A stretch of 64,000 nt of DNA from Chitinophagaceae bacterium (GTDB lineage: Bacteria > Bacteroidota > Bacteroidia > Chitinophagales > Chitinophagaceae), in the NCBI GenBank assembly GCA_027489035.1, contig JAIYAN010000001.1:145199-209198 (forward strand). The letters are read 5' to 3'. The translations under genes were made by a program, and so were the position numbers. The stretch's first letter is position 1. Each line of letters begins with the position of its first letter. The notes under the pieces were generated by a model. The model worked only from the letters and a program-made list of their open reading frames with translations, had not been told where the DNA came from and ran no database searches. Positions 1-64,000 of this stretch are shown piece after piece.

Positions 1-499
1 GAACATCATCGTCATTTAGGTGAATTGCTTCTTTACAATAGGCTATGCCTTTTATTTTTCCGTGTGTTGGATTAACCAACATGGCATTAAACGACGAGTA
101 ATAAGTTTCTATCCCATCTTTTTCATCCAAGTATGTTTCAAATGGATACTTCCCTCCTTCTGTTTTTTGATCTAAAGGTTTTAAACCAGTATGCTCATTT
201 TCTAGGAATAAAATAATCTCAGATATTTTTACAACTTTTGTTTTATCTTTTGATTGTTGATCGAGTTTGAAACTCATTTCAACATCACTTTTTTCATTGG
301 AATTTATGTAAGGATTTTCTAAAAGTAATTTTTCATCAGGGAACTCAGATTCCTCAATCAATTCAACCTGATCCATCCTGTATCTGGGTTCGAGTTTAAA
401 TCTGGATTGCTTATAGTTTGTTACACCAAGCTTTTTTTGATCTTGTGTAATAAACTGACACCTAAGAAACCCTTTGTAATATTTATATTTTATTTTCAA
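1..499 (-). CDS. Hypothetical protein, C-terminal part cut by the window edge
   Basis: Minus-strand reading frame open from the window edge to about 499 (possible TTG start at 499, first ATG at 376); includes ...MDQVELIEESEFPDEKLLLENPYINSNEKSDVEMSFKL...; directly follows the stop of the 406-aa ORF. Confidence 0.55.
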   Translation of the reverse strand, partial: MKIKYKYYKGFLRCQFITQDQKKLGVTNYKQSRFKLEPRYRMDQVELIEESEFPDEKLLLENPYINSNEKSDVEMSFKLDQQSKDKTKVVKISEIILFLENEHTGLKPLDQKTEGGKYPFETYLDEKDGIETYYSSFNAMLVNPTHGKIKGIAYCKEAIHLNDDDV

Positions 500-501
500 T
501 T

Positions 502-1722
502 TTAAATTAAAGGTTTAGTAATTGATGTTGTTAATTCATCCTTATCTAATTCATTACGCAATTTGAAATGCTGACTCTTCTGTGTACAGTATGGCGGATT
601 TTCCCAAATAATGGTTTCATGTCCTATTGGTGGCGTATATTGAAAGTTATCCTGAAGAAATCTTAAAATTTGTTTTTGGTTGTCAACATATTTTTCTTCA
701 ATTCGTTGTTTATAATATTTGGTTGAAAGATCAGCATAAACAAATTTCTTATTGGTTTTTAATCTAAATAAAATAAGATGCGGGTTAATTAAAAGCAAGG
801 CTATTAAAATAAAAGCCATAATAAAAAACGGAAATTTTGTGACCGCTTTGAATGAGTGCACAATAAAATAACGATTAGAAATATCTTCCCTAAATGCCAT
901 TAATTTTGATTCGAAATCTTGATTATGTTTATTAATAACATCAGATAATTGTTGATTTAACTTATTTAGTTGAGCTGATTTATCTTTTAATAGTCCATTC
1001 TGTTGATTAATTTCATTTTCTGTGTTTTTTATTGTTGCTTTTAAATAGGCTGTTTCCATCTCTAGAGATTCCTGGTCATCTTGGATAAATTGATTAATAT
1101 AAGCATCTCGTTTTAGTTCATTAGTCTCCTTTATTTTGTTAAAATGCAATAAACAAACCAATGGAAAAAGAACCAATAATCCAATAATAGTGAGGATAGA
1201 AAATCTAATTATCCCCGTCAGAATTGGAATTGGGGAATCATACTTTAAAAATTTAATTTTAGTGAAAGAAGTGAGAAACCGCTTCGATTTTTGATTGATG
1301 TTATTAATTTTATTTGCAAAGTTATTTTGAACTAATAGCTCATTTGAAGATGTAGTGCCGTTTCCTTCAGGCAAATTATTTTCTACTATTTCTACCTTTT
1401 CAATTTTTTCTACTTTTTCTACTTTTTTTTCTGGCTTTATTTTTTCTAAGTCAAAAATTGACTTCCTTAAAATCACCAATGAAAATCGAAGAATACTACC
1501 TATCACAAAAGCTAAAACTAATCCGAATGGAATTGAGATAAAAATAGATGATGTAATTAAATACAGAAGGGTAATCCCTGAAGTAATCGCCAGGATCATA
1601 AAAAATACAAAAAATAAAAATGCCCAGATATACATCTTCTGTTCACCCTTGGGCGTTTCTTCCCAAAGCTGTTTTTCCAAACCAAACATCGAAATAGTTA
1701 AAGAATTTAAAAGCATAGTCAA
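502..1722 (-). CDS. Membrane protein with coiled coil; DUF4407-like topology
   Basis: 406-aa ORF; TM pair, third TM, long coiled coil, fourth TM, the same layout as the adjacent DUF4407 ORF; stop/start nearly contiguous with it. Confidence 0.7.
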   Translation of the reverse strand: MTMLLNSLTISMFGLEKQLWEETPKGEQKMYIWAFLFFVFFMILAITSGITLLYLITSSIFISIPFGLVLAFVIGSILRFSLVILRKSIFDLEKIKPEKKVEKVEKIEKVEIVENNLPEGNGTTSSNELLVQNNFANKINNINQKSKRFLTSFTKIKFLKYDSPIPILTGIIRFSILTIIGLLVLFPLVCLLHFNKIKETNELKRDAYINQFIQDDQESLEMETAYLKATIKNTENEINQQNGLLKDKSAQLNKLNQQLSDVINKHNQDFESKLMAFREDISNRYFIVHSFKAVTKFPFFIMAFILIALLLINPHLILFRLKTNKKFVYADLSTKYYKQRIEEKYVDNQKQILRFLQDNFQYTPPIGHETIIWENPPYCTQKSQHFKLRNELDKDELTTSITKPLI

Positions 1723-3012
1723 TTAAGCATTGTTTGTTTCCATACTTTCGTTGCCCTCTGTGAAAAACTTATTGGGATCTTCACTGATTTGTTTACGTTT
1801 TTTATTTTCCCAATGCTCAATAATTTCTTTGTTTATTTTATCAGTAGAATTTACTTTATTTACTTTTTCATATTTCGCACTCTCTACATCTAAGTATCTC
1901 CATTTCTCCATGTGAATGGCTCCATTTTTACTTTCATAAATGAAGTCTTCTCTAAAAATTCCATTTTCTACTTCTTTACGTTTGTTGTAATTTTCTACCA
2001 AGAAATCATAAACACCTTTAGTCATCATCATTTTAAAGAAGATTGGCCCCATTTCTATACAAAGAAAAACAAGTAAAATTACCCAAGGTACAATGCCACC
2101 TATTTCATGACTGATTTGTATCCTTTTCAATAATCCATCATAACCATGGGATTTTTTTTCATTTTCAATATAGGATTTCCTTAAATCGTCTGATAGTTTG
2201 TTGAGTTGATCATTGTCAAAATTCAACTGCTTTTGAACTGCCTCTACCTCAGAACGTTTTAGTTCTATAAACTTTGCTTTTTCAGCCCTTTTGTTATCAA
2301 TATCTGCTTGCATTTTTTTGGCAACTGGTCCAAATCCATAAGCACGCTTGTCTTGCATTTCTGCTTGCTGTACTTTCACCAAATCATCAATTTGTTGGTC
2401 AAAACTGGCTAACTCTTTTTCGTATTGAAGTTTCTTATTTTCATATTCAGCCTTTTCTGTTTCTAATCCCAGTCGCTTTTGTTTAAATAAAGAATCCGTT
2501 TCTTTATTTAAATCCTGTGTGTACTTTTTTTGAAATGAACTCAATTCGGAATTTATTTCTGATTCTAAAATTTTTATCTCCAGCGGTGAAGAGATAGCGA
2601 AACCCAAAATAAGTGCAATGATGATTCTAGGTAAAGCTTGAACAAATTCTTTACCCGTAATTGCATCTGTTCCATCCCCCTTACCGGTACTTGAAATAAT
2701 GAACCTATCTAAATTAAAAATAATCAGCCCCCAAACAATTGCAAAGGCAATTGTTGCGACTAATAATTCAATTGAAGATGTTAAAGAAGCATCATTTGCA
2801 TCACCTTTTGGTCCAAAAATTGTTGAAAATGCATAGCCTCCTGAAACGGCTGCTAAAAATCCAGTACATAATACAATACCTCCAATACCAGCATATTTTA
2901 CCCTGTCTTGCATTGGCGACATATTCATAAAATAAGGATCTGCCCCGGCACACCACCATAGAAAACGAGTGAACTTACGAGGTTTATCAACATTGTAATC
3001 TTTTGTTTGCAT
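1723..3012 (-). CDS. DUF4407 domain-containing membrane protein
   Basis: 429-aa ORF; RFLWWCAGADPYFM...VKYAGIGGIVLCTGFLAAVSGGYAFSTIF...NLDRFIISS...RIIIALILGFAISSPLEIKIL, characteristic of DUF4407. Confidence 0.9.
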   Translation of the reverse strand: MQTKDYNVDKPRKFTRFLWWCAGADPYFMNMSPMQDRVKYAGIGGIVLCTGFLAAVSGGYAFSTIFGPKGDANDASLTSSIELLVATIAFAIVWGLIIFNLDRFIISSTGKGDGTDAITGKEFVQALPRIIIALILGFAISSPLEIKILESEINSELSSFQKKYTQDLNKETDSLFKQKRLGLETEKAEYENKKLQYEKELASFDQQIDDLVKVQQAEMQDKRAYGFGPVAKKMQADIDNKRAEKAKFIELKRSEVEAVQKQLNFDNDQLNKLSDDLRKSYIENEKKSHGYDGLLKRIQISHEIGGIVPWVILLVFLCIEMGPIFFKMMMTKGVYDFLVENYNKRKEVENGIFREDFIYESKNGAIHMEKWRYLDVESAKYEKVNKVNSTDKINKEIIEHWENKKRKQISEDPNKFFTEGNESMETNNA

Positions 3013-3022
3013 ATGTTATTGT

Positions 3023-3643
3023 TTAATTATTTTTTGAATCGGAAATTAATTTGTCGAGTTCTGTATGATCGTTGATTATTAATGTTTTTTTGTCAAGCTG
3101 CAAATTTATGTCTTTACTTTTATTAAAAGAGGGTAAGCTAAACTTGGGAAGCTTATAATGAATGTCTATTTTAGCAACCTCTGGCTTTCTGATTGGGTTA
3201 ACTTCTATTTCAGGAGGTTTGCTGTTGATGAAATTAATTTTTAACCTAAATCGAAAAACTTTGATCCCCCGACCCAAGGCGATGATTTTCAAATTGGGAT
3301 TATAGGAATTGGTTAGATTTTCAAATTTACCTTTGGACTTTTTAAAGTATATTTTTTTATAAACCTTTAATAATTGTAAAAACCAATAAATGGGATTAAC
3401 TAAATTTATAAAAGGTGAAATAATCTTTTGATAAATCGTATTAAAAACCCCTGTCTTTTTTTGAGGATAGTTGATTTTTTCAACTTTATCGCCATTATCA
3501 TATATAAAAATCAAAGCAAAGCAATTACTTACGTCATAATCAATTCTAAAATATTGACCATGAATCAAGTATGCTATTTCTGAATTATTTAATGAAAATG
3601 AGGCTTTCACTACTTCTTTTTTTTTAATATACGTTACTACCAA
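3023..3643 (-). CDS. Hypothetical protein
   Basis: 206-aa ORF within a tightly spaced minus-strand gene run. Confidence 0.65.
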   Translation of the reverse strand: MVVTYIKKKEVVKASFSLNNSEIAYLIHGQYFRIDYDVSNCFALIFIYDNGDKVEKINYPQKKTGVFNTIYQKIISPFINLVNPIYWFLQLLKVYKKIYFKKSKGKFENLTNSYNPNLKIIALGRGIKVFRFRLKINFINSKPPEIEVNPIRKPEVAKIDIHYKLPKFSLPSFNKSKDINLQLDKKTLIINDHTELDKLISDSKNN

Positions 3644-3659
3644 AAATAATGGAATAAAT

Positions 3660-3947
3660 TTATTTATTTTGTTTTAATTCAAAAGAAATTTCATCATTTC
3701 TCAAAATTGTTCCATCCACTAAATATAACTCGGTTGTACCATCTTCAGTATTATGTACAATATTGTAACCAGGACGGCATTTTTTATATCTAGAATAAAA
3801 AGCTTTTAAACCAACCAAAAATCCTTTTTCCTTTGTTACTCTGTAAACATACCTTGAACAGCTTTCCGCAAAAAGACATGAGTTACGATTGGATTCAGGG
3901 ATGATTTTCCAATACAGTTTGATTATGGTTAAGAAAATGAATTTCAT
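3660..3947 (-). CDS. YidD-like (membrane protein insertion efficiency factor family) protein
   Basis: 95-aa ORF with CLFAESCSRYVYRVTKEKGFLVGLKAFYSRYKKCRPGY, matching the YidD pattern CRFxPTCSxY...G...RxxRCxP. Confidence 0.75.
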   Translation of the reverse strand: MKFIFLTIIKLYWKIIPESNRNSCLFAESCSRYVYRVTKEKGFLVGLKAFYSRYKKCRPGYNIVHNTEDGTTELYLVDGTILRNDEISFELKQNK

Positions 3948-4013
3948 ACTTATTAAAATAGTGACAATAAAAAAACGCTTAAATAAATTGAATATTCAAC
4001 ATTGATGATTTAT

Positions 4014-4781
4014 TTATAATTCATTTCGAGACTTATAATCATCTTGATCCAATTCTACTTTAAAAGTACATTTACAATTTTCACAAACGGCATCAAAATA
4101 ATAATTATGAATTTTTCTAAATTCAGAGTTGTAACGCTCGTCTAAAGAACCATCTTTAGTATATCTTCCATTACTTAAATATTCTGTTTCATCATGACCA
4201 TGATTTATTTCTGTTTTTTTAACATCTGTAACTGTTTTACAATCTGGGCATAGATATAAGTATTTGAATCCGTATTTTATTTGCTTAATTAAATCTTGCC
4301 TACCTGCGCTTATCAAATTTCTTTCCAAATCATTGCTATTAAGACCATATTTAAAATCATCTATTTTTTTAAAATACTGATAATAAGGTGAGTCATAAGA
4401 ATAATTTAAACCGCCTTGCTTTTTTATTCTTTCTAAAATACCTTCTGCAAATTTAATTGCTTGTTTTTGTAATTTTTCAGCTTCTTCTCTTTCTTGTAAT
4501 TCAATAGCTTCTTTTAGTCTTTGTAAATCTTCAGCTTCTTTCTTTTGTATTTTAATAGCTTCTCTCTTGCGTAATTCAATAGCTTCTTTTTGTCTTTGTA
4601 TTTCTATCGATGCTCTCTTTTGTAATTCAATAGCTTCTTTTTGTCTTTGTATTTCTATTGACGCTTTCCTTACTTCGGCTTGCTTATGCAGTTCAATAGA
4701 TTCCTTTATATTCTGTTGTTTTAAAAAATATCTATGTATAATATAGAATATAATACCAGCGATAAATAAAATTTTCGTCAT
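4014..4781 (-). CDS. Signal-anchored coiled-coil protein with C-terminal zinc ribbon
   Basis: 255 aa; N-terminal TM, tandem RASIEIQRQKEAIELQK-type repeats, CPDC...CENC Cys pairs. Confidence 0.65.
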   Translation of the reverse strand: MTKILFIAGIIFYIIHRYFLKQQNIKESIELHKQAEVRKASIEIQRQKEAIELQKRASIEIQRQKEAIELRKREAIKIQKKEAEDLQRLKEAIELQEREEAEKLQKQAIKFAEGILERIKKQGGLNYSYDSPYYQYFKKIDDFKYGLNSNDLERNLISAGRQDLIKQIKYGFKYLYLCPDCKTVTDVKKTEINHGHDETEYLSNGRYTKDGSLDERYNSEFRKIHNYYFDAVCENCKCTFKVELDQDDYKSRNEL

Positions 4782-4809
4782 AAATAATTTATTGTTTTTT
4801 TTAGAAAAA

Positions 4810-5454
4810 TCATTTCTCTTTTAACTCTAAATATTGAAATTCCACCCATCCAGAAATGATATCATAATTGGATGTTATGAACATTTTCGTGTAAGCCATC
4901 CCATTGGATATTTTAGAAACTTGAATCTCTTGCATGGCCGCTATCTTAGTCTTGAATTTTTTCTTGCGTAGTTTATCTTTATAGATAATAATACCATTTA
5001 TCGCAGAACTTTTTACGAGATAATCCCCTTTTTCTTTATCAGGAAACATGTCATCATAATATGTCACTTCATCCATTTTTACCCAACCACCAATGTTGCT
5101 ATATTGACCATATAAAAGTTCTGAGTAACCCATTCCGTTTTCAATTTTCTTTATATCCAACTCAGACATGCTTGAAAGCTTGCTTGGATATTTCCTTTTT
5201 TTGAAAACATCTCTGTACACGAAAATTCCTTCAACTAATGTATCATTTACAAAATAATGTCCAAGCGTTGTTTTTGGAGTCGACTTGTTTGAATCTAATT
5301 GAGACTTTAACTCAGATTCTTTGGTTGTTAATCCATTCTTTTCTATTTGATTTTTGGAAACAGAATTGCCTGATTTAGATAACCAATTTTTTAAACCCAG
5401 AAAGATTGCTGCAGCAATACATATATAAAACAGATACTTAAAGAAAGATGCCAT
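4810..5454 (-). CDS. Membrane-anchored protein with two SH3-like repeats
   Basis: 214 aa; N-terminal TM; duplicated segments GIFVYRDVFKKRKYPSKLSSMSELDIKKIENGMGYSELL..GGWV and GIIIYKDKLRKKKFKTKIAAMQEIQVSKISNGMAYTKMF..SGWV. Confidence 0.6.
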   Translation of the reverse strand: MASFFKYLFYICIAAAIFLGLKNWLSKSGNSVSKNQIEKNGLTTKESELKSQLDSNKSTPKTTLGHYFVNDTLVEGIFVYRDVFKKRKYPSKLSSMSELDIKKIENGMGYSELLYGQYSNIGGWVKMDEVTYYDDMFPDKEKGDYLVKSSAINGIIIYKDKLRKKKFKTKIAAMQEIQVSKISNGMAYTKMFITSNYDIISGWVEFQYLELKEK

Positions 5455-5477
5455 TGAAGTTTATTTAAATTTTAAAA

Positions 5478-6143
5478 TCAATAATAATGTTTGAATGTCA
5501 AATAAATTATCCAAATAACAGTTAAAATGGAAAAGAAAAAACCATATTCCTTCAAACCCAAATCTTCTTCAATAGAGTCTTTAACCTTTATCTTTTCTCC
5601 ATATATTTTTTTGCAATGTTTTTGAATATGCATACTATAATCAACAAAATTATTTTCCTTAAAATTAAAGAAGAAATTATTGTTGTCACCATATTTAATT
5701 TCCATAATTCTATATTTTCTTTTTTTTGTTCTATACCAAACCTCATCCTCTTCTACTTCATCAAAATCAATTTGTATGGGAACAATTTCAAATTTCTCTC
5801 CATTAGGATTAGTAATCGTCATGATTTGATCGGTTATAATAATCTGTGTTTTTATATTTTTTAAAATATGAAATACACCTTTTACTGAAGCAAAAATAAA
5901 TGGCAAAAAAACAATAAGTAAATACAGTTTATTTTTATAAATAGAAAAATAAAAAATCGTTCCATTTAAAAAAATGAGGATCAATACGGAGAATACTTCA
6001 TAGATTAAATTTTTATTAAAAACAATAGATCCATCAGCTTTAACTTCTCCATTCATATAATAGGTTCTATGTAAATGATTAAAGAATTTAATAATCACAA
6101 CAATAGAAATCAAAATAAACATCTCGTATAAAAAATCAATCAT
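5478..6143 (-). CDS. Hypothetical membrane protein
   Basis: 221 aa with several hydrophobic segments. Confidence 0.6.
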   Translation of the reverse strand: MIDFLYEMFILISIVVIIKFFNHLHRTYYMNGEVKADGSIVFNKNLIYEVFSVLILIFLNGTIFYFSIYKNKLYLLIVFLPFIFASVKGVFHILKNIKTQIIITDQIMTITNPNGEKFEIVPIQIDFDEVEEDEVWYRTKKRKYRIMEIKYGDNNNFFFNFKENNFVDYSMHIQKHCKKIYGEKIKVKDSIEEDLGLKEYGFFFSILTVIWIIYLTFKHYY

Positions 6144-6281
6144 TTTTTGTTGTTTTAATAAATTTTAAATTATGCTTGATTAAAATAATAATGGGAAATG
6201 ACATTGTATCATTATTTTTTTTTGCCAATATAATAAAATTATTAAATTTACTTATATTTTTAAATTAAAAAACTAATTATT

Positions 6282-6656
6282 ATGGCAATAAGACCTTCAA
6301 ATGTAACAAACCTTCATGCTATCGCTTTCTTGTACATTGCTATGGGAAAAGATGATGGCGAAATTACAGATTCAGAATCAGAATTAATTGTAAAAAGTCT
6401 TTTTGAGTACGATTCAACAAATCCAGAATTTATCAAACAAGCAATCAAAGAATCCACAGATTGGTACTTTAGTTGTGCAGATATCAATGAAAAGGTATTG
6501 ATATTTATGGAAATGGTTGATTCTCTAAGCAGTCTTAATTCAAGTTTTAAACTAGCAATCATAAATGATTTGGAAAGAATTGCAGAGGTAGACGGTGTAA
6601 TTCACGAAAACGAACAAGTTTTTTATAGTTATGTTTTAAACGCTTTTAATAGCTAA
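6282..6656 (+). CDS. TerB-like domain protein
   Basis: 124 aa; helical, FLYIAMGKDDGEITDSESELI... and AEVDGVIHENEQVFY, acidic helix-loop motifs typical of TerB-like proteins. Confidence 0.65.
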   Translation: MAIRPSNVTNLHAIAFLYIAMGKDDGEITDSESELIVKSLFEYDSTNPEFIKQAIKESTDWYFSCADINEKVLIFMEMVDSLSSLNSSFKLAIINDLERIAEVDGVIHENEQVFYSYVLNAFNS

Positions 6657-6688
6657 TAACTAATTTATTAAAGTAATCATTAAAATTT

Positions 6689-6722
6689 AAAAAAGTGGGT
6701 CAAGTAATTGTCCCACTTTTTT
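6689..6722 (+). terminator. Putative intrinsic terminator after the TerB-like gene
   Basis: AAAAAGTGGG-tcaagtaattgt-CCCACTTTTTT perfect stem with T tract, 33 bp after the stop codon. Confidence 0.75.
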
Positions 6723-7181
6723 CATTTAAATATTTTTATATGCTTGTGAGATTTTTAAATTACAAAATTCAAAAATTGTCACAACTTTAAATGGTTCATT
6801 TTAAAATAAAATGTTCATGCATCTTTTGAATTTGTTCGACTAACATTTTTTAATTTAATTGAACAAAGGCATAACATTTATTTAAACTATCCGTATTACT
6901 ATATTAAACAAAGATTCCAGGCGCCTTCCACCACCATCCAATCATCCTGCCACCCCAAAACTGATAAATCATCATGTATTAAATCCTGATTATCTAGATT
7001 GGTCTATGATGGATATTTTATATAGTATAGACATAGATTATTTTTAAAAATATAAATTAGGTAAAAAATGAAATGTATTTGATTTTGGAGTTATTTATTT
7101 ACTGGGTAAAGCAGATAATACACTTAAAGTTTGCTATTTTTAAAAAAATATTTAGAAATTAATTCCAAAATAATTCTTTTA

Positions 7182-7727
7182 ATGAAAACAGTCGCAAGTT
7201 CAGAAACAACATACACAGAATTAATGATTCCGTCATTTTCTAATTTTGGTGGGAAGGTACATGGAGGAATACTCCTATCTATAATGGACAAAGTGGCCTA
7301 TGTGTGCGCAAGTAAGCACAGCGAAAGTTATGTTGTTACCGTTGCTGTTGAAGGAGTAGAATTTGTATCTCCAGTTGAAGTTGGAGAGCTCATTACGGTT
7401 AACGCTTCAGTAAATTATGTTGGGAGAACCACAATGATTGTAGGCATGCGTTTGGAATCATTCAATACAAGGACCAGTGAATCTCGTTATACAAATTCAT
7501 GTTATTTTACAATGGCAGCAAAAAATGATGATGGCACTTTAAAAGAAGTTCCAGGGTTAATCATAAGCAACAAAAAAGAACTTGTTCGATTTTGTGAAGG
7601 CAGAATGATTCGTGAAATGTCGTTAAAAAAGAGAACTGCGCTGAAAAGTGATTTAGATGGAATAAGTGCTGAAAAGATGTTTGACCTTTGTAAAAATGAA
7701 AATTGTAAAATAGACTATAGTATATGA
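7182..7727 (+). CDS. Acyl-CoA thioesterase (hotdog fold, YciA-like)
   Basis: FSNFGGKVHGGILLSIMDKVAYVCASKHSESYVVTVAVEGVEFVSPVEVGELITVNASVNYVGRTTMIVGMRLE; in-frame ATG at 7182 (MKTVAS) preferred over 7131. Confidence 0.85.
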   Translation: MKTVASSETTYTELMIPSFSNFGGKVHGGILLSIMDKVAYVCASKHSESYVVTVAVEGVEFVSPVEVGELITVNASVNYVGRTTMIVGMRLESFNTRTSESRYTNSCYFTMAAKNDDGTLKEVPGLIISNKKELVRFCEGRMIREMSLKKRTALKSDLDGISAEKMFDLCKNENCKIDYSI

Positions 7728-7786
7728 ATTTAAGTGGCAACATTATTTAATTTCATTTCTAAATCTTTGTTTACTTGTTGCTTATT

Positions 7787-8572
7787 CTACTTAATTACAG
7801 ACAGCTCCTGTTCTACGTTGATAATAATATCATCCTCGCCCATATTGTCAAAAGGGTTTTCAAGATTGTCTTGTATATTTTTCAAACTAATTAGAATAAA
7901 ACTATACAAGATAGGCATAACAAATGCCAAGCCACTGCTATATTCTTTTGATATAGCAGCAAAATATGGTGCATAGAGAATTGGAAACGAATAGATAAAG
8001 ACTCTACTAAAAATTCTAAGTGATTTAGGTGTACGATAAACACAAATGGTTTTTATACTATCAAATGCAATGATGATTTTACTTACATATTGATTCAAAC
8101 GGGAAATTTCTCCACTTTGAACATTCAATTCCCTCAATTTAATTATAAGCTGAGTAAGATTTGCAAAATGAGCATACATCTGTTTTTCATGATTTATCCA
8201 TGAAGCTCTATCGCACATCATGATTTTAAGCAAACTAAATATTTTCTTGATTTCTTCATAAAATTCAGATGAAATTTGATTGTTGTCATTGTTAACTGGC
8301 CAGAATTTCGATGCATAATAAATTGAAAAAAGATGCCCCCTAAAATCCGACATTCTCTGCAAAGCGAGTTCTCTTCTATTGAATGCAGAACCGATTGAAA
8401 AAACGATTGGAAACACAATTGCCATTCCAATTAAAAGATCAGGAAACTTTGCTGAAATTTTCCATTTAATACACATCCAAGTAAAAAGAACAGACAATGT
8501 TGTAACTACTAGTGTTTGAAAGTTAAAAACATTACTAAACAATATTTTTTTAGAAAAGAATTTTTTAGTCAT
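7787..8572 (-). CDS. Bestrophin-like/unknown membrane protein
   Basis: 261 aa; TM-rich, FPIVFSIGSAFNRRELALQRMSDFRGHLFSIYYA resembles bestrophin-like proteins; weak by eye. Confidence 0.5.
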   Translation of the reverse strand: MTKKFFSKKILFSNVFNFQTLVVTTLSVLFTWMCIKWKISAKFPDLLIGMAIVFPIVFSIGSAFNRRELALQRMSDFRGHLFSIYYASKFWPVNNDNNQISSEFYEEIKKIFSLLKIMMCDRASWINHEKQMYAHFANLTQLIIKLRELNVQSGEISRLNQYVSKIIIAFDSIKTICVYRTPKSLRIFSRVFIYSFPILYAPYFAAISKEYSSGLAFVMPILYSFILISLKNIQDNLENPFDNMGEDDIIINVEQELSVIK

Positions 8573-8599
8573 TAAGGATAATTTTATAATTTAAGCAAG

Positions 8600-8920
8600 T
8601 TAAATAAATCTAATCTCTTTTTGATTTAATTGAAAATATGATTGCTGTGATTTTTTATCAAAACATTGCTTTATCCAAGTATAGATTGGAATCATAATCC
8701 ATTTTTCTTTTCCAACAAGTATATCTACCAAATCAGGTTGCATCACATCTATAAAATTCGTACGAATAATGGAATACTCTTCACAATTTGCTTTTTTTTC
8801 GGGAGTAATAAGCAGCCATTGAATATTTTTTTCTTCGTCTTCAATTTCAAAAATGAAAAATGTACTCAAAGCCAAATATGAAAGTATCTTGGGTAAAAGA
8901 TTTACAATTTTATAAAACAC
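8600..8920 (-). CDS. Hypothetical protein
   Basis: 106-aa ORF downstream of the upstream promoter region; no recognised family. Confidence 0.4.
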   Translation of the reverse strand: MFYKIVNLLPKILSYLALSTFFIFEIEDEEKNIQWLLITPEKKANCEEYSIIRTNFIDVMQPDLVDILVGKEKWIMIPIYTWIKQCFDKKSQQSYFQLNQKEIRFI

Positions 8921-8988
8921 TACAGAAAAAATTATATATTAGCTAATTGAGAATTTTGTAAAAAAATCTTCTATTTCATAAATAAAAC

Positions 8989-9288
8989 ATGACAGAAACT
9001 GATCAATCCACAGAAAAAGAATCTTCAGATGACAAATTTAATCCGTTAAGTTGTATGGCGGTATTATTATATTATCCTGCTTTAGGATTTGCCATTCGAT
9101 TGGGATTTTCTATGTACGGATATTTATTTGATCATTTAAAAGGTTTCGCAATAATAATAGGCATACTAATTACAATTATAATAACCATAATCTATGCCTT
9201 TATAGCTGTGTTTATAGTTTATCTGCTTATACGTTTGGGAGAAATTGTGTGGGGATGGATAATGCGAATAAAAGCGAATAAAGTGTAA
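8989..9288 (+). CDS. Small two-TM membrane protein
   Basis: 99 aa with two hydrophobic helices. Confidence 0.55.
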   Translation: MTETDQSTEKESSDDKFNPLSCMAVLLYYPALGFAIRLGFSMYGYLFDHLKGFAIIIGILITIIITIIYAFIAVFIVYLLIRLGEIVWGWIMRIKANKV

Positions 9289-9382
9289 ATTAAATTAACA
9301 ATAAAAAGATAACAAGGAATTGATTAAAAAAATTAAGATTGAAAATTTAATATCTTAATTAATCTCCCCCACCCAAACCCCT

Positions 9383-9622
9383 TTAATTGTCTTCTGCTTG
9401 AGTTTTTAATCTTTTCTCAATTTGCTTTACCGATAGTTTAAAATTAGTTGAACATGAGAGAATATATAACTCATTTCTAGTAATCTTATTCCAAATACCA
9501 TCAGTGCAAACAAGTGCTCTATCTTCAGATTTTAATTTCATTAATTTGCATTCCAAAATAGTAATTGCGGTATCAACAGAAACAGAATATGATGGATCGA
9601 TATAATCTTTATTAATTTTCAC
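9383..9622 (-). CDS. Small protein resembling the C-terminal part of a PP2C phosphatase
   Basis: 79 aa; LKSEDRALVCTDGIWNKITRNEL resembles the PP2C motif DxLLLCSDGLWDxVSDEE; start overlaps the stop of the upstream TPR ORF by 11 nt. Confidence 0.45.
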   Translation of the reverse strand: MKINKDYIDPSYSVSVDTAITILECKLMKLKSEDRALVCTDGIWNKITRNELYILSCSTNFKLSVKQIEKRLKTQAEDN

Positions 9623-12600
9623 TAAAGGAATTTTTAATATTTAGTACCCATTTGAATTGAATTTTATTTTCGAAATCTATATCTAAATCATTGTTATAAA
9701 CAATTCGATTTAACAGATATTTGTTCAACAATAATTCAATTGAATCATTATTATTTCTAGAAATCCAAAGAAGCGGTTTCAAATTTGAAAATGATAGATT
9801 TTTAATGCTTTGATTTCTAATCATACCCATTATAAAATTATGGTTGGCTTCATAATTTTTATACTGAACAAGCATTTCATAACACTCAGAAAATCCCTTT
9901 AATTCATATAATACTTCTCCTGATTTAGCCCAACAGTTCATTCGTTTTTCCCCTTTAGATATTTTGGAAATTAATGCTTCTAATTTATTAAAAGAAAAAT
10001 GAGTTGAATGACAATAATTTATTGCTTCAAAATCAATTATTTTATTGCGATAATTTTCGGAAATAACTGAATCAAATATTTTATTTCGGTTTGTCTCATT
10101 TAACGATGCGTGAAAAAACACAAACAAATCATACAACGTATTATCGCGCCATTCCGAATCTTTAATTTGTAATGCAATATCTAATGGGATGTTCAAATTT
10201 GAAAAAGTAGATAGATTTAAACATAGCTTATTTATTGCTTCCCCTTGCAGTGAAACATTTTGAATTTCATTAATTGAATCAAAAACTGAATTGACATATA
10301 AAACCATTTCTTCAGCATTTTCTGCAAATGAATAATATTTCGATTGCAGACTTAATGCATAACTTTTCCAATAATTTGAGGTTATTTTGACATACACTAG
10401 TTTTGACATTTCAGGTTGATTGGCAAACAACAAATAGGATGAGATCTCTGCATACATTTCATTTCGATGAGATTCATTTTCAATATTATCCGCTGAAAAT
10501 ATGGCTAAGTTGAAAACATCAAGTATAGATTCGTTGCTGCTTTTATTATTAAACAACTCCATAGCCCATCCTGCATAAGATTTAGCTTTCCAGAAATCAG
10601 ATGTAATCAATTTTACGATTTCATTCAATTTTTCAAATTCTAATTTCTTTGCCTTAACTAAAATAAGATCATATAATAATTCTCCGCGTTTGGAATTATC
10701 TCTTATTTTGATTGAGTTAGCAACGATTTCCGATTCTATCATTTTTGCCTCTTCACTATTTCCAATTTCAAAAACCCGTTCAAGTTTTCTGACCATTTTT
10801 TTATAATAACTCAATTCAGATAAATTATTAACAATAAAACGCCTTGTTTCATCTGAATTTTTATCAACCATTAAATCATCGGCAATTTGATTTAAGAGTT
10901 CTATTTTTTTAGTGTTCGCTTTTTCATTGGAATCATATTTAATGAAAGCAAATACTACATTTAAAAGAGCATCTGATTTGCTGTTTTTAATTTGATGACT
11001 GAGTATTAATTTTAATGATTTTTCTTTCCAATCAAAATCTGATATATAATTTATTAATTGTGTTGCAAAAGCCAAATGATCAATTTCACAATATTCATTT
11101 ATAATTTTAAACATCAACTCTCCATAATGAGCTGGATTTACAACATTTGATGCTGTTTTTGTTGCTGTATCAAGATATAAATTTACTTCTGACAACATTC
11201 CTTTGTTTCGGAACATAGTAGCTAAATTTATATAAGAACAAGTCTTCCAGAATTCAGAAGAAATGTTTTCTACAATTTGATTTGATTGGTCTATTTGATT
11301 AAAAAAATAACAACTAGCCGCCAATTCCATATAAGCCTCATTCTTTACCGCATCGCGTTTTATTTTTGAAGCTTCAGCATATGCCGTATTCAACACACGA
11401 ATCGCTTGTTCTTCAAGCCCTGAATCCATTAAAATCATTGACAATTTATTATAGCCAATAGATCTCCAATAATCTGACTTAATATCTTTTAAAATATTTT
11501 GTGCGTTTATAAAATCATTGTTTTTTGTGTATAGATATGAAAGATCTTGATACGCTTCGCTTTGAACAGAATCATTGCTAATGGCATCAAAATTTATTTT
11601 AGCCTCATTCATATTTTTTACAAATCTAATTTCGTCTGATAACGATTTGCAAATAGAAGCTATCTCTAAAAAAGTTGTTCCGCGCCAATAACTGTTTGTA
11701 ATTAAAGAAAAGATTTCCTCAAATAAAGTGACGTCCATTTTTTTATATATCACCACAGAAAGATTTTTAAATGCCTGATTACGCTGGGAAGCATTTTGAA
11801 TATTCCGGGCAGCATTAATTGAGCATTCTAAAAATCTATTTGAAAAAACATACGCTTGAAATACTTTCCATTCATCATAAAGCATCAAAGCCGTTTTATG
11901 TTTATTTTCTTCGTCGTCAATTTTGCTTAAATAATCAAATATCAAGTTTATTCGATCATTTATTTCAATAGATTTATTATTGTTGATTTCAAAAATCAAA
12001 AGCTCACTTAAGCATAAACACCTGCTTGAATAACTGTTTAAGTTATTTATTGTTTCAAAAAGAAATTTGATTTGATTACTATTAAAATCATCAGAAATGT
12101 TAATCCCAAGCCCATCCAATTTAGAAGCATATGAAAATAAATGTGAGGCATCTATTTCTTTTTCAAACAATTCCAAAGTCAACTTAATGACAAAATTTGA
12201 AGGAATAAACTTCGACCAATCTAATACGCTACAATCAACTGGAATTTCATTTTTAAGGTGAGTTATTAATTTATTTGCAGTCTCTTTAACCCAAGCAATA
12301 TCTTCATTTGGCAATTGATTTAATTCAAACAAACAAAGTAAATAAACAAGAAACTGTCTTGAACGACCAACTTTCGAAATATCTCCAAATGCCACTATTC
12401 TATCTGAAACGATATCGATATTTCTGCTTTTCAATAAATCGATTATGTTCTCCGCATCATTTTGTTCTAAATAATGAAGTCGAATGGATGAAAAATAACT
12501 ATCCAAATAGGATTGTTCATTGTATTTAGCAGACCACAAAATGGCATCGCCAATGGCTTTATTGCTCCATTTATAGCCATTACTCAATTCCACTTGTCTT

Positions 12601-13145
12601 TTCCAAATCAAATCGGAAGTTGCAAAATCAATTATTTTTTTCCCCTTGTTAGAATCATGTGCATCAATTAAATAATGAGCAGTCAAAAATTCCAATCCAT
12701 ACATCTCTAATTCATCTGAAGATTTTTGCTCTATAGATTGATTGATTGCATGAATGATATTATTATTAATCCGAGCAACTTCATTATTCGAAACTTTATT
12801 CAACAAAAAAGACTTCAACCTTTCATGGTATAGTTCATATTTAGCTGAATTTGTGACATTAAACCATTTTGAATATTTGGAAATAAACTCGATTATATCT
12901 GATTCTGGTTCACTCAAAACTATTGAAGCAAATTTTGCAGACACCTCTTTTTTTAACAATGAAAAAAAAGCAAATCTGTTTAATTGCAATTGAGATTGGC
13001 TCACATTAGTTGCGCCTAAAAACAATTCTTCATAGAGCCCTGTTAAACCCTCAGGCAATGAAGATGCATTTTCAGCATGAATGCTTCCACTATTTAAACC
13101 ATCGTGAATGTAACGTAGATAAGATGGATCGATTTTATTACTCAT
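9612..13145 (-). CDS. Winged-helix plus TPR-like repeat protein (C-terminal half of a split STAND protein)
   Basis: 1177 aa; begins YLRYIHDGLNSG...LPEGLTGLYEELF...YELYHERLKSFL as in post-NACHT winged helices, then helical repeats; paralogous to 16270..19809. Confidence 0.75.
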   Translation of the reverse strand: MSNKIDPSYLRYIHDGLNSGSIHAENASSLPEGLTGLYEELFLGATNVSQSQLQLNRFAFFSLLKKEVSAKFASIVLSEPESDIIEFISKYSKWFNVTNSAKYELYHERLKSFLLNKVSNNEVARINNNIIHAINQSIEQKSSDELEMYGLEFLTAHYLIDAHDSNKGKKIIDFATSDLIWKRQVELSNGYKWSNKAIGDAILWSAKYNEQSYLDSYFSSIRLHYLEQNDAENIIDLLKSRNIDIVSDRIVAFGDISKVGRSRQFLVYLLCLFELNQLPNEDIAWVKETANKLITHLKNEIPVDCSVLDWSKFIPSNFVIKLTLELFEKEIDASHLFSYASKLDGLGINISDDFNSNQIKFLFETINNLNSYSSRCLCLSELLIFEINNNKSIEINDRINLIFDYLSKIDDEENKHKTALMLYDEWKVFQAYVFSNRFLECSINAARNIQNASQRNQAFKNLSVVIYKKMDVTLFEEIFSLITNSYWRGTTFLEIASICKSLSDEIRFVKNMNEAKINFDAISNDSVQSEAYQDLSYLYTKNNDFINAQNILKDIKSDYWRSIGYNKLSMILMDSGLEEQAIRVLNTAYAEASKIKRDAVKNEAYMELAASCYFFNQIDQSNQIVENISSEFWKTCSYINLATMFRNKGMLSEVNLYLDTATKTASNVVNPAHYGELMFKIINEYCEIDHLAFATQLINYISDFDWKEKSLKLILSHQIKNSKSDALLNVVFAFIKYDSNEKANTKKIELLNQIADDLMVDKNSDETRRFIVNNLSELSYYKKMVRKLERVFEIGNSEEAKMIESEIVANSIKIRDNSKRGELLYDLILVKAKKLEFEKLNEIVKLITSDFWKAKSYAGWAMELFNNKSSNESILDVFNLAIFSADNIENESHRNEMYAEISSYLLFANQPEMSKLVYVKITSNYWKSYALSLQSKYYSFAENAEEMVLYVNSVFDSINEIQNVSLQGEAINKLCLNLSTFSNLNIPLDIALQIKDSEWRDNTLYDLFVFFHASLNETNRNKIFDSVISENYRNKIIDFEAINYCHSTHFSFNKLEALISKISKGEKRMNCWAKSGEVLYELKGFSECYEMLVQYKNYEANHNFIMGMIRNQSIKNLSFSNLKPLLWISRNNNDSIELLLNKYLLNRIVYNNDLDIDFENKIQFKWVLNIKNSFSEN

Positions 13146-14692
13146 TATGCTGTTATTTTTCCTTTTTCAATTACTGCAGCAATAAATTCTTTCGAAACTT
13201 TAAATTTTTCAAGTGCTTTTTCTACTGCGTTTTCACCCAATCCTTTTAATGGTTGTAACATCTCTATAGACTCCATTTCCTTAAAATTATGCAACTGATA
13301 AAACTGCTTTTCACCTTCTGAACTCGACCTGTATGTAAATATCCATTTGATATTTGAAGAACTTCTCCAATCTTCCTGTGGCTCTTCTTTTTCATTGTAT
13401 GTATAAAACCAATCAGATAAACGCATTGTAGAATTAGCTACAGCAGCTTCATCTAAGGCATCTATAATAATGATTAGATTTCCGGATTTATTATTCCTGG
13501 GTGATTTGAAATTAGAAGTCAACAGTAGCTGAAAAAAATGAATTAAATCAATGTATTTAGAAGGTAATCTTTCCAGCTTTTTTGCTACCTGTTCATCTGA
13601 AGTATCCCACCATTGATTTTTTTTGCCTTGCAATATCAAATGATATAATGTAGCATGCAAACTATTCTGCATACCCGATCCGCAGAAATGGTATAATACA
13701 GGGACTTGTAAGTTCTTAGATTTTAATTGTTCAACAACTTCGGCTACCAATGCCCCTTTTCCCATGCCAGCTTCAGCATAAATAGGCAGCACATTATTTT
13801 TTGAATCCGACTGGCACCAATCTAATATTTTATTAAGTTCTTCATCTCTTCCTACAAAGCATTCTTGGTAGTAAGCAATTCTTTCGCTATGATCAAAAAC
13901 CTGCCCTGCTCCACCTCGTAATGCCTGTCGCATGGGCTCGAATGTTGGTTCCAAAGATGCTGTTGCAATTTGTCTTGATTTTTCGAGCCCATCATTTTCT
14001 TTAGTATCTGGCCATTCGTTTCCGAAATGGGTATTGATAAATTTTGCTTCTGTTTTATTGCCATACAACCCCTGAAACAAATAAGGCAATCCTTCTTCTT
14101 CGCCATTTTGTAAAAAGGGATGTAAACAATATTTTTCTGTTGGCGTGTTGAAATAGAATTTATTTTCTTCCAAAGAAATACTTGTGTTTTCAAACAATTC
14201 AGCGAGTTTTGCCATCTCATCAAACAACACCATTGATTTTTGAATGGATGCAATATGCTCCGGAATAATTCTTATAGATTGATGAACAAAATCGTTTCTG
14301 AATTTTACAAATCGGCCTAATATATTTTGTCCATTACTATCCTTAACCAACGGATTACTCCAATGAGTATCATTTGTCGCAGATATCTCCCAAATGGTTC
14401 TCCAACTGGTATCACTCGGTAATGTTTCTCTGAGATTATCAATTACTTGCTTCATGAATAATGCATCACCTTTATCATCCAAGTGATGTAGCTTTTTACA
14501 TAAAGAAACAACAGCACCCAATCTGAGCAAAAGTGTACTCAAACCCAGTGCAGCCATGTAGTAATTGTTCAGATCTGATTTTTGATTTAAAATCAATTCA
14601 TTTAATTGCTCAGTATTTGCAGTATGCAGACCTAATTTATTTTTTATATCCTGATACCTGTCGAGATATCTTTTAATGGTTGACTGTATCAT
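13145..14692 (-). CDS. STAND/NACHT-like NTPase (N-terminal half of a split STAND protein) with HEPN-like N-terminal motif
   Basis: 515 aa; PIYAEAGMGKGALVAEV (altered Walker A), LIIIIDALDEAA (Walker B), FRNDFVHQ; stop overlaps the next start (TAATG). Confidence 0.75.
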   Translation of the reverse strand: MIQSTIKRYLDRYQDIKNKLGLHTANTEQLNELILNQKSDLNNYYMAALGLSTLLLRLGAVVSLCKKLHHLDDKGDALFMKQVIDNLRETLPSDTSWRTIWEISATNDTHWSNPLVKDSNGQNILGRFVKFRNDFVHQSIRIIPEHIASIQKSMVLFDEMAKLAELFENTSISLEENKFYFNTPTEKYCLHPFLQNGEEEGLPYLFQGLYGNKTEAKFINTHFGNEWPDTKENDGLEKSRQIATASLEPTFEPMRQALRGGAGQVFDHSERIAYYQECFVGRDEELNKILDWCQSDSKNNVLPIYAEAGMGKGALVAEVVEQLKSKNLQVPVLYHFCGSGMQNSLHATLYHLILQGKKNQWWDTSDEQVAKKLERLPSKYIDLIHFFQLLLTSNFKSPRNNKSGNLIIIIDALDEAAVANSTMRLSDWFYTYNEKEEPQEDWRSSSNIKWIFTYRSSSEGEKQFYQLHNFKEMESIEMLQPLKGLGENAVEKALEKFKVSKEFIAAVIEKGKITA

Positions 14693-16260
14693 AATGATAA
14701 TGTTTTGTGTTTGTATTCAAGTTTCACATCTCTACGCCCAAGCGAAAGAAAGATAGCTGTAGTTTCTGTAATGTCTTTAGGGAATCCATACAATTCATCA
14801 ACTTCATCTTTAATAAAATCTTCTTTACCGGATTGTAGGAAAGGATTCAAAATGGCAAAACATTCATGCACATATTCTATTGGGTAATTGTGTTTATCAG
14901 CGAACCTTCTGGCAACAACTTTTCCTCCTTCAATTTTACAAACTTCATTCAGTTCTTCTGTTAATTTGCTCATGATTTCACAAAGCATATCATAATCTTC
15001 TTTTCCATCTTCTTTCTCAGGAGAAGGGCCTTTAAATCTTAGATAATTTTGAAGAGATGATTTCCATTCTAACTCTGATGGAATATAAGAAGGAGAATGA
15101 ATTGAAAAAGACTGATTAATGTATCTGTCTAAATAAGTAAAATGCTCACCAAAAACAATTAAAGGAATTTCAGCATCAAAAAGCGTATTGGCTAATTTGA
15201 GTAAATGGTTTTCATTGAATAGTCCGATATGAACACCATAAAGTACAACTACCGGCTTCTTTTTTCTTTTCAAAATCAATTCTTTATTCTTAATGGCCTT
15301 GTCGGTATCAGATTGATATTTAGCATTGCCGGTATCAGTTGACAAGGCCTGCCCTAATACTCTCAACAAAAAAGAAGAAGTTAATGTAAGACCTACATCC
15401 TGTAATCGAAAAAATACAGGAAGTAAATTCTCATCTTTTTGCAACTCCTGAACAACCGATTGATACCCATTGATGGCATTTACATTATTAGGGCGATGCC
15501 AAAAAGCAAGGGCTCCTTTTTTGTTGTGATAAATAAAATCAATTGCATTTTTGTTTACTTCATCAACAGTTATTATGTTGCTGTTTACAAAATCATTTTC
15601 TTCCTTAATAAACTCGTCACTTAGTTCCACACTTATTCGCTCTGCCAATTCTGTAAATTGAAAGCAGTTGTTGAATAAGGACCAATCCGCATCATTTGAA
15701 ACAGACCAGTTTCCATTAAAACCTTCTTTGTTTACAAAATGAAAATCGTATTTTAAATGCTCAAATATTTTAGCTTCAGCAATCTTCTCCAACAAACTAG
15801 CAATATGTTCTGCCTCTTTTAGGTTTCTCTCAGGAGGCAATACAAAGAAACCATGCATCACTTCATTTCTCAATGACGACAAGCGAATAAACTCTTCTTT
15901 ATAGTCTTTAAAAAAAGGCAAAATACTTTTCACCTCATCTCCTTCCGCATCTTTTATCATATTGGTTGCCCATTTGTATAAAGGACCTGCATTGTATGAA
16001 TGACCTCCGGATGTAAACAGATTAATCAGAAAATCATTGTACACTGATTTTTGTTTGTGTTGCTTTAGATATGTGGCAAAGCCAATGGCGGCGAGTTGAG
16101 AGAGAATTTCTTCAGCCAGTTCAACGAGTTCGTCGGCTGCGTAGGAAGCATCGACCTCAAATTCTTGAATACATATTTTTGATTTTTGAATGATACTTTC
16201 TGGAAGATTAAACTTTGACGCCTTTTCTAAACTTGGTGAGTTTAATTTATTTGTATACAT
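14689..16260 (-). CDS. Probable inactive STAND-like protein with HEPN-like N-terminal motif
   Basis: 523 aa; LSSLRNEVMHGFF motif; KKGALAFWHRPNNVNAINGY where a P-loop is expected and KKPVVVLYGVHIG in the Walker B position; ATGA overlap with the next gene. Confidence 0.55.
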   Translation of the reverse strand: MYTNKLNSPSLEKASKFNLPESIIQKSKICIQEFEVDASYAADELVELAEEILSQLAAIGFATYLKQHKQKSVYNDFLINLFTSGGHSYNAGPLYKWATNMIKDAEGDEVKSILPFFKDYKEEFIRLSSLRNEVMHGFFVLPPERNLKEAEHIASLLEKIAEAKIFEHLKYDFHFVNKEGFNGNWSVSNDADWSLFNNCFQFTELAERISVELSDEFIKEENDFVNSNIITVDEVNKNAIDFIYHNKKGALAFWHRPNNVNAINGYQSVVQELQKDENLLPVFFRLQDVGLTLTSSFLLRVLGQALSTDTGNAKYQSDTDKAIKNKELILKRKKKPVVVLYGVHIGLFNENHLLKLANTLFDAEIPLIVFGEHFTYLDRYINQSFSIHSPSYIPSELEWKSSLQNYLRFKGPSPEKEDGKEDYDMLCEIMSKLTEELNEVCKIEGGKVVARRFADKHNYPIEYVHECFAILNPFLQSGKEDFIKDEVDELYGFPKDITETTAIFLSLGRRDVKLEYKHKTLSL

Positions 16261-16269
16261 GTATGCTTG

Positions 16270-19200
16270 TTAATTTTTGTTGAATTTATTGGCGATATCA
16301 ATGGCCCATTGGATGTTGAGGGTGTGGTTGAGGCGATCTAATTTTTCATTAAAAAGATTCTCATTAAATAGTTGATTAATTGTATATTTTTGAAGTAGAT
16401 TCTCCAAAGAATAAATATCCTCTGGAAATTTACAAATAGCTTGTTTTAATAAATCTGAATTAAATTGATTTATTTCTATATTTTCTAACCACCCTATTAA
16501 GTAATTATTTTTAGATTCATATTTTTTTAAATGGAATGAAATAAAAAGTGAGCTTTGTGCATCATTTTCTTCTAATATTGATTGGGAAATTATTCTCCAG
16601 CAACTTTGTCTTTGTTCTTTTAAAGAAATTTTATTTACAACTTCTTCAACTTTAGTCCATTTGCTCTGTATTGCTAACTCTTTTGCTAAATCATTAAAAG
16701 CAATATTTTTATCTGAGTCATTTTTAAGGCTATTTGTAATTTCTAATGTTAAACTAATTAGTTCATTTGATTTATCTTTTTGAAACTTCTTAAATAGAAT
16801 TGTTGAAATTTTCGCTAGAGAAGTGATTTTGTTAACATCATTAGCTAAAGTAAAAGTAATTTCCAATGCTAAATCTATCTTTTCTTGTTTAAGTAATTGT
16901 GTACATATGGATTTCAATGATATACTCTTCCAATATTCAGAATTAATATTATTTGCAAAGTCTAAACACTTCTGGTTAACCTCAAAATATTTCTCTTCTA
17001 TTCCTTGTTCTTTTAATATCGATGAAATCTCTAACATTGCTAAAATTCTGTCAGAATCTTCTTTAATATTATTGGCTATTTTCAACCCATCTTCTAACTT
17101 TCCCATTCTTATCATCTCTATTGATATTTCCTTTTCATAAATACTTCTAACGTATTCATCAGTTATTTTATTCGCATAAGTTTCAGCATCATCAAACTTT
17201 CCTAACTTAAACATTTCTATGGAAATCTCCTTAAATGCGTAACTTTTATTCCAATAATCACTAATACTATCAGCACAAGAAAAAGCCTTATCAAATTTCC
17301 CTTGCTTACATAATTCTTTGGATATTTTGTATTTTGCATCACATTTATCTTCTTCATAACTAATTTGTTTTGCAAGTTCTAAAGCTTTATTCATCAAGTT
17401 TTCAGATTCTGTCAAATTGCCTTTTTTTGTCAAAACACTCGATATATCTGCAATAGCAAAACACTTCCAAAAGTCATCACTAATTCCAAGAGCAGTTTTC
17501 AACGCTTCTTCTATTTTGTCATTTTTCGCAAGTTCAATGGAATAGTATTGAAGAATTGATTTTCTAGTTAAATTATCAGTTATACCATTTAAATGTCCAA
17601 TATTGTTGTACATTACCGATAATATTTTATTATAATTTTCACTATTTATAAACTCATAATATAAATATATTTTTGTTGCATAATACTTTTGTGATTCATC
17701 TCTGATATTAGATATGACTTTCAATGCCTCATCAAGTTTGCCTATCTTACTTAATTCAATAGACACAGGATTTAAAAAATTGCTTTTAGTTAATTCATCT
17801 CTCACATTATACGTTTTTTTTAACGCCTCTTTTAATACCAAAATACCATTAGTCAAATCTCCTAGTTTTAACAATTCTATTGAAATTTCAATTAAAGAAT
17901 TAATGCTGTAATAATCATCGTGAGCATTACGAGCAACATCTAAAGCTCTTTCTAATACAAAAGCATATTCAGATATTTTACCTTGATTTAAAAGTGCAAT
18001 AGAATTTTCAAAAATTGCCCATCTTTTTTCATATTCATCTTCTATCCCATTTGCTAATTCTATGGCGGTTTGCATTGTTGAAATTGATTCGTTATACTTT
18101 TCCTGCTTGAAAAATTCATTTGAAATTTCTTTGAACAATGCACTTTTCAAATATTGAATATCAATATTTTTGCAACAGATAAGGGCTTCATTCATTAGCG
18201 AAGCAGATTCTGCATACTTCCCATCATTTTCTAATTTGGTTGAGATTTTTGTTAGTGCACAACCTTTCCAATATTCATCACTAATATCTTTTATTAAAGC
18301 AAGTGCTTCATCTAATTTTTCGTGATAAGCTAATTCTGTAGATATGATATTTAGCACCTCGCACTTTTTCCATACATCATTTATATCTCTAACACATTCA
18401 AGGGCATTAGTAAACAATCCCTGTTTTGATAATGAGTTAGCAATAATTTCTAAACAATTATTCTTGTGATTAGCATCATAAATATTATCTACAAATTCTA
18501 ATGTATAATCTAACATATCAATATTTACTAATCCGATAGATAAATTTTTAAAAGCAGCGTCTTTATCGTCTTTATTTTCAATATTAATTGCAAATTCAAT
18601 AGCTTTTTTCATTAGTAATATAGACTTATCATTTTTTTTCTGTCTATACAATACTGACGCGATTTCTATTAAACATATTATCTTTTTGGAAATAGAGATA
18701 ATACAATTTGCAGATTCAATCATAACCTCATATTGCAAATCGGTGTATGTACCTTTTTCTTTTATCCAAAATATATCCCAACTATCTGTTCTATTAAATA
18801 ATAAAAAAACATCAAAAATTAACTCTTTTAAATTACAGGCAATTGTAAAAACTAAATAACTCGGAAAAAAATCATTCCAATTTAAAATTGAATGAGCTAT
18901 TGGCATATTCTCATCAAAATGCTTCAATATCTTTCCAATAGAATCTCTTCTAAATGGCTTGTCTTTACTATCCAATAATGTCAACTCCATCAGACAAAGC
19001 ATATAAAGAATGAATTTCCGCTGAAGTCCTTCTTTATCATTTCCACCAAATGATTCAATTCGCTGCAATGCTCTTTCAATATCATTCTGTGCTACCAATT
19101 CCACAATACGCGGGGCATCATTTTGCTCCATGTGGTGTAAGTCTATTTTATTAAGAGCACATTCAATCAACTCATCGGTGTTTTGTTTGGCTGCCCAGGT

Positions 19201-19809
19201 CATTGATTGGTTCAACATCTTCTTGGACCAATCATATCCTTTGTTGATTTCCAGTTGACGGTTCCAGTAAGAAGTATCATAAACCAACTTTTTAAAAACA
19301 GCTCCATCTGATTCAGACTGCATGGCAGCAATAAGTAAATGAGAAGGAAGATGTTCGAGTGCATACACTTCCCATTCATCTGCATTTCTTTGTTCTAATG
19401 CTAATTGACATTTTGAGATAATTGTCTGATTCGTTTGATTAAGTTGATGAGATGAAATCTTTTGTAGAAAGAAAACCCTAAGTCGTTCATGGTACAATAA
19501 GTATTTGCCGGAAGATGGACTATTAAACCATTTAGTATAAACAGAAAGAAAATCAATTACCTCCCACTCTTCCCAATCCAATAAATCAGCCATTAACGTA
19601 GTACTCACTTCTTTTTTCAGCAAAGACCATGCTGTGAAGAATTTTAAGAATCGCTCTCTGCTACTAACATTCTGTTCATTCGAAAAGGCTTCTTCATACA
19701 TGCCAATCAATCCTTCCGGCAAAGCGGAAATATTGTCTTTGTGGATGGTATTCAAAGAAAGACTGTCGAATATGTAGCGGAGATATGTAGGTTCTATTTG
19801 TTTTTGCAT
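16270..19809 (-). CDS. Winged-helix plus TPR-like repeat protein (split STAND C-terminal half)
   Basis: 1179 aa; YLRYIFDSLSLNTIHKDNISALPEGLIGMYEEAF; repeats of the type SIELLKLGDLTNGILVLKEAL; C-term LNHTLNIQWAIDIANKF. Confidence 0.75.
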   Translation of the reverse strand: MQKQIEPTYLRYIFDSLSLNTIHKDNISALPEGLIGMYEEAFSNEQNVSSRERFLKFFTAWSLLKKEVSTTLMADLLDWEEWEVIDFLSVYTKWFNSPSSGKYLLYHERLRVFFLQKISSHQLNQTNQTIISKCQLALEQRNADEWEVYALEHLPSHLLIAAMQSESDGAVFKKLVYDTSYWNRQLEINKGYDWSKKMLNQSMTWAAKQNTDELIECALNKIDLHHMEQNDAPRIVELVAQNDIERALQRIESFGGNDKEGLQRKFILYMLCLMELTLLDSKDKPFRRDSIGKILKHFDENMPIAHSILNWNDFFPSYLVFTIACNLKELIFDVFLLFNRTDSWDIFWIKEKGTYTDLQYEVMIESANCIISISKKIICLIEIASVLYRQKKNDKSILLMKKAIEFAINIENKDDKDAAFKNLSIGLVNIDMLDYTLEFVDNIYDANHKNNCLEIIANSLSKQGLFTNALECVRDINDVWKKCEVLNIISTELAYHEKLDEALALIKDISDEYWKGCALTKISTKLENDGKYAESASLMNEALICCKNIDIQYLKSALFKEISNEFFKQEKYNESISTMQTAIELANGIEDEYEKRWAIFENSIALLNQGKISEYAFVLERALDVARNAHDDYYSINSLIEISIELLKLGDLTNGILVLKEALKKTYNVRDELTKSNFLNPVSIELSKIGKLDEALKVISNIRDESQKYYATKIYLYYEFINSENYNKILSVMYNNIGHLNGITDNLTRKSILQYYSIELAKNDKIEEALKTALGISDDFWKCFAIADISSVLTKKGNLTESENLMNKALELAKQISYEEDKCDAKYKISKELCKQGKFDKAFSCADSISDYWNKSYAFKEISIEMFKLGKFDDAETYANKITDEYVRSIYEKEISIEMIRMGKLEDGLKIANNIKEDSDRILAMLEISSILKEQGIEEKYFEVNQKCLDFANNINSEYWKSISLKSICTQLLKQEKIDLALEITFTLANDVNKITSLAKISTILFKKFQKDKSNELISLTLEITNSLKNDSDKNIAFNDLAKELAIQSKWTKVEEVVNKISLKEQRQSCWRIISQSILEENDAQSSLFISFHLKKYESKNNYLIGWLENIEINQFNSDLLKQAICKFPEDIYSLENLLQKYTINQLFNENLFNEKLDRLNHTLNIQWAIDIANKFNKN

Positions 19810-19844
19810 TTAAATTCAGTTTTTTAAAAAGCTATTGTATTTTT

Positions 19845-21011
19845 TTACTTTCCCAAATCCTCCTCCAAATGATGCCATGTCCATTTGAAAGTCTCTTCCC
19901 TAGAATTTATAACCGGGCGATATTGCATCTGAAAATGAAACTCAAGATATTCCATACCATTTTCATCTTTCTCTATGGTAGCATGGTATCCAATAAAAAA
20001 ATCAAACTCAGGTTTGATGTAAACCCTTCTACCATTCATATACTTTAATTTTTTGTCGAAGAAATCAACAGCAACAGCTTCATCCCCTTCGAATGCACCT
20101 TTACCAAAAAAATCTTCGGAATAAAAATCGAGTAACTGTTTGAAATAGGCTTTATACAAACTCATTTGTCTTCGTGCGCCTTGCATGACTACATCAACCA
20201 AAGATTTACCATCAATATTGAAAGGAGTCATTTCAATCATAAAACGTTGTTCATTATTAGAGACCAAGGGAAATTTATCAAATCTCGCTTCTTCATGAAA
20301 TGAAAAATTAAATCTGCGATTAATACTCAAAAGATTTTTATAATCAAACCATCCGTAAATCATGCTCAACAGAGGTGTAACAATACCGTTGTCTTCCAAA
20401 GAGGTAAAGGAAATTTCGGGATGCAAATCATGAGGATGAATGAGTACGATGACACGAAGATCATTCCTGATTTCTGTAATTCTAAGCAGATTTGTACTGG
20501 CTTTCCAAGCATCATCTCCCGGAAATTCAACATTGTTTTTATAATCAGCGAGGACTGTTTTAAAGTCGCGGCCATTCAGAAATGACAAGATGGTTTCCGT
20601 TGTAAAAACCGAATTAATCCAACCCTCCAGAAATACTACCGGATCTTGAAAATCAAAAAATGCCGAATCATAATTGAGGGCATCATTTACCAGAAATTTT
20701 TGTTGAGATGATTCACCATAATTATCCTGCCAGTTCTCTTTTCTTTTTGCACGAGCTTTAAATGCTTTAGCAGATAGTTTTCTGATGGGTTCCAAAGAAA
20801 CTGAAAAATAAGCATTTGTTGGACTATTGAATACAACTCGATTAAAAATGCTATCTACAGGCGTTTTAGGGTATTCAATAATATTTGCCGACAACCCTCT
20901 ACCTGCAAAACCTCTTTGATTAAATGGAATCTTAAAACCACTATCCTCATTTTCGATAACAGAAAAATATTGACGGGCTTCTTCTAATGACTTTATTTCT
21001 TTAAATAGCAT
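19845..21011 (-). CDS. Conserved-looking hypothetical protein in the STAND operon
   Basis: 388-aa ORF, 34 bp upstream of the WH-TPR ORF and 39 bp after the full-length STAND ORF. Confidence 0.65.
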   Translation of the reverse strand: MLFKEIKSLEEARQYFSVIENEDSGFKIPFNQRGFAGRGLSANIIEYPKTPVDSIFNRVVFNSPTNAYFSVSLEPIRKLSAKAFKARAKRKENWQDNYGESSQQKFLVNDALNYDSAFFDFQDPVVFLEGWINSVFTTETILSFLNGRDFKTVLADYKNNVEFPGDDAWKASTNLLRITEIRNDLRVIVLIHPHDLHPEISFTSLEDNGIVTPLLSMIYGWFDYKNLLSINRRFNFSFHEEARFDKFPLVSNNEQRFMIEMTPFNIDGKSLVDVVMQGARRQMSLYKAYFKQLLDFYSEDFFGKGAFEGDEAVAVDFFDKKLKYMNGRRVYIKPEFDFFIGYHATIEKDENGMEYLEFHFQMQYRPVINSREETFKWTWHHLEEDLGK

Positions 21012-21050
21012 TGTTTAATCTATGTTTTTAATTTTTAATTTTTACTTACT

Positions 21051-24000
21051 TTAACACATACCCTTCACATTCTCCCCAAACTCCTCCTCTGTCATTTTAC
21101 CCTTTGCCACCTGTTTTGCCCAAAGTCTTATCTGGTCTATATCATCTTCATCCTCCACCTCCGCTATCCACTCCTCCAAATTAGTAGACAACCTAACCAC
21201 ATTTTCTTCTTTTGGAAATGTTGCAATAACATCCAAAGCCCATTGGATATTAAGCGAACGATTAAATTTTTGTATTTTTTCTTTTGGTGTTTTTTCAAAA
21301 AAAGCACAATACAAAGCATGCATTTGCAACAGATACTCGGTACTTTCTTTATCTGCTTTTACCAATGGGAGAATTTGCAAAATGGTTTCTTCTGTAGCAT
21401 TAGTAGCCGTTATGGATTGTGCAATGCCTTTTTTGAAGAAAGTTATGGCTTCATCGTTGGGGAGTTGGGAAAGTGTTTGATGAAGATTTTGTAATTGATG
21501 TTTTTTGTAAAATTCTTTGCCTATTTCTAGCCAAGCTTGCATTCGATCGGCTCCACTGTTAATTTTTTGTATCACATCATTTGATGATGCTATTTTTTTC
21601 CAAATAGCTAACACAATTGCAATTTCCTTTAAGGCTAAATTTTTGTCGTAATCATCATTTATCCCTTCTGCAATCTCAATCGATTTATTTAACAATTTGC
21701 TACTCTCTGATAAGTTACCATGATTAGCCAATACAACAGCAATTTCCTTAAAAGCTATACTTTTTCCTCTTTCATCATTTATTCCTTCAGCCATTATGAT
21801 TGATTTCTCTAATTCTCCATGGTTGGAATACCATTGTGAAATTTTTACAAATACTGAAGATACATTCCAATCTAAATTTATACAATTAGACATTTGAATC
21901 GATTTTTCTATTTCTCCTTGATTTGCCAAAAAGACAGATAACTCCTTGAAAACTACATCTTTTTGTAAATAATCTACAAGGAGTTCTGTCATTTGAATTG
22001 CTTTATCTAATTCACCTTGATTTGCTAAAACTATTGCGATTTGCATAAAAGCATTACTTTTTTCAAAAGTATCATTAATAATCTCAGCAGTCCGAATTGA
22101 CTTCTCAAACAACATATTACTCTCTTCAAACTTATTTGTATTCAATAACTCAAAAGAGATTTCTGCAAACAATGAACATTTATCAACTTTATAATTTATT
22201 CCTTCGGCAACTTGAATTGCTTTCTCTATCTCAATTAGATTTGAAAACCTTAGCGCAATATTCTTGAATATTGAAATTTTATGCCAATCATCATTTAAAC
22301 CTATGGAAGCTTGTATTGATTTCTGAATTGTATTTATAACCATTGAAAATTTATCTTGTTTCATTAAAACAACAGCTATTTCACTAAATGCTAAAGTTTT
22401 ATGCCAATCATCATTTATTCGATCAGTCATAAGCATTGAGTGCTTTATCTCACTTCGATTCGCTAAAACGATAGAAATCTCCTTAAAAGCTAAACTTTTT
22501 TTCCAATCTGTTTCTATAACTTCTGCTATTTGAACTGATTGCTCTAATATATGATCACTTTTTGCTAACATACCCTGATTTGCTAATACAACTGCAATTT
22601 CCCTATAGGCAGTACTTTTGTCGAAATCATCATCTATACCTTCAACCATCAAGATCGATTTCTCTATTTGTCCTTGATTAACTAATACAACTGCAATTTC
22701 CTTGTATACTAAATTTTTATCATAATAATTATTTATATCTTTCGCTATATCTATTGATTTTTCTAATATATTTCTACTTTCTTCAAAAAACTCCAAATTC
22801 GCTAAAACAACTGCGATATCCTTGAAGGCTAAACTTTTTTGCTTGTAATCATCGATATTCTCGGCAACCTGAATCGATTTATCCATTTCACCTTGATTCA
22901 CTAATAATAAGACTATTTTATTTAAAACATAATTTTTTTGCCATTCAATTTTTATCTCTTTTTCGATATTATATAATTTGAATAAAATATTATTACTCCT
23001 TACTATCTCACCTTGATTAGCCAATAAAATAGCGATATCAGAGTAATATGAGCTTTTGGAAATTAAATCATCGACTTCGGAAATTTGCATTAATGTCTCT
23101 ATTATTTTACTAAACTTTACCAAATCCCCTTGTTTCCCCAACTCACAAGCTATTCCTATAAATGCAGAAAATTTTTTCCATTCCTTATTTACAATTCCGG
23201 CTGTCTGTATTAATATATCAAATTCTTTATTTGAGTATGGTCCTTTGTTTTTAATCCATTTATTTTCCCAACCATCTGTTCTCTTGTAAATTTCAATAAA
23301 ATCCAAATCCATTGCTTTTAACTCTACAGCAATCAAAAAAACCAAATAACTTGAAAAAAAACGATCCCAATCCAAAATACTATGATCAACAGGTATCTGC
23401 TCCTCCATCAATCCCAACAATTTTTCAATAGCATTTTTTCTCCAAGGCTGGTTTTTGCTTTCCAATAAAGTAAGCTCCATGATGCAAAGCATGATTACAA
23501 TAAACTGCCTTTGTTTATCATCTTTACTTAGCCCACCCAATGCTGTAATTCTTTGCAAAGTCAATTCTATCTCATTTTGCTTCACCATTTCCAAAATGGC
23601 TGTCACATCATTTTGTTCTTCGTATTTTAGGTCCACAATAACTAGTCCACAATCAATAGCAGCTTCATTCCAGTTATTTTTTGTAGCTATTTCAATTCCA
23701 TTTTGAAAGAGCTGATGAGTAGCTTCAAAATTTCGCAATACTTTTTTCTGTGTGGCGATAAATTCAGCATCTTTTGTTAAAGCAATCAATGTTTGATGAT
23801 GTTCTTGATTTTGCTGAGTAGATAAATGTGCTGCAAAATGTCGTAAAATATATTGCTGCTCGTAATTGCCTTCTAAAGTATTCCATCTCCCACAAAACTC
23901 AATAATCTTCAACTCCGCTTTGGCAACTTCTGTGGCTCGATCTTTTTTCAAATACTCTCTCAAACTTTCATGAAACAACTGATAATCCAACACGTTTTCG

Positions 24001-25664
24001 GTCATGGGATTTTCGTACAACACTTCCACCAAAGTGCTCAACACATTAGTTTGTGTAGCCGGACCAAAACCCAGTATCTCGCTCAGGTGCATGGGTGTGA
24101 GGTAATCGCGGGCGGCAGCAAATACAAAAAGACTGTTCAATAAATGATCGCCATCGGGCATTTGTGCATAGCGTTGCAAGATGGCTTTGTAATAATCATC
24201 AATCTCTTTGGGTAAGGCATCAACATCATTGATGGCAATACTTCCCTCTTCAATGGCATTGCAGAGTAATTTCAAATACAATGGATTCCCCTCAGAACGT
24301 TTTTGTAAATAATCAATCCATGCAGAGTCTTTGTCAATCTCATATTTGTTGGCCACTTCATACAATAATGCACGAATGTCTTCTTTGCTCAAACCACCCA
24401 GTTCAATTTTTTGATGATGTTCTACAGATAATTCACCCCAAAATTTATCAAGTTGTTGATGCCCGCCTGGACGAGAGCCATACATGAAAAGGATGTTATT
24501 AAAATTTTCACGAGGCAGGTATTTTAAAATATCATTCTCCACCCCTTCATCCAAACCATCGATTAAAAAAATGATTTTAAATGGAGATTCAATTTCTCCG
24601 AAAGCAGTCCATTTGTTGTACAATTGCTGTTGCAACTCCCAAGTGGTTTGTCCTTCGGCACGTATTTCCTTTCCCGCCGGAAAAAATTCATCGGTTTTTT
24701 TAAGCAAGTAGTTTATCAAATACGACACTTCTGCTTGTGATGTTCCTCTTCTAATAAAATACTCAACCAATTGTATGGGTAGTTTTTCTTCAGAGTTGGT
24801 CAAATCTTTATACACCTGTGCAATAAGTGCCGATTTACCAATACCAGGATTCCCTTGAATAGAGAGAAAACCTTTTTGCTTGGTGGTTACAAATTTCTTG
24901 ATGGTAGCCCTTTCAGTCAAACGACCTTTAAAAGTTTCCGTTAGTTCTTCAATGCGCTGGTTAAAAATATTGCTGCCGGTCTTCTTCCATTCCTGCAAGG
25001 GCAGGTATTGATTAAACTCACTAAAGAAAGATTTATCTCGATAATGCTTACTCAACGGATAATTGAGCAACCCTACTTTATCATTTTTTAAATCATTGAA
25101 AAACACAAAAGGCTGTTCGGTTTCATCTGTACGATAAGCAATGATGGGATGAAGATTGAGTACATCTGTTTCATTTTTCAAATATACTTTTCCATCAATG
25201 GCTTCAATGTTAGATTCATTCAGCCATTGCAAGGACAATAATATGTTTAAGAAAGGCTCAAATTGTTTGATGTCATTTTCACATTGTTCATCTGTGGGTG
25301 TAGCTCCATGTGCGTATCCGTTTCGAAAAGAAATGACATTGGTTTTTTCTTGGTTCAACGCTTTATCCAATGCTTCAAATGCTGTTGCAAAATCATTACA
25401 CAAAAAACCATGATTGGCTTCTTTCAACTCTTTGTACAATTCTCTACTAAACAATTGCCATGTTCCCAAAGAAGGCGTCCTCAAACCTGCAGCCAGCATC
25501 CCTTTTGCGGTATCGCTGATTTGATTATGCTTGAAATACTCTCCCATCATTACAGCCGTATGGGTTTTGATGATGGTTTCAAACAAATCAATCATGCGGT
25601 GCACCTTGCGGAAAGGCTGGGTTTCGGAGAGGTAGATTTTGTGAAGCGTAATTATGTGGAGCAT
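21051..25664 (-). CDS. Full-length NACHT/STAND NTPase with HEPN-like N-terminus and C-terminal TPR-like repeats
   Basis: 1537 aa; FRNGYAHG, GNPGIGKSALIAQVY (Walker A), FKIIFLIDGLDEG (Walker B), winged helix, repeats FKEIAVVLANQGEIEKSI; true start may be the internal ATG at 25595 (MIDLFETII). Confidence 0.85.
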   Translation of the reverse strand: MLHIITLHKIYLSETQPFRKVHRMIDLFETIIKTHTAVMMGEYFKHNQISDTAKGMLAAGLRTPSLGTWQLFSRELYKELKEANHGFLCNDFATAFEALDKALNQEKTNVISFRNGYAHGATPTDEQCENDIKQFEPFLNILLSLQWLNESNIEAIDGKVYLKNETDVLNLHPIIAYRTDETEQPFVFFNDLKNDKVGLLNYPLSKHYRDKSFFSEFNQYLPLQEWKKTGSNIFNQRIEELTETFKGRLTERATIKKFVTTKQKGFLSIQGNPGIGKSALIAQVYKDLTNSEEKLPIQLVEYFIRRGTSQAEVSYLINYLLKKTDEFFPAGKEIRAEGQTTWELQQQLYNKWTAFGEIESPFKIIFLIDGLDEGVENDILKYLPRENFNNILFMYGSRPGGHQQLDKFWGELSVEHHQKIELGGLSKEDIRALLYEVANKYEIDKDSAWIDYLQKRSEGNPLYLKLLCNAIEEGSIAINDVDALPKEIDDYYKAILQRYAQMPDGDHLLNSLFVFAAARDYLTPMHLSEILGFGPATQTNVLSTLVEVLYENPMTENVLDYQLFHESLREYLKKDRATEVAKAELKIIEFCGRWNTLEGNYEQQYILRHFAAHLSTQQNQEHHQTLIALTKDAEFIATQKKVLRNFEATHQLFQNGIEIATKNNWNEAAIDCGLVIVDLKYEEQNDVTAILEMVKQNEIELTLQRITALGGLSKDDKQRQFIVIMLCIMELTLLESKNQPWRKNAIEKLLGLMEEQIPVDHSILDWDRFFSSYLVFLIAVELKAMDLDFIEIYKRTDGWENKWIKNKGPYSNKEFDILIQTAGIVNKEWKKFSAFIGIACELGKQGDLVKFSKIIETLMQISEVDDLISKSSYYSDIAILLANQGEIVRSNNILFKLYNIEKEIKIEWQKNYVLNKIVLLLVNQGEMDKSIQVAENIDDYKQKSLAFKDIAVVLANLEFFEESRNILEKSIDIAKDINNYYDKNLVYKEIAVVLVNQGQIEKSILMVEGIDDDFDKSTAYREIAVVLANQGMLAKSDHILEQSVQIAEVIETDWKKSLAFKEISIVLANRSEIKHSMLMTDRINDDWHKTLAFSEIAVVLMKQDKFSMVINTIQKSIQASIGLNDDWHKISIFKNIALRFSNLIEIEKAIQVAEGINYKVDKCSLFAEISFELLNTNKFEESNMLFEKSIRTAEIINDTFEKSNAFMQIAIVLANQGELDKAIQMTELLVDYLQKDVVFKELSVFLANQGEIEKSIQMSNCINLDWNVSSVFVKISQWYSNHGELEKSIIMAEGINDERGKSIAFKEIAVVLANHGNLSESSKLLNKSIEIAEGINDDYDKNLALKEIAIVLAIWKKIASSNDVIQKINSGADRMQAWLEIGKEFYKKHQLQNLHQTLSQLPNDEAITFFKKGIAQSITATNATEETILQILPLVKADKESTEYLLQMHALYCAFFEKTPKEKIQKFNRSLNIQWALDVIATFPKEENVVRLSTNLEEWIAEVEDEDDIDQIRLWAKQVAKGKMTEEEFGENVKGMC

Positions 25665-25718
25665 GGAAGACCTTGTTTCGTTGTTTGTTGTTTGGTGTTT
25701 GGGGTTTAGGGTTTGGGG

Positions 25719-26201
25719 TTAATCGCATTTAAATGAGTTGGATATTTTACCAATGTATTTTTCAATAACATTCTTTTGTGATGGCAAATATTCGATTTCT
25801 AAATCAGCGATGTAATTATTGCCAACATATCTTTTTTGATAAAATATCTTTCCGTCTTTTTGTCCACTTAATACATAAAAATGTTCCGACTTAAATTCAT
25901 AAGATATTGTGATGTCTTTGTTGGCTTTTGCCTCATCAAACAGGGCATCTATATCAGTGGTCTCTAATCTGGAACTTAACAATGAATGTGCTTCCAACAG
26001 GATTCCTTTTTCTTTGAATTTCACTTCGTAATCACAATAATCTGCGGAAGTTTCTTCATACATATTTTTGAACACATAGTTTACAGGCAGACTAATGCTG
26101 AATGAACAAGGATGATAATTTTTGAATGCAGTAGTTTGTGAAAACAAAATCTGACAGTTTAAAAGCAATGTTGCAAAAAGCAACAGAATTAATCTTTTCA
26201 T
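25719..26201 (-). CDS. Secreted hypothetical protein
   Basis: 160 aa with N-terminal signal-like segment MKRLILLLFATLLLNCQILFSQ. Confidence 0.6.
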   Translation of the reverse strand: MKRLILLLFATLLLNCQILFSQTTAFKNYHPCSFSISLPVNYVFKNMYEETSADYCDYEVKFKEKGILLEAHSLLSSRLETTDIDALFDEAKANKDITISYEFKSEHFYVLSGQKDGKIFYQKRYVGNNYIADLEIEYLPSQKNVIEKYIGKISNSFKCD

Positions 26202-26237
26202 ATAATATTAGTGTTTTTTTAAAATAAGGAATTGTAC

Positions 26238-26254
26238 TTGTACTCTATTTACAT
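26238..26254. promoter_or_regulatory. 17-bp palindromic operator copy, TTGTAC-TCTAT-TTACAT
   Basis: Matches TTGTAA-N5-TTACAA; lies in the divergent intergenic region upstream of the vWA gene. Confidence 0.6.
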
Positions 26255-26333
26255 CCTTAAATTTTATTATGGTTAAATTTATTACATTTTGACATAATGT
26301 TTTATTATTGCTAAGATTATTCATAAATAAATA

Positions 26334-27677
26334 ATGGCTACCAAAAAATCATCGCTAAAAATAGATACTGAACTCTCGCGTTGCATCAACCAGCTTTTGC
26401 TGAAAGAGCCGTTTTTTGCGCATATTCTGGCTGGAACCGTGCGTAAAATAACTGATGAAGTGCCTACTGCTGCTGTAGGGTTTAGCAATGATTTGATTTT
26501 GCTGATGGTCAATGAAGATTTCTTTTTAAAAGAATTAAAATCCGAATCAGAACGCACCGCCGTTTTAAAACACGAAGTGCTGCATCTGGTGTTTCGCCAT
26601 TTATTTAGAGATAAAATAAAAGAAGATGCAGAACTGTTTAATATTGCTGCAGATATTGTAGTGAATCAATATATCGGTTTTTGGAAATTGCCCGACTCTG
26701 CAGTTACGTTAAAAACTTTTCCAGATTTGAATTTAAAACCGGAGCAACACCTCGAATACTATTACGATATTTTATTCAAACTGAACGAAGCCAATCAAAA
26801 AGCTTCGGCTAATGGTAAGGGTAAGGAAGGTAATCAAGGCAATGATCAAAACGGCAATTCTCCTTCTGGAAGTGGCGACAAACCTAAAAACCAACCCATG
26901 AATGAGAAGCACCCGCAAAGTGCTAAAGCATTGGCAGATATATACGGACATCAACGACACAGCGATCATTCTAAATGGATTATTAAAGATGGTACACAAG
27001 CCAAAACCGCTGATGGCAAATCTATTCCCGATAATTTAATTTCAGGCATCGAACAAACCTTAGGCAAACAATTGCTAGAAGCCGCTGCCAGAACACCTTC
27101 AAAACATTATGGGAATTTACCTGCAGCTCTTATTATCGAAATTGATTTGATTAGAGAATCGATGAAACCAAAAGTAGATTGGAAAAGGGTGTTGAAAATT
27201 TTCTCCAGCTCGAGTGGCAGAACGGTGATTTACCAAACCATGAAAAGAATCAGCAAGAGATATGGTACACGACCGGGTATACGAATTAAACAATTCAAAA
27301 AAATCGCTGTTGCCATAGATACTTCAGGCTCAATACAAGAAACAACCCTTGCACAATTTTTTAAAGAAATTGATACTATCCATCGAAACGGCGCCGAAAT
27401 TTTCATCATTGAATGTGACGCTGCCGTAGGTAATGCCTATCCTTACAAAAAGAATGCACCCATCAAAATCAAAGGTGGCGGCGGCACCAACTACGACCCT
27501 GCTTTTGAATACATCAATAAAAACAAAAAACTTCAAATTGATGCCTGCGTTTATCTCACAGATGGTTTTGCTCCTGAACCTAAAATAAAGCCAAGGTGCA
27601 AATTATTGTATGTAATTACACCGGATGGAAATAATGGAAATCATTTAAAATGGGGTAAAATCATTACAATGAAATAG
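26334..27677 (+). CDS. vWA-like metallopeptidase-domain protein (DUF2201-type)
   Basis: 447 aa; VLKHEVLHLVFRHLFRD, INPFAVDxSGS-type motif FKKIAVAIDTSGSIQETTLAQFFKEI, GGGGTNYDPAF, VYLTDGF. Confidence 0.88.
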   Translation: MATKKSSLKIDTELSRCINQLLLKEPFFAHILAGTVRKITDEVPTAAVGFSNDLILLMVNEDFFLKELKSESERTAVLKHEVLHLVFRHLFRDKIKEDAELFNIAADIVVNQYIGFWKLPDSAVTLKTFPDLNLKPEQHLEYYYDILFKLNEANQKASANGKGKEGNQGNDQNGNSPSGSGDKPKNQPMNEKHPQSAKALADIYGHQRHSDHSKWIIKDGTQAKTADGKSIPDNLISGIEQTLGKQLLEAAARTPSKHYGNLPAALIIEIDLIRESMKPKVDWKRVLKIFSSSSGRTVIYQTMKRISKRYGTRPGIRIKQFKKIAVAIDTSGSIQETTLAQFFKEIDTIHRNGAEIFIIECDAAVGNAYPYKKNAPIKIKGGGGTNYDPAFEYINKNKKLQIDACVYLTDGFAPEPKIKPRCKLLYVITPDGNNGNHLKWGKIITMK

Positions 27678-27725
27678 ACAGTTAAAGTAAAAATTCAAAA
27701 ATCAAAATTATAACTTCTCACCATT

Positions 27726-30700
27726 TTAAGGTATTGACTGCCAATCTATGTTAACTTGGAGGTGTGCAGGGAAATCTATTTTTTTCAACAAACAACCAGA
27801 AATATACAATTTATCTATTTTGATATTGTCAAGCGCTTTGATGTCTTTTAAATTCTCCATTCGCGTAAGATCCAGCATTTTCAAATGCTCAAATTGTTCC
27901 AACCCTTCAAGTGATTCTATGTTTTTGCAGCCGCCAAGTTTTATTTGTTTCAGATTTTTTAAACCTTTTAACGAAGTGAGGGTATTTATTGGCGAACTTG
28001 CATCATATCCTTTTTTTAAAGACAAATATTCAAGTGCTGAAAATTGCTCAATCCCATCCAACGATTCAATACCGCCCAAAACCAAATGTGTGATATTATT
28101 TGCAATAATGTTTTTAGGGAACACCTTCACATCAAGAGACAGCTTATTAATATTTAGGGAAAAAACATCGTTGATATTTTCAAGATTTGTACAATTATTG
28201 AATGCCAAAAATTCAGAATTCGAATACCCTATATTCATATACTCAAGTTCATTTAACCCTTTTAGATCAAGCAACTGATTACAACCTGAACAGTCAAACC
28301 ATTTTATTCTTTTTACCCCATTTAGTTTTGGTAAAGAAGTAAATCCACTGCCATCGAGTATCAATTCTTTCAATTCTTCATTGAATATAGAATCCGAAAT
28401 TTTAATTAATTTTTTGCAGTCCTCAAGCCTTAATCTTATGAGATCTTTTAAAACAGGTGCCAATTCAAGCGTTTCAAATTCACCTTTAGTTAGTTGAAGA
28501 TTCTGCAATTTGTTTAGGTTAGTTAATGCTGAAGTATCTTGGATTTGAAAACCATCAAGTGACAATTCTTTCAACTCAGTACAATTATGTAGTCCATGTA
28601 AACTCAAAATTTTTATAGAAGGTGTTGAATAACCAGAGCCAATTTTAAGCGTCTCTAAATTTACTAATTTTTCAAAATCCATAAAGCTTGTAGCATCAGA
28701 ATTTTCCAACCGAAGTTCTAAATACTTCAGCTTTACAAGGTTCTTTAAACCAGAAAAACCATTTACCTGATTTATGCTAGATCTCAACTCAAAATTCTCC
28801 AAAACAGGACATCCGGAAACAACTCCAAGATCCAACTTAACATCACCAAAATAATTTAGTTTTAAGAATTTCAAATTCTTCAAATTTAAATTCGAATCCG
28901 GGTCTGTCAAATTTCTGAGATTCAGTGATTCAAGATTTTCAAAACAATTGAGGTATTTAGAACCAATAATTTCAAAATCCAATGCAGTTACGGATTGCAC
29001 CAAACCCTTCCATTCGTCTATATCACCTGCGCAGCTTAAAACTCCCGTCAATGCATAATTAAGATAAGGCTGAGCAGGACCAGTGCCCGTAAAAGTTCTA
29101 TTGGTTTTAAACGCATTTTTTTCGTAAGCGATTCCAAATAGCAATTCATTCATCAATTCCTCATCCTTGATTCCTGCCAAAAGTGAAATGGCTGTATCAA
29201 TCATGGCTATATCCCTTTCCTTCAGCAACTTTTTAATTTTGGCAGCATTTTTCTTTGCGTCTTTCTTTGCTGGATCAGATTTTTCATTTTCAACTTTAAC
29301 CTCTAATGTCTTCGTCTCCAACTTATAATGCTCCGCCAATTTCAACTGGTATTTAAGAATTTGCTCCTTATTGATTTTCCCCAAAGGACGGGGCTTAACT
29401 TCTAAAGAAGGACAATCCACAACTTCCATCTCTTCCAAAACGTTTAGTGGCACTAAAGAAGCGCTATCTTTTACTTTGGGCAATTTCAACATTGTTAATG
29501 ATTCTAGCAAATGCAAAGCTTTCAATGCATCAATATCAACCAATGATTTTAAATTAGTCAATTTCATTTCTTGGAGAGATGGAATATCCTTCAAACCTGA
29601 AAGGGATTCCAACTCTTCTAAATCTGTAATGGTTAATTTTTTAAGCAGAGGCATCCCCTCAAACCCAGTCAGATCTTTAATTTTACAATTTTCTAGATTC
29701 AATTGAACCAAGCCAGACCCTTTCAACACAAATTCTTTACAATATGTAATTTTAACAGGAAGATTAATTGGCAACCCATCATTGATGGTGACTTTAGATT
29801 GTGTGATTTTTATGTTGATGGGTAATTTTGAAGTAACGAAATCATGAATTAATTCCTGATTAAAACTATCATTAAAATCAATTCTGTTTAATTTGAGAAA
29901 CCCTGACAGTTCTCCAATCTTTTTCAAATTAGGTAGATGATAAAAACTTAACCAATCTACAGTTGCCTGAATGTTTTTATTTTTCATCATTCCTTCTGCA
30001 GATTCCAAGGATTCACAAATACGTAGACTTACATCTTTTAATTTTTCGAGGTTTTCCGCCTCGTCAATTCTCATCAGTTTGGGGCAATGCTGAATTTGCA
30101 ATTTTTCCAAATTCTTCAACGTTTCTAAACCTTGCAAATCCACAATCTCAGCATAATTTAGATCAAACTTGACCAACTTTGGCACATGGCGTAAGCCTTT
30201 GATATCCATCAATTCCTTACAACTTATTCTGAGTCTTCTAAGATTAGGAAATCCATTGAGCCATTCAAGATTGGACATTCCATCACAAGACAGTTCAATA
30301 TTTTCTGTGACTGTAGAACCTATCTTTTCAGATTCGATCCATTTATTTACAAGCAAATCAATTGAAACATTTTGAATTCCAAACATTACCGGATGAAAAT
30401 CACATTTAGGCAAACTTACAGTCTGTTGAGATTTGTATTCTGAGATAGATTCAACTCTTTGAAGAGAAGGCAATTTCTCTAATGCAGAAACATCTGTGAT
30501 ATTTTTACATTCATACAAATCAAGCCATTCCAAAGATTGATAAAACTCAATGCCATCAAGGTTCTGAAGTGATTCGAAATTCCAGATTATTAATTTTTTC
30601 GTCTGACTTAAATCAGTTTTACCTTGTAATGCATTCAGGCTTTTTATTTTATAGCAACGATTAAATTCAAACGATTGAATAGGGAAAACAGACAAATGCT

Positions 30701-32084
30701 GTATATCCTGAATTGTAGTGCAACCTGATATATCGAGCTTTTTAAGTGGCAACTGTTCATCTAGTTCATCAAGTGTTGTAAGTTGTCTCAACGAATCTTC
30801 TATCTTCAGATGCTCTAATCCATAGAAACAATGCAAATAAGAAAGATCAAAAACATCAATAACCAGACTAGATATTTTTCTTTTGATTTTTTCAGCTAAT
30901 AATGAATCAGGACCTGCTAAAAATAAAATTCCAGTTAATGCATAATTATTAAAAGGCAAATCTTTTTTGGGACCTTTAAACACATCTTCAAGATTCAATT
31001 TTTGATAGCCAAATTGTTCATTTATCACCAACCTTTCAATCAATTTATCGAACAGATAAGGATCTGAAAATGCGGACAACAAACTCAAACCGCTATCTAT
31101 AACCTCCTTATCGGGTGTTGACAGCAATTTCTTTAAATTGCTGAATTCTTTTTTGTTTGATACCAACGATTGTTCGATGACTTCTTTATCATAATCATTT
31201 TTAGCTACTTCAATTTCTTCTTTCTCACTCTTAAGAGATAAAAATGCTTCTGATTTTTTAAACACAACTTCTAGTTCATTAGAAATCGATTTTAAACCGC
31301 GTAGTGATAAATAACTGAGTTGATTGCTGGTCAAAGCCTCAGCAGTTTTAACATCAAGCGAGGTCAATCCATTAAGGAATAATTTTCCATTTATGGCGCT
31401 CAATTGTATAGCATGATTCAACTGTAAATCCGACAAGCCATTTAAATTCACACTACTGAATGGTCTTGACATGATCAATTGAACAACATCATCGTTGATG
31501 TATTTAATTCTATCTATATTGATGGTTCCCGACTTTTTACTAAACACCTCTTTTGATGCGAAAGAAACATAACCTTCCAAATCTGCAAGCGGGAATGTCT
31601 TCCTTTGTTTTGATGCATCATGAAGGGCATTAATCATTGAAGTAAAAAAACGGAATGCTGTTTTTTCTTCATCAGCAACTCTTTCAATCTGGGGGAAAAA
31701 ATTATATAATGATGTCCAGATGATTTCGGGTACAGCATTATTTTGTTTGCTTAGCAACCAATCTGTAAGAGGTTGTGCCTTTGGATCCGGCGTGTTTACA
31801 CTAAATGCAGATGCAGAAAATCCATCATTCATAAATTTATAAAGACTATCATGTCCCATTTGCTTCAACAAGTCATGAATGGAACATGGAAATTGATTAT
31901 TGGCAACCAAATAAAATCTATAATCAGTTCTATAAGACAGATCTTCTCTGTGGACAGACAATTCCCAATTAAACCCATTTTCATCATTAAATAATATGGT
32001 TTGGATTCTTTCTTTTGGAGAAATAGAAATGCTGAAAAACTTAAGTCCCACAGCCGCATTTTTGAGATGATTGATTTCTTGCAT
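27726..32084 (-). CDS. Large leucine-rich-repeat protein
   Basis: 1452 aa; many LxxLxxLxLxxC/N repeats (LEWLDLYECKNITDVSALEKLPSLQRV...). Confidence 0.85.
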   Translation of the reverse strand: MQEINHLKNAAVGLKFFSISISPKERIQTILFNDENGFNWELSVHREDLSYRTDYRFYLVANNQFPCSIHDLLKQMGHDSLYKFMNDGFSASAFSVNTPDPKAQPLTDWLLSKQNNAVPEIIWTSLYNFFPQIERVADEEKTAFRFFTSMINALHDASKQRKTFPLADLEGYVSFASKEVFSKKSGTINIDRIKYINDDVVQLIMSRPFSSVNLNGLSDLQLNHAIQLSAINGKLFLNGLTSLDVKTAEALTSNQLSYLSLRGLKSISNELEVVFKKSEAFLSLKSEKEEIEVAKNDYDKEVIEQSLVSNKKEFSNLKKLLSTPDKEVIDSGLSLLSAFSDPYLFDKLIERLVINEQFGYQKLNLEDVFKGPKKDLPFNNYALTGILFLAGPDSLLAEKIKRKISSLVIDVFDLSYLHCFYGLEHLKIEDSLRQLTTLDELDEQLPLKKLDISGCTTIQDIQHLSVFPIQSFEFNRCYKIKSLNALQGKTDLSQTKKLIIWNFESLQNLDGIEFYQSLEWLDLYECKNITDVSALEKLPSLQRVESISEYKSQQTVSLPKCDFHPVMFGIQNVSIDLLVNKWIESEKIGSTVTENIELSCDGMSNLEWLNGFPNLRRLRISCKELMDIKGLRHVPKLVKFDLNYAEIVDLQGLETLKNLEKLQIQHCPKLMRIDEAENLEKLKDVSLRICESLESAEGMMKNKNIQATVDWLSFYHLPNLKKIGELSGFLKLNRIDFNDSFNQELIHDFVTSKLPINIKITQSKVTINDGLPINLPVKITYCKEFVLKGSGLVQLNLENCKIKDLTGFEGMPLLKKLTITDLEELESLSGLKDIPSLQEMKLTNLKSLVDIDALKALHLLESLTMLKLPKVKDSASLVPLNVLEEMEVVDCPSLEVKPRPLGKINKEQILKYQLKLAEHYKLETKTLEVKVENEKSDPAKKDAKKNAAKIKKLLKERDIAMIDTAISLLAGIKDEELMNELLFGIAYEKNAFKTNRTFTGTGPAQPYLNYALTGVLSCAGDIDEWKGLVQSVTALDFEIIGSKYLNCFENLESLNLRNLTDPDSNLNLKNLKFLKLNYFGDVKLDLGVVSGCPVLENFELRSSINQVNGFSGLKNLVKLKYLELRLENSDATSFMDFEKLVNLETLKIGSGYSTPSIKILSLHGLHNCTELKELSLDGFQIQDTSALTNLNKLQNLQLTKGEFETLELAPVLKDLIRLRLEDCKKLIKISDSIFNEELKELILDGSGFTSLPKLNGVKRIKWFDCSGCNQLLDLKGLNELEYMNIGYSNSEFLAFNNCTNLENINDVFSLNINKLSLDVKVFPKNIIANNITHLVLGGIESLDGIEQFSALEYLSLKKGYDASSPINTLTSLKGLKNLKQIKLGGCKNIESLEGLEQFEHLKMLDLTRMENLKDIKALDNIKIDKLYISGCLLKKIDFPAHLQVNIDWQSIP

Positions 32085-32094
32085 TTTTTATTTT

Positions 32095-33213
32095 TTATAA
32101 ACTACCTAATAACAATTTCGCCAATTTTTTATCTTTCAACATTGCCTTCACGTCCTCCTCTCCTTCTTTGTTGAGATCCATAAACAAACTCATTTTCAAA
32201 TCATTTGGAATAGCATCAAGTAACATAAATTCAACTAGATTTTCTTTATGATTTTTTTCAGGTTTGTAGGTTTCATTTTTCAAATGCAAATACAATCGTG
32301 TGCATATTGTGGCGATTCTATCAATTCGCTTTTCGCCGTTTTTACCAACAGCAATCGTCTCCATTTTTTTCTTTACATCATCAAACTTCTCTGCTGCTAA
32401 AATATCAATTGGATCAATCAACATCGACAAATCATCATTGATAAAACTTATAAAGCTACTCACCGTTGTTTCATCCAATGCGCTTTTAGAAAGTGCCAAT
32501 ACCAAATCAAGTTCTTCTTTCAAATCTGCGATATCATGTATCTGATCAAAAAACTGCACCAAACTTCTTGGTGTGGTTCGTTTACCCGTTATGGTTTCTG
32601 GATAGGTCAGTACAAAATCAATTCCTCTTTTATCTACGCCTGCACCATGCGCCCAAGCTGCCCAGGCGCGTGCATCGAATTTAAGCGATACATGCAATAG
32701 CCTCGTGAGCATCGCATCATCCATAGGCGTAACCGAATAATCGCCATCATCCGGATTGGCGGTAGCCACAATCTGCCATTTAGCAGGCAGTTTCCAAGAT
32801 TGCAATTCAAAATTTTGCAGTAACTGCATCACGCCCCTCAATATCCTATCGTCTGCACGATTGATATCATCGAGCAATAAAATACCAGGACCTTCTTCTT
32901 TAGGCACCCACTCCGGCGGACTGTACACGGTATATTCATCACCCGATATTTTTTCATCAGGATCTACGATCGACGGCATGCCATGCAAATCGCCCATCTC
33001 CTCAAATTGAGCAGGTGCACAATAAGCCATTTTCCAATTGTTCTTTTTGGCGAATTCTACTACAGTATGGGTTTTACCCAAACCATGATTACCCCATATC
33101 ATAATGGGCGTACCGCGCTGCCCTTTTTCGTGGAGCTTGTTGTTGCGGTTGAAAATATGCTCAAGGAATTTATTGAGCTGAACTGTGTTTACGTGTTGAC
33201 CGAGTTGGGACAT
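32095..33213 (-). CDS. MoxR-family AAA+ ATPase
   Basis: 372 aa; IWGNHGLGKTHTVVEFA, LHGMPSIVD, GILLLDDINRADDRILRGVMQLLQ, IVATANPDDGDYSVTPMDDAMLTRL. Confidence 0.9.
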   Translation of the reverse strand: MSQLGQHVNTVQLNKFLEHIFNRNNKLHEKGQRGTPIMIWGNHGLGKTHTVVEFAKKNNWKMAYCAPAQFEEMGDLHGMPSIVDPDEKISGDEYTVYSPPEWVPKEEGPGILLLDDINRADDRILRGVMQLLQNFELQSWKLPAKWQIVATANPDDGDYSVTPMDDAMLTRLLHVSLKFDARAWAAWAHGAGVDKRGIDFVLTYPETITGKRTTPRSLVQFFDQIHDIADLKEELDLVLALSKSALDETTVSSFISFINDDLSMLIDPIDILAAEKFDDVKKKMETIAVGKNGEKRIDRIATICTRLYLHLKNETYKPEKNHKENLVEFMLLDAIPNDLKMSLFMDLNKEGEEDVKAMLKDKKLAKLLLGSL

Positions 33214-33226
33214 GGGGGTAAATATT

Positions 33227-33973
33227 TTATTTTTTATTTTTTATTTCCTGGTTTTTTATGTTTATTTCTTTGCCTGTAATAAACCCATAAACATCAATAA
33301 TTTTTGCCTTCTTATAAGTTATTTTTGTCTTTTTTGATGTGTTAAAATCAGTTGTGAAAGTATTAGATGATAATTTGTCAATTGATTCTTTATTGGCTTC
33401 ATAAAAAATTTTAATCGACTCTAAAGCTTTAATATTAAACGCAGAAAAACCACATTCTTTCTCAAATATTATTTTAAATGAACTTTTAAAGTTCACATCA
33501 AAAGCAGGAACAAAGCCAAACACTCCAAGTAAAATCTTAGTCACTAAAGTTAAATCAGAGTTGTCTTCATAAATTAGTTTAGCTTTAATATCATTATATA
33601 ATTCAATGATTTTTTTTATGTTATCATTGCTATAATTATCAACATCAATATCCCAAATTGATTTATCTAAATCAGATAAATAGATGATGGTATTTTCAAA
33701 ATGTTTACCACTTTTATCTAATAAAAAACTTGAGCCTCGATACATCCCCCAGCTTGCTAAATAAAATCCAAGGACATAGCAGCTTTTCTCCATGTCTTTT
33801 GTTAGATCATTATTTGTTTTAAAGTAATTGTAACAATAGTCATAAGAAGTAAACCGATCTTCCGGATTAGATTTGTAAAGGTAAGTTTTGAAAACACTTT
33901 CAATATCTGACTTTTTTAAATTATTTATGTTCATTTTTCTTATTTTAGGAAAATTGATTATTATTTCATCCAC
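33227..33973 (-). CDS. Hypothetical protein
   Basis: 248 aa between MoxR and STAND-TPR; start overlaps the upstream stop by 13 nt. Confidence 0.6.
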   Translation of the reverse strand: MDEIIINFPKIRKMNINNLKKSDIESVFKTYLYKSNPEDRFTSYDYCYNYFKTNNDLTKDMEKSCYVLGFYLASWGMYRGSSFLLDKSGKHFENTIIYLSDLDKSIWDIDVDNYSNDNIKKIIELYNDIKAKLIYEDNSDLTLVTKILLGVFGFVPAFDVNFKSSFKIIFEKECGFSAFNIKALESIKIFYEANKESIDKLSSNTFTTDFNTSKKTKITYKKAKIIDVYGFITGKEINIKNQEIKNKK

Positions 33974-36900
33974 TCAGGCAACTCATCTTCCTTTCCCAAT
34001 TCCTTTGCTAATCTTTTTGTGTTTACAATTGATTCAATTGTTGTTTTATCTTCTAAACCACAATCTGGATCTACTTTTCTAATTTCTGCTGATTCAATAA
34101 AATATTTAAGTGCTTCACTTTTATTTCCCATATTTTCATAACAATGAGCAATATGAAAAGGGAAACCTCCTTTTTTTTGAATCATGAATCCACTATAAAA
34201 AGCTTTGATTGCCGATTGAAGATTTTTTATTTTCATTTGACAACTGCCAATGTTAAAATAAACTTTAGCTAAAGAAGTATGATTACTATCAAGAGATTTC
34301 AATTTGATTTGAAGGCTATTTTCATAAAACTCTAACGCCTTGAAATAATTACCTTTCATTGCCCAAACGAAACCAATATTATTATAAGTATTTGCTACAT
34401 CGGGATGTTTCATGCCAAAGGTTTTTAAACGTATTTCCAAACACTTTTGATAATACTCCAAGGACTTATCGTACTCGCCTTTATGGTCCCAAACAAAACC
34501 AATATTATGATAAGTAACTGCAACAATAGGATCATCTAATCCAAAAGTTTTCAATCTTATATCCAAACACTTTTGATAATACTCCAAGGATTTGTCATAT
34601 TTACCTTTGCTGGCCAAAACTAAGCCGATATTGTTATAAGAATTAGCAGTATCTGGATGCTTAAAACCAAAAATTTTCAATCTTATATCCAAACTCTTTT
34701 GATAATATTCCAAGGACTTATCGTATTCTTCTTTTTGAAACAAAATGGAGCCAATATTGTTAAAAGTAGTTGCTACATCTCGATGCTCTACTCCAAAGAT
34801 TTCCAATCTTATTTCTAAGGACTTATGATAACACTCCAATGACTTGTCGTATTCACTTTTGCTATCCAAAACTAAGCCGATTTTGTTATAGGAATTAGCA
34901 ATATCTGGATGCTTAAAACCAAAAATTTTCAATCTTATATCCAAACTCTTTTGATAATATTCCAAAGTCTTATCGTATTCTCCAAATTTATATTTAAAAT
35001 CAGCAATAGATGAAATCAAATCAGCATCATTACTTAAAATATTTTCATTAAAGTTTAACTTTGAAAAATAATTATTTGCATTCTCTTTATCAAAAAAATA
35101 TAAAGCTTTTAGTCCAAGCCAAATAGATTCTTTTGTTTGAAAAGAATTATAATTAATCAAAACTATTAAGTATTCTTTTCTAACAACATACATTGCTAAT
35201 TCATTAAGCTTTTTATCTAATTCCAACAACACTTTCCAATCATTCTCCGTCGGTTCCTCCAAAACTTTTTCAATCATCGCCTCCACCCCATATGTTTTCA
35301 AATAAAATAACAAAGCCCTAATACAAAAATCCATTTGTTCAGTTCCGGCATCTATCAACTCTGTCACCAAATCCAAATCCCCTGCTAATGCCTGTTCACA
35401 CAAAAATGATTCAATCGCTGATTGTTGTAGCTTGGTTCCTGATGATAATATATTTTGGATATAGCTCAATTCTATTTTAGGTTCTTGCTCTTGTAATTTC
35501 ACCCCCAACAAATACAACAAAGCTCCTTCCACCGTAAAGCCCAAACATCCATTCATTTCTTTTACATATCTACTCACCCAACCCATATTTTTCATACGGG
35601 CATAAGGAGAATTTACCAAATCGGATGTGAGATAAGGTTTTATATTTTCATTATTCAATAAATCATCCAACAACAATTCATTCTCCCCTTTAATCCAAAC
35701 TTGTTTAGCCAATAATTTTAAAAATGTTTGTTCTTCATGGCTAAAAGTGTTGAACCAATCTTTCCAGATATGCAAATGCTTTCCACCTTTCTTGGGTAAA
35801 TTTTTTCCGTTGTATATTTCCAGAAACAACCGCAATACCAAAGGGTTGTTGATCTGGTTGTACATGGCCCTGTCGAATGTAGCAATGTCATCAAAAGAAA
35901 ACAATGGCTTGTATCTGCTTTTATCTTTGGCAACATAATTCTCCCATGCACCTTTCATTTCATTCATATCCAAAGGCGTTAGCCAAAATGCATAAGCGCC
36001 TAATCCTATTTCATGATCTTTGTTTTCGCCGTAAAGAAAATTCAAATCAGTTTCGTCTGTTTTATAACGCTCTAAATCGGCTTTGGTATTGGCACGGCTG
36101 GTTACAACAAATTTGATGCTGCCGGGTTCTATGATTTTACTCCAATCCATTATTTCTTGCCAGATGGCTTCTGCATTATTTGCTTCATTCAATCCGTCTA
36201 TCAAAATAAAACTAGGTTCGGCCTGAGTTCCAGCTATGGAAGCATATTTATCAAGTCCTTCATTAGCATAGACATTGAGCAAATAAGCCACCTGTTCTTT
36301 TAATGTAGTTTTCTCCATTCTTCCGGCGCGTATCAACAAACCGGGATAGCCTCTTTCGGTATATTGTTTTTGTATTTCTGCGAGTAGATTGGTTTTACCG
36401 CTTCCGGCTTCGGCAGCAATGAAAAAGATGTTTGCTCTCGCCCCTATCCATTCGCGCAACTTTATCTCCATGTTTTCGCGATGCTGATAAACCCCGGGGA
36501 TAATTTTCTTTTCGCTGATTAGAGTATCGAGGAGTAATTTATTTTCTTCTTCGATGCGTTTTAGGAAGATTTCTTTGGTGAAAGTTTCAGGCGTAAATGA
36601 AATTTCTTTTTGTTTGTCTCGCAACAGCAAATTAAGTCGGTCGAGTATTTTACCAGAGGTTTGTTTCTCTATCCCTTCAGGACTAAAAAACTTGATGGTT
36701 TTACCCGTATAAGATTCGTAGGTAAACAACTTCGCTTTTTCTGATGATTGGATCGCCAACTCTCCGGGAACGATAAAAAAAGGAAGGATAGATAAATAAT
36801 TGCCTGCTGCATTTTGGATCCAGATATTATCATCTGTGATACCTTTATTTTCAGTGGCAACAATATCAGATGATTGCAATAACCAAGTTTGCCCTTCTTC

Positions 36901-37620
36901 TTTTTTGAGCATAGGGTAATCCTTTGCGAAACTCATTTGCTCTAATAATGAACGAAATATGGGAAAATACTCTGTCCATAATTGAATAGATTTTTCATCA
37001 TCTGGCATTGTTCCATGACCCAAATGTTTGTTTCTAAAGTTTATTAGCATTCCAATTGCTGTAGCTTCTTGCTTTTTAACCTGTATATCTCCATTTGGAT
37101 CAATAAATTCAATTTCCCCTTTGTATTGTGTAACCTTCTTTCCAGATTCTACATGTTCATAATAACTCACTAATTCAGGACAGAAGAACTGATGGTTTTT
37201 CTCTTTCAGAAATTTCAATGTCTCGCGGATATAATGATTCCATTTACCAAAAGCCGTTTCAGTAAGGTTTTGATGAAATAAAGACACCATGCCTCTGTCT
37301 TTGATGTTGCTATTAAAAAATTCAGAAGCCGATAGTAAACCGAGGTATTTCAGATAGTTGAGGAAAGTATCTTTAAATAAATTGATTCTTTTAAATGGAT
37401 CTTTTGCTAAAAGCGTTTGCTTCAACGGATACGCAATAACATAAGGCAAAGACGCAATTAACTTTTCATCTTCTTCAGAAAGTAAAGGCACAACTTTCAG
37501 TTCCACAAGTGGTTGCTGGCATCCTGGGCATTTGCCATTTAAAACATCATAAAGTTGTTTTGCAAAATCTTGTTTGGAAATGGCAATGGCGCAAGTGGGG
37601 TTTTGGCAGGTAAAAGACAT
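33961..37620 (-). CDS. STAND NTPase with N-terminal zinc ribbon, HEPN-like motif and kinesin-light-chain-type TPRs
   Basis: 1219 aa; CQNPTC...CPGC, FRNKHLGHG, AAEAGSGKTNLLAEI, SFILIDGLNEA, 42-aa repeats YDKSLEYYQKSLDIRLKIFGFKHPDIANSYNNIGLVL. Confidence 0.88.
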   Translation of the reverse strand: MSFTCQNPTCAIAISKQDFAKQLYDVLNGKCPGCQQPLVELKVVPLLSEEDEKLIASLPYVIAYPLKQTLLAKDPFKRINLFKDTFLNYLKYLGLLSASEFFNSNIKDRGMVSLFHQNLTETAFGKWNHYIRETLKFLKEKNHQFFCPELVSYYEHVESGKKVTQYKGEIEFIDPNGDIQVKKQEATAIGMLINFRNKHLGHGTMPDDEKSIQLWTEYFPIFRSLLEQMSFAKDYPMLKKEEGQTWLLQSSDIVATENKGITDDNIWIQNAAGNYLSILPFFIVPGELAIQSSEKAKLFTYESYTGKTIKFFSPEGIEKQTSGKILDRLNLLLRDKQKEISFTPETFTKEIFLKRIEEENKLLLDTLISEKKIIPGVYQHRENMEIKLREWIGARANIFFIAAEAGSGKTNLLAEIQKQYTERGYPGLLIRAGRMEKTTLKEQVAYLLNVYANEGLDKYASIAGTQAEPSFILIDGLNEANNAEAIWQEIMDWSKIIEPGSIKFVVTSRANTKADLERYKTDETDLNFLYGENKDHEIGLGAYAFWLTPLDMNEMKGAWENYVAKDKSRYKPLFSFDDIATFDRAMYNQINNPLVLRLFLEIYNGKNLPKKGGKHLHIWKDWFNTFSHEEQTFLKLLAKQVWIKGENELLLDDLLNNENIKPYLTSDLVNSPYARMKNMGWVSRYVKEMNGCLGFTVEGALLYLLGVKLQEQEPKIELSYIQNILSSGTKLQQSAIESFLCEQALAGDLDLVTELIDAGTEQMDFCIRALLFYLKTYGVEAMIEKVLEEPTENDWKVLLELDKKLNELAMYVVRKEYLIVLINYNSFQTKESIWLGLKALYFFDKENANNYFSKLNFNENILSNDADLISSIADFKYKFGEYDKTLEYYQKSLDIRLKIFGFKHPDIANSYNKIGLVLDSKSEYDKSLECYHKSLEIRLEIFGVEHRDVATTFNNIGSILFQKEEYDKSLEYYQKSLDIRLKIFGFKHPDTANSYNNIGLVLASKGKYDKSLEYYQKCLDIRLKTFGLDDPIVAVTYHNIGFVWDHKGEYDKSLEYYQKCLEIRLKTFGMKHPDVANTYNNIGFVWAMKGNYFKALEFYENSLQIKLKSLDSNHTSLAKVYFNIGSCQMKIKNLQSAIKAFYSGFMIQKKGGFPFHIAHCYENMGNKSEALKYFIESAEIRKVDPDCGLEDKTTIESIVNTKRLAKELGKEDELPEWMK
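34200..34990. repeat. Tandem 126-bp TPR-coding repeats
   Basis: Near-identical copies, e.g. aaaaattttcaatcttatatccaaactcttttgataatattccaa about 34671 and 34923 (252 bp = 2 units). Confidence 0.85.
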
Positions 37621-37639
37621 ATTATAGAATCAATTTTAA

Positions 37640-38686
37640 TTATTGGTTATTTTTGGGGAATTTAGGCTCAAATTCCCAATTCAAATGTTGAAGTCTATTT
37701 TGCAAATCGTTTAGATTATTTATTAAATCTTCAAAACTTGGTTTCTGTTCTTCATAGATCATCTCTTCCAACATTTTGACGTAATCTGCTTTCCAAAACT
37801 TTACTATTTCTACAAATGGAATTGGGTTCAATGTTTTTGGATTGTGTTGATTGTAATCTACTCCAGTGATTCTTGAAAACTTATATCGATGCGCAACAAT
37901 AGTTTCATACAATTCCTTATTAGCCATAGCCTTTTCGGCAATGCCTGCTTTTGTTAAATGGTAAACATCATACAAATGGCGACTCAATCTATCAACACGC
38001 ATTTTTTCTTGGGGCCGATGAAATTCTTCATGCAACAAAAATAATTTCTCCAAAAATGTACGTTCAGGATTCACAGATGGCACAGTGAATAATGGTGTAA
38101 CAAATTCTCTACCTTCAAAAGTCTCATCAACCAAAGAACCAAAAGTTTGATTTGAAAAAGGTTCGCGAAGCGATCGACAGCCAATTTCAATAAGTAATCT
38201 TGGCTGAATATAATCCGTAGGTTTCGGAATAATATTTTCATAATGCACTTCAATAATTCTTGGATCCTGATCGCTGTCTTCAACTGGTAAAACATTGCAT
38301 TTAATTTCAGCAAATCCATTTTTCTGAAAAGCATTTTGTAGCTCATTAAAGAAAACACCTGCGGTGAAAGCGCCTGCTTTTTTTCGCAATGCAGTTCTTT
38401 TTGATTTTGACCATGTCTTCTCGTATTCAAAAAAATAATCCATATCTATTGCCAAATCAATATCTTCAGAAAATCGATGTATTAATTTAAAAGCTTTGCT
38501 CAGAGAAGTACCACCTTTAAACACCAGATGCTTAGCGATATCCATTTGAAAAATAATTTCCAACGTACGGCTTACCCACCAATCTTTTTCTACGGCAAAT
38601 GGCTTCATACCCATTTTTGCGGCTACAGCCTCAAAAACAGCAATTTTTTCTTCCTTCTCAATATTATAAAAATCAATTTTTGCCAT
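37640..38686 (-). CDS. AbiEii-family nucleotidyltransferase toxin
   Basis: 348 aa; EKDWWVSRTLEIIF...HLVFKGGTSLSKAFKLIHRFSEDIDLAIDMDYF. Confidence 0.9.
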   Translation of the reverse strand: MAKIDFYNIEKEEKIAVFEAVAAKMGMKPFAVEKDWWVSRTLEIIFQMDIAKHLVFKGGTSLSKAFKLIHRFSEDIDLAIDMDYFFEYEKTWSKSKRTALRKKAGAFTAGVFFNELQNAFQKNGFAEIKCNVLPVEDSDQDPRIIEVHYENIIPKPTDYIQPRLLIEIGCRSLREPFSNQTFGSLVDETFEGREFVTPLFTVPSVNPERTFLEKLFLLHEEFHRPQEKMRVDRLSRHLYDVYHLTKAGIAEKAMANKELYETIVAHRYKFSRITGVDYNQHNPKTLNPIPFVEIVKFWKADYVKMLEEMIYEEQKPSFEDLINNLNDLQNRLQHLNWEFEPKFPKNNQ

Positions 38687-39278
38687 TGTTTAATGCCTTT
38701 TTCATTATCTTTTGAATCCATACCGGAGCTAATGCAATATCATTTTTCAAATCATTTTCATCTTCTTTTTTTAGCAATAAAATGATTTTTTTCTCTTCTT
38801 CAACACTCAATTTCCCATTACCAATTTCCTTCAATGCTTGAATGACCAAACGGCTGATTTTTCCATTTGCCATTAAGTTTTTTGGCGTCGTTTTCTTAAA
38901 CTTTATTTTGCGCTTACCTAGTTTTATTTCACGAGGTGAGCCATCCGTAAGAAACACAATATTCATTGGCACTTGGGTACTTAATCCCAAAGCGTTTAAT
39001 GCATAACTACCTGAAGGCACAGTTCTAATACAATCACGTTTTGCTATTGCTTCTGCAATTTCTTCAGCGGCGGGCATCAGCTTTCCTAATAGATTACTTT
39101 CTTTAGGCCTAACATATATCCCCTGTGCTATCCTGGCAATAATGTCTTCTTTTTCTAACCTAAAAAGTGAAATCCTAACAGCCTCAGATGAGCCCAAATC
39201 ACTAAAATCAGCAGGAAACAACAGCGTTCCTTTAGGAAGACTTTCTATTTGATTTAATATTTTTTTTTCTATACTCAT
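38673..39278 (-). CDS. DUF6088/AbiEi-like antitoxin
   Basis: 201 aa; SLPKGTLLFPADFSDLGSSEAVRISLFRLEKEDIIARIAQGIYVRP winged helix; 14-nt overlap with the toxin gene. Confidence 0.85.
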   Translation of the reverse strand: MSIEKKILNQIESLPKGTLLFPADFSDLGSSEAVRISLFRLEKEDIIARIAQGIYVRPKESNLLGKLMPAAEEIAEAIAKRDCIRTVPSGSYALNALGLSTQVPMNIVFLTDGSPREIKLGKRKIKFKKTTPKNLMANGKISRLVIQALKEIGNGKLSVEEEKKIILLLKKEDENDLKNDIALAPVWIQKIMKKALNNGKN

Positions 39279-39285
39279 AATAGCA

Positions 39286-39318
39286 TTTGTAACAAATTTA
39301 GCAATTATTTGTTACAAA
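39286..39318. promoter_or_regulatory. 12-bp perfect inverted repeat upstream of the antitoxin (probable autoregulatory operator)
   Basis: TTTGTAACAAAT-ttagcaatt-ATTTGTTACAAA; each arm is itself near-palindromic (TTTGTWACAAA); 8 bp upstream of the antitoxin start. Confidence 0.75.
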
Positions 39319-39472
39319 AAAAATAACAATGCCCAATAAAATCTTTGATGAAAAAGCAGGTAAAAGATATTAATATTAATTTCTATAAAACTATTAAAAA
39401 AAGACATCATATCGTAACAATCTTATTAATTTCTAAAAACAAAAATCTCCTTTGCCAACGCTTATATCCTCT

Positions 39473-39661
39473 TCACACCTCATCAATTTTATCTGGAGCA
39501 ATATCCGTTTCATCAGAGTCTCCATAATCATATAACCCTACCAGTATAAAAATCAAATACAATACTGAAAAAACAATTTTATTTTGTGCATAACCAAAGA
39601 TGGTTACAAAAAACAAAATGCTTACAATTATGAATAATGCGAGTTTGCTTTTGTTTATCAT
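39473..39661 (-). CDS. Small membrane protein
   Basis: 62 aa, two hydrophobic segments. Confidence 0.4.
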   Translation of the reverse strand: MINKSKLALFIIVSILFFVTIFGYAQNKIVFSVLYLIFILVGLYDYGDSDETDIAPDKIDEV

Positions 39662-39712
39662 AGTTTAATTTTTAAATGGTTAATGTATATTTTCAATTTT
39701 GTGCTTTTAATT

Positions 39713-40441
39713 TTAAAAGAAAACATCTACATAATCCACCAATCTCCCGCCTTCACAATTTTCCATTTCTTGTAAACGCCAATATTTGCGACCAGGCTTA
39801 CATATAAAAATGTAGGTGCCATTTTTTATACATGGCTCTCCATTATTGTTATACGAAACCTTGGTAACAATTTCACCAATGAATTTCATTTGTCCTTTTG
39901 CAACAGGAATGAACACACCATCGATATGTACATAATTGCCTTTTTCATCTTTTTGCGAACCTTTAATGCTGTATTTATTGGCATTTATTTTTTTGATGTT
40001 AACGCTACCAAATTTCTCCCAACTAATCCATTGTAATGAAAAAAAATGCTTGCCAATTCTTGGATGTATAGGGGCATATTGTTTTGGATATTTGTGTTGC
40101 TCATTATATAATCGATTCATTTCTGCATACCGCTTGTCACGAATTTCAATTTCACGTTCTACACTATCCATTATTGGACGAAATGTTTCTTCCATTTCTA
40201 TCTTAAATAAAATAGAATCTTCTTTAGTAGGCAAATGATCATACTTTTTTGTATAACTGTAATAATTTCCATCGGCATCAAAGGTTGGAAAACTCTTTAT
40301 CACAAAACTATCTTTTGCAACATCTAATTCTTGTGCTTTAATAAAAGTTTGACTTAAAATGAGAATTGATAAAAGGAGGATAGATTTCATATTATTTAGT
40401 TTAAGATTAAGATAGAAAGGAGGATTGTAAGGTATGTACAA
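39713..40441 (-). CDS. Secreted hypothetical protein
   Basis: 242 aa; signal peptide MKSILLLSILILSQTFIKAQ starts at an internal Met (about 40390). Confidence 0.6.
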   Translation of the reverse strand: MYIPYNPPFYLNLKLNNMKSILLLSILILSQTFIKAQELDVAKDSFVIKSFPTFDADGNYYSYTKKYDHLPTKEDSILFKIEMEETFRPIMDSVEREIEIRDKRYAEMNRLYNEQHKYPKQYAPIHPRIGKHFFSLQWISWEKFGSVNIKKINANKYSIKGSQKDEKGNYVHIDGVFIPVAKGQMKFIGEIVTKVSYNNNGEPCIKNGTYIFICKPGRKYWRLQEMENCEGGRLVDYVDVFF

Positions 40442-40568
40442 TTAAAAGTTATCTTTTAAAAATTCAAACCTGTTAACATTTAATTCCTATTAAAATTCGA
40501 AACAAAAGCAGGTGAATTGAGTACTCAATAAATTAAAACCCATTCATTAGAATGTGATTTAAATTTCC

Positions 40569-41156
40569 CTATTGATTAAGTTCATCAAAAATTGATTTCA
40601 TTAAATCATAACAACCTTCATCAAAATTTTCATCCCATATTTTTCCAGCTATAATTATATATAATACTTTACAAAAAATTATTTGAAGTTCTTCATCTGG
40701 ATATTTTTTTCTTCCAATTTGTCTATTATCAAAATCAAGATCTTTAATTAACATAAATGCGTTGGCATAAATATCTGCTACCTCATCAAAACCATAATCA
40801 AGTTCTTCATAATTTGAATAATTCTCCAGGTTTTTTCTTCCTATTTCATTTACTTTTTTTAAACACGCTCTATAATTTTGATTGTAATATTTTGTTGCAT
40901 CTCCATCATTTAAATCATCAATCAATAGTATAACAGCAAAATCTCGAAATAGAGATCCTATGGTTCTTTCGCACCAAAAACTATATTTACAAAATTGCTC
41001 CAGTAAAATTGTAATTTTTCTTTCAACATCAAGATCCAATTCCTTATTTATTGAATCAATGTAAATATCAATAATCTCAGATTGATCATTTTCCGCTAAG
41101 CATTCAAAAATAGTTTTGTGCAATAATCCTTCGCTTAATTGTGCTTTTGTAATCAT
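40569..41156 (-). CDS. Hypothetical protein
   Basis: 195-aa acidic helical ORF preceded by an operator copy. Confidence 0.6.
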   Translation of the reverse strand: MITKAQLSEGLLHKTIFECLAENDQSEIIDIYIDSINKELDLDVERKITILLEQFCKYSFWCERTIGSLFRDFAVILLIDDLNDGDATKYYNQNYRACLKKVNEIGRKNLENYSNYEELDYGFDEVADIYANAFMLIKDLDFDNRQIGRKKYPDEELQIIFCKVLYIIIAGKIWDENFDEGCYDLMKSIFDELNQ

Positions 41157-41231
41157 AATAATTGATTTTTAAGTTTAAAATTGGAAAAAATAAAGAGATA
41201 AATAGTAGAAGCTTCAAATTAAGAGTCCTGC

Positions 41232-41248
41232 TTGTAATCTATCTACAA
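41232..41248 (-). promoter_or_regulatory. 17-bp palindromic operator copy, TTGTAA-TCTAT-CTACAA
   Basis: One mismatch to TTGTAA-N5-TTACAA; upstream of the 195-aa gene. Confidence 0.6.
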
Positions 41249-41311
41249 TCAGAAATTGATTCAGAATTATTTTCTGTAAAAAAGCAATAACACCATAATA
41301 TTTATTCTTGA

Positions 41312-41328
41312 ATGTAAATAGATTACAA
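41312..41328 (+). promoter_or_regulatory. 17-bp palindromic operator copy, ATGTAA-ATAGA-TTACAA, with -7 element CATATTTG at 41339-41346
   Basis: One mismatch; 10-bp spacing to a TAnnTTTG-like -7; upstream of the NADAR gene. Confidence 0.7.
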
Positions 41329-41367
41329 CCTACAATTGCATATTTGACATTCATCAAAACCTAAAAA

Positions 41368-41967
41368 ATGTCAACAGAAAAATTTAAAACATTTAATTTA
41401 AATGAAGTAATCTCATTTTACAAAGTAGATGAACCTTTTGGTGCATTATCCAATATGTCTGGGAAGTATTTTCATTTACATGTAAATGATTATTTAATTA
41501 GAAGTAGTGAAGCTTTATATCAAAGTTTACGGTTTACCTCACACCCCGAAATTCAAAAAGAAGTTATACTCAACAAAAGTCCAAAAGGTTCGAAAATGAT
41601 TGCGAAAAAATACAGGGCTCAATATACGAGAGCAGATTTTGATGAGATAAAATTGGAGATTATGTTTTGGTGTTTGAAAGTGAAATTATGTGCGCATCCA
41701 CTTGCTTTTGGTTCATTATTAGAAAAAACGGGTGATAAAGAAATTGTAGAAATCAGCAATAGTGATCGTTTTTGGGGATGTGTGCGTGAAAAAGGAAATG
41801 ACAATATTGTAATTGGAGAAAATAATTTGGGTGAATTGTTGATGAAACTCAGACAATATTACAGAGATAATAAAGGCAAAATGACTTTATTAAAAGTAGC
41901 TCCTTTGGATGTTGTTGATTTTAATTTATTGGGTGAGCAAATAAGGGAAGTGAGAAATGTAGGATAG
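41368..41967 (+). CDS. NADAR (YbiA-like) family protein
   Basis: 199 aa; FGALSNMS...SSEALYQSLRFTSHPEIQKEVI...NKSPKGSKMIAKKYR...MFWCLKVKL...SDRFWGC. Confidence 0.87.
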   Translation: MSTEKFKTFNLNEVISFYKVDEPFGALSNMSGKYFHLHVNDYLIRSSEALYQSLRFTSHPEIQKEVILNKSPKGSKMIAKKYRAQYTRADFDEIKLEIMFWCLKVKLCAHPLAFGSLLEKTGDKEIVEISNSDRFWGCVREKGNDNIVIGENNLGELLMKLRQYYRDNKGKMTLLKVAPLDVVDFNLLGEQIREVRNVG

Positions 41968-42003
41968 ATCTACATTTCTCATAAACATTTTAAATAAATC
42001 CCA

Positions 42004-42999
42004 TCACTTATACAACCCCACCAACCCCTCTGCCCTATTCTTCACTCGATCAATCAATTCTTGTGGAGCAAGCACTTTTACTTTTTCAGCATAACTTAAA
42101 ATAGTGCCTTCTAATTCTGGTGTTAAATAACATTCAATTTCGAGATGTAAGAAATCTTCATTATGTCCCAGTATTTTTTGAGTAGAATGCAATGGCTTGG
42201 TAAGCATATAACCAGATAAAGATTTATCAAATAACAATTCTACTTTAAAAGGCTTAGAATCGCTGTAAACCGTAGCTCCAAAACCGTATTTGAAAAAATC
42301 CTTTGCATCAAAATCTGCAGAGCGATATCCGCCTTTCATAAGCTCCATGTTTACAACTCTATCTAACGCTAAAGTAGTAATGGCTTCCGACTTTTCCGAA
42401 TAACCTGTGATGTACCAACGATTGCGGTATTCCCTGATAATGTACGCACTAAAAATATGTTGTTTCGTTTCATCACTATTAAACTTCTTGTAATCAACAT
42501 GAAGTGGCAATTTATTGATGATGCTTTCATAAGCCATTTCTATCCAGCGTAAACCTGTATCCGAAATGGGTTGTTCTACTTCAATGATTTGTCGGTTCTC
42601 ATAACCTGGAATTTGAGAAATTCTAAATCCACTTATGAGTTTATCGATAACCGATTCAAACTGATTGAAATATCCACTGTATTTAATTTGTTTAAGTATA
42701 GAGGATGACATATCCAACACTCGAATTTCATCATGTGTAAGTGGAAAACTATTTATGGAAAAATCTTCTTCTGTATAATAATAACCTCCATGAACTTTGT
42801 GGTTTTCTATCGGGGCATTATAAATATCTTTCATTGCCCTGATGTCTTTATTGATTTGAGAATCCGAAAGAGATTCCAATCCAGCACCTTCCATAATCAT
42901 TTCTTTGAGCATTTGTAAGGTTGGGTATTTGCGCATTGAATTTCTCAAACATCCATCAATGATTCTATAGCGGAAAGCAGCATTTTTATTTACGGGCAT
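42004..42999 (-). CDS. WYL-domain transcriptional regulator
   Basis: 331 aa; N-terminal HTH-like region, PLHVDYKKFNSDETKQHIFSAYIIREYRNRWYITGYSEKSEAITTLALDRVVNMEL. Confidence 0.88.
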   Translation of the reverse strand: MPVNKNAAFRYRIIDGCLRNSMRKYPTLQMLKEMIMEGAGLESLSDSQINKDIRAMKDIYNAPIENHKVHGGYYYTEEDFSINSFPLTHDEIRVLDMSSSILKQIKYSGYFNQFESVIDKLISGFRISQIPGYENRQIIEVEQPISDTGLRWIEMAYESIINKLPLHVDYKKFNSDETKQHIFSAYIIREYRNRWYITGYSEKSEAITTLALDRVVNMELMKGGYRSADFDAKDFFKYGFGATVYSDSKPFKVELLFDKSLSGYMLTKPLHSTQKILGHNEDFLHLEIECYLTPELEGTILSYAEKVKVLAPQELIDRVKNRAEGLVGLYK

Positions 43000-43103
43000 A
43001 TCGTATGTTTTTAATTTGGATTAAGCAATATATTAATTTTTGTTTATAAAATTTACAAGTAAAAAAATGAATTGTATTTATTTTAAGAAATAACTTTTTA
43101 TAA

Positions 43104-43120
43104 TTGTAAAAAGATTACAA
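43104..43120 (+). promoter_or_regulatory. 17-bp palindromic operator copy, TTGTAA-AAAGA-TTACAA, with -7 TATATTTA at 43131-43138
   Basis: Perfect palindrome arms; 10-bp spacing to the -7. Confidence 0.8.
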
Positions 43121-43180
43121 TCGCTGTTTTTATATTTAATTGTCGAATAATTCTATACTTCACCTTTAAATCTAAATGCC

Positions 43181-43402
43181 ATGTATATCAGAAATTTAGT
43201 TCGATTTAGAAGAATGAGATCCATTTTATTGGGGTTAATCATCATTAACATCATTACCCGATTTGTTGTTGATATAAATTTCAACGACAACTTTTCTTTA
43301 ATCAGTTATTTATTGGTGAGCATTATTTGGATAGATTTTGTAAGGGTATTATCTGAAGAATATGTTCAATTTATAGATGATGAAATTCGAAAAGAATCCT
43401 AA
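43181..43402 (+). CDS. Small two-TM protein
   Basis: 73 aa; two hydrophobic helices; similar to the next ORF (IIWIDFVRV vs ILWIDFLRV). Confidence 0.65.
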   Translation: MYIRNLVRFRRMRSILLGLIIINIITRFVVDINFNDNFSLISYLLVSIIWIDFVRVLSEEYVQFIDDEIRKES

Positions 43403-43422
43403 CCAATTAAATCCTATTTATT

Positions 43423-43626
43423 ATGAAAAGATTCATAGAAAGCAGATTGCTATTTTTGTTTGGTGGCATGATTTACCTCAACATATTTTTCAGCTTTTTG
43501 AAAGTCAATACACATGACGACAACTGGTTGATGATTTATTATATTTTATTGAATATCCTTTGGATAGATTTTTTAAGGGTGAGTACTAAAAAAGTTATAA
43601 AAGAAGTTATGGAAGAAACCAAATAA
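43423..43626 (+). CDS. Small two-TM protein, paralog of the upstream ORF
   Basis: 67 aa; same layout and WIDF-RV motif. Confidence 0.65.
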   Translation: MKRFIESRLLFLFGGMIYLNIFFSFLKVNTHDDNWLMIYYILLNILWIDFLRVSTKKVIKEVMEETK

Positions 43627-43630
43627 AATC

Positions 43631-43670
43631 CCTGGCTTGGACAATATTGCCAAGCCAGGAAAACTTTTTA
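43631..43670 (+). terminator. Intrinsic terminator
   Basis: CCTGGCTTGG-acaatattg-CCAAGCCAGG perfect 10-bp stem followed by aaaacttttta; 5 bp after the stop codon. Confidence 0.8.
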
Positions 43671-43773
43671 TACCGAATGGATATCTGTACTGGTCCAATA
43701 AAATTGTCCCAAACAGCTATCACAACGGCATTATACAAGAAAATTTTAGACTAATTTATAATTCAAGTTGGTA

Positions 43774-44160
43774 TCATTTAGCATTCAACATAACATAAAC
43801 AAAAGCCTCCTCAAAACGCACAACCCTGTTGTCTAGTGTGTACTTTTCTAAAATAAGTGAGCATCTATTTCTGAATTCCGAATCCATTGGAAGATATTCA
43901 AACCTTGATTTTTCTTCTCCTTTGTATTTTATTTCATCAAACCAATACCGCATTACAAATTCCCGTTTCCTTTTTGATGAATCAATTACAAATGCTTCGG
44001 TAACATCATAAGACATGATTAATTCAATTTTTTTAACTACTTTTTTCGATTCTTTTTCACCAGCACTCCCCTTTTCGATTTCTTTACTTTTTGCTTTAAT
44101 TACTTTTTTTACTTCAATTGATGTTGCATTTTCAATTGCTTTTGTTTTCATTTTTACCAT
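43774..44160 (-). CDS. Lys-rich hypothetical protein
   Basis: 128 aa; basic N-terminal tail and acidic/aromatic C-terminal domain. Confidence 0.5.
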   Translation of the reverse strand: MVKMKTKAIENATSIEVKKVIKAKSKEIEKGSAGEKESKKVVKKIELIMSYDVTEAFVIDSSKRKREFVMRYWFDEIKYKGEEKSRFEYLPMDSEFRNRCSLILEKYTLDNRVVRFEEAFVYVMLNAK

Positions 44161-44412
44161 AGTTTAAATTTTAATTTTTTAAATAATTAACAATAAAAAT
44201 TCAGCTAAGAACTTAATTACATTACCAATATGTCAAAGAACTAATTGCTATATCGATATATTAGATATCAATATTTAATTTCAGAATCGGCATTTGAAAA
44301 CATACTTCTCCTGATACAACTTTTTTTGTTGTTAAGCGATAAATGATTAATGAATGGGAATTAGAAGACGAGGTTGAAATTGAAATTCATGAAGCGAATA
44401 TAGAAATGCTGA

Positions 44413-44429
44413 TTGTAATGTATTTACAA
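44413..44429 (-). promoter_or_regulatory. 17-bp palindromic operator copy, TTGTAA-TGTAT-TTACAA; minus-strand -7 TATATTCG at 44395-44402
   Basis: Perfect arms; 10-bp spacing to a -7 on the minus strand. Confidence 0.65.
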
Positions 44430-44571
44430 TGAAGAAATAAATTTATTGTTTATTGTTTATTGTTTGGGGTTTGTTGTTTGGGGTTTGGGGTTGGAATGAA
44501 ATACTATCTGGCATCCTTTATCCAGTATCCAGAATCTTACAAAAATGAAAAAGCTGACCTTTTTATTTCAC

Positions 44572-44973
44572 TCAATTCTGATATACCCCCAACCAATCTC
44601 TATACAAATAATAATAATTCGGGTAAGTTGTGAAAAATAATTGCTTAGATAAAGTACCTGATATTTGAGAAACGATATAATTGTATATCTCCGAAACTTG
44701 TTCGTTTGTAATTTCATTATTCTCCGTATCGGTTACGAAAACATTATCCCCATCAAATGCCATATCTATCAATGCTATTTCATCTCTGAAAAAAGCATCT
44801 ATCATTTCTTGAGTCGTATTGATCACAAAATACTCGGATTTGAATTTCAATATCAATACCATTTTAAGGTGGCCTATTTTTTTATACAAACCAAGTTGCA
44901 TATTGCCATCATTATCCATTAACAAATATCCGAGCGGACCTACTGCCTCATAATTTTTGAATGTAATTTTCAT
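44572..44973 (-). CDS. Hypothetical protein
   Basis: 133 aa; start overlaps the upstream ADP-ribosylglycohydrolase stop by 26 nt. Confidence 0.6.
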   Translation of the reverse strand: MKITFKNYEAVGPLGYLLMDNDGNMQLGLYKKIGHLKMVLILKFKSEYFVINTTQEMIDAFFRDEIALIDMAFDGDNVFVTDTENNEITNEQVSEIYNYIVSQISGTLSKQLFFTTYPNYYYLYRDWLGVYQN

Positions 44974-45895
44974 TGAGATCGATTTTATCTAAAAGGTTAT
45001 TAATTAAATGTTGACTGGCAATTTTATTTCTCCAATCTAATGGAATATCTTCTATCCCATAATACAACCCAGCCAAACCACCTGTTATTGCTGCAATGGT
45101 ATCGGTATCTCCACCTAAATTTACAGCTTTCAAAACAGCATCTTTATAATTATCGGTATTTAAAAAACACCAAATCGAAGCTTCCAATGTGCTCAATACA
45201 TATCCTGTAGATTTGATTTCAGATTCGGGTAAAGCAGCGAAATCAGCTTTGAATAAAAGTTTAAACCATTCCCATTCTGCTTCGTGATCATCATCGCTAT
45301 CGGTAATCCGCCAACCATGTTTCAGATAGGCAGCTCCAGCTTTTACCGCTTCCAATTTATCTTTTCCATCTAACAAAGCACGCATCATTTTTACGTAAAA
45401 CATACAACAATACGAACAAATACTGTTGCGATGGGTAATGTTGTTTTCTCTTGTCATATTAAAAACTGACTTATTAATATCTTCCACAAAAGCATAAGGC
45501 AAAGCCCTCATTAAGCTTCCATTACCTGAAGAATTTTCATCATTACCTCCTGCTAATCCGGGCTTTACCCCAATCATCACTTTCTGTAGCGCACGACTTG
45601 TTGTAATACCAATATCAAATAGTTCGCCGTGTGGCGTCATATAATCATCGCGATACCACTTTACAAACAATTCAGCAAGCGAATGTATATCACCATCGTT
45701 AATGATATTTTCCAAAACACATAAAAGCATGGAAGTGTCATCACTCCAGGTTCCGGGTGGCTGGTTGTACGTTCCATAACCCACCATATCCACTGCGGGA
45801 TTTTCTTTCATCATGTTACGCGTAGAAAATTCATAGGGTACGCCTAATGCATCTCCAACCACAAAACCCCAAAGGGCATCTTTTATGTTTTTCAT
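44948..45895 (-). CDS. ADP-ribosylglycohydrolase family protein (DraG-like)
   Basis: 315 aa; GFVVGDALGVPYEF, GTWSDDTSMLLCVLENI, GNGSLMRALPYAF, NLGGDTDTIAAITGGLAGLYYG. Confidence 0.93.
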   Translation of the reverse strand: MKNIKDALWGFVVGDALGVPYEFSTRNMMKENPAVDMVGYGTYNQPPGTWSDDTSMLLCVLENIINDGDIHSLAELFVKWYRDDYMTPHGELFDIGITTSRALQKVMIGVKPGLAGGNDENSSGNGSLMRALPYAFVEDINKSVFNMTRENNITHRNSICSYCCMFYVKMMRALLDGKDKLEAVKAGAAYLKHGWRITDSDDDHEAEWEWFKLLFKADFAALPESEIKSTGYVLSTLEASIWCFLNTDNYKDAVLKAVNLGGDTDTIAAITGGLAGLYYGIEDIPLDWRNKIASQHLINNLLDKIDLNENYIQKL

Positions 45896-45995
45896 TTTAT
45901 TAATTTAAAATTCAAAAGTTAAAATTTAAAATATCTGTTTATTGTTTTTTTAATTTATAAATATGGCATGTAGTTAGCTTTTTACTTTTTACTTT

Positions 45996-46643
45996 TCACT
46001 TTTTACTTTTTATTTTATTGAAATACCCCCATAATAAATTAGCCCCTTTAAAATTCGCATTCCACACAAAATGATTTTCTTCTAACGTTCTTTCTAAAAC
46101 TAAATCATAAAAAGAAAGCCCATCGGAGATTTTGATTTGTTTAACATATTCAATTGCTTCTGGCTTTTTCTTATTCCAATCTTTTCTTAGTGTAACAATA
46201 TCATAATTTGAATTGGATGGCAATTTGGAATATATCTGTTCAAATTGATGCGCATATAAAATATAACCATAAGTTGGTTTTAGGATTTCATCCAGTTGAG
46301 ATATCGTTTTAAATGATTTTGAATTGTTGATTAAATCAATTGGATTGTAATTTGAAATGGTGCTATAATAAGTAAGCGCAAATATTATAGAATCGTAATT
46401 CAATTCTGGCAAATGTGATAACAGTTCTTTTAATGGTGGCAATTGCGAAACCCTTGATGATAATGATTCCCCACCTTTTGAATGAATTAATACAATGGGC
46501 TTAGGTAAATCTAGGCTAATCAAAAATTCATAATTAAAATCATACTTCTCATCATTACTAGATCCAATATTTTCTGAATTAAATTTTTCAAGTTTGATTA
46601 TTTTTTGAGACAATGGAAGTTCTTTAATCAGATTGTTATTCAT
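45996..46643 (-). CDS. Hypothetical protein
   Basis: ORF 45996..46664 has a TTG at 46664; the first ATG (MNNNLIKELP) is at 46643. Confidence 0.55.
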   Translation of the reverse strand: MNNNLIKELPLSQKIIKLEKFNSENIGSSNDEKYDFNYEFLISLDLPKPIVLIHSKGGESLSSRVSQLPPLKELLSHLPELNYDSIIFALTYYSTISNYNPIDLINNSKSFKTISQLDEILKPTYGYILYAHQFEQIYSKLPSNSNYDIVTLRKDWNKKKPEAIEYVKQIKISDGLSFYDLVLERTLEENHFVWNANFKGANLLWGYFNKIKSKK

Positions 46644-46679
46644 TGATGGACTTATTTTCCACAATGTTAAAATTCACTT

Positions 46680-46696
46680 TTGTACTCTATTTACAA
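46680..46696 (-). promoter_or_regulatory. 17-bp palindromic operator copy, TTGTAC-TCTAT-TTACAA; minus-strand -7 TAACATTG at 46662-46669
   Basis: One mismatch; 10-bp spacing; upstream of the 222-aa ORF and ADP-ribosylglycohydrolase operon. Confidence 0.7.
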
Positions 46697-46723
46697 TGAA
46701 AATTTTTCTTTTATTTTTTTAAA

Positions 46724-46740
46724 TTGTAAAAAGATTACAA
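46724..46740 (+). promoter_or_regulatory. 17-bp palindromic operator copy, TTGTAA-AAAGA-TTACAA, with -7 TAGGTTTG at 46751-46758
   Basis: Identical to the 43104 copy; perfect -7 at 10-bp spacing. Confidence 0.85.
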
Positions 46741-46859
46741 TCAGATATTCTAGGTTTGATTTCAAATACATTATCCACCTTTAATATTATCAACATCAAT
46801 TAAATCATTGCATTTCAAAACCAAGTTCAACTAATTTTTTAACCATTAAAAAAAACATT

Positions 46860-47045
46860 ATGAATAAAATAAGAATAAGCAATTTGCTTTCTAAATTTTT
46901 GGGAATGTCGGTAATTAATGAACTTTTCTTTTTATTTATCCGGTTCAAAGGAATCGACACAATAGCATTTTCAACCTATATTACTTTGATATTTGGATGG
47001 TGTTTTTTTGTGGAGTATAAATATAGGCAAGTAGAAAATTCATGA
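46860..47045 (+). CDS. Small two-TM protein
   Basis: 61 aa; two hydrophobic helices; operator-preceded. Confidence 0.5.
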   Translation: MNKIRISNLLSKFLGMSVINELFFLFIRFKGIDTIAFSTYITLIFGWCFFVEYKYRQVENS

Positions 47046-47120
47046 GTTATTTTCTAATAATTCGATTTGATTTTTTATAGGGTAAAATCTAAAGAGAGAT
47101 ATTTCTTTATTCACCACAGA

Positions 47121-49895
47121 TTAAATGTCATCTTGAACAGTTTTCAACAAAATATCTTGAAAATATGTTTTTCTAATTGACCTCTGATCTCCAATCATTT
47201 TAATTGCTTCATCTGCAACCATTTTTACTAAATCTTTTTCGCCAATTTCATTTAATTTCAAAGCGGCCAAATAAAATGATTCAATAGGTAAATTATCGAT
47301 TTTCTTTATGGTCGATTTTTCTTTTTGCAATAATATGTATTGGATTTTTTCTTGGATAATCGAAGTTTCAATTTTTTTATTTGACAAACAATAATACATC
47401 AATTCAATATTAGCCATTTGGCTTTGTTGATTTGGCTTTGTTGATTCATTAATGAGTGATTTTGCTAAGGTATAATATTGCTCTCGTTCTGAATCTTTCA
47501 TCAAAGAAAACAATCGGTGTATTGAGCCAAATATTTCTAGATTGTCATTTAATTCTATGTTTAATAATAAGGCCTCTGAATATAATATTCTAGCTATTTC
47601 TATTTCTCCATTTTCAAAATTCAAAATACCAAGGCTATTCAAACTCAAAGCTATTCCTTTTTTATCCCCTAATTTTCTTCTGATTTCCAAAGATTCTTGA
47701 TGTAATCTCGCTACTTCATCAATTTTCCCTCGCTCTTCGTATATATTCGCGAGTTTATTCAATACAATACTTATTCCTTTTTTATCTCCTAATTTTCTTC
47801 TGATTTCCAAAGATTCTTGATAGAAATTCTCTGCCTCTTCAAATTCCCCTTGCCCCATGTATAGTTCCCCAAGATAAAATAAAACAATGCCTGTTCCTTT
47901 TTTATCCCCTAATTGTTTTCTAAAATCCAAAGATTCTAGAAATAATCTTTCTGCTTCATCAATTTTCCCTTGCTTTTTGTATAAGCCCCCTAGGTTAAGC
48001 AATACATAACTTGTTCCTAATTTATCCCCTAATTGTTTTCTAATTTCCAAAGATTCTAGATACAACTTTTCTGACTCTTGAAATTTGCCTTGTTCTGAGT
48101 ATAAAAAACCAAGATTACTCAAACTTTCTCCGATTCCTTTTTTATCGCCTAATTGTTTTCTAATTTCCAAAGATTCTAGGTATAACTTTTCTACTTTATC
48201 TTTTTTATTTTGTGAGTTATAAACCACGCCTATATCATTAATTATATTAGCTTGTAGTTTTATGAATTTATTTTGTTTTGATAATTCTAAACCCAATAAA
48301 AAACAATTTAATGATTCATTATAATTTCTTTGATGATATTCTAATTCGCCCATTTTTATATATAAATTGCAAAGGCCATAGAAATCTTCGATTGCTTTCT
48401 TTTCATTTATAATAAAATCAAATTTTTCTTTTGCTTGTGTATATCTACCTTGAAGCGTATCAAGTTGTGCGTCAAAAAGTAATAAATCACTAAGGATTTT
48501 TTTATTATTCAACAGTGTTGCTTCTTTTTGTGCTATTTCCATTGCGAGACTAAAAAAGTCAAAGTTTCCAGTAGTGTAGAACTTATCGACCAATATAATA
48601 AGTATCTCCAAATCTGTATTTCCAGGGTTTTCAGGAAAACGTTTTATTACTGATTCAAACTGAACATAATTTTCGATAGCTAGCGAAAATAAAATGTTAG
48701 CAATCATTTCAGCAGATAGTTTCTGTATTTCTTGCGTTTCATTATCTGCAAGGTCAGATATTTCAATCAGTACTTCTGTTTGGTCATTATTACAAAATCT
48801 CAACACAATCATTTCAACGGCTCCTTGTAATATTTTAAATTCCGCTATCCGATTAAATAATTTCATCACATCTTTTGCATCATTCACTTTTGAAAAATGC
48901 AACTCTGCCAACATGAATTCAAGAAATCGATCAAAAGAAAAACGAACAAAACAATCATCTTTTTCCCATTCTTCCATTAACACCCCAAGTTCTAGTAACT
49001 GAATATATGGGCTGTCTTTTTGTGTATTTATTATGTATGATTTGAACGAATCCATTTTTATGAGTGCATCTCGTTCTAATCGTTCACTATTTTGTTTATC
49101 TAATTCTCTTACCAACAAACTTAAAAGTTTAAGTCGCTCAGGAAATCCAGCGGATTCATTTGTCTTTTCTATTATGATATTATCCAAATAGAGACGCATC
49201 GCTTCATCATTTTTTAACTGCGATGGTAATTTTGAGCGATGAAAAGATTGCAAAATCAATCTAGTCATGAGTGGATTTCGAAGCAATTCTATAGTAGTTC
49301 CATTCGAATCTAATTCTGAGAAATTTGTTAGTGGCCTATATTTATATATCCCTTCATCATCTAAAACTCCAGAATCTTTCCATTTGAAATTACGATAAGC
49401 ATTAAAGAGTTGTTCTGTAGAGTTTTTTGCAACAGGTTTAAGGCGCACTACATTTGATGATATCTTTTCACCAGCTTTTTCTTCTTCAACTTTGAAATAT
49501 TGATCAGGTGCTATTTCTCCGAATTTTGCGAGAGTCCTACTATATGCACTATCCCGAATACTCACAATCACTTTAAACCAGCTGTAATTAGATGATTGAG
49601 CAACAATGTTCTCAACCGATTTTATCAAATCGTTTATACTACCAGAATATTCATTCAAGGCATCAATAATCAAATAACAATTTCGATTAGATGTAGAAAA
49701 AAGATTATCAGTCAAACTCAAAAACTCTTCGAGGTAATTTAGTTTCAAAGCACAATCCCGAAGAAATTTACTTGCAATATCTGTTTGATTCAAAGCACTA
49801 CCACGATAAAACATAACCATATGTCCTTCACCATGCCATAATTCAGTTTTTTGGGCAAGCAAAGTACTTTTGCCAATTCCGCTCTCCCCACCCAA
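47121..49895 (-). CDS. STAND NTPase plus TPR protein; apparently frameshifted from the upstream ORF
   Basis: 924 aa; begins at GGESGIGKSTLLAQK (P-loop); YLIIDALNEYSG; 40-aa TPRs LGDKKGIGESLSNLGFLYSEQGKFQESEKLYLESLEIRKQ. Frame continues upstream without ATG (SSNAIQALITSGKYLREATVERADLNEYLDAFSSSTFNGFVLGGESG). Confidence 0.8.
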   Translation of the reverse strand: MGGESGIGKSTLLAQKTELWHGEGHMVMFYRGSALNQTDIASKFLRDCALKLNYLEEFLSLTDNLFSTSNRNCYLIIDALNEYSGSINDLIKSVENIVAQSSNYSWFKVIVSIRDSAYSRTLAKFGEIAPDQYFKVEEEKAGEKISSNVVRLKPVAKNSTEQLFNAYRNFKWKDSGVLDDEGIYKYRPLTNFSELDSNGTTIELLRNPLMTRLILQSFHRSKLPSQLKNDEAMRLYLDNIIIEKTNESAGFPERLKLLSLLVRELDKQNSERLERDALIKMDSFKSYIINTQKDSPYIQLLELGVLMEEWEKDDCFVRFSFDRFLEFMLAELHFSKVNDAKDVMKLFNRIAEFKILQGAVEMIVLRFCNNDQTEVLIEISDLADNETQEIQKLSAEMIANILFSLAIENYVQFESVIKRFPENPGNTDLEILIILVDKFYTTGNFDFFSLAMEIAQKEATLLNNKKILSDLLLFDAQLDTLQGRYTQAKEKFDFIINEKKAIEDFYGLCNLYIKMGELEYHQRNYNESLNCFLLGLELSKQNKFIKLQANIINDIGVVYNSQNKKDKVEKLYLESLEIRKQLGDKKGIGESLSNLGFLYSEQGKFQESEKLYLESLEIRKQLGDKLGTSYVLLNLGGLYKKQGKIDEAERLFLESLDFRKQLGDKKGTGIVLFYLGELYMGQGEFEEAENFYQESLEIRRKLGDKKGISIVLNKLANIYEERGKIDEVARLHQESLEIRRKLGDKKGIALSLNSLGILNFENGEIEIARILYSEALLLNIELNDNLEIFGSIHRLFSLMKDSEREQYYTLAKSLINESTKPNQQSQMANIELMYYCLSNKKIETSIIQEKIQYILLQKEKSTIKKIDNLPIESFYLAALKLNEIGEKDLVKMVADEAIKMIGDQRSIRKTYFQDILLKTVQDDI
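47640..48210. repeat. Tandem 120-bp TPR-coding repeats
   Basis: ttttttatcccctaattttcttctgatttccaaagattcttga about 47660 repeated at 120-bp steps with variants. Confidence 0.85.
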
Positions 49896-49993
49896 TACAA
49901 ATCCATTAAAAGTGCTCGAACTAAAAGCATCTAAATATTCATTTAGATCTGCTCTTTCAACAGTTGCTTCACGAAGATATTTTCCAGAAGTAA

Positions 49994-51163
49994 TTAATGC
50001 TTGAATTGCATTGGAGCTAATGTTTTACCTAAAGAATGTAAAATTTCAATTGATAGATTTTTCTCATCAACTAATTCAACATCCATTTGCTTTTGTGCGA
50101 GCAAATCTTTCCAATGCTGAAAGCGTGTTGTTTTTTCAAGATGTTCGCCTGATGAAGAAAGATAAATGACCGTATTTTTTGTGTTGCCCTCAAAAACAAA
50201 AACATCTTTACCCATTTCTGGCAATCCTATTTCATTAGTCACCTCTACATCAAAAAACGCATATAACGGGAGAATTTCTCCTGTAGAATCATTGATGATA
50301 AATAGTGGGGAAATAGCTGGGTTTACGCTATCTCGGGTGAAATCAACTTTGCTTAGTGCAGGGTTTGAACCCATTAGACGGATACCATTAACTCCATTTT
50401 TGCTAGATTCAACATGCCAAAGTGTATATCTAGACATATAGCGTACTTCTTGTAAAATCTCTGCAAGTAAAGGATAGTATTCATCAAACTCTTTCTGCGC
50501 TCTTTCTTTACTTTGATTAAATCCATGCGCTAATCCATTTCTATAATTAATGAGCGCTTGTATTTTGCCAAGTTTCTTTGTTTTGTTTTTTATGTTTCCA
50601 TTTTCATCACTATATGATTGTGTAACTAGAAAAGGATCTTTACACTTACTTTCTAATTTTTCATACGCGTTTTTAATTTCTGGTGAAAACAATCGAATCC
50701 CTTTATCTTTAAAAACAGGTAAAGCGCGTGCAATCAATAAATTCCAAGCAGAAATAAGTGGACGTGAAAGATCCTTAACAAGCGTTTGATGAATTTGAAC
50801 ATCTTTCAAATCGGGAGTACGGATATATTCACTTGCTAATTGAAGAGACATATATTTTAAAATAGCCGTGAATGTATCAACCATTAATTTGCATTTCATT
50901 CGCGGATCGGTTTCACTTAAAAGATCGCTAAATGGCCTTGCAATAAGATAAGGATACGAGGAAACAACCTCTTGTTCAAAAGAAGTAAATTCTTTTTTAA
51001 TTGAATTAGAATCTATCGGGTTTACGGATGGAATAATTGTATTTGTTATTCCTGGTTTTATTGGAATAATCCCTTCATTTGAAATAAACTTTACTTCACC
51101 TGTAAATGTGTCTAGCACATAAAGTCCATTTGATGCTAAAAACCCTTCGAATCTTTTTTCCAT
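49994..51163 (-). CDS. N-terminal (HEPN-like) region of the STAND protein, separate ORF
   Basis: 389 aa; homologous to the N-terminal part of the 1219-aa STAND (SSYPYLIARPFSDLLSETDPRMKCKLMVDTFTAILKYM; INYRNGLAHGF). Confidence 0.7.
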   Translation of the reverse strand: MEKRFEGFLASNGLYVLDTFTGEVKFISNEGIIPIKPGITNTIIPSVNPIDSNSIKKEFTSFEQEVVSSYPYLIARPFSDLLSETDPRMKCKLMVDTFTAILKYMSLQLASEYIRTPDLKDVQIHQTLVKDLSRPLISAWNLLIARALPVFKDKGIRLFSPEIKNAYEKLESKCKDPFLVTQSYSDENGNIKNKTKKLGKIQALINYRNGLAHGFNQSKERAQKEFDEYYPLLAEILQEVRYMSRYTLWHVESSKNGVNGIRLMGSNPALSKVDFTRDSVNPAISPLFIINDSTGEILPLYAFFDVEVTNEIGLPEMGKDVFVFEGNTKNTVIYLSSSGEHLEKTTRFQHWKDLLAQKQMDVELVDEKNLSIEILHSLGKTLAPMQFKH

Positions 51164-51280
51164 GTCTTAAATTACTTTATACAATTACAATATAATATAT
51201 TTATAATTTTTCATCAGGTCTTGATAATTTAGCTTCACATTAAAAAGCACACTACCCTGAGTTTGCACCTAAATTCATAA

Positions 51281-52129
51281 TCAAGCGAAATCACACGGAC
51301 TGATATCTGTAATTTCTCCAGAAAGCGTAGGAATATCCTCTTTAATGCTCTCAATCATATTTTCAAGATCTGTCTGCATTTCCATCTGATCATCTGTCAG
51401 GTCTTCCCAATCTTCAACATTTTCTTCCAATTCCCTGTGCGTATCGCCCAAAGCTTCAAAATTTGAAAATATAGAGTCGATTCTTTCTGCCACATCGTAC
51501 TTCTTGAATTTTTTCAAGTAATTATCTGCTTGCTTTTCGGTTAAACCTTCGGCATTAAAAACAAAACTTCTGTTATTACGACCAAGTCCAAATGCAATAA
51601 ATTGATTTGTGACAGAATTGAAAATTCCTACTATAGGAGCATGTTGAAACGGAGGGAAAATATGATCCTGAAATCCCTTTATTAATTTTTTATTAAGTAA
51701 TTGAATAATTGCATTGTAATTATCTTCAGAGTCGTGATACCCACCACCATGTGCTTTTAATGGGAATATGAATAAATGGCTTTTATACTCAGGTGGTAGT
51801 TTAGAAATTTTTGACTTGTAAAACGCCAACGATTCTGGATCTCCATATAAATCAAAAACAATACTTTTCTTCACCAGGTCAAGTATTTCGTTATCGAATT
51901 CAGTTTTTGTTTTATCAATTTTATTTACCGTTTGTTTAGTTTTAGAAACTGGTTCTGATTTATTGCTTTTTTTGACTGTTCCAGTTTTTTTAGCAGCCTT
52001 GCTTTTAGAAGTAGTAGATAGATTATTTGATAACTTGTCAGTCTTAGATACAGTTTTCAAAACCTTAGGGGTGTCTCCTGTTTTTACAGAGGTGCCTTTT
52101 TTTGTAGGCTTAGTTGATTTTTTAGCCAT
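51281..52129 (-). CDS. Hypothetical protein with Lys/Thr/Ser-rich N-terminal tail
   Basis: ORF 51281..52177; internal ATG at 52129 (MAKKSTKPTKKGTSVKTGDTPK) is the more likely start. Confidence 0.6.
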   Translation of the reverse strand: MAKKSTKPTKKGTSVKTGDTPKVLKTVSKTDKLSNNLSTTSKSKAAKKTGTVKKSNKSEPVSKTKQTVNKIDKTKTEFDNEILDLVKKSIVFDLYGDPESLAFYKSKISKLPPEYKSHLFIFPLKAHGGGYHDSEDNYNAIIQLLNKKLIKGFQDHIFPPFQHAPIVGIFNSVTNQFIAFGLGRNNRSFVFNAEGLTEKQADNYLKKFKKYDVAERIDSIFSNFEALGDTHRELEENVEDWEDLTDDQMEMQTDLENMIESIKEDIPTLSGEITDISPCDFA

Positions 52130-52390
52130 ATTATTTTTTTTGAAATTTAAGATAAAAAAAGGAATTACAAATACCATTTAGATACCTTTCGTACTTTTCA
52201 TTATTTTCAGGTACAAAAAAAGAAATTGAGTTTTCTGATTTATCAAATGTGATTAGTTAGATTTTTGTGATCCTTTTTTCGGACTGATGAACAGATTTAT
52301 TTTGTTTATCAACAAAATGGCAAAAACACCAAAAGACAATCCCCAAATAAAACACCCCTTAACAAAACTTTACCAACCTCATCCCCCATT

Positions 52391-52407
52391 TTGTAAAAAC
52401 ATTACAA
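52391..52407. promoter_or_regulatory. 17-bp palindromic operator copy, TTGTAA-AAACA-TTACAA
   Basis: Perfect arms; second copy upstream of the AAA+ gene; no clear -7. Confidence 0.6.
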
Positions 52408-52520
52408 TTTGATTTCGGATTTTTATCCCGAATCAAAAAATAAATAGTAATGGAAAGTAAAACCCCAAAAAACAGAAATCCACAGACAAAATTTTAATCT
52501 GAATTTTTTATTTTTTTGGA

Positions 52521-52537
52521 TTGTACAAAGATTACAA
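52521..52537 (+). promoter_or_regulatory. 17-bp palindromic operator copy, TTGTAC-AAAGA-TTACAA, with -7 TATGTTTG at 52548-52555
   Basis: One mismatch; perfect -7 at 10-bp spacing. Confidence 0.8.
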
Positions 52538-52593
52538 TCACGGATTTTATGTTTGTCCTCCACCATCATTATCCACTTATAAATCCTTTCATT

Positions 52594-54273
52594 ATGTTCA
52601 ACATTAATCAATCCAACAACAACGTTCTTGATGCTATTGAGCAAATTTATTGCATCACAAAAGACAGTACGCTAACATTTGATATGAGTAAGGAAACAAA
52701 ACTATCAACATGGTTAGATACCCTAAAATCGTTTTTTAATTGCGATGAGGAACAAGCTATTTTATTGTCGATAATGATACAATCCAATTTAGAAAACAAT
52801 AATGTTAGCATAAAAGAAATTTTAGACCATGCCAATTTAAAAACCTCGGCTTCTTTATATATAAATAATGTACTTGCGCCATTGGTGAAACTCGAGTGGA
52901 TTTCGCCTAAAAAAGATGTAAAATTTTATCCGCTTACCGAATACAACATCAGCAACAAACTGATACGTTCTGTTTTAACAGGAAAATTAGAAATGAGCAA
53001 TGAAGTTAAAATTGAAAACTCTTTTCAACTACTTTCTCATTTTCAAATGAGGTTGGGCGAAAAAAATCACAAACGCATTTCTTATGCCGAATTCATAAAA
53101 TGGACAAATGAATTATTGAATACACATGCGTCAATTGAATTATCTGATTTTATTTTAAAAATGAATATGCCTGAAGATGATGCTACGCATTTCATGTATG
53201 CTTGCTCGAGATTTTATACTGGACAGGAAGAATCAGATCATGATGACATCATTAGAGATTTAACCCCTCCTAAAGATGTTCAATACAAATTGAGGAATTC
53301 ATTCAAATCCGGTTCCAACTTTTTAATCAAATCGGAGTTGATTAAAGAAACTGTTAGTGATGATATGTTTAAAAGCACATCTTATTCACTTACTGAAAAA
53401 GCCGTTCGTGCATTTGACAAAACAGCTGTTGTGAAAAATAAAATGGTTGAAGGGATGATGAAACATTTGGAACCTAATGCCATTACAGAAAAGAAATTAA
53501 TATTCGATAGCAACGAACAAAAATTGGTCAACAAATTACATAACATGTTGAGTGTTGATAATTTTTCCCAACTAACCGAAAGATTAGAAAGTCAGGGCAT
53601 GAAAAAAGGCATAAGTGTTTTATTATATGGTTATCCTGGTACTGGTAAAACTGAAACAGTATTGCAACTGGGAAAAAACAGCAACCGATATATCATGATG
53701 GCTGACGCCAGTAAAATTAGAAGCAAATGGGTGGGTGAAACCGAAAAAAACATGAAGGCATTGTTTGATGAATATAGAAAAGCAATGATAGATTTTAAAG
53801 AAACCCCAATTCTATTGTTTAATGAAGCAGATGCGATTTTAGGAAAACGACATACGGTAACCGATCGTGGCGATCAGATGGAAAATGCCATGCAGAATAT
53901 TCTGTTGCAAGAGCTTGAAAATTTCGAGGGTATATTTATTGCAACAACAAACTTGGTTGACAATTTAGACAAAGCATTTGACAGAAGGTTTCTATATAAA
54001 ATTAGATTTGAAAAACCAGGGGCACAAACGTTGATTCAAATTTGGAAATCGAAATTCCCAAAGATTAAAACGGGGATATTGAAAAACATCTGTGCTAAAA
54101 TAAATTTAACTGGTGGACAAATTGAAAATATCCGTAAAAAGATTGCCGTAGATTCTTTGCTAGATGACAAGTTAAAAATAAATGAAAACTATTTAATGCA
54201 ATTGGCACAACAAGAAATGATGTTGGAGAAAAAGAATGAAAGAAATGCAATAGGATTCAATAAGGGAATATAA
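52594..54273 (+). CDS. AAA+ ATPase (classical AAA, FtsH/CDC48-like module) with unknown N-terminal region
   Basis: GISVLLYGYPGTGKTETVLQLGK, SKWVGETEKNMKALFDEY, PILLFNEADAILGKR, ATTNLVDNLDKAFDRRFLYKI; ATG at 52594 (MFNINQ) preferred. Confidence 0.88.
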   Translation: MFNINQSNNNVLDAIEQIYCITKDSTLTFDMSKETKLSTWLDTLKSFFNCDEEQAILLSIMIQSNLENNNVSIKEILDHANLKTSASLYINNVLAPLVKLEWISPKKDVKFYPLTEYNISNKLIRSVLTGKLEMSNEVKIENSFQLLSHFQMRLGEKNHKRISYAEFIKWTNELLNTHASIELSDFILKMNMPEDDATHFMYACSRFYTGQEESDHDDIIRDLTPPKDVQYKLRNSFKSGSNFLIKSELIKETVSDDMFKSTSYSLTEKAVRAFDKTAVVKNKMVEGMMKHLEPNAITEKKLIFDSNEQKLVNKLHNMLSVDNFSQLTERLESQGMKKGISVLLYGYPGTGKTETVLQLGKNSNRYIMMADASKIRSKWVGETEKNMKALFDEYRKAMIDFKETPILLFNEADAILGKRHTVTDRGDQMENAMQNILLQELENFEGIFIATTNLVDNLDKAFDRRFLYKIRFEKPGAQTLIQIWKSKFPKIKTGILKNICAKINLTGGQIENIRKKIAVDSLLDDKLKINENYLMQLAQQEMMLEKKNERNAIGFNKGI

Positions 54274-54356
54274 AAATAATACTCGCCTTCGACTTTAACC
54301 GTGGGCGATTTAAAAAAAATAAATAATTCGGAATATTTTTATGAATGATTTTTCAT

Positions 54357-54373
54357 TTGTAAATACAATACAA
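54357..54373 (+). promoter_or_regulatory. 17-bp palindromic operator copy, TTGTAA-ATACA-ATACAA, with -7 GAGATTTG at 54384-54391
   Basis: One mismatch; 10-bp spacing. Confidence 0.65.
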
Positions 54374-54463
54374 TCACTAATCTGAGATTTGATTTCTAAA
54401 AAAACCATGAAAAAATAACACTCTCCAAACTCGATTTTATTGTAAACTTCAAATGTAAACATT

Positions 54464-55036
54464 ATGAAATCGATTCCTTATTGCCCAATTGCACGAAAAA
54501 AAAGACACACCATTAGTACACCAAAAGTTGAATGGAAAAGATACCGACCAAATAGATATTTATATCATGTTAGTTATGGCGGTACATTAAATGTAAATGA
54601 AGAAAATGTATTGTATAAACGACTGAGTATAGCTACCGAAGGAATTTGTGGAAAAGAAAAAGGTTTGGGTGGTGTATGGGCAAACAATCAGATTAAAAGG
54701 GTAAATCATTTATGGCCCATTTGTTTTGACAGTTGGGACTGTGATTCACATGAATCCTATTTAAAGATGTTGTACAAATATGATGTTTGGCAAATTGACA
54801 CCAAACTAATTGACAATATTTGGTATTTAGATCCGAATTTGATAGAAGGAAATGATGGAAGTGGCGACGCTACAGATTATTTGTATTGCGAAAATACCAT
54901 TCATCCTCGTGCATTAAAATTATATACATTTACCATTAATGATTATAAGTTTTTGTATGAAGACAAATTCAATGTTGAATTTAGTTTAGATCCAGTAGAA
55001 AACATAAATAATTTTATTAAAACTAAATGGTGGTAA
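54464..55036 (+). CDS. Hypothetical protein, possibly ADP-ribosyltransferase-fold-like
   Basis: 190 aa; RYLYHVSYGGTL...IATEGICG...GGVWANNQ...YDVWQIDT...WYLDPNL...YLYCENTIHPRALKLYTF recalls the H..T / I..EGI / Y / IxP layout of ART/KptA-like folds; weak by-eye call. Confidence 0.4.
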   Translation: MKSIPYCPIARKKRHTISTPKVEWKRYRPNRYLYHVSYGGTLNVNEENVLYKRLSIATEGICGKEKGLGGVWANNQIKRVNHLWPICFDSWDCDSHESYLKMLYKYDVWQIDTKLIDNIWYLDPNLIEGNDGSGDATDYLYCENTIHPRALKLYTFTINDYKFLYEDKFNVEFSLDPVENINNFIKTKWW

Positions 55037-55079
55037 TTTATATTGAAAAGAAATTAATGGGATTAATTAATTTAGTAAA

Positions 55080-55706
55080 ATGCTCATTCCACTTATTATA
55101 GGCAAAAACAGTAATGGCGATAACCAGATGATTGATTTAGCTCAGTCGCCGTTATTGATGATTTCATATTGCGAAGAGGAGCAGTTAAAGAACATTGTTA
55201 CACAATTAACCAATTTAGATTACCCTTTTAAACAATCTGATTATTATATTGTGTCAAGTAGAAAATGTGCGTACTGGAATATTGATTTGCAACATGCCAT
55301 TCATTTTTATAAAGACGATCCAAGTAAAGGTAACATCAACAAAAAATCGAAATTACTAAAAATTATAAATGATGAAATCTCCAGAAGAGAACGGATTTTA
55401 AAAAAGAATAAAGGAATAGATTTTAAAAGGTACTTTTCATTAAACACCTGGAAAGATGAAAAACTTTCTTACCAATTTTTTATAATTGATGACATTTGGG
55501 ATATCGTAATTTCCAAACCTAAAACGATTGGATTAAGTTTGATGCGCATCATTTTATACGGAAGCGATGTTGGCATTCATACTATATTTACCAGCAAATT
55601 GTCTTATAGAAATTTACTTGAACAATTAATCAATATCAATCCTTCCATTACTAAAGAGTTACAAAAAAATATGGGGTGCCTGAGCCTAAAAGAATCAACA
55701 GTATAG
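55080..55706 (+). CDS. Degenerate FtsK/HerA-like ATPase lacking Walker A; C-terminus in another frame
   Basis: 208 aa; IPLIIGKNSNGDNQMIDLAQSPLLMISYCEEEQL..., IINDEISRRERIL, YQFFIIDDIWDIV, IILYGSDVGIHTIFTSK align with FtsK blocks; RINSIGHELLFTADNIVFHKKAGSMEMARMYF follows in the -1 frame to about 55789. Confidence 0.55.
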   Translation: MLIPLIIGKNSNGDNQMIDLAQSPLLMISYCEEEQLKNIVTQLTNLDYPFKQSDYYIVSSRKCAYWNIDLQHAIHFYKDDPSKGNINKKSKLLKIINDEISRRERILKKNKGIDFKRYFSLNTWKDEKLSYQFFIIDDIWDIVISKPKTIGLSLMRIILYGSDVGIHTIFTSKLSYRNLLEQLININPSITKELQKNMGCLSLKESTV

Positions 55707-55824
55707 GCCACGAACTTTTATTTACTGCCGACAATATTGTATTTCATAAAAAAGCAGGTTCAATGGAGATGGCTAGAATGTATTTTTGATAACTAATTTT
55801 CATGAAAATATGTTGTTTAAATAA

Positions 55825-56448
55825 TCACCTCACCCGCTCTAAATCAGCAAAAACGCCTTCTTTATTCAAAAATACTTCAAATTCGTTGAGATTCTTTTTA
55901 TGAATAATCAACTGCCCTACATATTTTATATCAGTTGATTTTTCAGTAAACATTGTTTTATTTTCAGCGATATAAATAGCAAATGCAGGGACAGACAACG
56001 TATTGACATCAACAACTAATTCTGAATCATCTACATAAAAAGAGTTGTATTGACTATCTAATAATGCCTCATTAATTATATCAATATTTATTTTAGAAAC
56101 ATCTTTTGGAGAAACCGCAGTAAAGCCCGGATAAAATAAATTTAATTCGGGAGAAACCAAAAAACCAATATATACCCGCTCCATAAAATTTTCAAGTTCA
56201 TTTTTTTCCATGAGGCTATAAAAATAGTCAGCACTAATTTCATGATATTCTTTAAACAAAAGAACAACTTCGTTATTTTGATAATCTACCGGAAAATCAA
56301 ACTCAAATAATGGGTTATAAATTACCCGCCAATCGATAATGTCCAAATCATCTTTTGGCGGATTATGCAAAAATGCTTCATATTCCTCATTGGCATCAGT
56401 GCATAATTGCAAACAATTTTCAATGGTGGGTTTTACTTCTTCTAACAT
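55825..56448 (-). CDS. Hypothetical protein
   Basis: ORF 55825..56490; operator and -7 lie upstream of the internal ATG at 56448 (MLEEVKPTIENC), which is the likely start. Confidence 0.6.
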   Translation of the reverse strand: MLEEVKPTIENCLQLCTDANEEYEAFLHNPPKDDLDIIDWRVIYNPLFEFDFPVDYQNNEVVLLFKEYHEISADYFYSLMEKNELENFMERVYIGFLVSPELNLFYPGFTAVSPKDVSKINIDIINEALLDSQYNSFYVDDSELVVDVNTLSVPAFAIYIAENKTMFTEKSTDIKYVGQLIIHKKNLNEFEVFLNKEGVFADLERVR

Positions 56449-56473
56449 AATTAAGCAAAAGTAAATGCCATGT

Positions 56474-56490
56474 TTGTAATAGAAATACAA
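56474..56490 (-). promoter_or_regulatory. 17-bp palindromic operator copy, TTGTAA-TAGAA-ATACAA; minus-strand -7 TACTTTTG at 56456-56463
   Basis: One mismatch; perfect -7 on the minus strand at 10-bp spacing. Confidence 0.7.
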
Positions 56491-56518
56491 TTGAAATAAT
56501 TTTCAATAAAATCTGAGA

Positions 56519-56535
56519 TTGTAAAAAGATTCCAA
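56519..56535 (+). promoter_or_regulatory. 17-bp palindromic operator copy, TTGTAA-AAAGA-TTCCAA, with -7 TAAGTTTG at 56546-56553
   Basis: One mismatch; perfect -7 at 10-bp spacing. Confidence 0.8.
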
Positions 56536-56588
56536 TCAGGACTTTTAAGTTTGTAAAATATAATCTTCCTCATTTAAAAATCAACCAT

Positions 56589-57935
56589 ATGAATATCAAT
56601 ATCGACAATTTAAAAAAGCTCATTGAATCTATTAGAAACATCCATTTTTTTCAACGATTATTCAGCTGGGGAAAAATCAGACAGCAATTAATAGATGGTG
56701 TGACAGATCTTCAAAAAATGGAATCTTTGATTGAACAATTAAACAATCAAAACGATGTATTGATTTTGGAATTAAATACTTCAAATGCAAATTTAAAAGC
56801 AGCTAACGATATCGTTTCTAGGTATGATGGAGAAAGAGAAAAATTGAATTATATCATTCAAGAAAAAGAAAACAAATTAACCAAAATTGAAAAAGACCTA
56901 TCCTCCGTTATTACAGAAAATGAAAACAATAAAATCAATCTTGCCAAATCTGAAAATCATTTGGCTGTATTAACTCAAAAACATCAATCAATGGAGGTTG
57001 AGTTATTAAAAACACGAGACGAGAACAACAATTTAAATGCCGAAGAAAAAAATAGAAGGGATAAATATGAACAAGATGTTGTTGTACTGAATGCCATAAG
57101 AACGCAAATTCAAGATGATCGAAATAGGGAATTAAATGATAGAGCCATTGCAGAAGCTAATAGAAGAGATAAACTTAAAGAAACCTGGAGCAAGCATCAG
57201 ATTAATGTAAAAGGATTGATAAAAAACATTTGTCAAAAACATACCATTGAATATGTTGAGGCCGTTCCATTCAAAGGAGAACCAGATAACACGATTAAAA
57301 TTTGCGATGAGTTTGTAATCTTTGATGCAAAAAGTCCAGCTACAGATGATTTAAGTAATTTCCCAACTTACATTAAAACACAAGCCGAATCTGCGAAAAA
57401 ATATGCAAAGCATGAAAATGTAAAATCGGATATCTTTTTTGTGATACCGACCAATACATTAGAACGACTGACTCAATTTGTATTCAACTTGGCTGATTAT
57501 AATGTGTTTATTATTTCAGTTGATGCACTTGAACAAATCATGCTTAGTTTAAAGAAGATTGAAGAATATGAATTTGCAGAGCAATTGAGTCCGGAAGAGC
57601 GTGACAATATTTGCAGGATACTTGGGAAGTTTGCGCATCTTACTAAAAGACGCATTCAAATAGACAGTTTTTTTGCCAAACAATTTATAGAACTCGCATA
57701 TAAATCGGAAGCTGATTTACCAAAAGATATCTTTGAAAAAGTTGTAGAATTTGAACGATCTGAAAAACTAAATCCCCCAATAGAGAAAAGAGCAAAAGCC
57801 ATTAGCACCAAAGAATTGGAAAAAGATTTAAACAAAATAAATAACGAAGCTTTTTCAAAAGGCATAATCATTGATGATACTAAAATTTCTAATGGAATAA
57901 ACGAGTTGGATTTATACAAACCTGAGAACGAGTAA
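56589..57935 (+). CDS. Coiled-coil protein with RmuC-like domain
   Basis: 448 aa; long N-terminal coiled coil, then IKICDEFVIFDAKSPATDDLSNFPTYIKTQAESAKKYAKHENVKSDIFFVIPTNTLERL resembling RmuC (VIDSK...F.P.E). Confidence 0.6.
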   Translation: MNINIDNLKKLIESIRNIHFFQRLFSWGKIRQQLIDGVTDLQKMESLIEQLNNQNDVLILELNTSNANLKAANDIVSRYDGEREKLNYIIQEKENKLTKIEKDLSSVITENENNKINLAKSENHLAVLTQKHQSMEVELLKTRDENNNLNAEEKNRRDKYEQDVVVLNAIRTQIQDDRNRELNDRAIAEANRRDKLKETWSKHQINVKGLIKNICQKHTIEYVEAVPFKGEPDNTIKICDEFVIFDAKSPATDDLSNFPTYIKTQAESAKKYAKHENVKSDIFFVIPTNTLERLTQFVFNLADYNVFIISVDALEQIMLSLKKIEEYEFAEQLSPEERDNICRILGKFAHLTKRRIQIDSFFAKQFIELAYKSEADLPKDIFEKVVEFERSEKLNPPIEKRAKAISTKELEKDLNKINNEAFSKGIIIDDTKISNGINELDLYKPENE

Positions 57936-58047
57936 ATGAGATGAATTATTAAATTTATAAAAATTGCATCTTCAACAATTAATTCCATTAGAAAAAAAAG
58001 TATATTTATGTAATTACATCTTTAAAAAATCAATTTAAAAACACAAA

Positions 58048-58779
58048 ATGAAACAACATTTAAATACTTTATTAATTTGTTTAGCCGTAATAATAGGAAT
58101 AACAATTCTTGGAAATGCTTATAAATATAAATTCACCTCTACTGAAACCGTTTCTGTAACAGGATTGTCTGAAAAAGATTTCACCAGCGATTTAATCGTT
58201 TGGGGTGGCTCGTTTAACAGAAATGCAATGGAATTAAAAGAAGCCTATGCTGCTTTGAAACAAGATGAAGCGGCAATAAAAACTTATTTGAATTCGAAAG
58301 GTATTGTAGATAGTTGCATTGTATTTTCGGCGGTAAGCATGACTAAAGAATTTCAGCGCCAATATGATGATAGAGGAAATGAAATAAGCGCAAGTTTTGC
58401 AGGTTATACCTTAACAGGAAATGTGCGTGTAGAATCTCATGCAATAGAAACAGTTGAAAAATTATCGAGAGAAATTACAGAATTATTGGAAAAGGGAATT
58501 GAATTGAATTCAAATACGCCGGAATATTACTACACTAAATTAAATGAATTAAAAATAGACCTTTTGGCCAAAGCAAGTGAAGATGCCAAAACAAGAGCAG
58601 AAACTATCGCCAAAAACAGTGGTGCATCTTTAGGCAACATTAAAAAAGCCAATATGGGCGTTTTTCAAATTACAGGAAAAAATGTGAACGAAACATTTAG
58701 CTATGGCGGTTCATTTAATACCAGCAGCAAATTAAAAACGGCTTCTATTACATTGAAAGTAGATTATCAATTGAAGTAA
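58048..58779 (+). CDS. SIMPL (DUF541) domain protein
   Basis: 243 aa; VSVTGLSEKDFTSDLIVWGGSF...LLAKASEDAKTRAETIAKNSGASLGNIKKA. Confidence 0.88.
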   Translation: MKQHLNTLLICLAVIIGITILGNAYKYKFTSTETVSVTGLSEKDFTSDLIVWGGSFNRNAMELKEAYAALKQDEAAIKTYLNSKGIVDSCIVFSAVSMTKEFQRQYDDRGNEISASFAGYTLTGNVRVESHAIETVEKLSREITELLEKGIELNSNTPEYYYTKLNELKIDLLAKASEDAKTRAETIAKNSGASLGNIKKANMGVFQITGKNVNETFSYGGSFNTSSKLKTASITLKVDYQLK

Positions 58780-58872
58780 TTAACCAATTGATTTGAATAC
58801 ATAACCATTTTATTAAAATGGACAATTTAGACAAGATTTCTGATAAGAATATCATTTATCTTTGCCCACTTT

Positions 58873-60459
58873 ATGAAATATATCAACGAAATCAATAAGC
58901 GGAAAACATTTGCCATCATTTCTCACCCGGATGCCGGAAAAACAACGTTAACGGAAAAGTTCTTGTTGTTTGGTGGCGCCATTCAAACTGCGGGTGCTGT
59001 AAAAAGCAATAAAATCAAAAAACATGCAACGAGTGATTTCATGGAAATCGAGCGTCAAAGAGGTATAAGTGTTGCAACGAGTGTAATGACTTTTGAATAC
59101 AAAGACTTTTTGATAAATCTACTAGATACGCCTGGGCATAAGGACTTTGCTGAAGATACCTATAGAACATTAACTGCGGTAGATAGTGTGGTTTTGGTGA
59201 TAGACAGCGTAAATGGTGTGGAAGCACAAACGCGTAGATTGATGGAAGTAATTGCGATGCGAAAAACACCCGTTATTGTATTTATCAATAAAATGGATCG
59301 TGATGGGAAAAACAGATTCGACCTTTTGGAAGAAATCGAAAACGAATTAAAAATTCAACTTCATCCAATGACCGTGCCTATAAACAGTGGAAAGGATTTT
59401 AAAGGTGTGTATAATCTACATGAAAAAAATCTGGTATTATTCACTGCAGGAACTAAAGCAAACGATGAAGATGTATTGGAAATAAGCGATTTAAATGACG
59501 CAAAATTAGATTCGATCATTGGCGATAAAAATGCAGAAATTTTACGAGAAGATGTAGAGTTAATTGATGGAGTTTATGGCGAATTGAATGAAGCAGATTA
59601 TTTATCAGGTAACACGGCTCCCGTATTTTTTGGTAGTGCCGTAAATAATTTCGGGGTTAGAGAGATGCTAAATACTTTTATAAGAATAGCTCCTACCCCA
59701 CGTCCGCGTGGCACAACAACACGCGATGTAAATCCGGAAGAAGATAAATTCAGCGGTTTTATTTTTAAAATACATGCCAATTTAGATCCAAAGCATAGAG
59801 ATAGAATTGCCTTTTTAAGGGTATGTTCGGGCAAGTTTTCGAGAAATACTTTTTACAATCACGTTCGATTGGAAAAAGATGTTCGTTTTAATAATCCATA
59901 TAGCTTTTTAGCTCGTCAAAAAGATGTCATTGAAGAAGCATACCCAGGCGATGTTGTGGGTTTGTTCGACACAGGGAATTTTAAAATTGGAGACACCTTG
60001 ACGGAAGGTGAACAATATTATTTCACGGGTATACCTAGCTTTTCACCAGAAATATTTAAAGAGGTTTCTAACAAAGACCCGATGAAAACCAAGCAGCTCG
60101 AAAAGGGCTTGATGCAATTAACAGATGAGGGTGTAGCCCAGTTGTTTACTCAGTTTGGTGGCAATAAAAAAATTATTGGTTGCGTTGGTGAGCTTCAATT
60201 CGAGGTGATACAATATCGACTTTTACAAGAGTATGGCGCTTCTGTACAAATGAATAATCTGCCGTTTTATAAAGCATGTTGGCTAACGAGTAAAGATGCA
60301 AAAAAATTGGATGATTTCACAAAATACAAACAAGCCAATATTGCAGCAGATAAAGATGGCAATATTGTTTATCTCGCACAAAGCGAATGGTTTTTAAATA
60401 CGGAAATAACCAATAACCCAGATATAGAATTTCATTTTACTTCGGAAATACACAAATAA
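58873..60459 (+). CDS. prfC: Peptide chain release factor 3
   Basis: 528 aa; [83 protein letters not shown]. Confidence 0.96.
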
Positions 60460-60528
60460 AAAATTCAAAAGTCAAAATTAAAAACCAAAGCATCGAATCA
60501 ATCATAATTATTTAAACAACCACTAATT

Positions 60529-60726
60529 ATGCATCGTAACAATAACGACAAAATCTTGGGAGGTGTATTATCTGGACTCGCTACTGCATTGGGCATTTCT
60601 GCTGGTTTAATCAGGGTGATATTTCTAGTAGGATTTTTCGCCATTGGAGGCATTACATTTGGCATATCATCTGGTGCCATGTTTCTAATCTATATCTTAT
60701 TGTGGATTTTCTTGCCTGCAGAATAA
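60529..60726 (+). CDS. PspC domain protein
   Basis: 65 aa; NDKILGGVLSGLATALGISAGLIRVIFLV... Confidence 0.85.
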   Translation: MHRNNNDKILGGVLSGLATALGISAGLIRVIFLVGFFAIGGITFGISSGAMFLIYILLWIFLPAE

Positions 60727-60768
60727 ACATCTTTTAAAAGTTAAAAAAATAGCAATTATATAAGAATT

Positions 60769-63700
60769 CTACCTAATCAAAAGTACATTTCCTTTAAGTA
60801 CTTTTTCTTTGCCATACTTATCGATACCTTTTACGATGTACACAAAATTCCCTGCATTTTGTTTGATACTTTTATACATCCCATCCCATGCTTTTCCCAT
60901 ATTATTTGTCTCAAAAACCAAAACGCCGTATCTATCAAAAACCCTAAAATAATCTAGGCGCTGAATTCCAACATATGTAGGTTTAAAGTTATCATTCAAG
61001 CCATCTCCGTTTGGCGTAAATGCATTCGGAATATAAAATGTTGGACCTTGTAATACTTTGATTAGTACTGTGTCATTATCTGAGCATCCAAAATTATCAG
61101 AAACGGTTAGAATAAATCGAGTATCATCTGTTAAAACAGCAATTGGATTAGCAATGGTTGAATTATTCAAAACGGAAGCCGGAGACCATAAATATTGAAT
61201 TCCCCCAGAACCATTAAGTTGATATGGATCATTATAAATTGCAATATCATCCGGTCCTGCATTAGCTACTATTTGGGGTTGCACAATAAGATTAACATTT
61301 GCTGTATCAGAGCATCCGAAAGAATTTGTCAAGACCAATTGATAATTTCCTGATGTATTTATACTACTAGGATTTGCAACCACGGTGTTATTAAAAGTCC
61401 ATGTAGTGGTTTGACTTCCTGTATTAAATGCACCATTAAGATTAAAATACGTTCCAAAGCAAATATGTTGCTCAATATCGTTTCCAAGAGATGGTTTCCT
61501 TACTACCCTTATTCTGATTTCACTTCTAGGACTTTCGCAGTTTCCATTAAATTGACTAACATAAAAACTATAAACGCCAATTACAGAGGTGGATGGAATC
61601 GGGGCAATAGAACTGCCTACTCCACCAACTGGATTTGTATACCATAGTAACGGATACGTTCCAACAGCAGTTAATGAATTAGGAATAGCGTATTGACAAA
61701 TTGTTTGACTGGATATTACCTGCGGTTTTGGTGGCGTTGGATTTACCGTAAGTTGTAAAGTTGCAATAGAATCACAACCATTATTGTTAACGAGTGTTAC
61801 AATATATGTTCCTCCTAATGTAAACGATTGACCATTCCACAAATAAGGTAATTCATTACTACAAATATTTATTGTAGTTGTACTCGTCGTTGTAAAAGCA
61901 ATAGAAAGATTTACAATTGCTAAACTATCACACCCTGCAGCATTAGTTGTAGTAAATGTATAAGATCCCGCAGCATTGTAATTTGTTCCGTTCCAGTTAA
62001 ATGGCAATTGATTGTTGCAACGAGTAACGTTTGATATGCTCTGAGTTGTATTTGTTATAGATAAATTTACAATCGCCAAACTATCACATCCTGCTGCGTT
62101 TGTTGTAGCAAAAGTATAAGCTCCAGCAACAATGTAATTCGTCCCATTCCAGTTGTATGGCAATTGATTATTGCAACGGGTGATATTAGTTATGCTTTGT
62201 GTTGTGTTAGTCACCGTAAGATTAACTATCGCCAAACTATCACATCCTGCTGCATTTATTGTGGTAAATGTGTAAGATCCCGCAGCATTGTAATTGGTTC
62301 CATTCCAATTGAATGGCAACTGATTGTTGCAACGTGTCACGTTCGTTGTGCTTTGAGTTGTATTATTTATCGTTAGATTCACTATAGCCAAGCTATCACA
62401 TCCTGCTGCATTTATTGTGGTAAATGTGTATGATCCCGCAGCATTGTAATTGGTTCCATTCCAGTTGAATGGCAACTGGTTATTACAACGAGTAACATTG
62501 GTTGTGCTTTGAGTTGTATTATTTATCGTTAGATTCACTATAGCCATACTATCACATCCTGCTGCATTTATTGTTGTAAATGTGTAAGATCCCGCAGCAT
62601 TGTAATTGGTTCCATTCCAGTTGAATGGCAATTGATTATTACAACGAGTAACATTGATTGTGCTCAAAGTAGTATTTGCTACTGTGAGATTTACAATTGC
62701 TAAACTATCACAACCTGCAGCATTTGATGTTGTATATGTATAAGCTCCTGCTGTACTGTAATTTGCTCCATTCCAATTGTATGGTAATTGATTGTTACAA
62801 CGGGTAATGTTGGATGTGCTTTGAGTTGTATTATTTATAGATAAATTCACAATCGCCAAGCTATCACATCCTGCGACGTTTGTTGTTGTAAAAGTGTAAG
62901 TACCAGCAGAATTGTAGTTTGTTCCGTTCCAGTTGTATGGCAATTGATTGTTGCAAAGCGTAATGTCGGTAATACTTTGAGTGGTATTTGTTATTGTAAG
63001 ATTTACAATTGCTAAACTATCACAACCAGCAGCATTTGTTATACTAAATGTATAAGTCCCTGCTGCATTGTAATTTGTTCCATTCCAGTTGTATGGCAAT
63101 TGATTGTTGCAACGAGTAATGATGGTTGTGCTTTGTGTGGTGTTAGGCACAGTAAGATTGACTATCGCTAAACTATCACATCCTGCAGTGTTTGTTGTAC
63201 TAAATGTATAAACCCCTGCTGTATTGTAATTTGTCCCATTCCAGTTGTAAGGCAACTGATTGTTGCAACGAGTAATATTTGTAACGCTTTGAATTGTATT
63301 TGTAACCGTAAGATTTATAATCGCTAAACTATCACATCCTGCTCCGTTTGTTGTTGTGAAAGTGTAAGTGCTAGCAATATTGTAGTTTGTTCCATTCCAA
63401 TTGTATGGCAATTGATTATTGCAACGAGTAATATTTGTAATGCTTTGCGTGGTGATAGTTACCGTAAGATTCACTATCGCCAAACTATCACATCCTGCTG
63501 CATTTATTGTTGTAAAAGTGTAAGCTCCTGCTGCATTATAGTTTGTGCCGTTCCAATTGTATGGCAATTGATTGTTACATCGAGTAACATTGGTTATGCT
63601 CTGAGTAGTATTAGTTACTGTAAGATTTACAATCGCCAAGCTATCACAGCCTGCAGCATTGGTTGTTGTAAATGTATAAGCCCCGGCTCCATTGTAGTTT

Positions 63701-64000
63701 GTTCCGTTCCAAGAATATGGCAATTGATTGTCACAACGTGTAATGTTTGTGATGCTTTGAGTTTCAAGTTTAATTGCCAAATTCAATATCGCTATACTAT
63801 CACAGTTAACTGAGTTAGGCACCGGCCCAAATGTATATGCTCCAGCGCTATTGTAATTATTGCCATTCCAAACATATGGTAGCTGATTCTGACATAATGA
63901 TAAATTTGTTATGCTACTACTTGTTGTACTAACACTCAATGTCAGTGTTGCCAAGCTATCACAACCTGCAACATTAGTTAAAGTAGCAGTTTGAGTGCCC
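60769..64000 (-). CDS. Large repeat-containing secreted protein with gliding-motility/T9SS type B C-terminal domain (5' end beyond window)
   Basis: C-term PTFYIPNAFTPNGDGLNDNFKPTYVGIQRLDYFRVFDRYGVLVFETNNMGKAWDG; the frame stays open to 64000 (GTQTATLTNVAGCDSLATLTLSV), so the track start at 63954 is not the true start. Confidence 0.93.
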   Translation of the reverse strand, partial: GTQTATLTNVAGCDSLATLTLSVSTTSSSITNLSLCQNQLPYVWNGNNYNSAGAYTFGPVPNSVNCDSIAILNLAIKLETQSITNITRCDNQLPYSWNGTNYNGAGAYTFTTTNAAGCDSLAIVNLTVTNTTQSITNVTRCNNQLPYNWNGTNYNAAGAYTFTTINAAGCDSLAIVNLTVTITTQSITNITRCNNQLPYNWNGTNYNIASTYTFTTTNGAGCDSLAIINLTVTNTIQSVTNITRCNNQLPYNWNGTNYNTAGVYTFSTTNTAGCDSLAIVNLTVPNTTQSTTIITRCNNQLPYNWNGTNYNAAGTYTFSITNAAGCDSLAIVNLTITNTTQSITDITLCNNQLPYNWNGTNYNSAGTYTFTTTNVAGCDSLAIVNLSINNTTQSTSNITRCNNQLPYNWNGANYSTAGAYTYTTSNAAGCDSLAIVNLTVANTTLSTINVTRCNNQLPFNWNGTNYNAAGSYTFTTINAAGCDSMAIVNLTINNTTQSTTNVTRCNNQLPFNWNGTNYNAAGSYTFTTINAAGCDSLAIVNLTINNTTQSTTNVTRCNNQLPFNWNGTNYNAAGSYTFTTINAAGCDSLAIVNLTVTNTTQSITNITRCNNQLPYNWNGTNYIVAGAYTFATTNAAGCDSLAIVNLSITNTTQSISNVTRCNNQLPFNWNGTNYNAAGSYTFTTTNAAGCDSLAIVNLSIAFTTTSTTTINICSNELPYLWNGQSFTLGGTYIVTLVNNNGCDSIATLQLTVNPTPPKPQVISSQTICQYAIPNSLTAVGTYPLLWYTNPVGGVGSSIAPIPSTSVIGVYSFYVSQFNGNCESPRSEIRIRVVRKPSLGNDIEQHICFGTYFNLNGAFNTGSQTTTWTFNNTVVANPSSINTSGNYQLVLTNSFGCSDTANVNLIVQPQIVANAGPDDIAIYNDPYQLNGSGGIQYLWSPASVLNNSTIANPIAVLTDDTRFILTVSDNFGCSDNDTVLIKVLQGPTFYIPNAFTPNGDGLNDNFKPTYVGIQRLDYFRVFDRYGVLVFETNNMGKAWDGMYKSIKQNAGNFVYIVKGIDKYGKEKVLKGNVLLIR
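61880..64000. repeat. Tandem 156-bp coding repeats (52 aa, about 14 units in view)
   Basis: Unit TNTTQSITNVTRCNNQLPYNWNGTNYNAAGAYTFTTTNAAGCDSLAIVNLTV; e.g. ttgcaacg at 62171 and 62327 differ by 156 bp. Confidence 0.9.

What the first reader, a model, noticed from the sequence alone, without database searches (positions are those of the whole stretch)
41368..55036. ADP-ribose-themed gene set under one operator: NADAR, ADP-ribosylglycohydrolase and a possible ART-like protein
NADAR (41368..41967) and the DraG-like hydrolase (44948..45895) are families linked to ADP-ribose processing or reversal, including removal of ADP-ribose from nucleic acids by some NADAR proteins. The 190-aa protein at 54464 has a layout (YHVS..GT, I..EGI, WYLDPN, ENTIHPRALKLY) that recalls ART/KptA folds. 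All three, or the operons containing them, start at copies of the same palindrome. This suggests a co-regulated ADP-ribosylation/de-ADP-ribosylation circuit, possibly writer plus two erasers.
Basis: partly seen in the sequence, partly recalled or inferred. Interest (0 to 1): 0.72.

Follow-up and report, generated by a model that had tools for sequence, protein, structure and literature searches.

The report
WYL-controlled defence regulon with shared promoters
The shared palindrome is not the mark of an ADP-ribose toxin/antidote circuit: it is one half of a fixed promoter module, probably switched by a neighbouring DNA-damage-sensor-like (WYL) protein, that drives about a dozen mostly unrelated anti-phage and DNA-repair genes, two of which happen to encode ADP-ribose-removing enzymes.

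Summary
The genes and palindrome are real: NADAR (41368), an ARH/DraG hydrolase (44948), the 190-aa gene (54464), and 12 copies of a 21-bp palindrome, all upstream of genes. The 'ADP-ribose circuit' reading fails on specificity. The palindrome fronts about a dozen transcription units, mostly unrelated to ADP-ribose, plus two DNA-repair/defence operons on another contig. Copies are joined to the Bacteroidota -7 element (TAnnTTTG) at a constant 8 bp, with no -33 element. The composite recurs in three related genomes and at least two other genera. The likely controller is the WYL regulator at 42004-42999, whose model best matches DriD, an ssDNA-responsive activator that binds a palindrome over the -35 at fixed distance from the -10. 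I propose a DriD-like, damage-responsive activator driving a modular defence regulon; a BrxR/CapW-like repressor is the rival. The ART claim for the 190-aa protein found no support (AlphaFold pLDDT 29, no Pfam/PDB hit, profile comparison at decoy level); it is untested rather than refuted. NADAR is absent from relatives that carry the 190-aa gene. DraG travels with the island; WYL-linked ARH systems were predicted in 2022. WYL-operator binding, the sign of control and enzyme substrates are inferred.

The parts
42004..42999 (-). WYL transcription regulator (wHTH-WYL-WCX), likely controller of the regulon
   Evidence: Pfam WYL 1.5e-8 and WCX 7.8e-10; AF2 pLDDT 81, best fold match DriD 3.9e-13; 97% and 78% identical orthologues in the two relatives with complete islands
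41368..41967 (+). NADAR-family hydrolase; cargo unit, present in this genome only among the four compared
   Evidence: PF08719 3.3e-22; NF053876 3.1e-59
44948..45895 (-). ARH/DraG ADP-ribosylglycohydrolase, second gene of a three-gene operon
   Evidence: PF03747 8.2e-74; Lmo0067 1.4e-73; WSDDT, TH, GDTDT motifs; only ARH of the genome
45996..46643 (-). First gene of the DraG operon, unknown function, conserved with DraG in three genomes
   Evidence: 82% and 33% orthologues before DraG
44572..44973 (-). Third gene of the DraG operon (133 aa, overlaps DraG by 26 nt), unknown function
   Evidence: 60% orthologue in G807
52549..54273 (+). AAA+ ATPase (IetA-like AAA domain), most widely conserved target
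   Evidence: Pfam AAA 2.6e-25; IetA PADLOC 1.2e-29; homologues beside WYL genes in six other genomes
54464..55036 (+). 190-aa protein; ART resemblance not supported
   Evidence: no Pfam/PDB match; AF2 pLDDT 28.6; hhalign at decoy level
55080..55706 (+). FtsK/SpoIIIE-EssC-like protein without recognisable Walker A, frameshifted near its end
   Evidence: EssC 6.9e-5; alignment with relatives
56589..57935 (+). Coiled-coil protein, RmuC-like by eye only (no Pfam match), target gene
   Evidence: no Pfam match; own composite promoter
40423..40443 (-). Operator of 39713-40390
   Evidence: 20.0 bits; -7 TATCTTAA at 8 bp
41230..41250 (-). Operator of 40569-41156
   Evidence: 21.1 bits
41310..41330 (+). 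Operator of NADAR; -7 CATATTTG at 8 bp
   Evidence: 20.0 bits
43102..43122 (+). Operator before small membrane-protein genes 43181/43423, 103 bp upstream of the divergent WYL gene
   Evidence: 24.1 bits; position conserved in G807, G808
44411..44431 (-). Operator of 43774-44160
   Evidence: 23.1 bits
46678..46698 (-). Operator of the DraG operon; -7 TAACATTG at 8 bp
   Evidence: 17.0 bits
46722..46742 (+). Operator of 46860-47045; -7 TAGGTTTG at 8 bp
   Evidence: 24.1 bits
52389..52409 (-). Operator of 51281-52177 and the HEPN-NACHT genes behind it
   Evidence: 17.9 bits; weak -7
52519..52539 (+). Operator of the AAA+ gene; -7 TATGTTTG at 8 bp
   Evidence: 24.9 bits
54355..54375 (+). Operator of the 190-aa gene; -7 GAGATTTG at 8 bp
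   Evidence: 18.8 bits
56472..56492 (-). Operator of 55825-56448; -7 TACTTTTG at 8 bp
   Evidence: 16.4 bits
56517..56537 (+). Operator of 56589-57935; -7 TAAGTTTG at 8 bp
   Evidence: 23.2 bits

Best explanation
A defence and DNA-repair regulon run by one WYL transcription factor through a portable composite promoter. Shown by sequence: units start at a 21-bp palindrome (GATTGTAAATAGATTACAATC on the promoter strand) followed after 8 bp by the Bacteroidota -7 element TAnnTTTG; with its T at -12, the palindrome covers about -41 to -21 and stands in place of a -33 element. Inferred: the WYL protein at 42004-42999 binds it as a dimer and, like DriD, activates RNA polymerase when its WYL domain binds ssDNA or another nucleic-acid signal of phage attack or DNA damage. 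Target genes are exchangeable cargo. NADAR and DraG are two such cargo units, most likely removing ADP-ribose placed on host RNA, DNA or protein by phage or toxin transferases, and are not dedicated antidotes to the 190-aa protein.
For: Twelve sites, all intergenic. TAnnTTTG matches at least 5/6 positions at offset 8 in 28 of 42 oriented sites and in 0-3 at any other offset from 0 to 25. The 8-bp spacer differs almost randomly between window sites (4.8 of 8) and no TTG lies at -37 to -29 in any of 23 sites, so distance, not spacer sequence, is kept. Composite hits with at most 1 mismatch: 10 in G000, all in this island or on contig C8; 10 of 11 in the island of G807; 9 of 9 in G808. C8 targets: an SbcD/SbcC-like pair and a helicase/HNH/HIT/NUDIX operon. 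Cargo varies between relatives: UvrD-PDDEXK, UDG-superfamily and Brig1-like glycosylases, DUF2779. The composite recurs before the AAA+ gene of G383 and two genes of G260. The WYL gene is 97% and 78% identical in the two relatives with the island, with a site about 100-115 bp upstream. DriD is the best fold match. DriD binds ATACGAC-N7-GTCGTAT overlapping -35 at constant distance from -10 at promoters with poor -35 (PMC12340889); the -7 consensus is from PMC6847099.
Against: No binding or expression data. Motif and spacing are scored on the sites they came from, though the C8, G383 and G260 hits were outside the training set. The fold match is over a model with uncertain domain arrangement (TM about 0.5, pTM 0.57), so DriD over CapW/BrxR rests on E-values and promoter geometry. 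G383 carries the composite with no WYL gene in the 12 kb read, and a WYL paralogue lies 4 kb from the C8 site, so another regulator could own the operator. A repressor could also show constant spacing if units spread together with their promoters.
Confidence: 0.5

Rival explanations
1. Same regulon, opposite sign: the WYL protein is a BrxR/CapW-like repressor that occludes the promoters and is released by a phage-induced ligand.
For: BrxR and CapW are WYL repressors of defence genes that bind roughly 20-27-bp palindromes in promoters (PMC9122601, PMC9122588); the WYL model matches CapW and BrxR at 4e-9 and 1e-8; a protein covering -41 to -21 could block sigma.
Against: Constant 8-bp distance with a diverged spacer and no -33 element is expected for an activator and not needed for a repressor; DriD/PafBC score better in sequence and fold.
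Confidence: 0.3
2. ARH-centred counter-ADP-ribosylation system in the sense of Iyer et al. 2022: the core is DraG plus its WYL regulator and NADAR, reversing ADP-ribose put on host molecules by phage transferases; the other genes are add-ons.
For: Section 3.8 of PMC9503650 predicts ARH + WYL or Nudix regulator, sometimes with NADAR, without a linked transferase; ARH and NADAR motifs are intact here; DraG is kept in three islands; no KptA or DarT family hit in this genome.
Against: NADAR is in one of four genomes; the AAA+ gene associates with WYL genes in six other genomes without DraG in the stretch read; of 19 other ARH loci read in the order none had a WYL homologue of this one and one had a NADAR nearby.
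Confidence: 0.13
3. One reading: the 190-aa protein is an ADP-ribosyltransferase whose modification is reversed by DraG and NADAR.
For: Short motif resemblance seen by eye (YHxS, GVWA, WYLDPN, ENTIHPRAL); DraG and the 190-aa gene co-occur in three genomes.
Against: No Pfam match at E up to 10 in any of four orthologues, no PDB match, AF2 failed (pLDDT 28.6), hhalign to KptA and DarT gives probabilities 0.2 and 0.1, like the DraG (0.2) and WYL (1.2) decoys; NADAR absent from relatives with the 190-aa gene; operator not specific to these genes.
Confidence: 0.07

Closest known systems
DriD (Caulobacter crescentus WYL activator) and PafBC
   Same: wHTH-WYL-WCX class; pseudo-palindrome with a 7-bp centre and a conserved G in each half-site; site over the -35/-33 region at fixed distance from the -10/-7; several scattered targets including DNA-repair genes
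   Different: Different half-site sequence; Bacteroidota -7 element; most targets clustered in a defence island with exchangeable cargo; activation and ssDNA binding not shown here
BrxR and CapW, WYL repressors of phage defence
   Same: WYL regulator inside a defence island, palindromic operators in promoters
   Different: Those described control one or two promoters next to the regulator gene; here twelve sites in the island plus two on another contig, at constant distance from the -7 element
ARH-centred systems with WYL/Nudix regulators (Iyer et al. 2022, PMC9503650)
   Same: ARH gene near a WYL regulator, NADAR in addition, no linked known transferase
   Different: Described from actinobacteria, planctomycetes and proteobacteria; no phosphatase or ARPP gene recognised beside the ARH here; ARH is one of about a dozen co-regulated units
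NADAR anti-phage family (NCBIfam NF053876, DS32_2)
   Same: Full-length match, 3.1e-59
   Different: 199 bits, below the curated cut-off of 240; no partner gene of that system identified here
Lmo0067 (PDB 8za7), ARH family
   Same: Aligns over nearly the whole length, 1.4e-73, same metal-site motifs
   Different: Different gene context; substrate of the window protein unknown

Membership tests
ARH/DraG ADP-ribosylhydrolase | ADP_ribosyl_GH domain over its length with the metal-site motifs | tested here: met
   PF03747 8.2e-74, profile 2-285/287; WSDDT at 50, TH at 154, GDTDT at 262
ARH/DraG ADP-ribosylhydrolase | removes ADP-ribose from a substrate | not testable with these tools
   needs an enzyme assay
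NADAR | NADAR domain over its length | tested here: met
   PF08719 3.3e-22, profile 2-160/163; YbiA 2b3w 2.9e-7
NADAR anti-phage family NF053876 | score above the curated cut-off (240 bits) | tested here: not met
   199.1 bits, full length
ADP-ribosyltransferase (190-aa protein) | sequence or profile match to an ART family | tested here: not met
   Pfam none at E up to 10; PDB none; hhalign vs KptA and DarT at decoy level
ADP-ribosyltransferase (190-aa protein) | ART fold | tested here: inconclusive
   AF2 with 4 near-identical sequences, pLDDT 28.6; no fold search run on such a model
WYL regulators of the DriD class | wHTH + WYL + WCX fold | tested here: met
   Pfam WYL and WCX; AF2 pLDDT 81; Foldseek DriD 3.9e-13
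WYL regulators of the DriD class | palindromic site over -35/-33 at fixed distance from -10/-7, with poor -35/-33 | tested here: met
   DriD description; that this WYL protein binds the site was not tested
WYL regulators of the DriD class | ssDNA-dependent activation | not testable with these tools
   needs biochemistry
BrxR/CapW repressors | WYL regulator encoded with defence genes, palindrome in their promoters | tested here: met
BrxR/CapW repressors | represses its target genes | not testable with these tools
   needs a reporter assay
ARH-centred systems (Iyer et al. 2022) | ARH with WYL or Nudix regulator and no linked known transferase | tested here: met
   WYL at 42004; no KptA or DarT family hit in the genome
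ARH-centred systems (Iyer et al. 2022) | phosphatase or predicted TY-chaperone coupled to the ARH (frequent, not universal) | tested here: inconclusive
   no phosphatase in the operon; its two partner genes have no family match above cut-off
DarT-NADAR toxin-antitoxin | DarT gene next to NADAR | tested here: not met
   no DarT (PF14487) in the genome

The most novel reading that the evidence does not exclude
A DriD-like, ssDNA- or damage-sensing WYL activator is the master switch of an exchangeable defence arsenal in Bacteroidota: a 37-bp palindrome-plus-promoter module acts as a plug by which unrelated defence genes, in the island and on another contig, join one damage-triggered regulon, a phage-defence counterpart of the SOS response.
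Probability: 0.4. Interest if true: 0.7.

Novelty: new variant of a known kind. Interest (0 to 1): 0.5.

Why it matters
How bacteria switch on whole sets of defence systems, rather than single operons, is poorly known; the WYL regulators of defence that I could read about act on one or two promoters. A composite promoter with constant spacing, shared by about ten or more units per genome and kept between species while the cargo changes, gives a searchable signature for finding further members of the regulon, including defence genes with no recognisable domain, and makes the activator-or-repressor question directly testable. It also warns against reading function from shared regulation: two ADP-ribose hydrolases under one operator do not make an ADP-ribose circuit.

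Tried and rejected
190-aa protein: relatives sought in GTDB contigs (3 found, all Chitinophagaceae), 399 genomes of the order (none but its own), 396 of the phylum (only weak partial matches, mostly with stops), viral contigs, phages and plasmids: none usable for a deep alignment. The AF2 model was useless, so no fold search was run on it. hhalign against KptA and DarT alignments built from other genomes gave decoy-level scores; with four near-identical query sequences this test has little power. De novo palindromes upstream of 20 more distant WYL genes gave no shared operator. A purely repressive BrxR-like model was my first reading; the constant spacing, the absent -33 element and the DriD description changed it. 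PADLOC found AbiE and IetA-like matches but no named system covering the finding. Literature on Lmo0067 was not held.
Full report
What was checked. The window is C9:145199-209198 of a 3.04-Mb Bacteroidota genome; the genomes closest to it by this locus are Chitinophagaceae MAGs. The NADAR and ADP-ribosylglycohydrolase assignments are firm and their characteristic motifs are intact (the roles of those residues rest on general knowledge of the families). The 190-aa protein has no Pfam, NCBIfam, PADLOC or PDB match and only a chance-level PHROG match.

The operator. ATTGTA-N7-TACAAT occurs perfectly six times in the genome, five times within 12 kb of this window; 59 related genomes searched have 0-4 scattered copies each. 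A matrix built from 12 window sites gives 16.4 bits or more at each of them and only 0-2 hits at 11 bits or more in shuffled windows. All 12 are wholly non-coding where 14% of the stretch is non-coding. Four divergent intergenic regions hold two sites, one for each promoter (41230/41310, 46678/46722, 52389/52519, 56472/56517).

The promoter. Read towards the downstream gene, TAnnTTTG begins exactly 8 bp after the 21-mer: at least 5 of 6 positions match in 28 of 42 oriented sites (a list that includes both directions of ambiguous sites), against 0-3 at every other offset. TAnnTTTG is the -7 element of Bacteroidota promoters, with its T at -12 (PMC6847099), which puts the palindrome at about -41 to -21. 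No TTG starts between -37 and -29 in any of 23 sites, and the 8-bp spacer differs by 4.8 of 8 bases on average between window sites while the 21-mer is far more alike. The distance is kept; the spacer sequence is not.

The regulon. A pattern of palindrome plus -7 element with at most one mismatch finds 10 places in G000 (eight in this island, two on contig C8), 11 in G807 (ten in its island) and 9 in G808 (all in its island); the reversed control pattern gives about ten per genome, but at the looser limit of two mismatches. The C8 places stand before an SbcD-like/SbcC-like pair and before a 96-aa gene followed by HNH, HIT, NUDIX and PLD-helicase-DUF3427 genes. In relatives the island is syntenic but the cargo changes: a UvrD-PDDEXK helicase-nuclease, a UDG-superfamily gene, a Brig1-like glycosylase, a DUF2779 protein. 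A matrix trained on island sites also finds the composite before the AAA+ homologue of G383 and before two genes of G260, both in other genera (24.6-32.5 bits, against one hit of 15 bits or more in 352 kb of shuffled sequence).

What is conserved. WYL (97%, 78% identity), DraG (91%, 70%), the gene before DraG (82%, 33%), AAA+, the 190-aa gene and the FtsK-like gene are shared by the three complete islands. NADAR is in the window genome only. Outside these close relatives the 190-aa gene is absent from the other genomes drawn from the order. Homologues of the AAA+ gene do occur there and lie beside or near a WYL gene in six genomes (L155, L156, L157, L159, L160, L161), followed by rmuC in two of them, and with an FtsK-like relative and rmuC nearby in a third; none has a DraG, NADAR or 190-aa relative in the stretch read. 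WYL plus AAA+ looks like the older association and the ADP-ribose enzymes like accessories.

The regulator. The WYL protein was modelled from 23 sequences at pLDDT 81, pTM 0.57. Foldseek ranks DriD first (3.9e-13), then PafBC (7.2e-13), CapW (4.4e-9) and BrxR (1e-8); a profile search of PDB sequences ranks PafBC and DriD (1e-16, 2e-14) above BrxR and CapW structures. [quoted passage not shown] The same layout here is the main reason to prefer activation. A repressor of the CapW/BrxR kind (PMC9122588, PMC9122601) is not excluded. That this WYL protein binds this operator is inferred from co-occurrence: a site keeps its place about 100-115 bp upstream of the WYL gene in three genomes, and loci of more distant WYL genes lack strong palindromes.

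The ADP-ribose question. Iyer and colleagues predicted WYL- or Nudix-controlled ARH systems, at times with NADAR, that would undo phage ADP-ribosylation (PMC9503650), and NADARs reverse guanosine ADP-ribosylation of RNA (PMC11833690). A counter-ADP-ribosylation role for the two hydrolases as cargo is therefore reasonable and needs no writer in the locus. The proposed writer has no support: the AF2 model failed and profile comparison with KptA and DarT gave decoy-level scores. Neither result disproves an ART fold, because only four near-identical homologues were found.

Verdict.

Noticed in passing
window 55080-55706: FtsK/SpoIIIE-like gene without recognisable Walker A is out of frame by one base in an A-run near its end; three relatives have an intact longer form (236-240 aa).
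   Followed up: yes
window 47121-51163: Two ORFs (389 aa HEPN-like and 924 aa NACHT/TPR) look like one broken gene, homologous over both parts to the intact 1219-aa gene at 33961-37620.
   Followed up: partly
L049 and L107 (contig C8 of the same genome): Second defence locus: SbcC/SbcD-like pair and PLD-helicase-DUF3427/NUDIX/HIT/HNH operon under the same composite promoter, near a reverse transcriptase and a WYL paralogue.
   Followed up: partly
L155, L156, L157, L159, L160, L161: AAA+ gene of this family beside or near a WYL regulator in six genomes, with rmuC next to it in two and near it in a third: possibly an undescribed WYL-AAA(-RmuC) module.
   Followed up: partly
L098 (G077) 2025-7879: ARH gene, EcoRI-type adenine methylase and an above-cut-off anti-phage NADAR (NF053876) within 6 kb in another family of the order.
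   Followed up: no
L006 10018-10983: Relative of the anti-phage DNA glycosylase Brig1 (4.7e-14, below cut-off) in the G808 island, near a weak operator copy.
   Followed up: no
window 37640-39278: AbiEi/AbiEii pair (abortive infection) beside the island, without an operator copy of its own.
   Followed up: no
window about 46767-46778 and 52565-52576: The two leaders behind the 46722 and 52519 promoters share ATTATCCAC, which resembles a DnaA box; also seen in the G807 copies.
   Followed up: no
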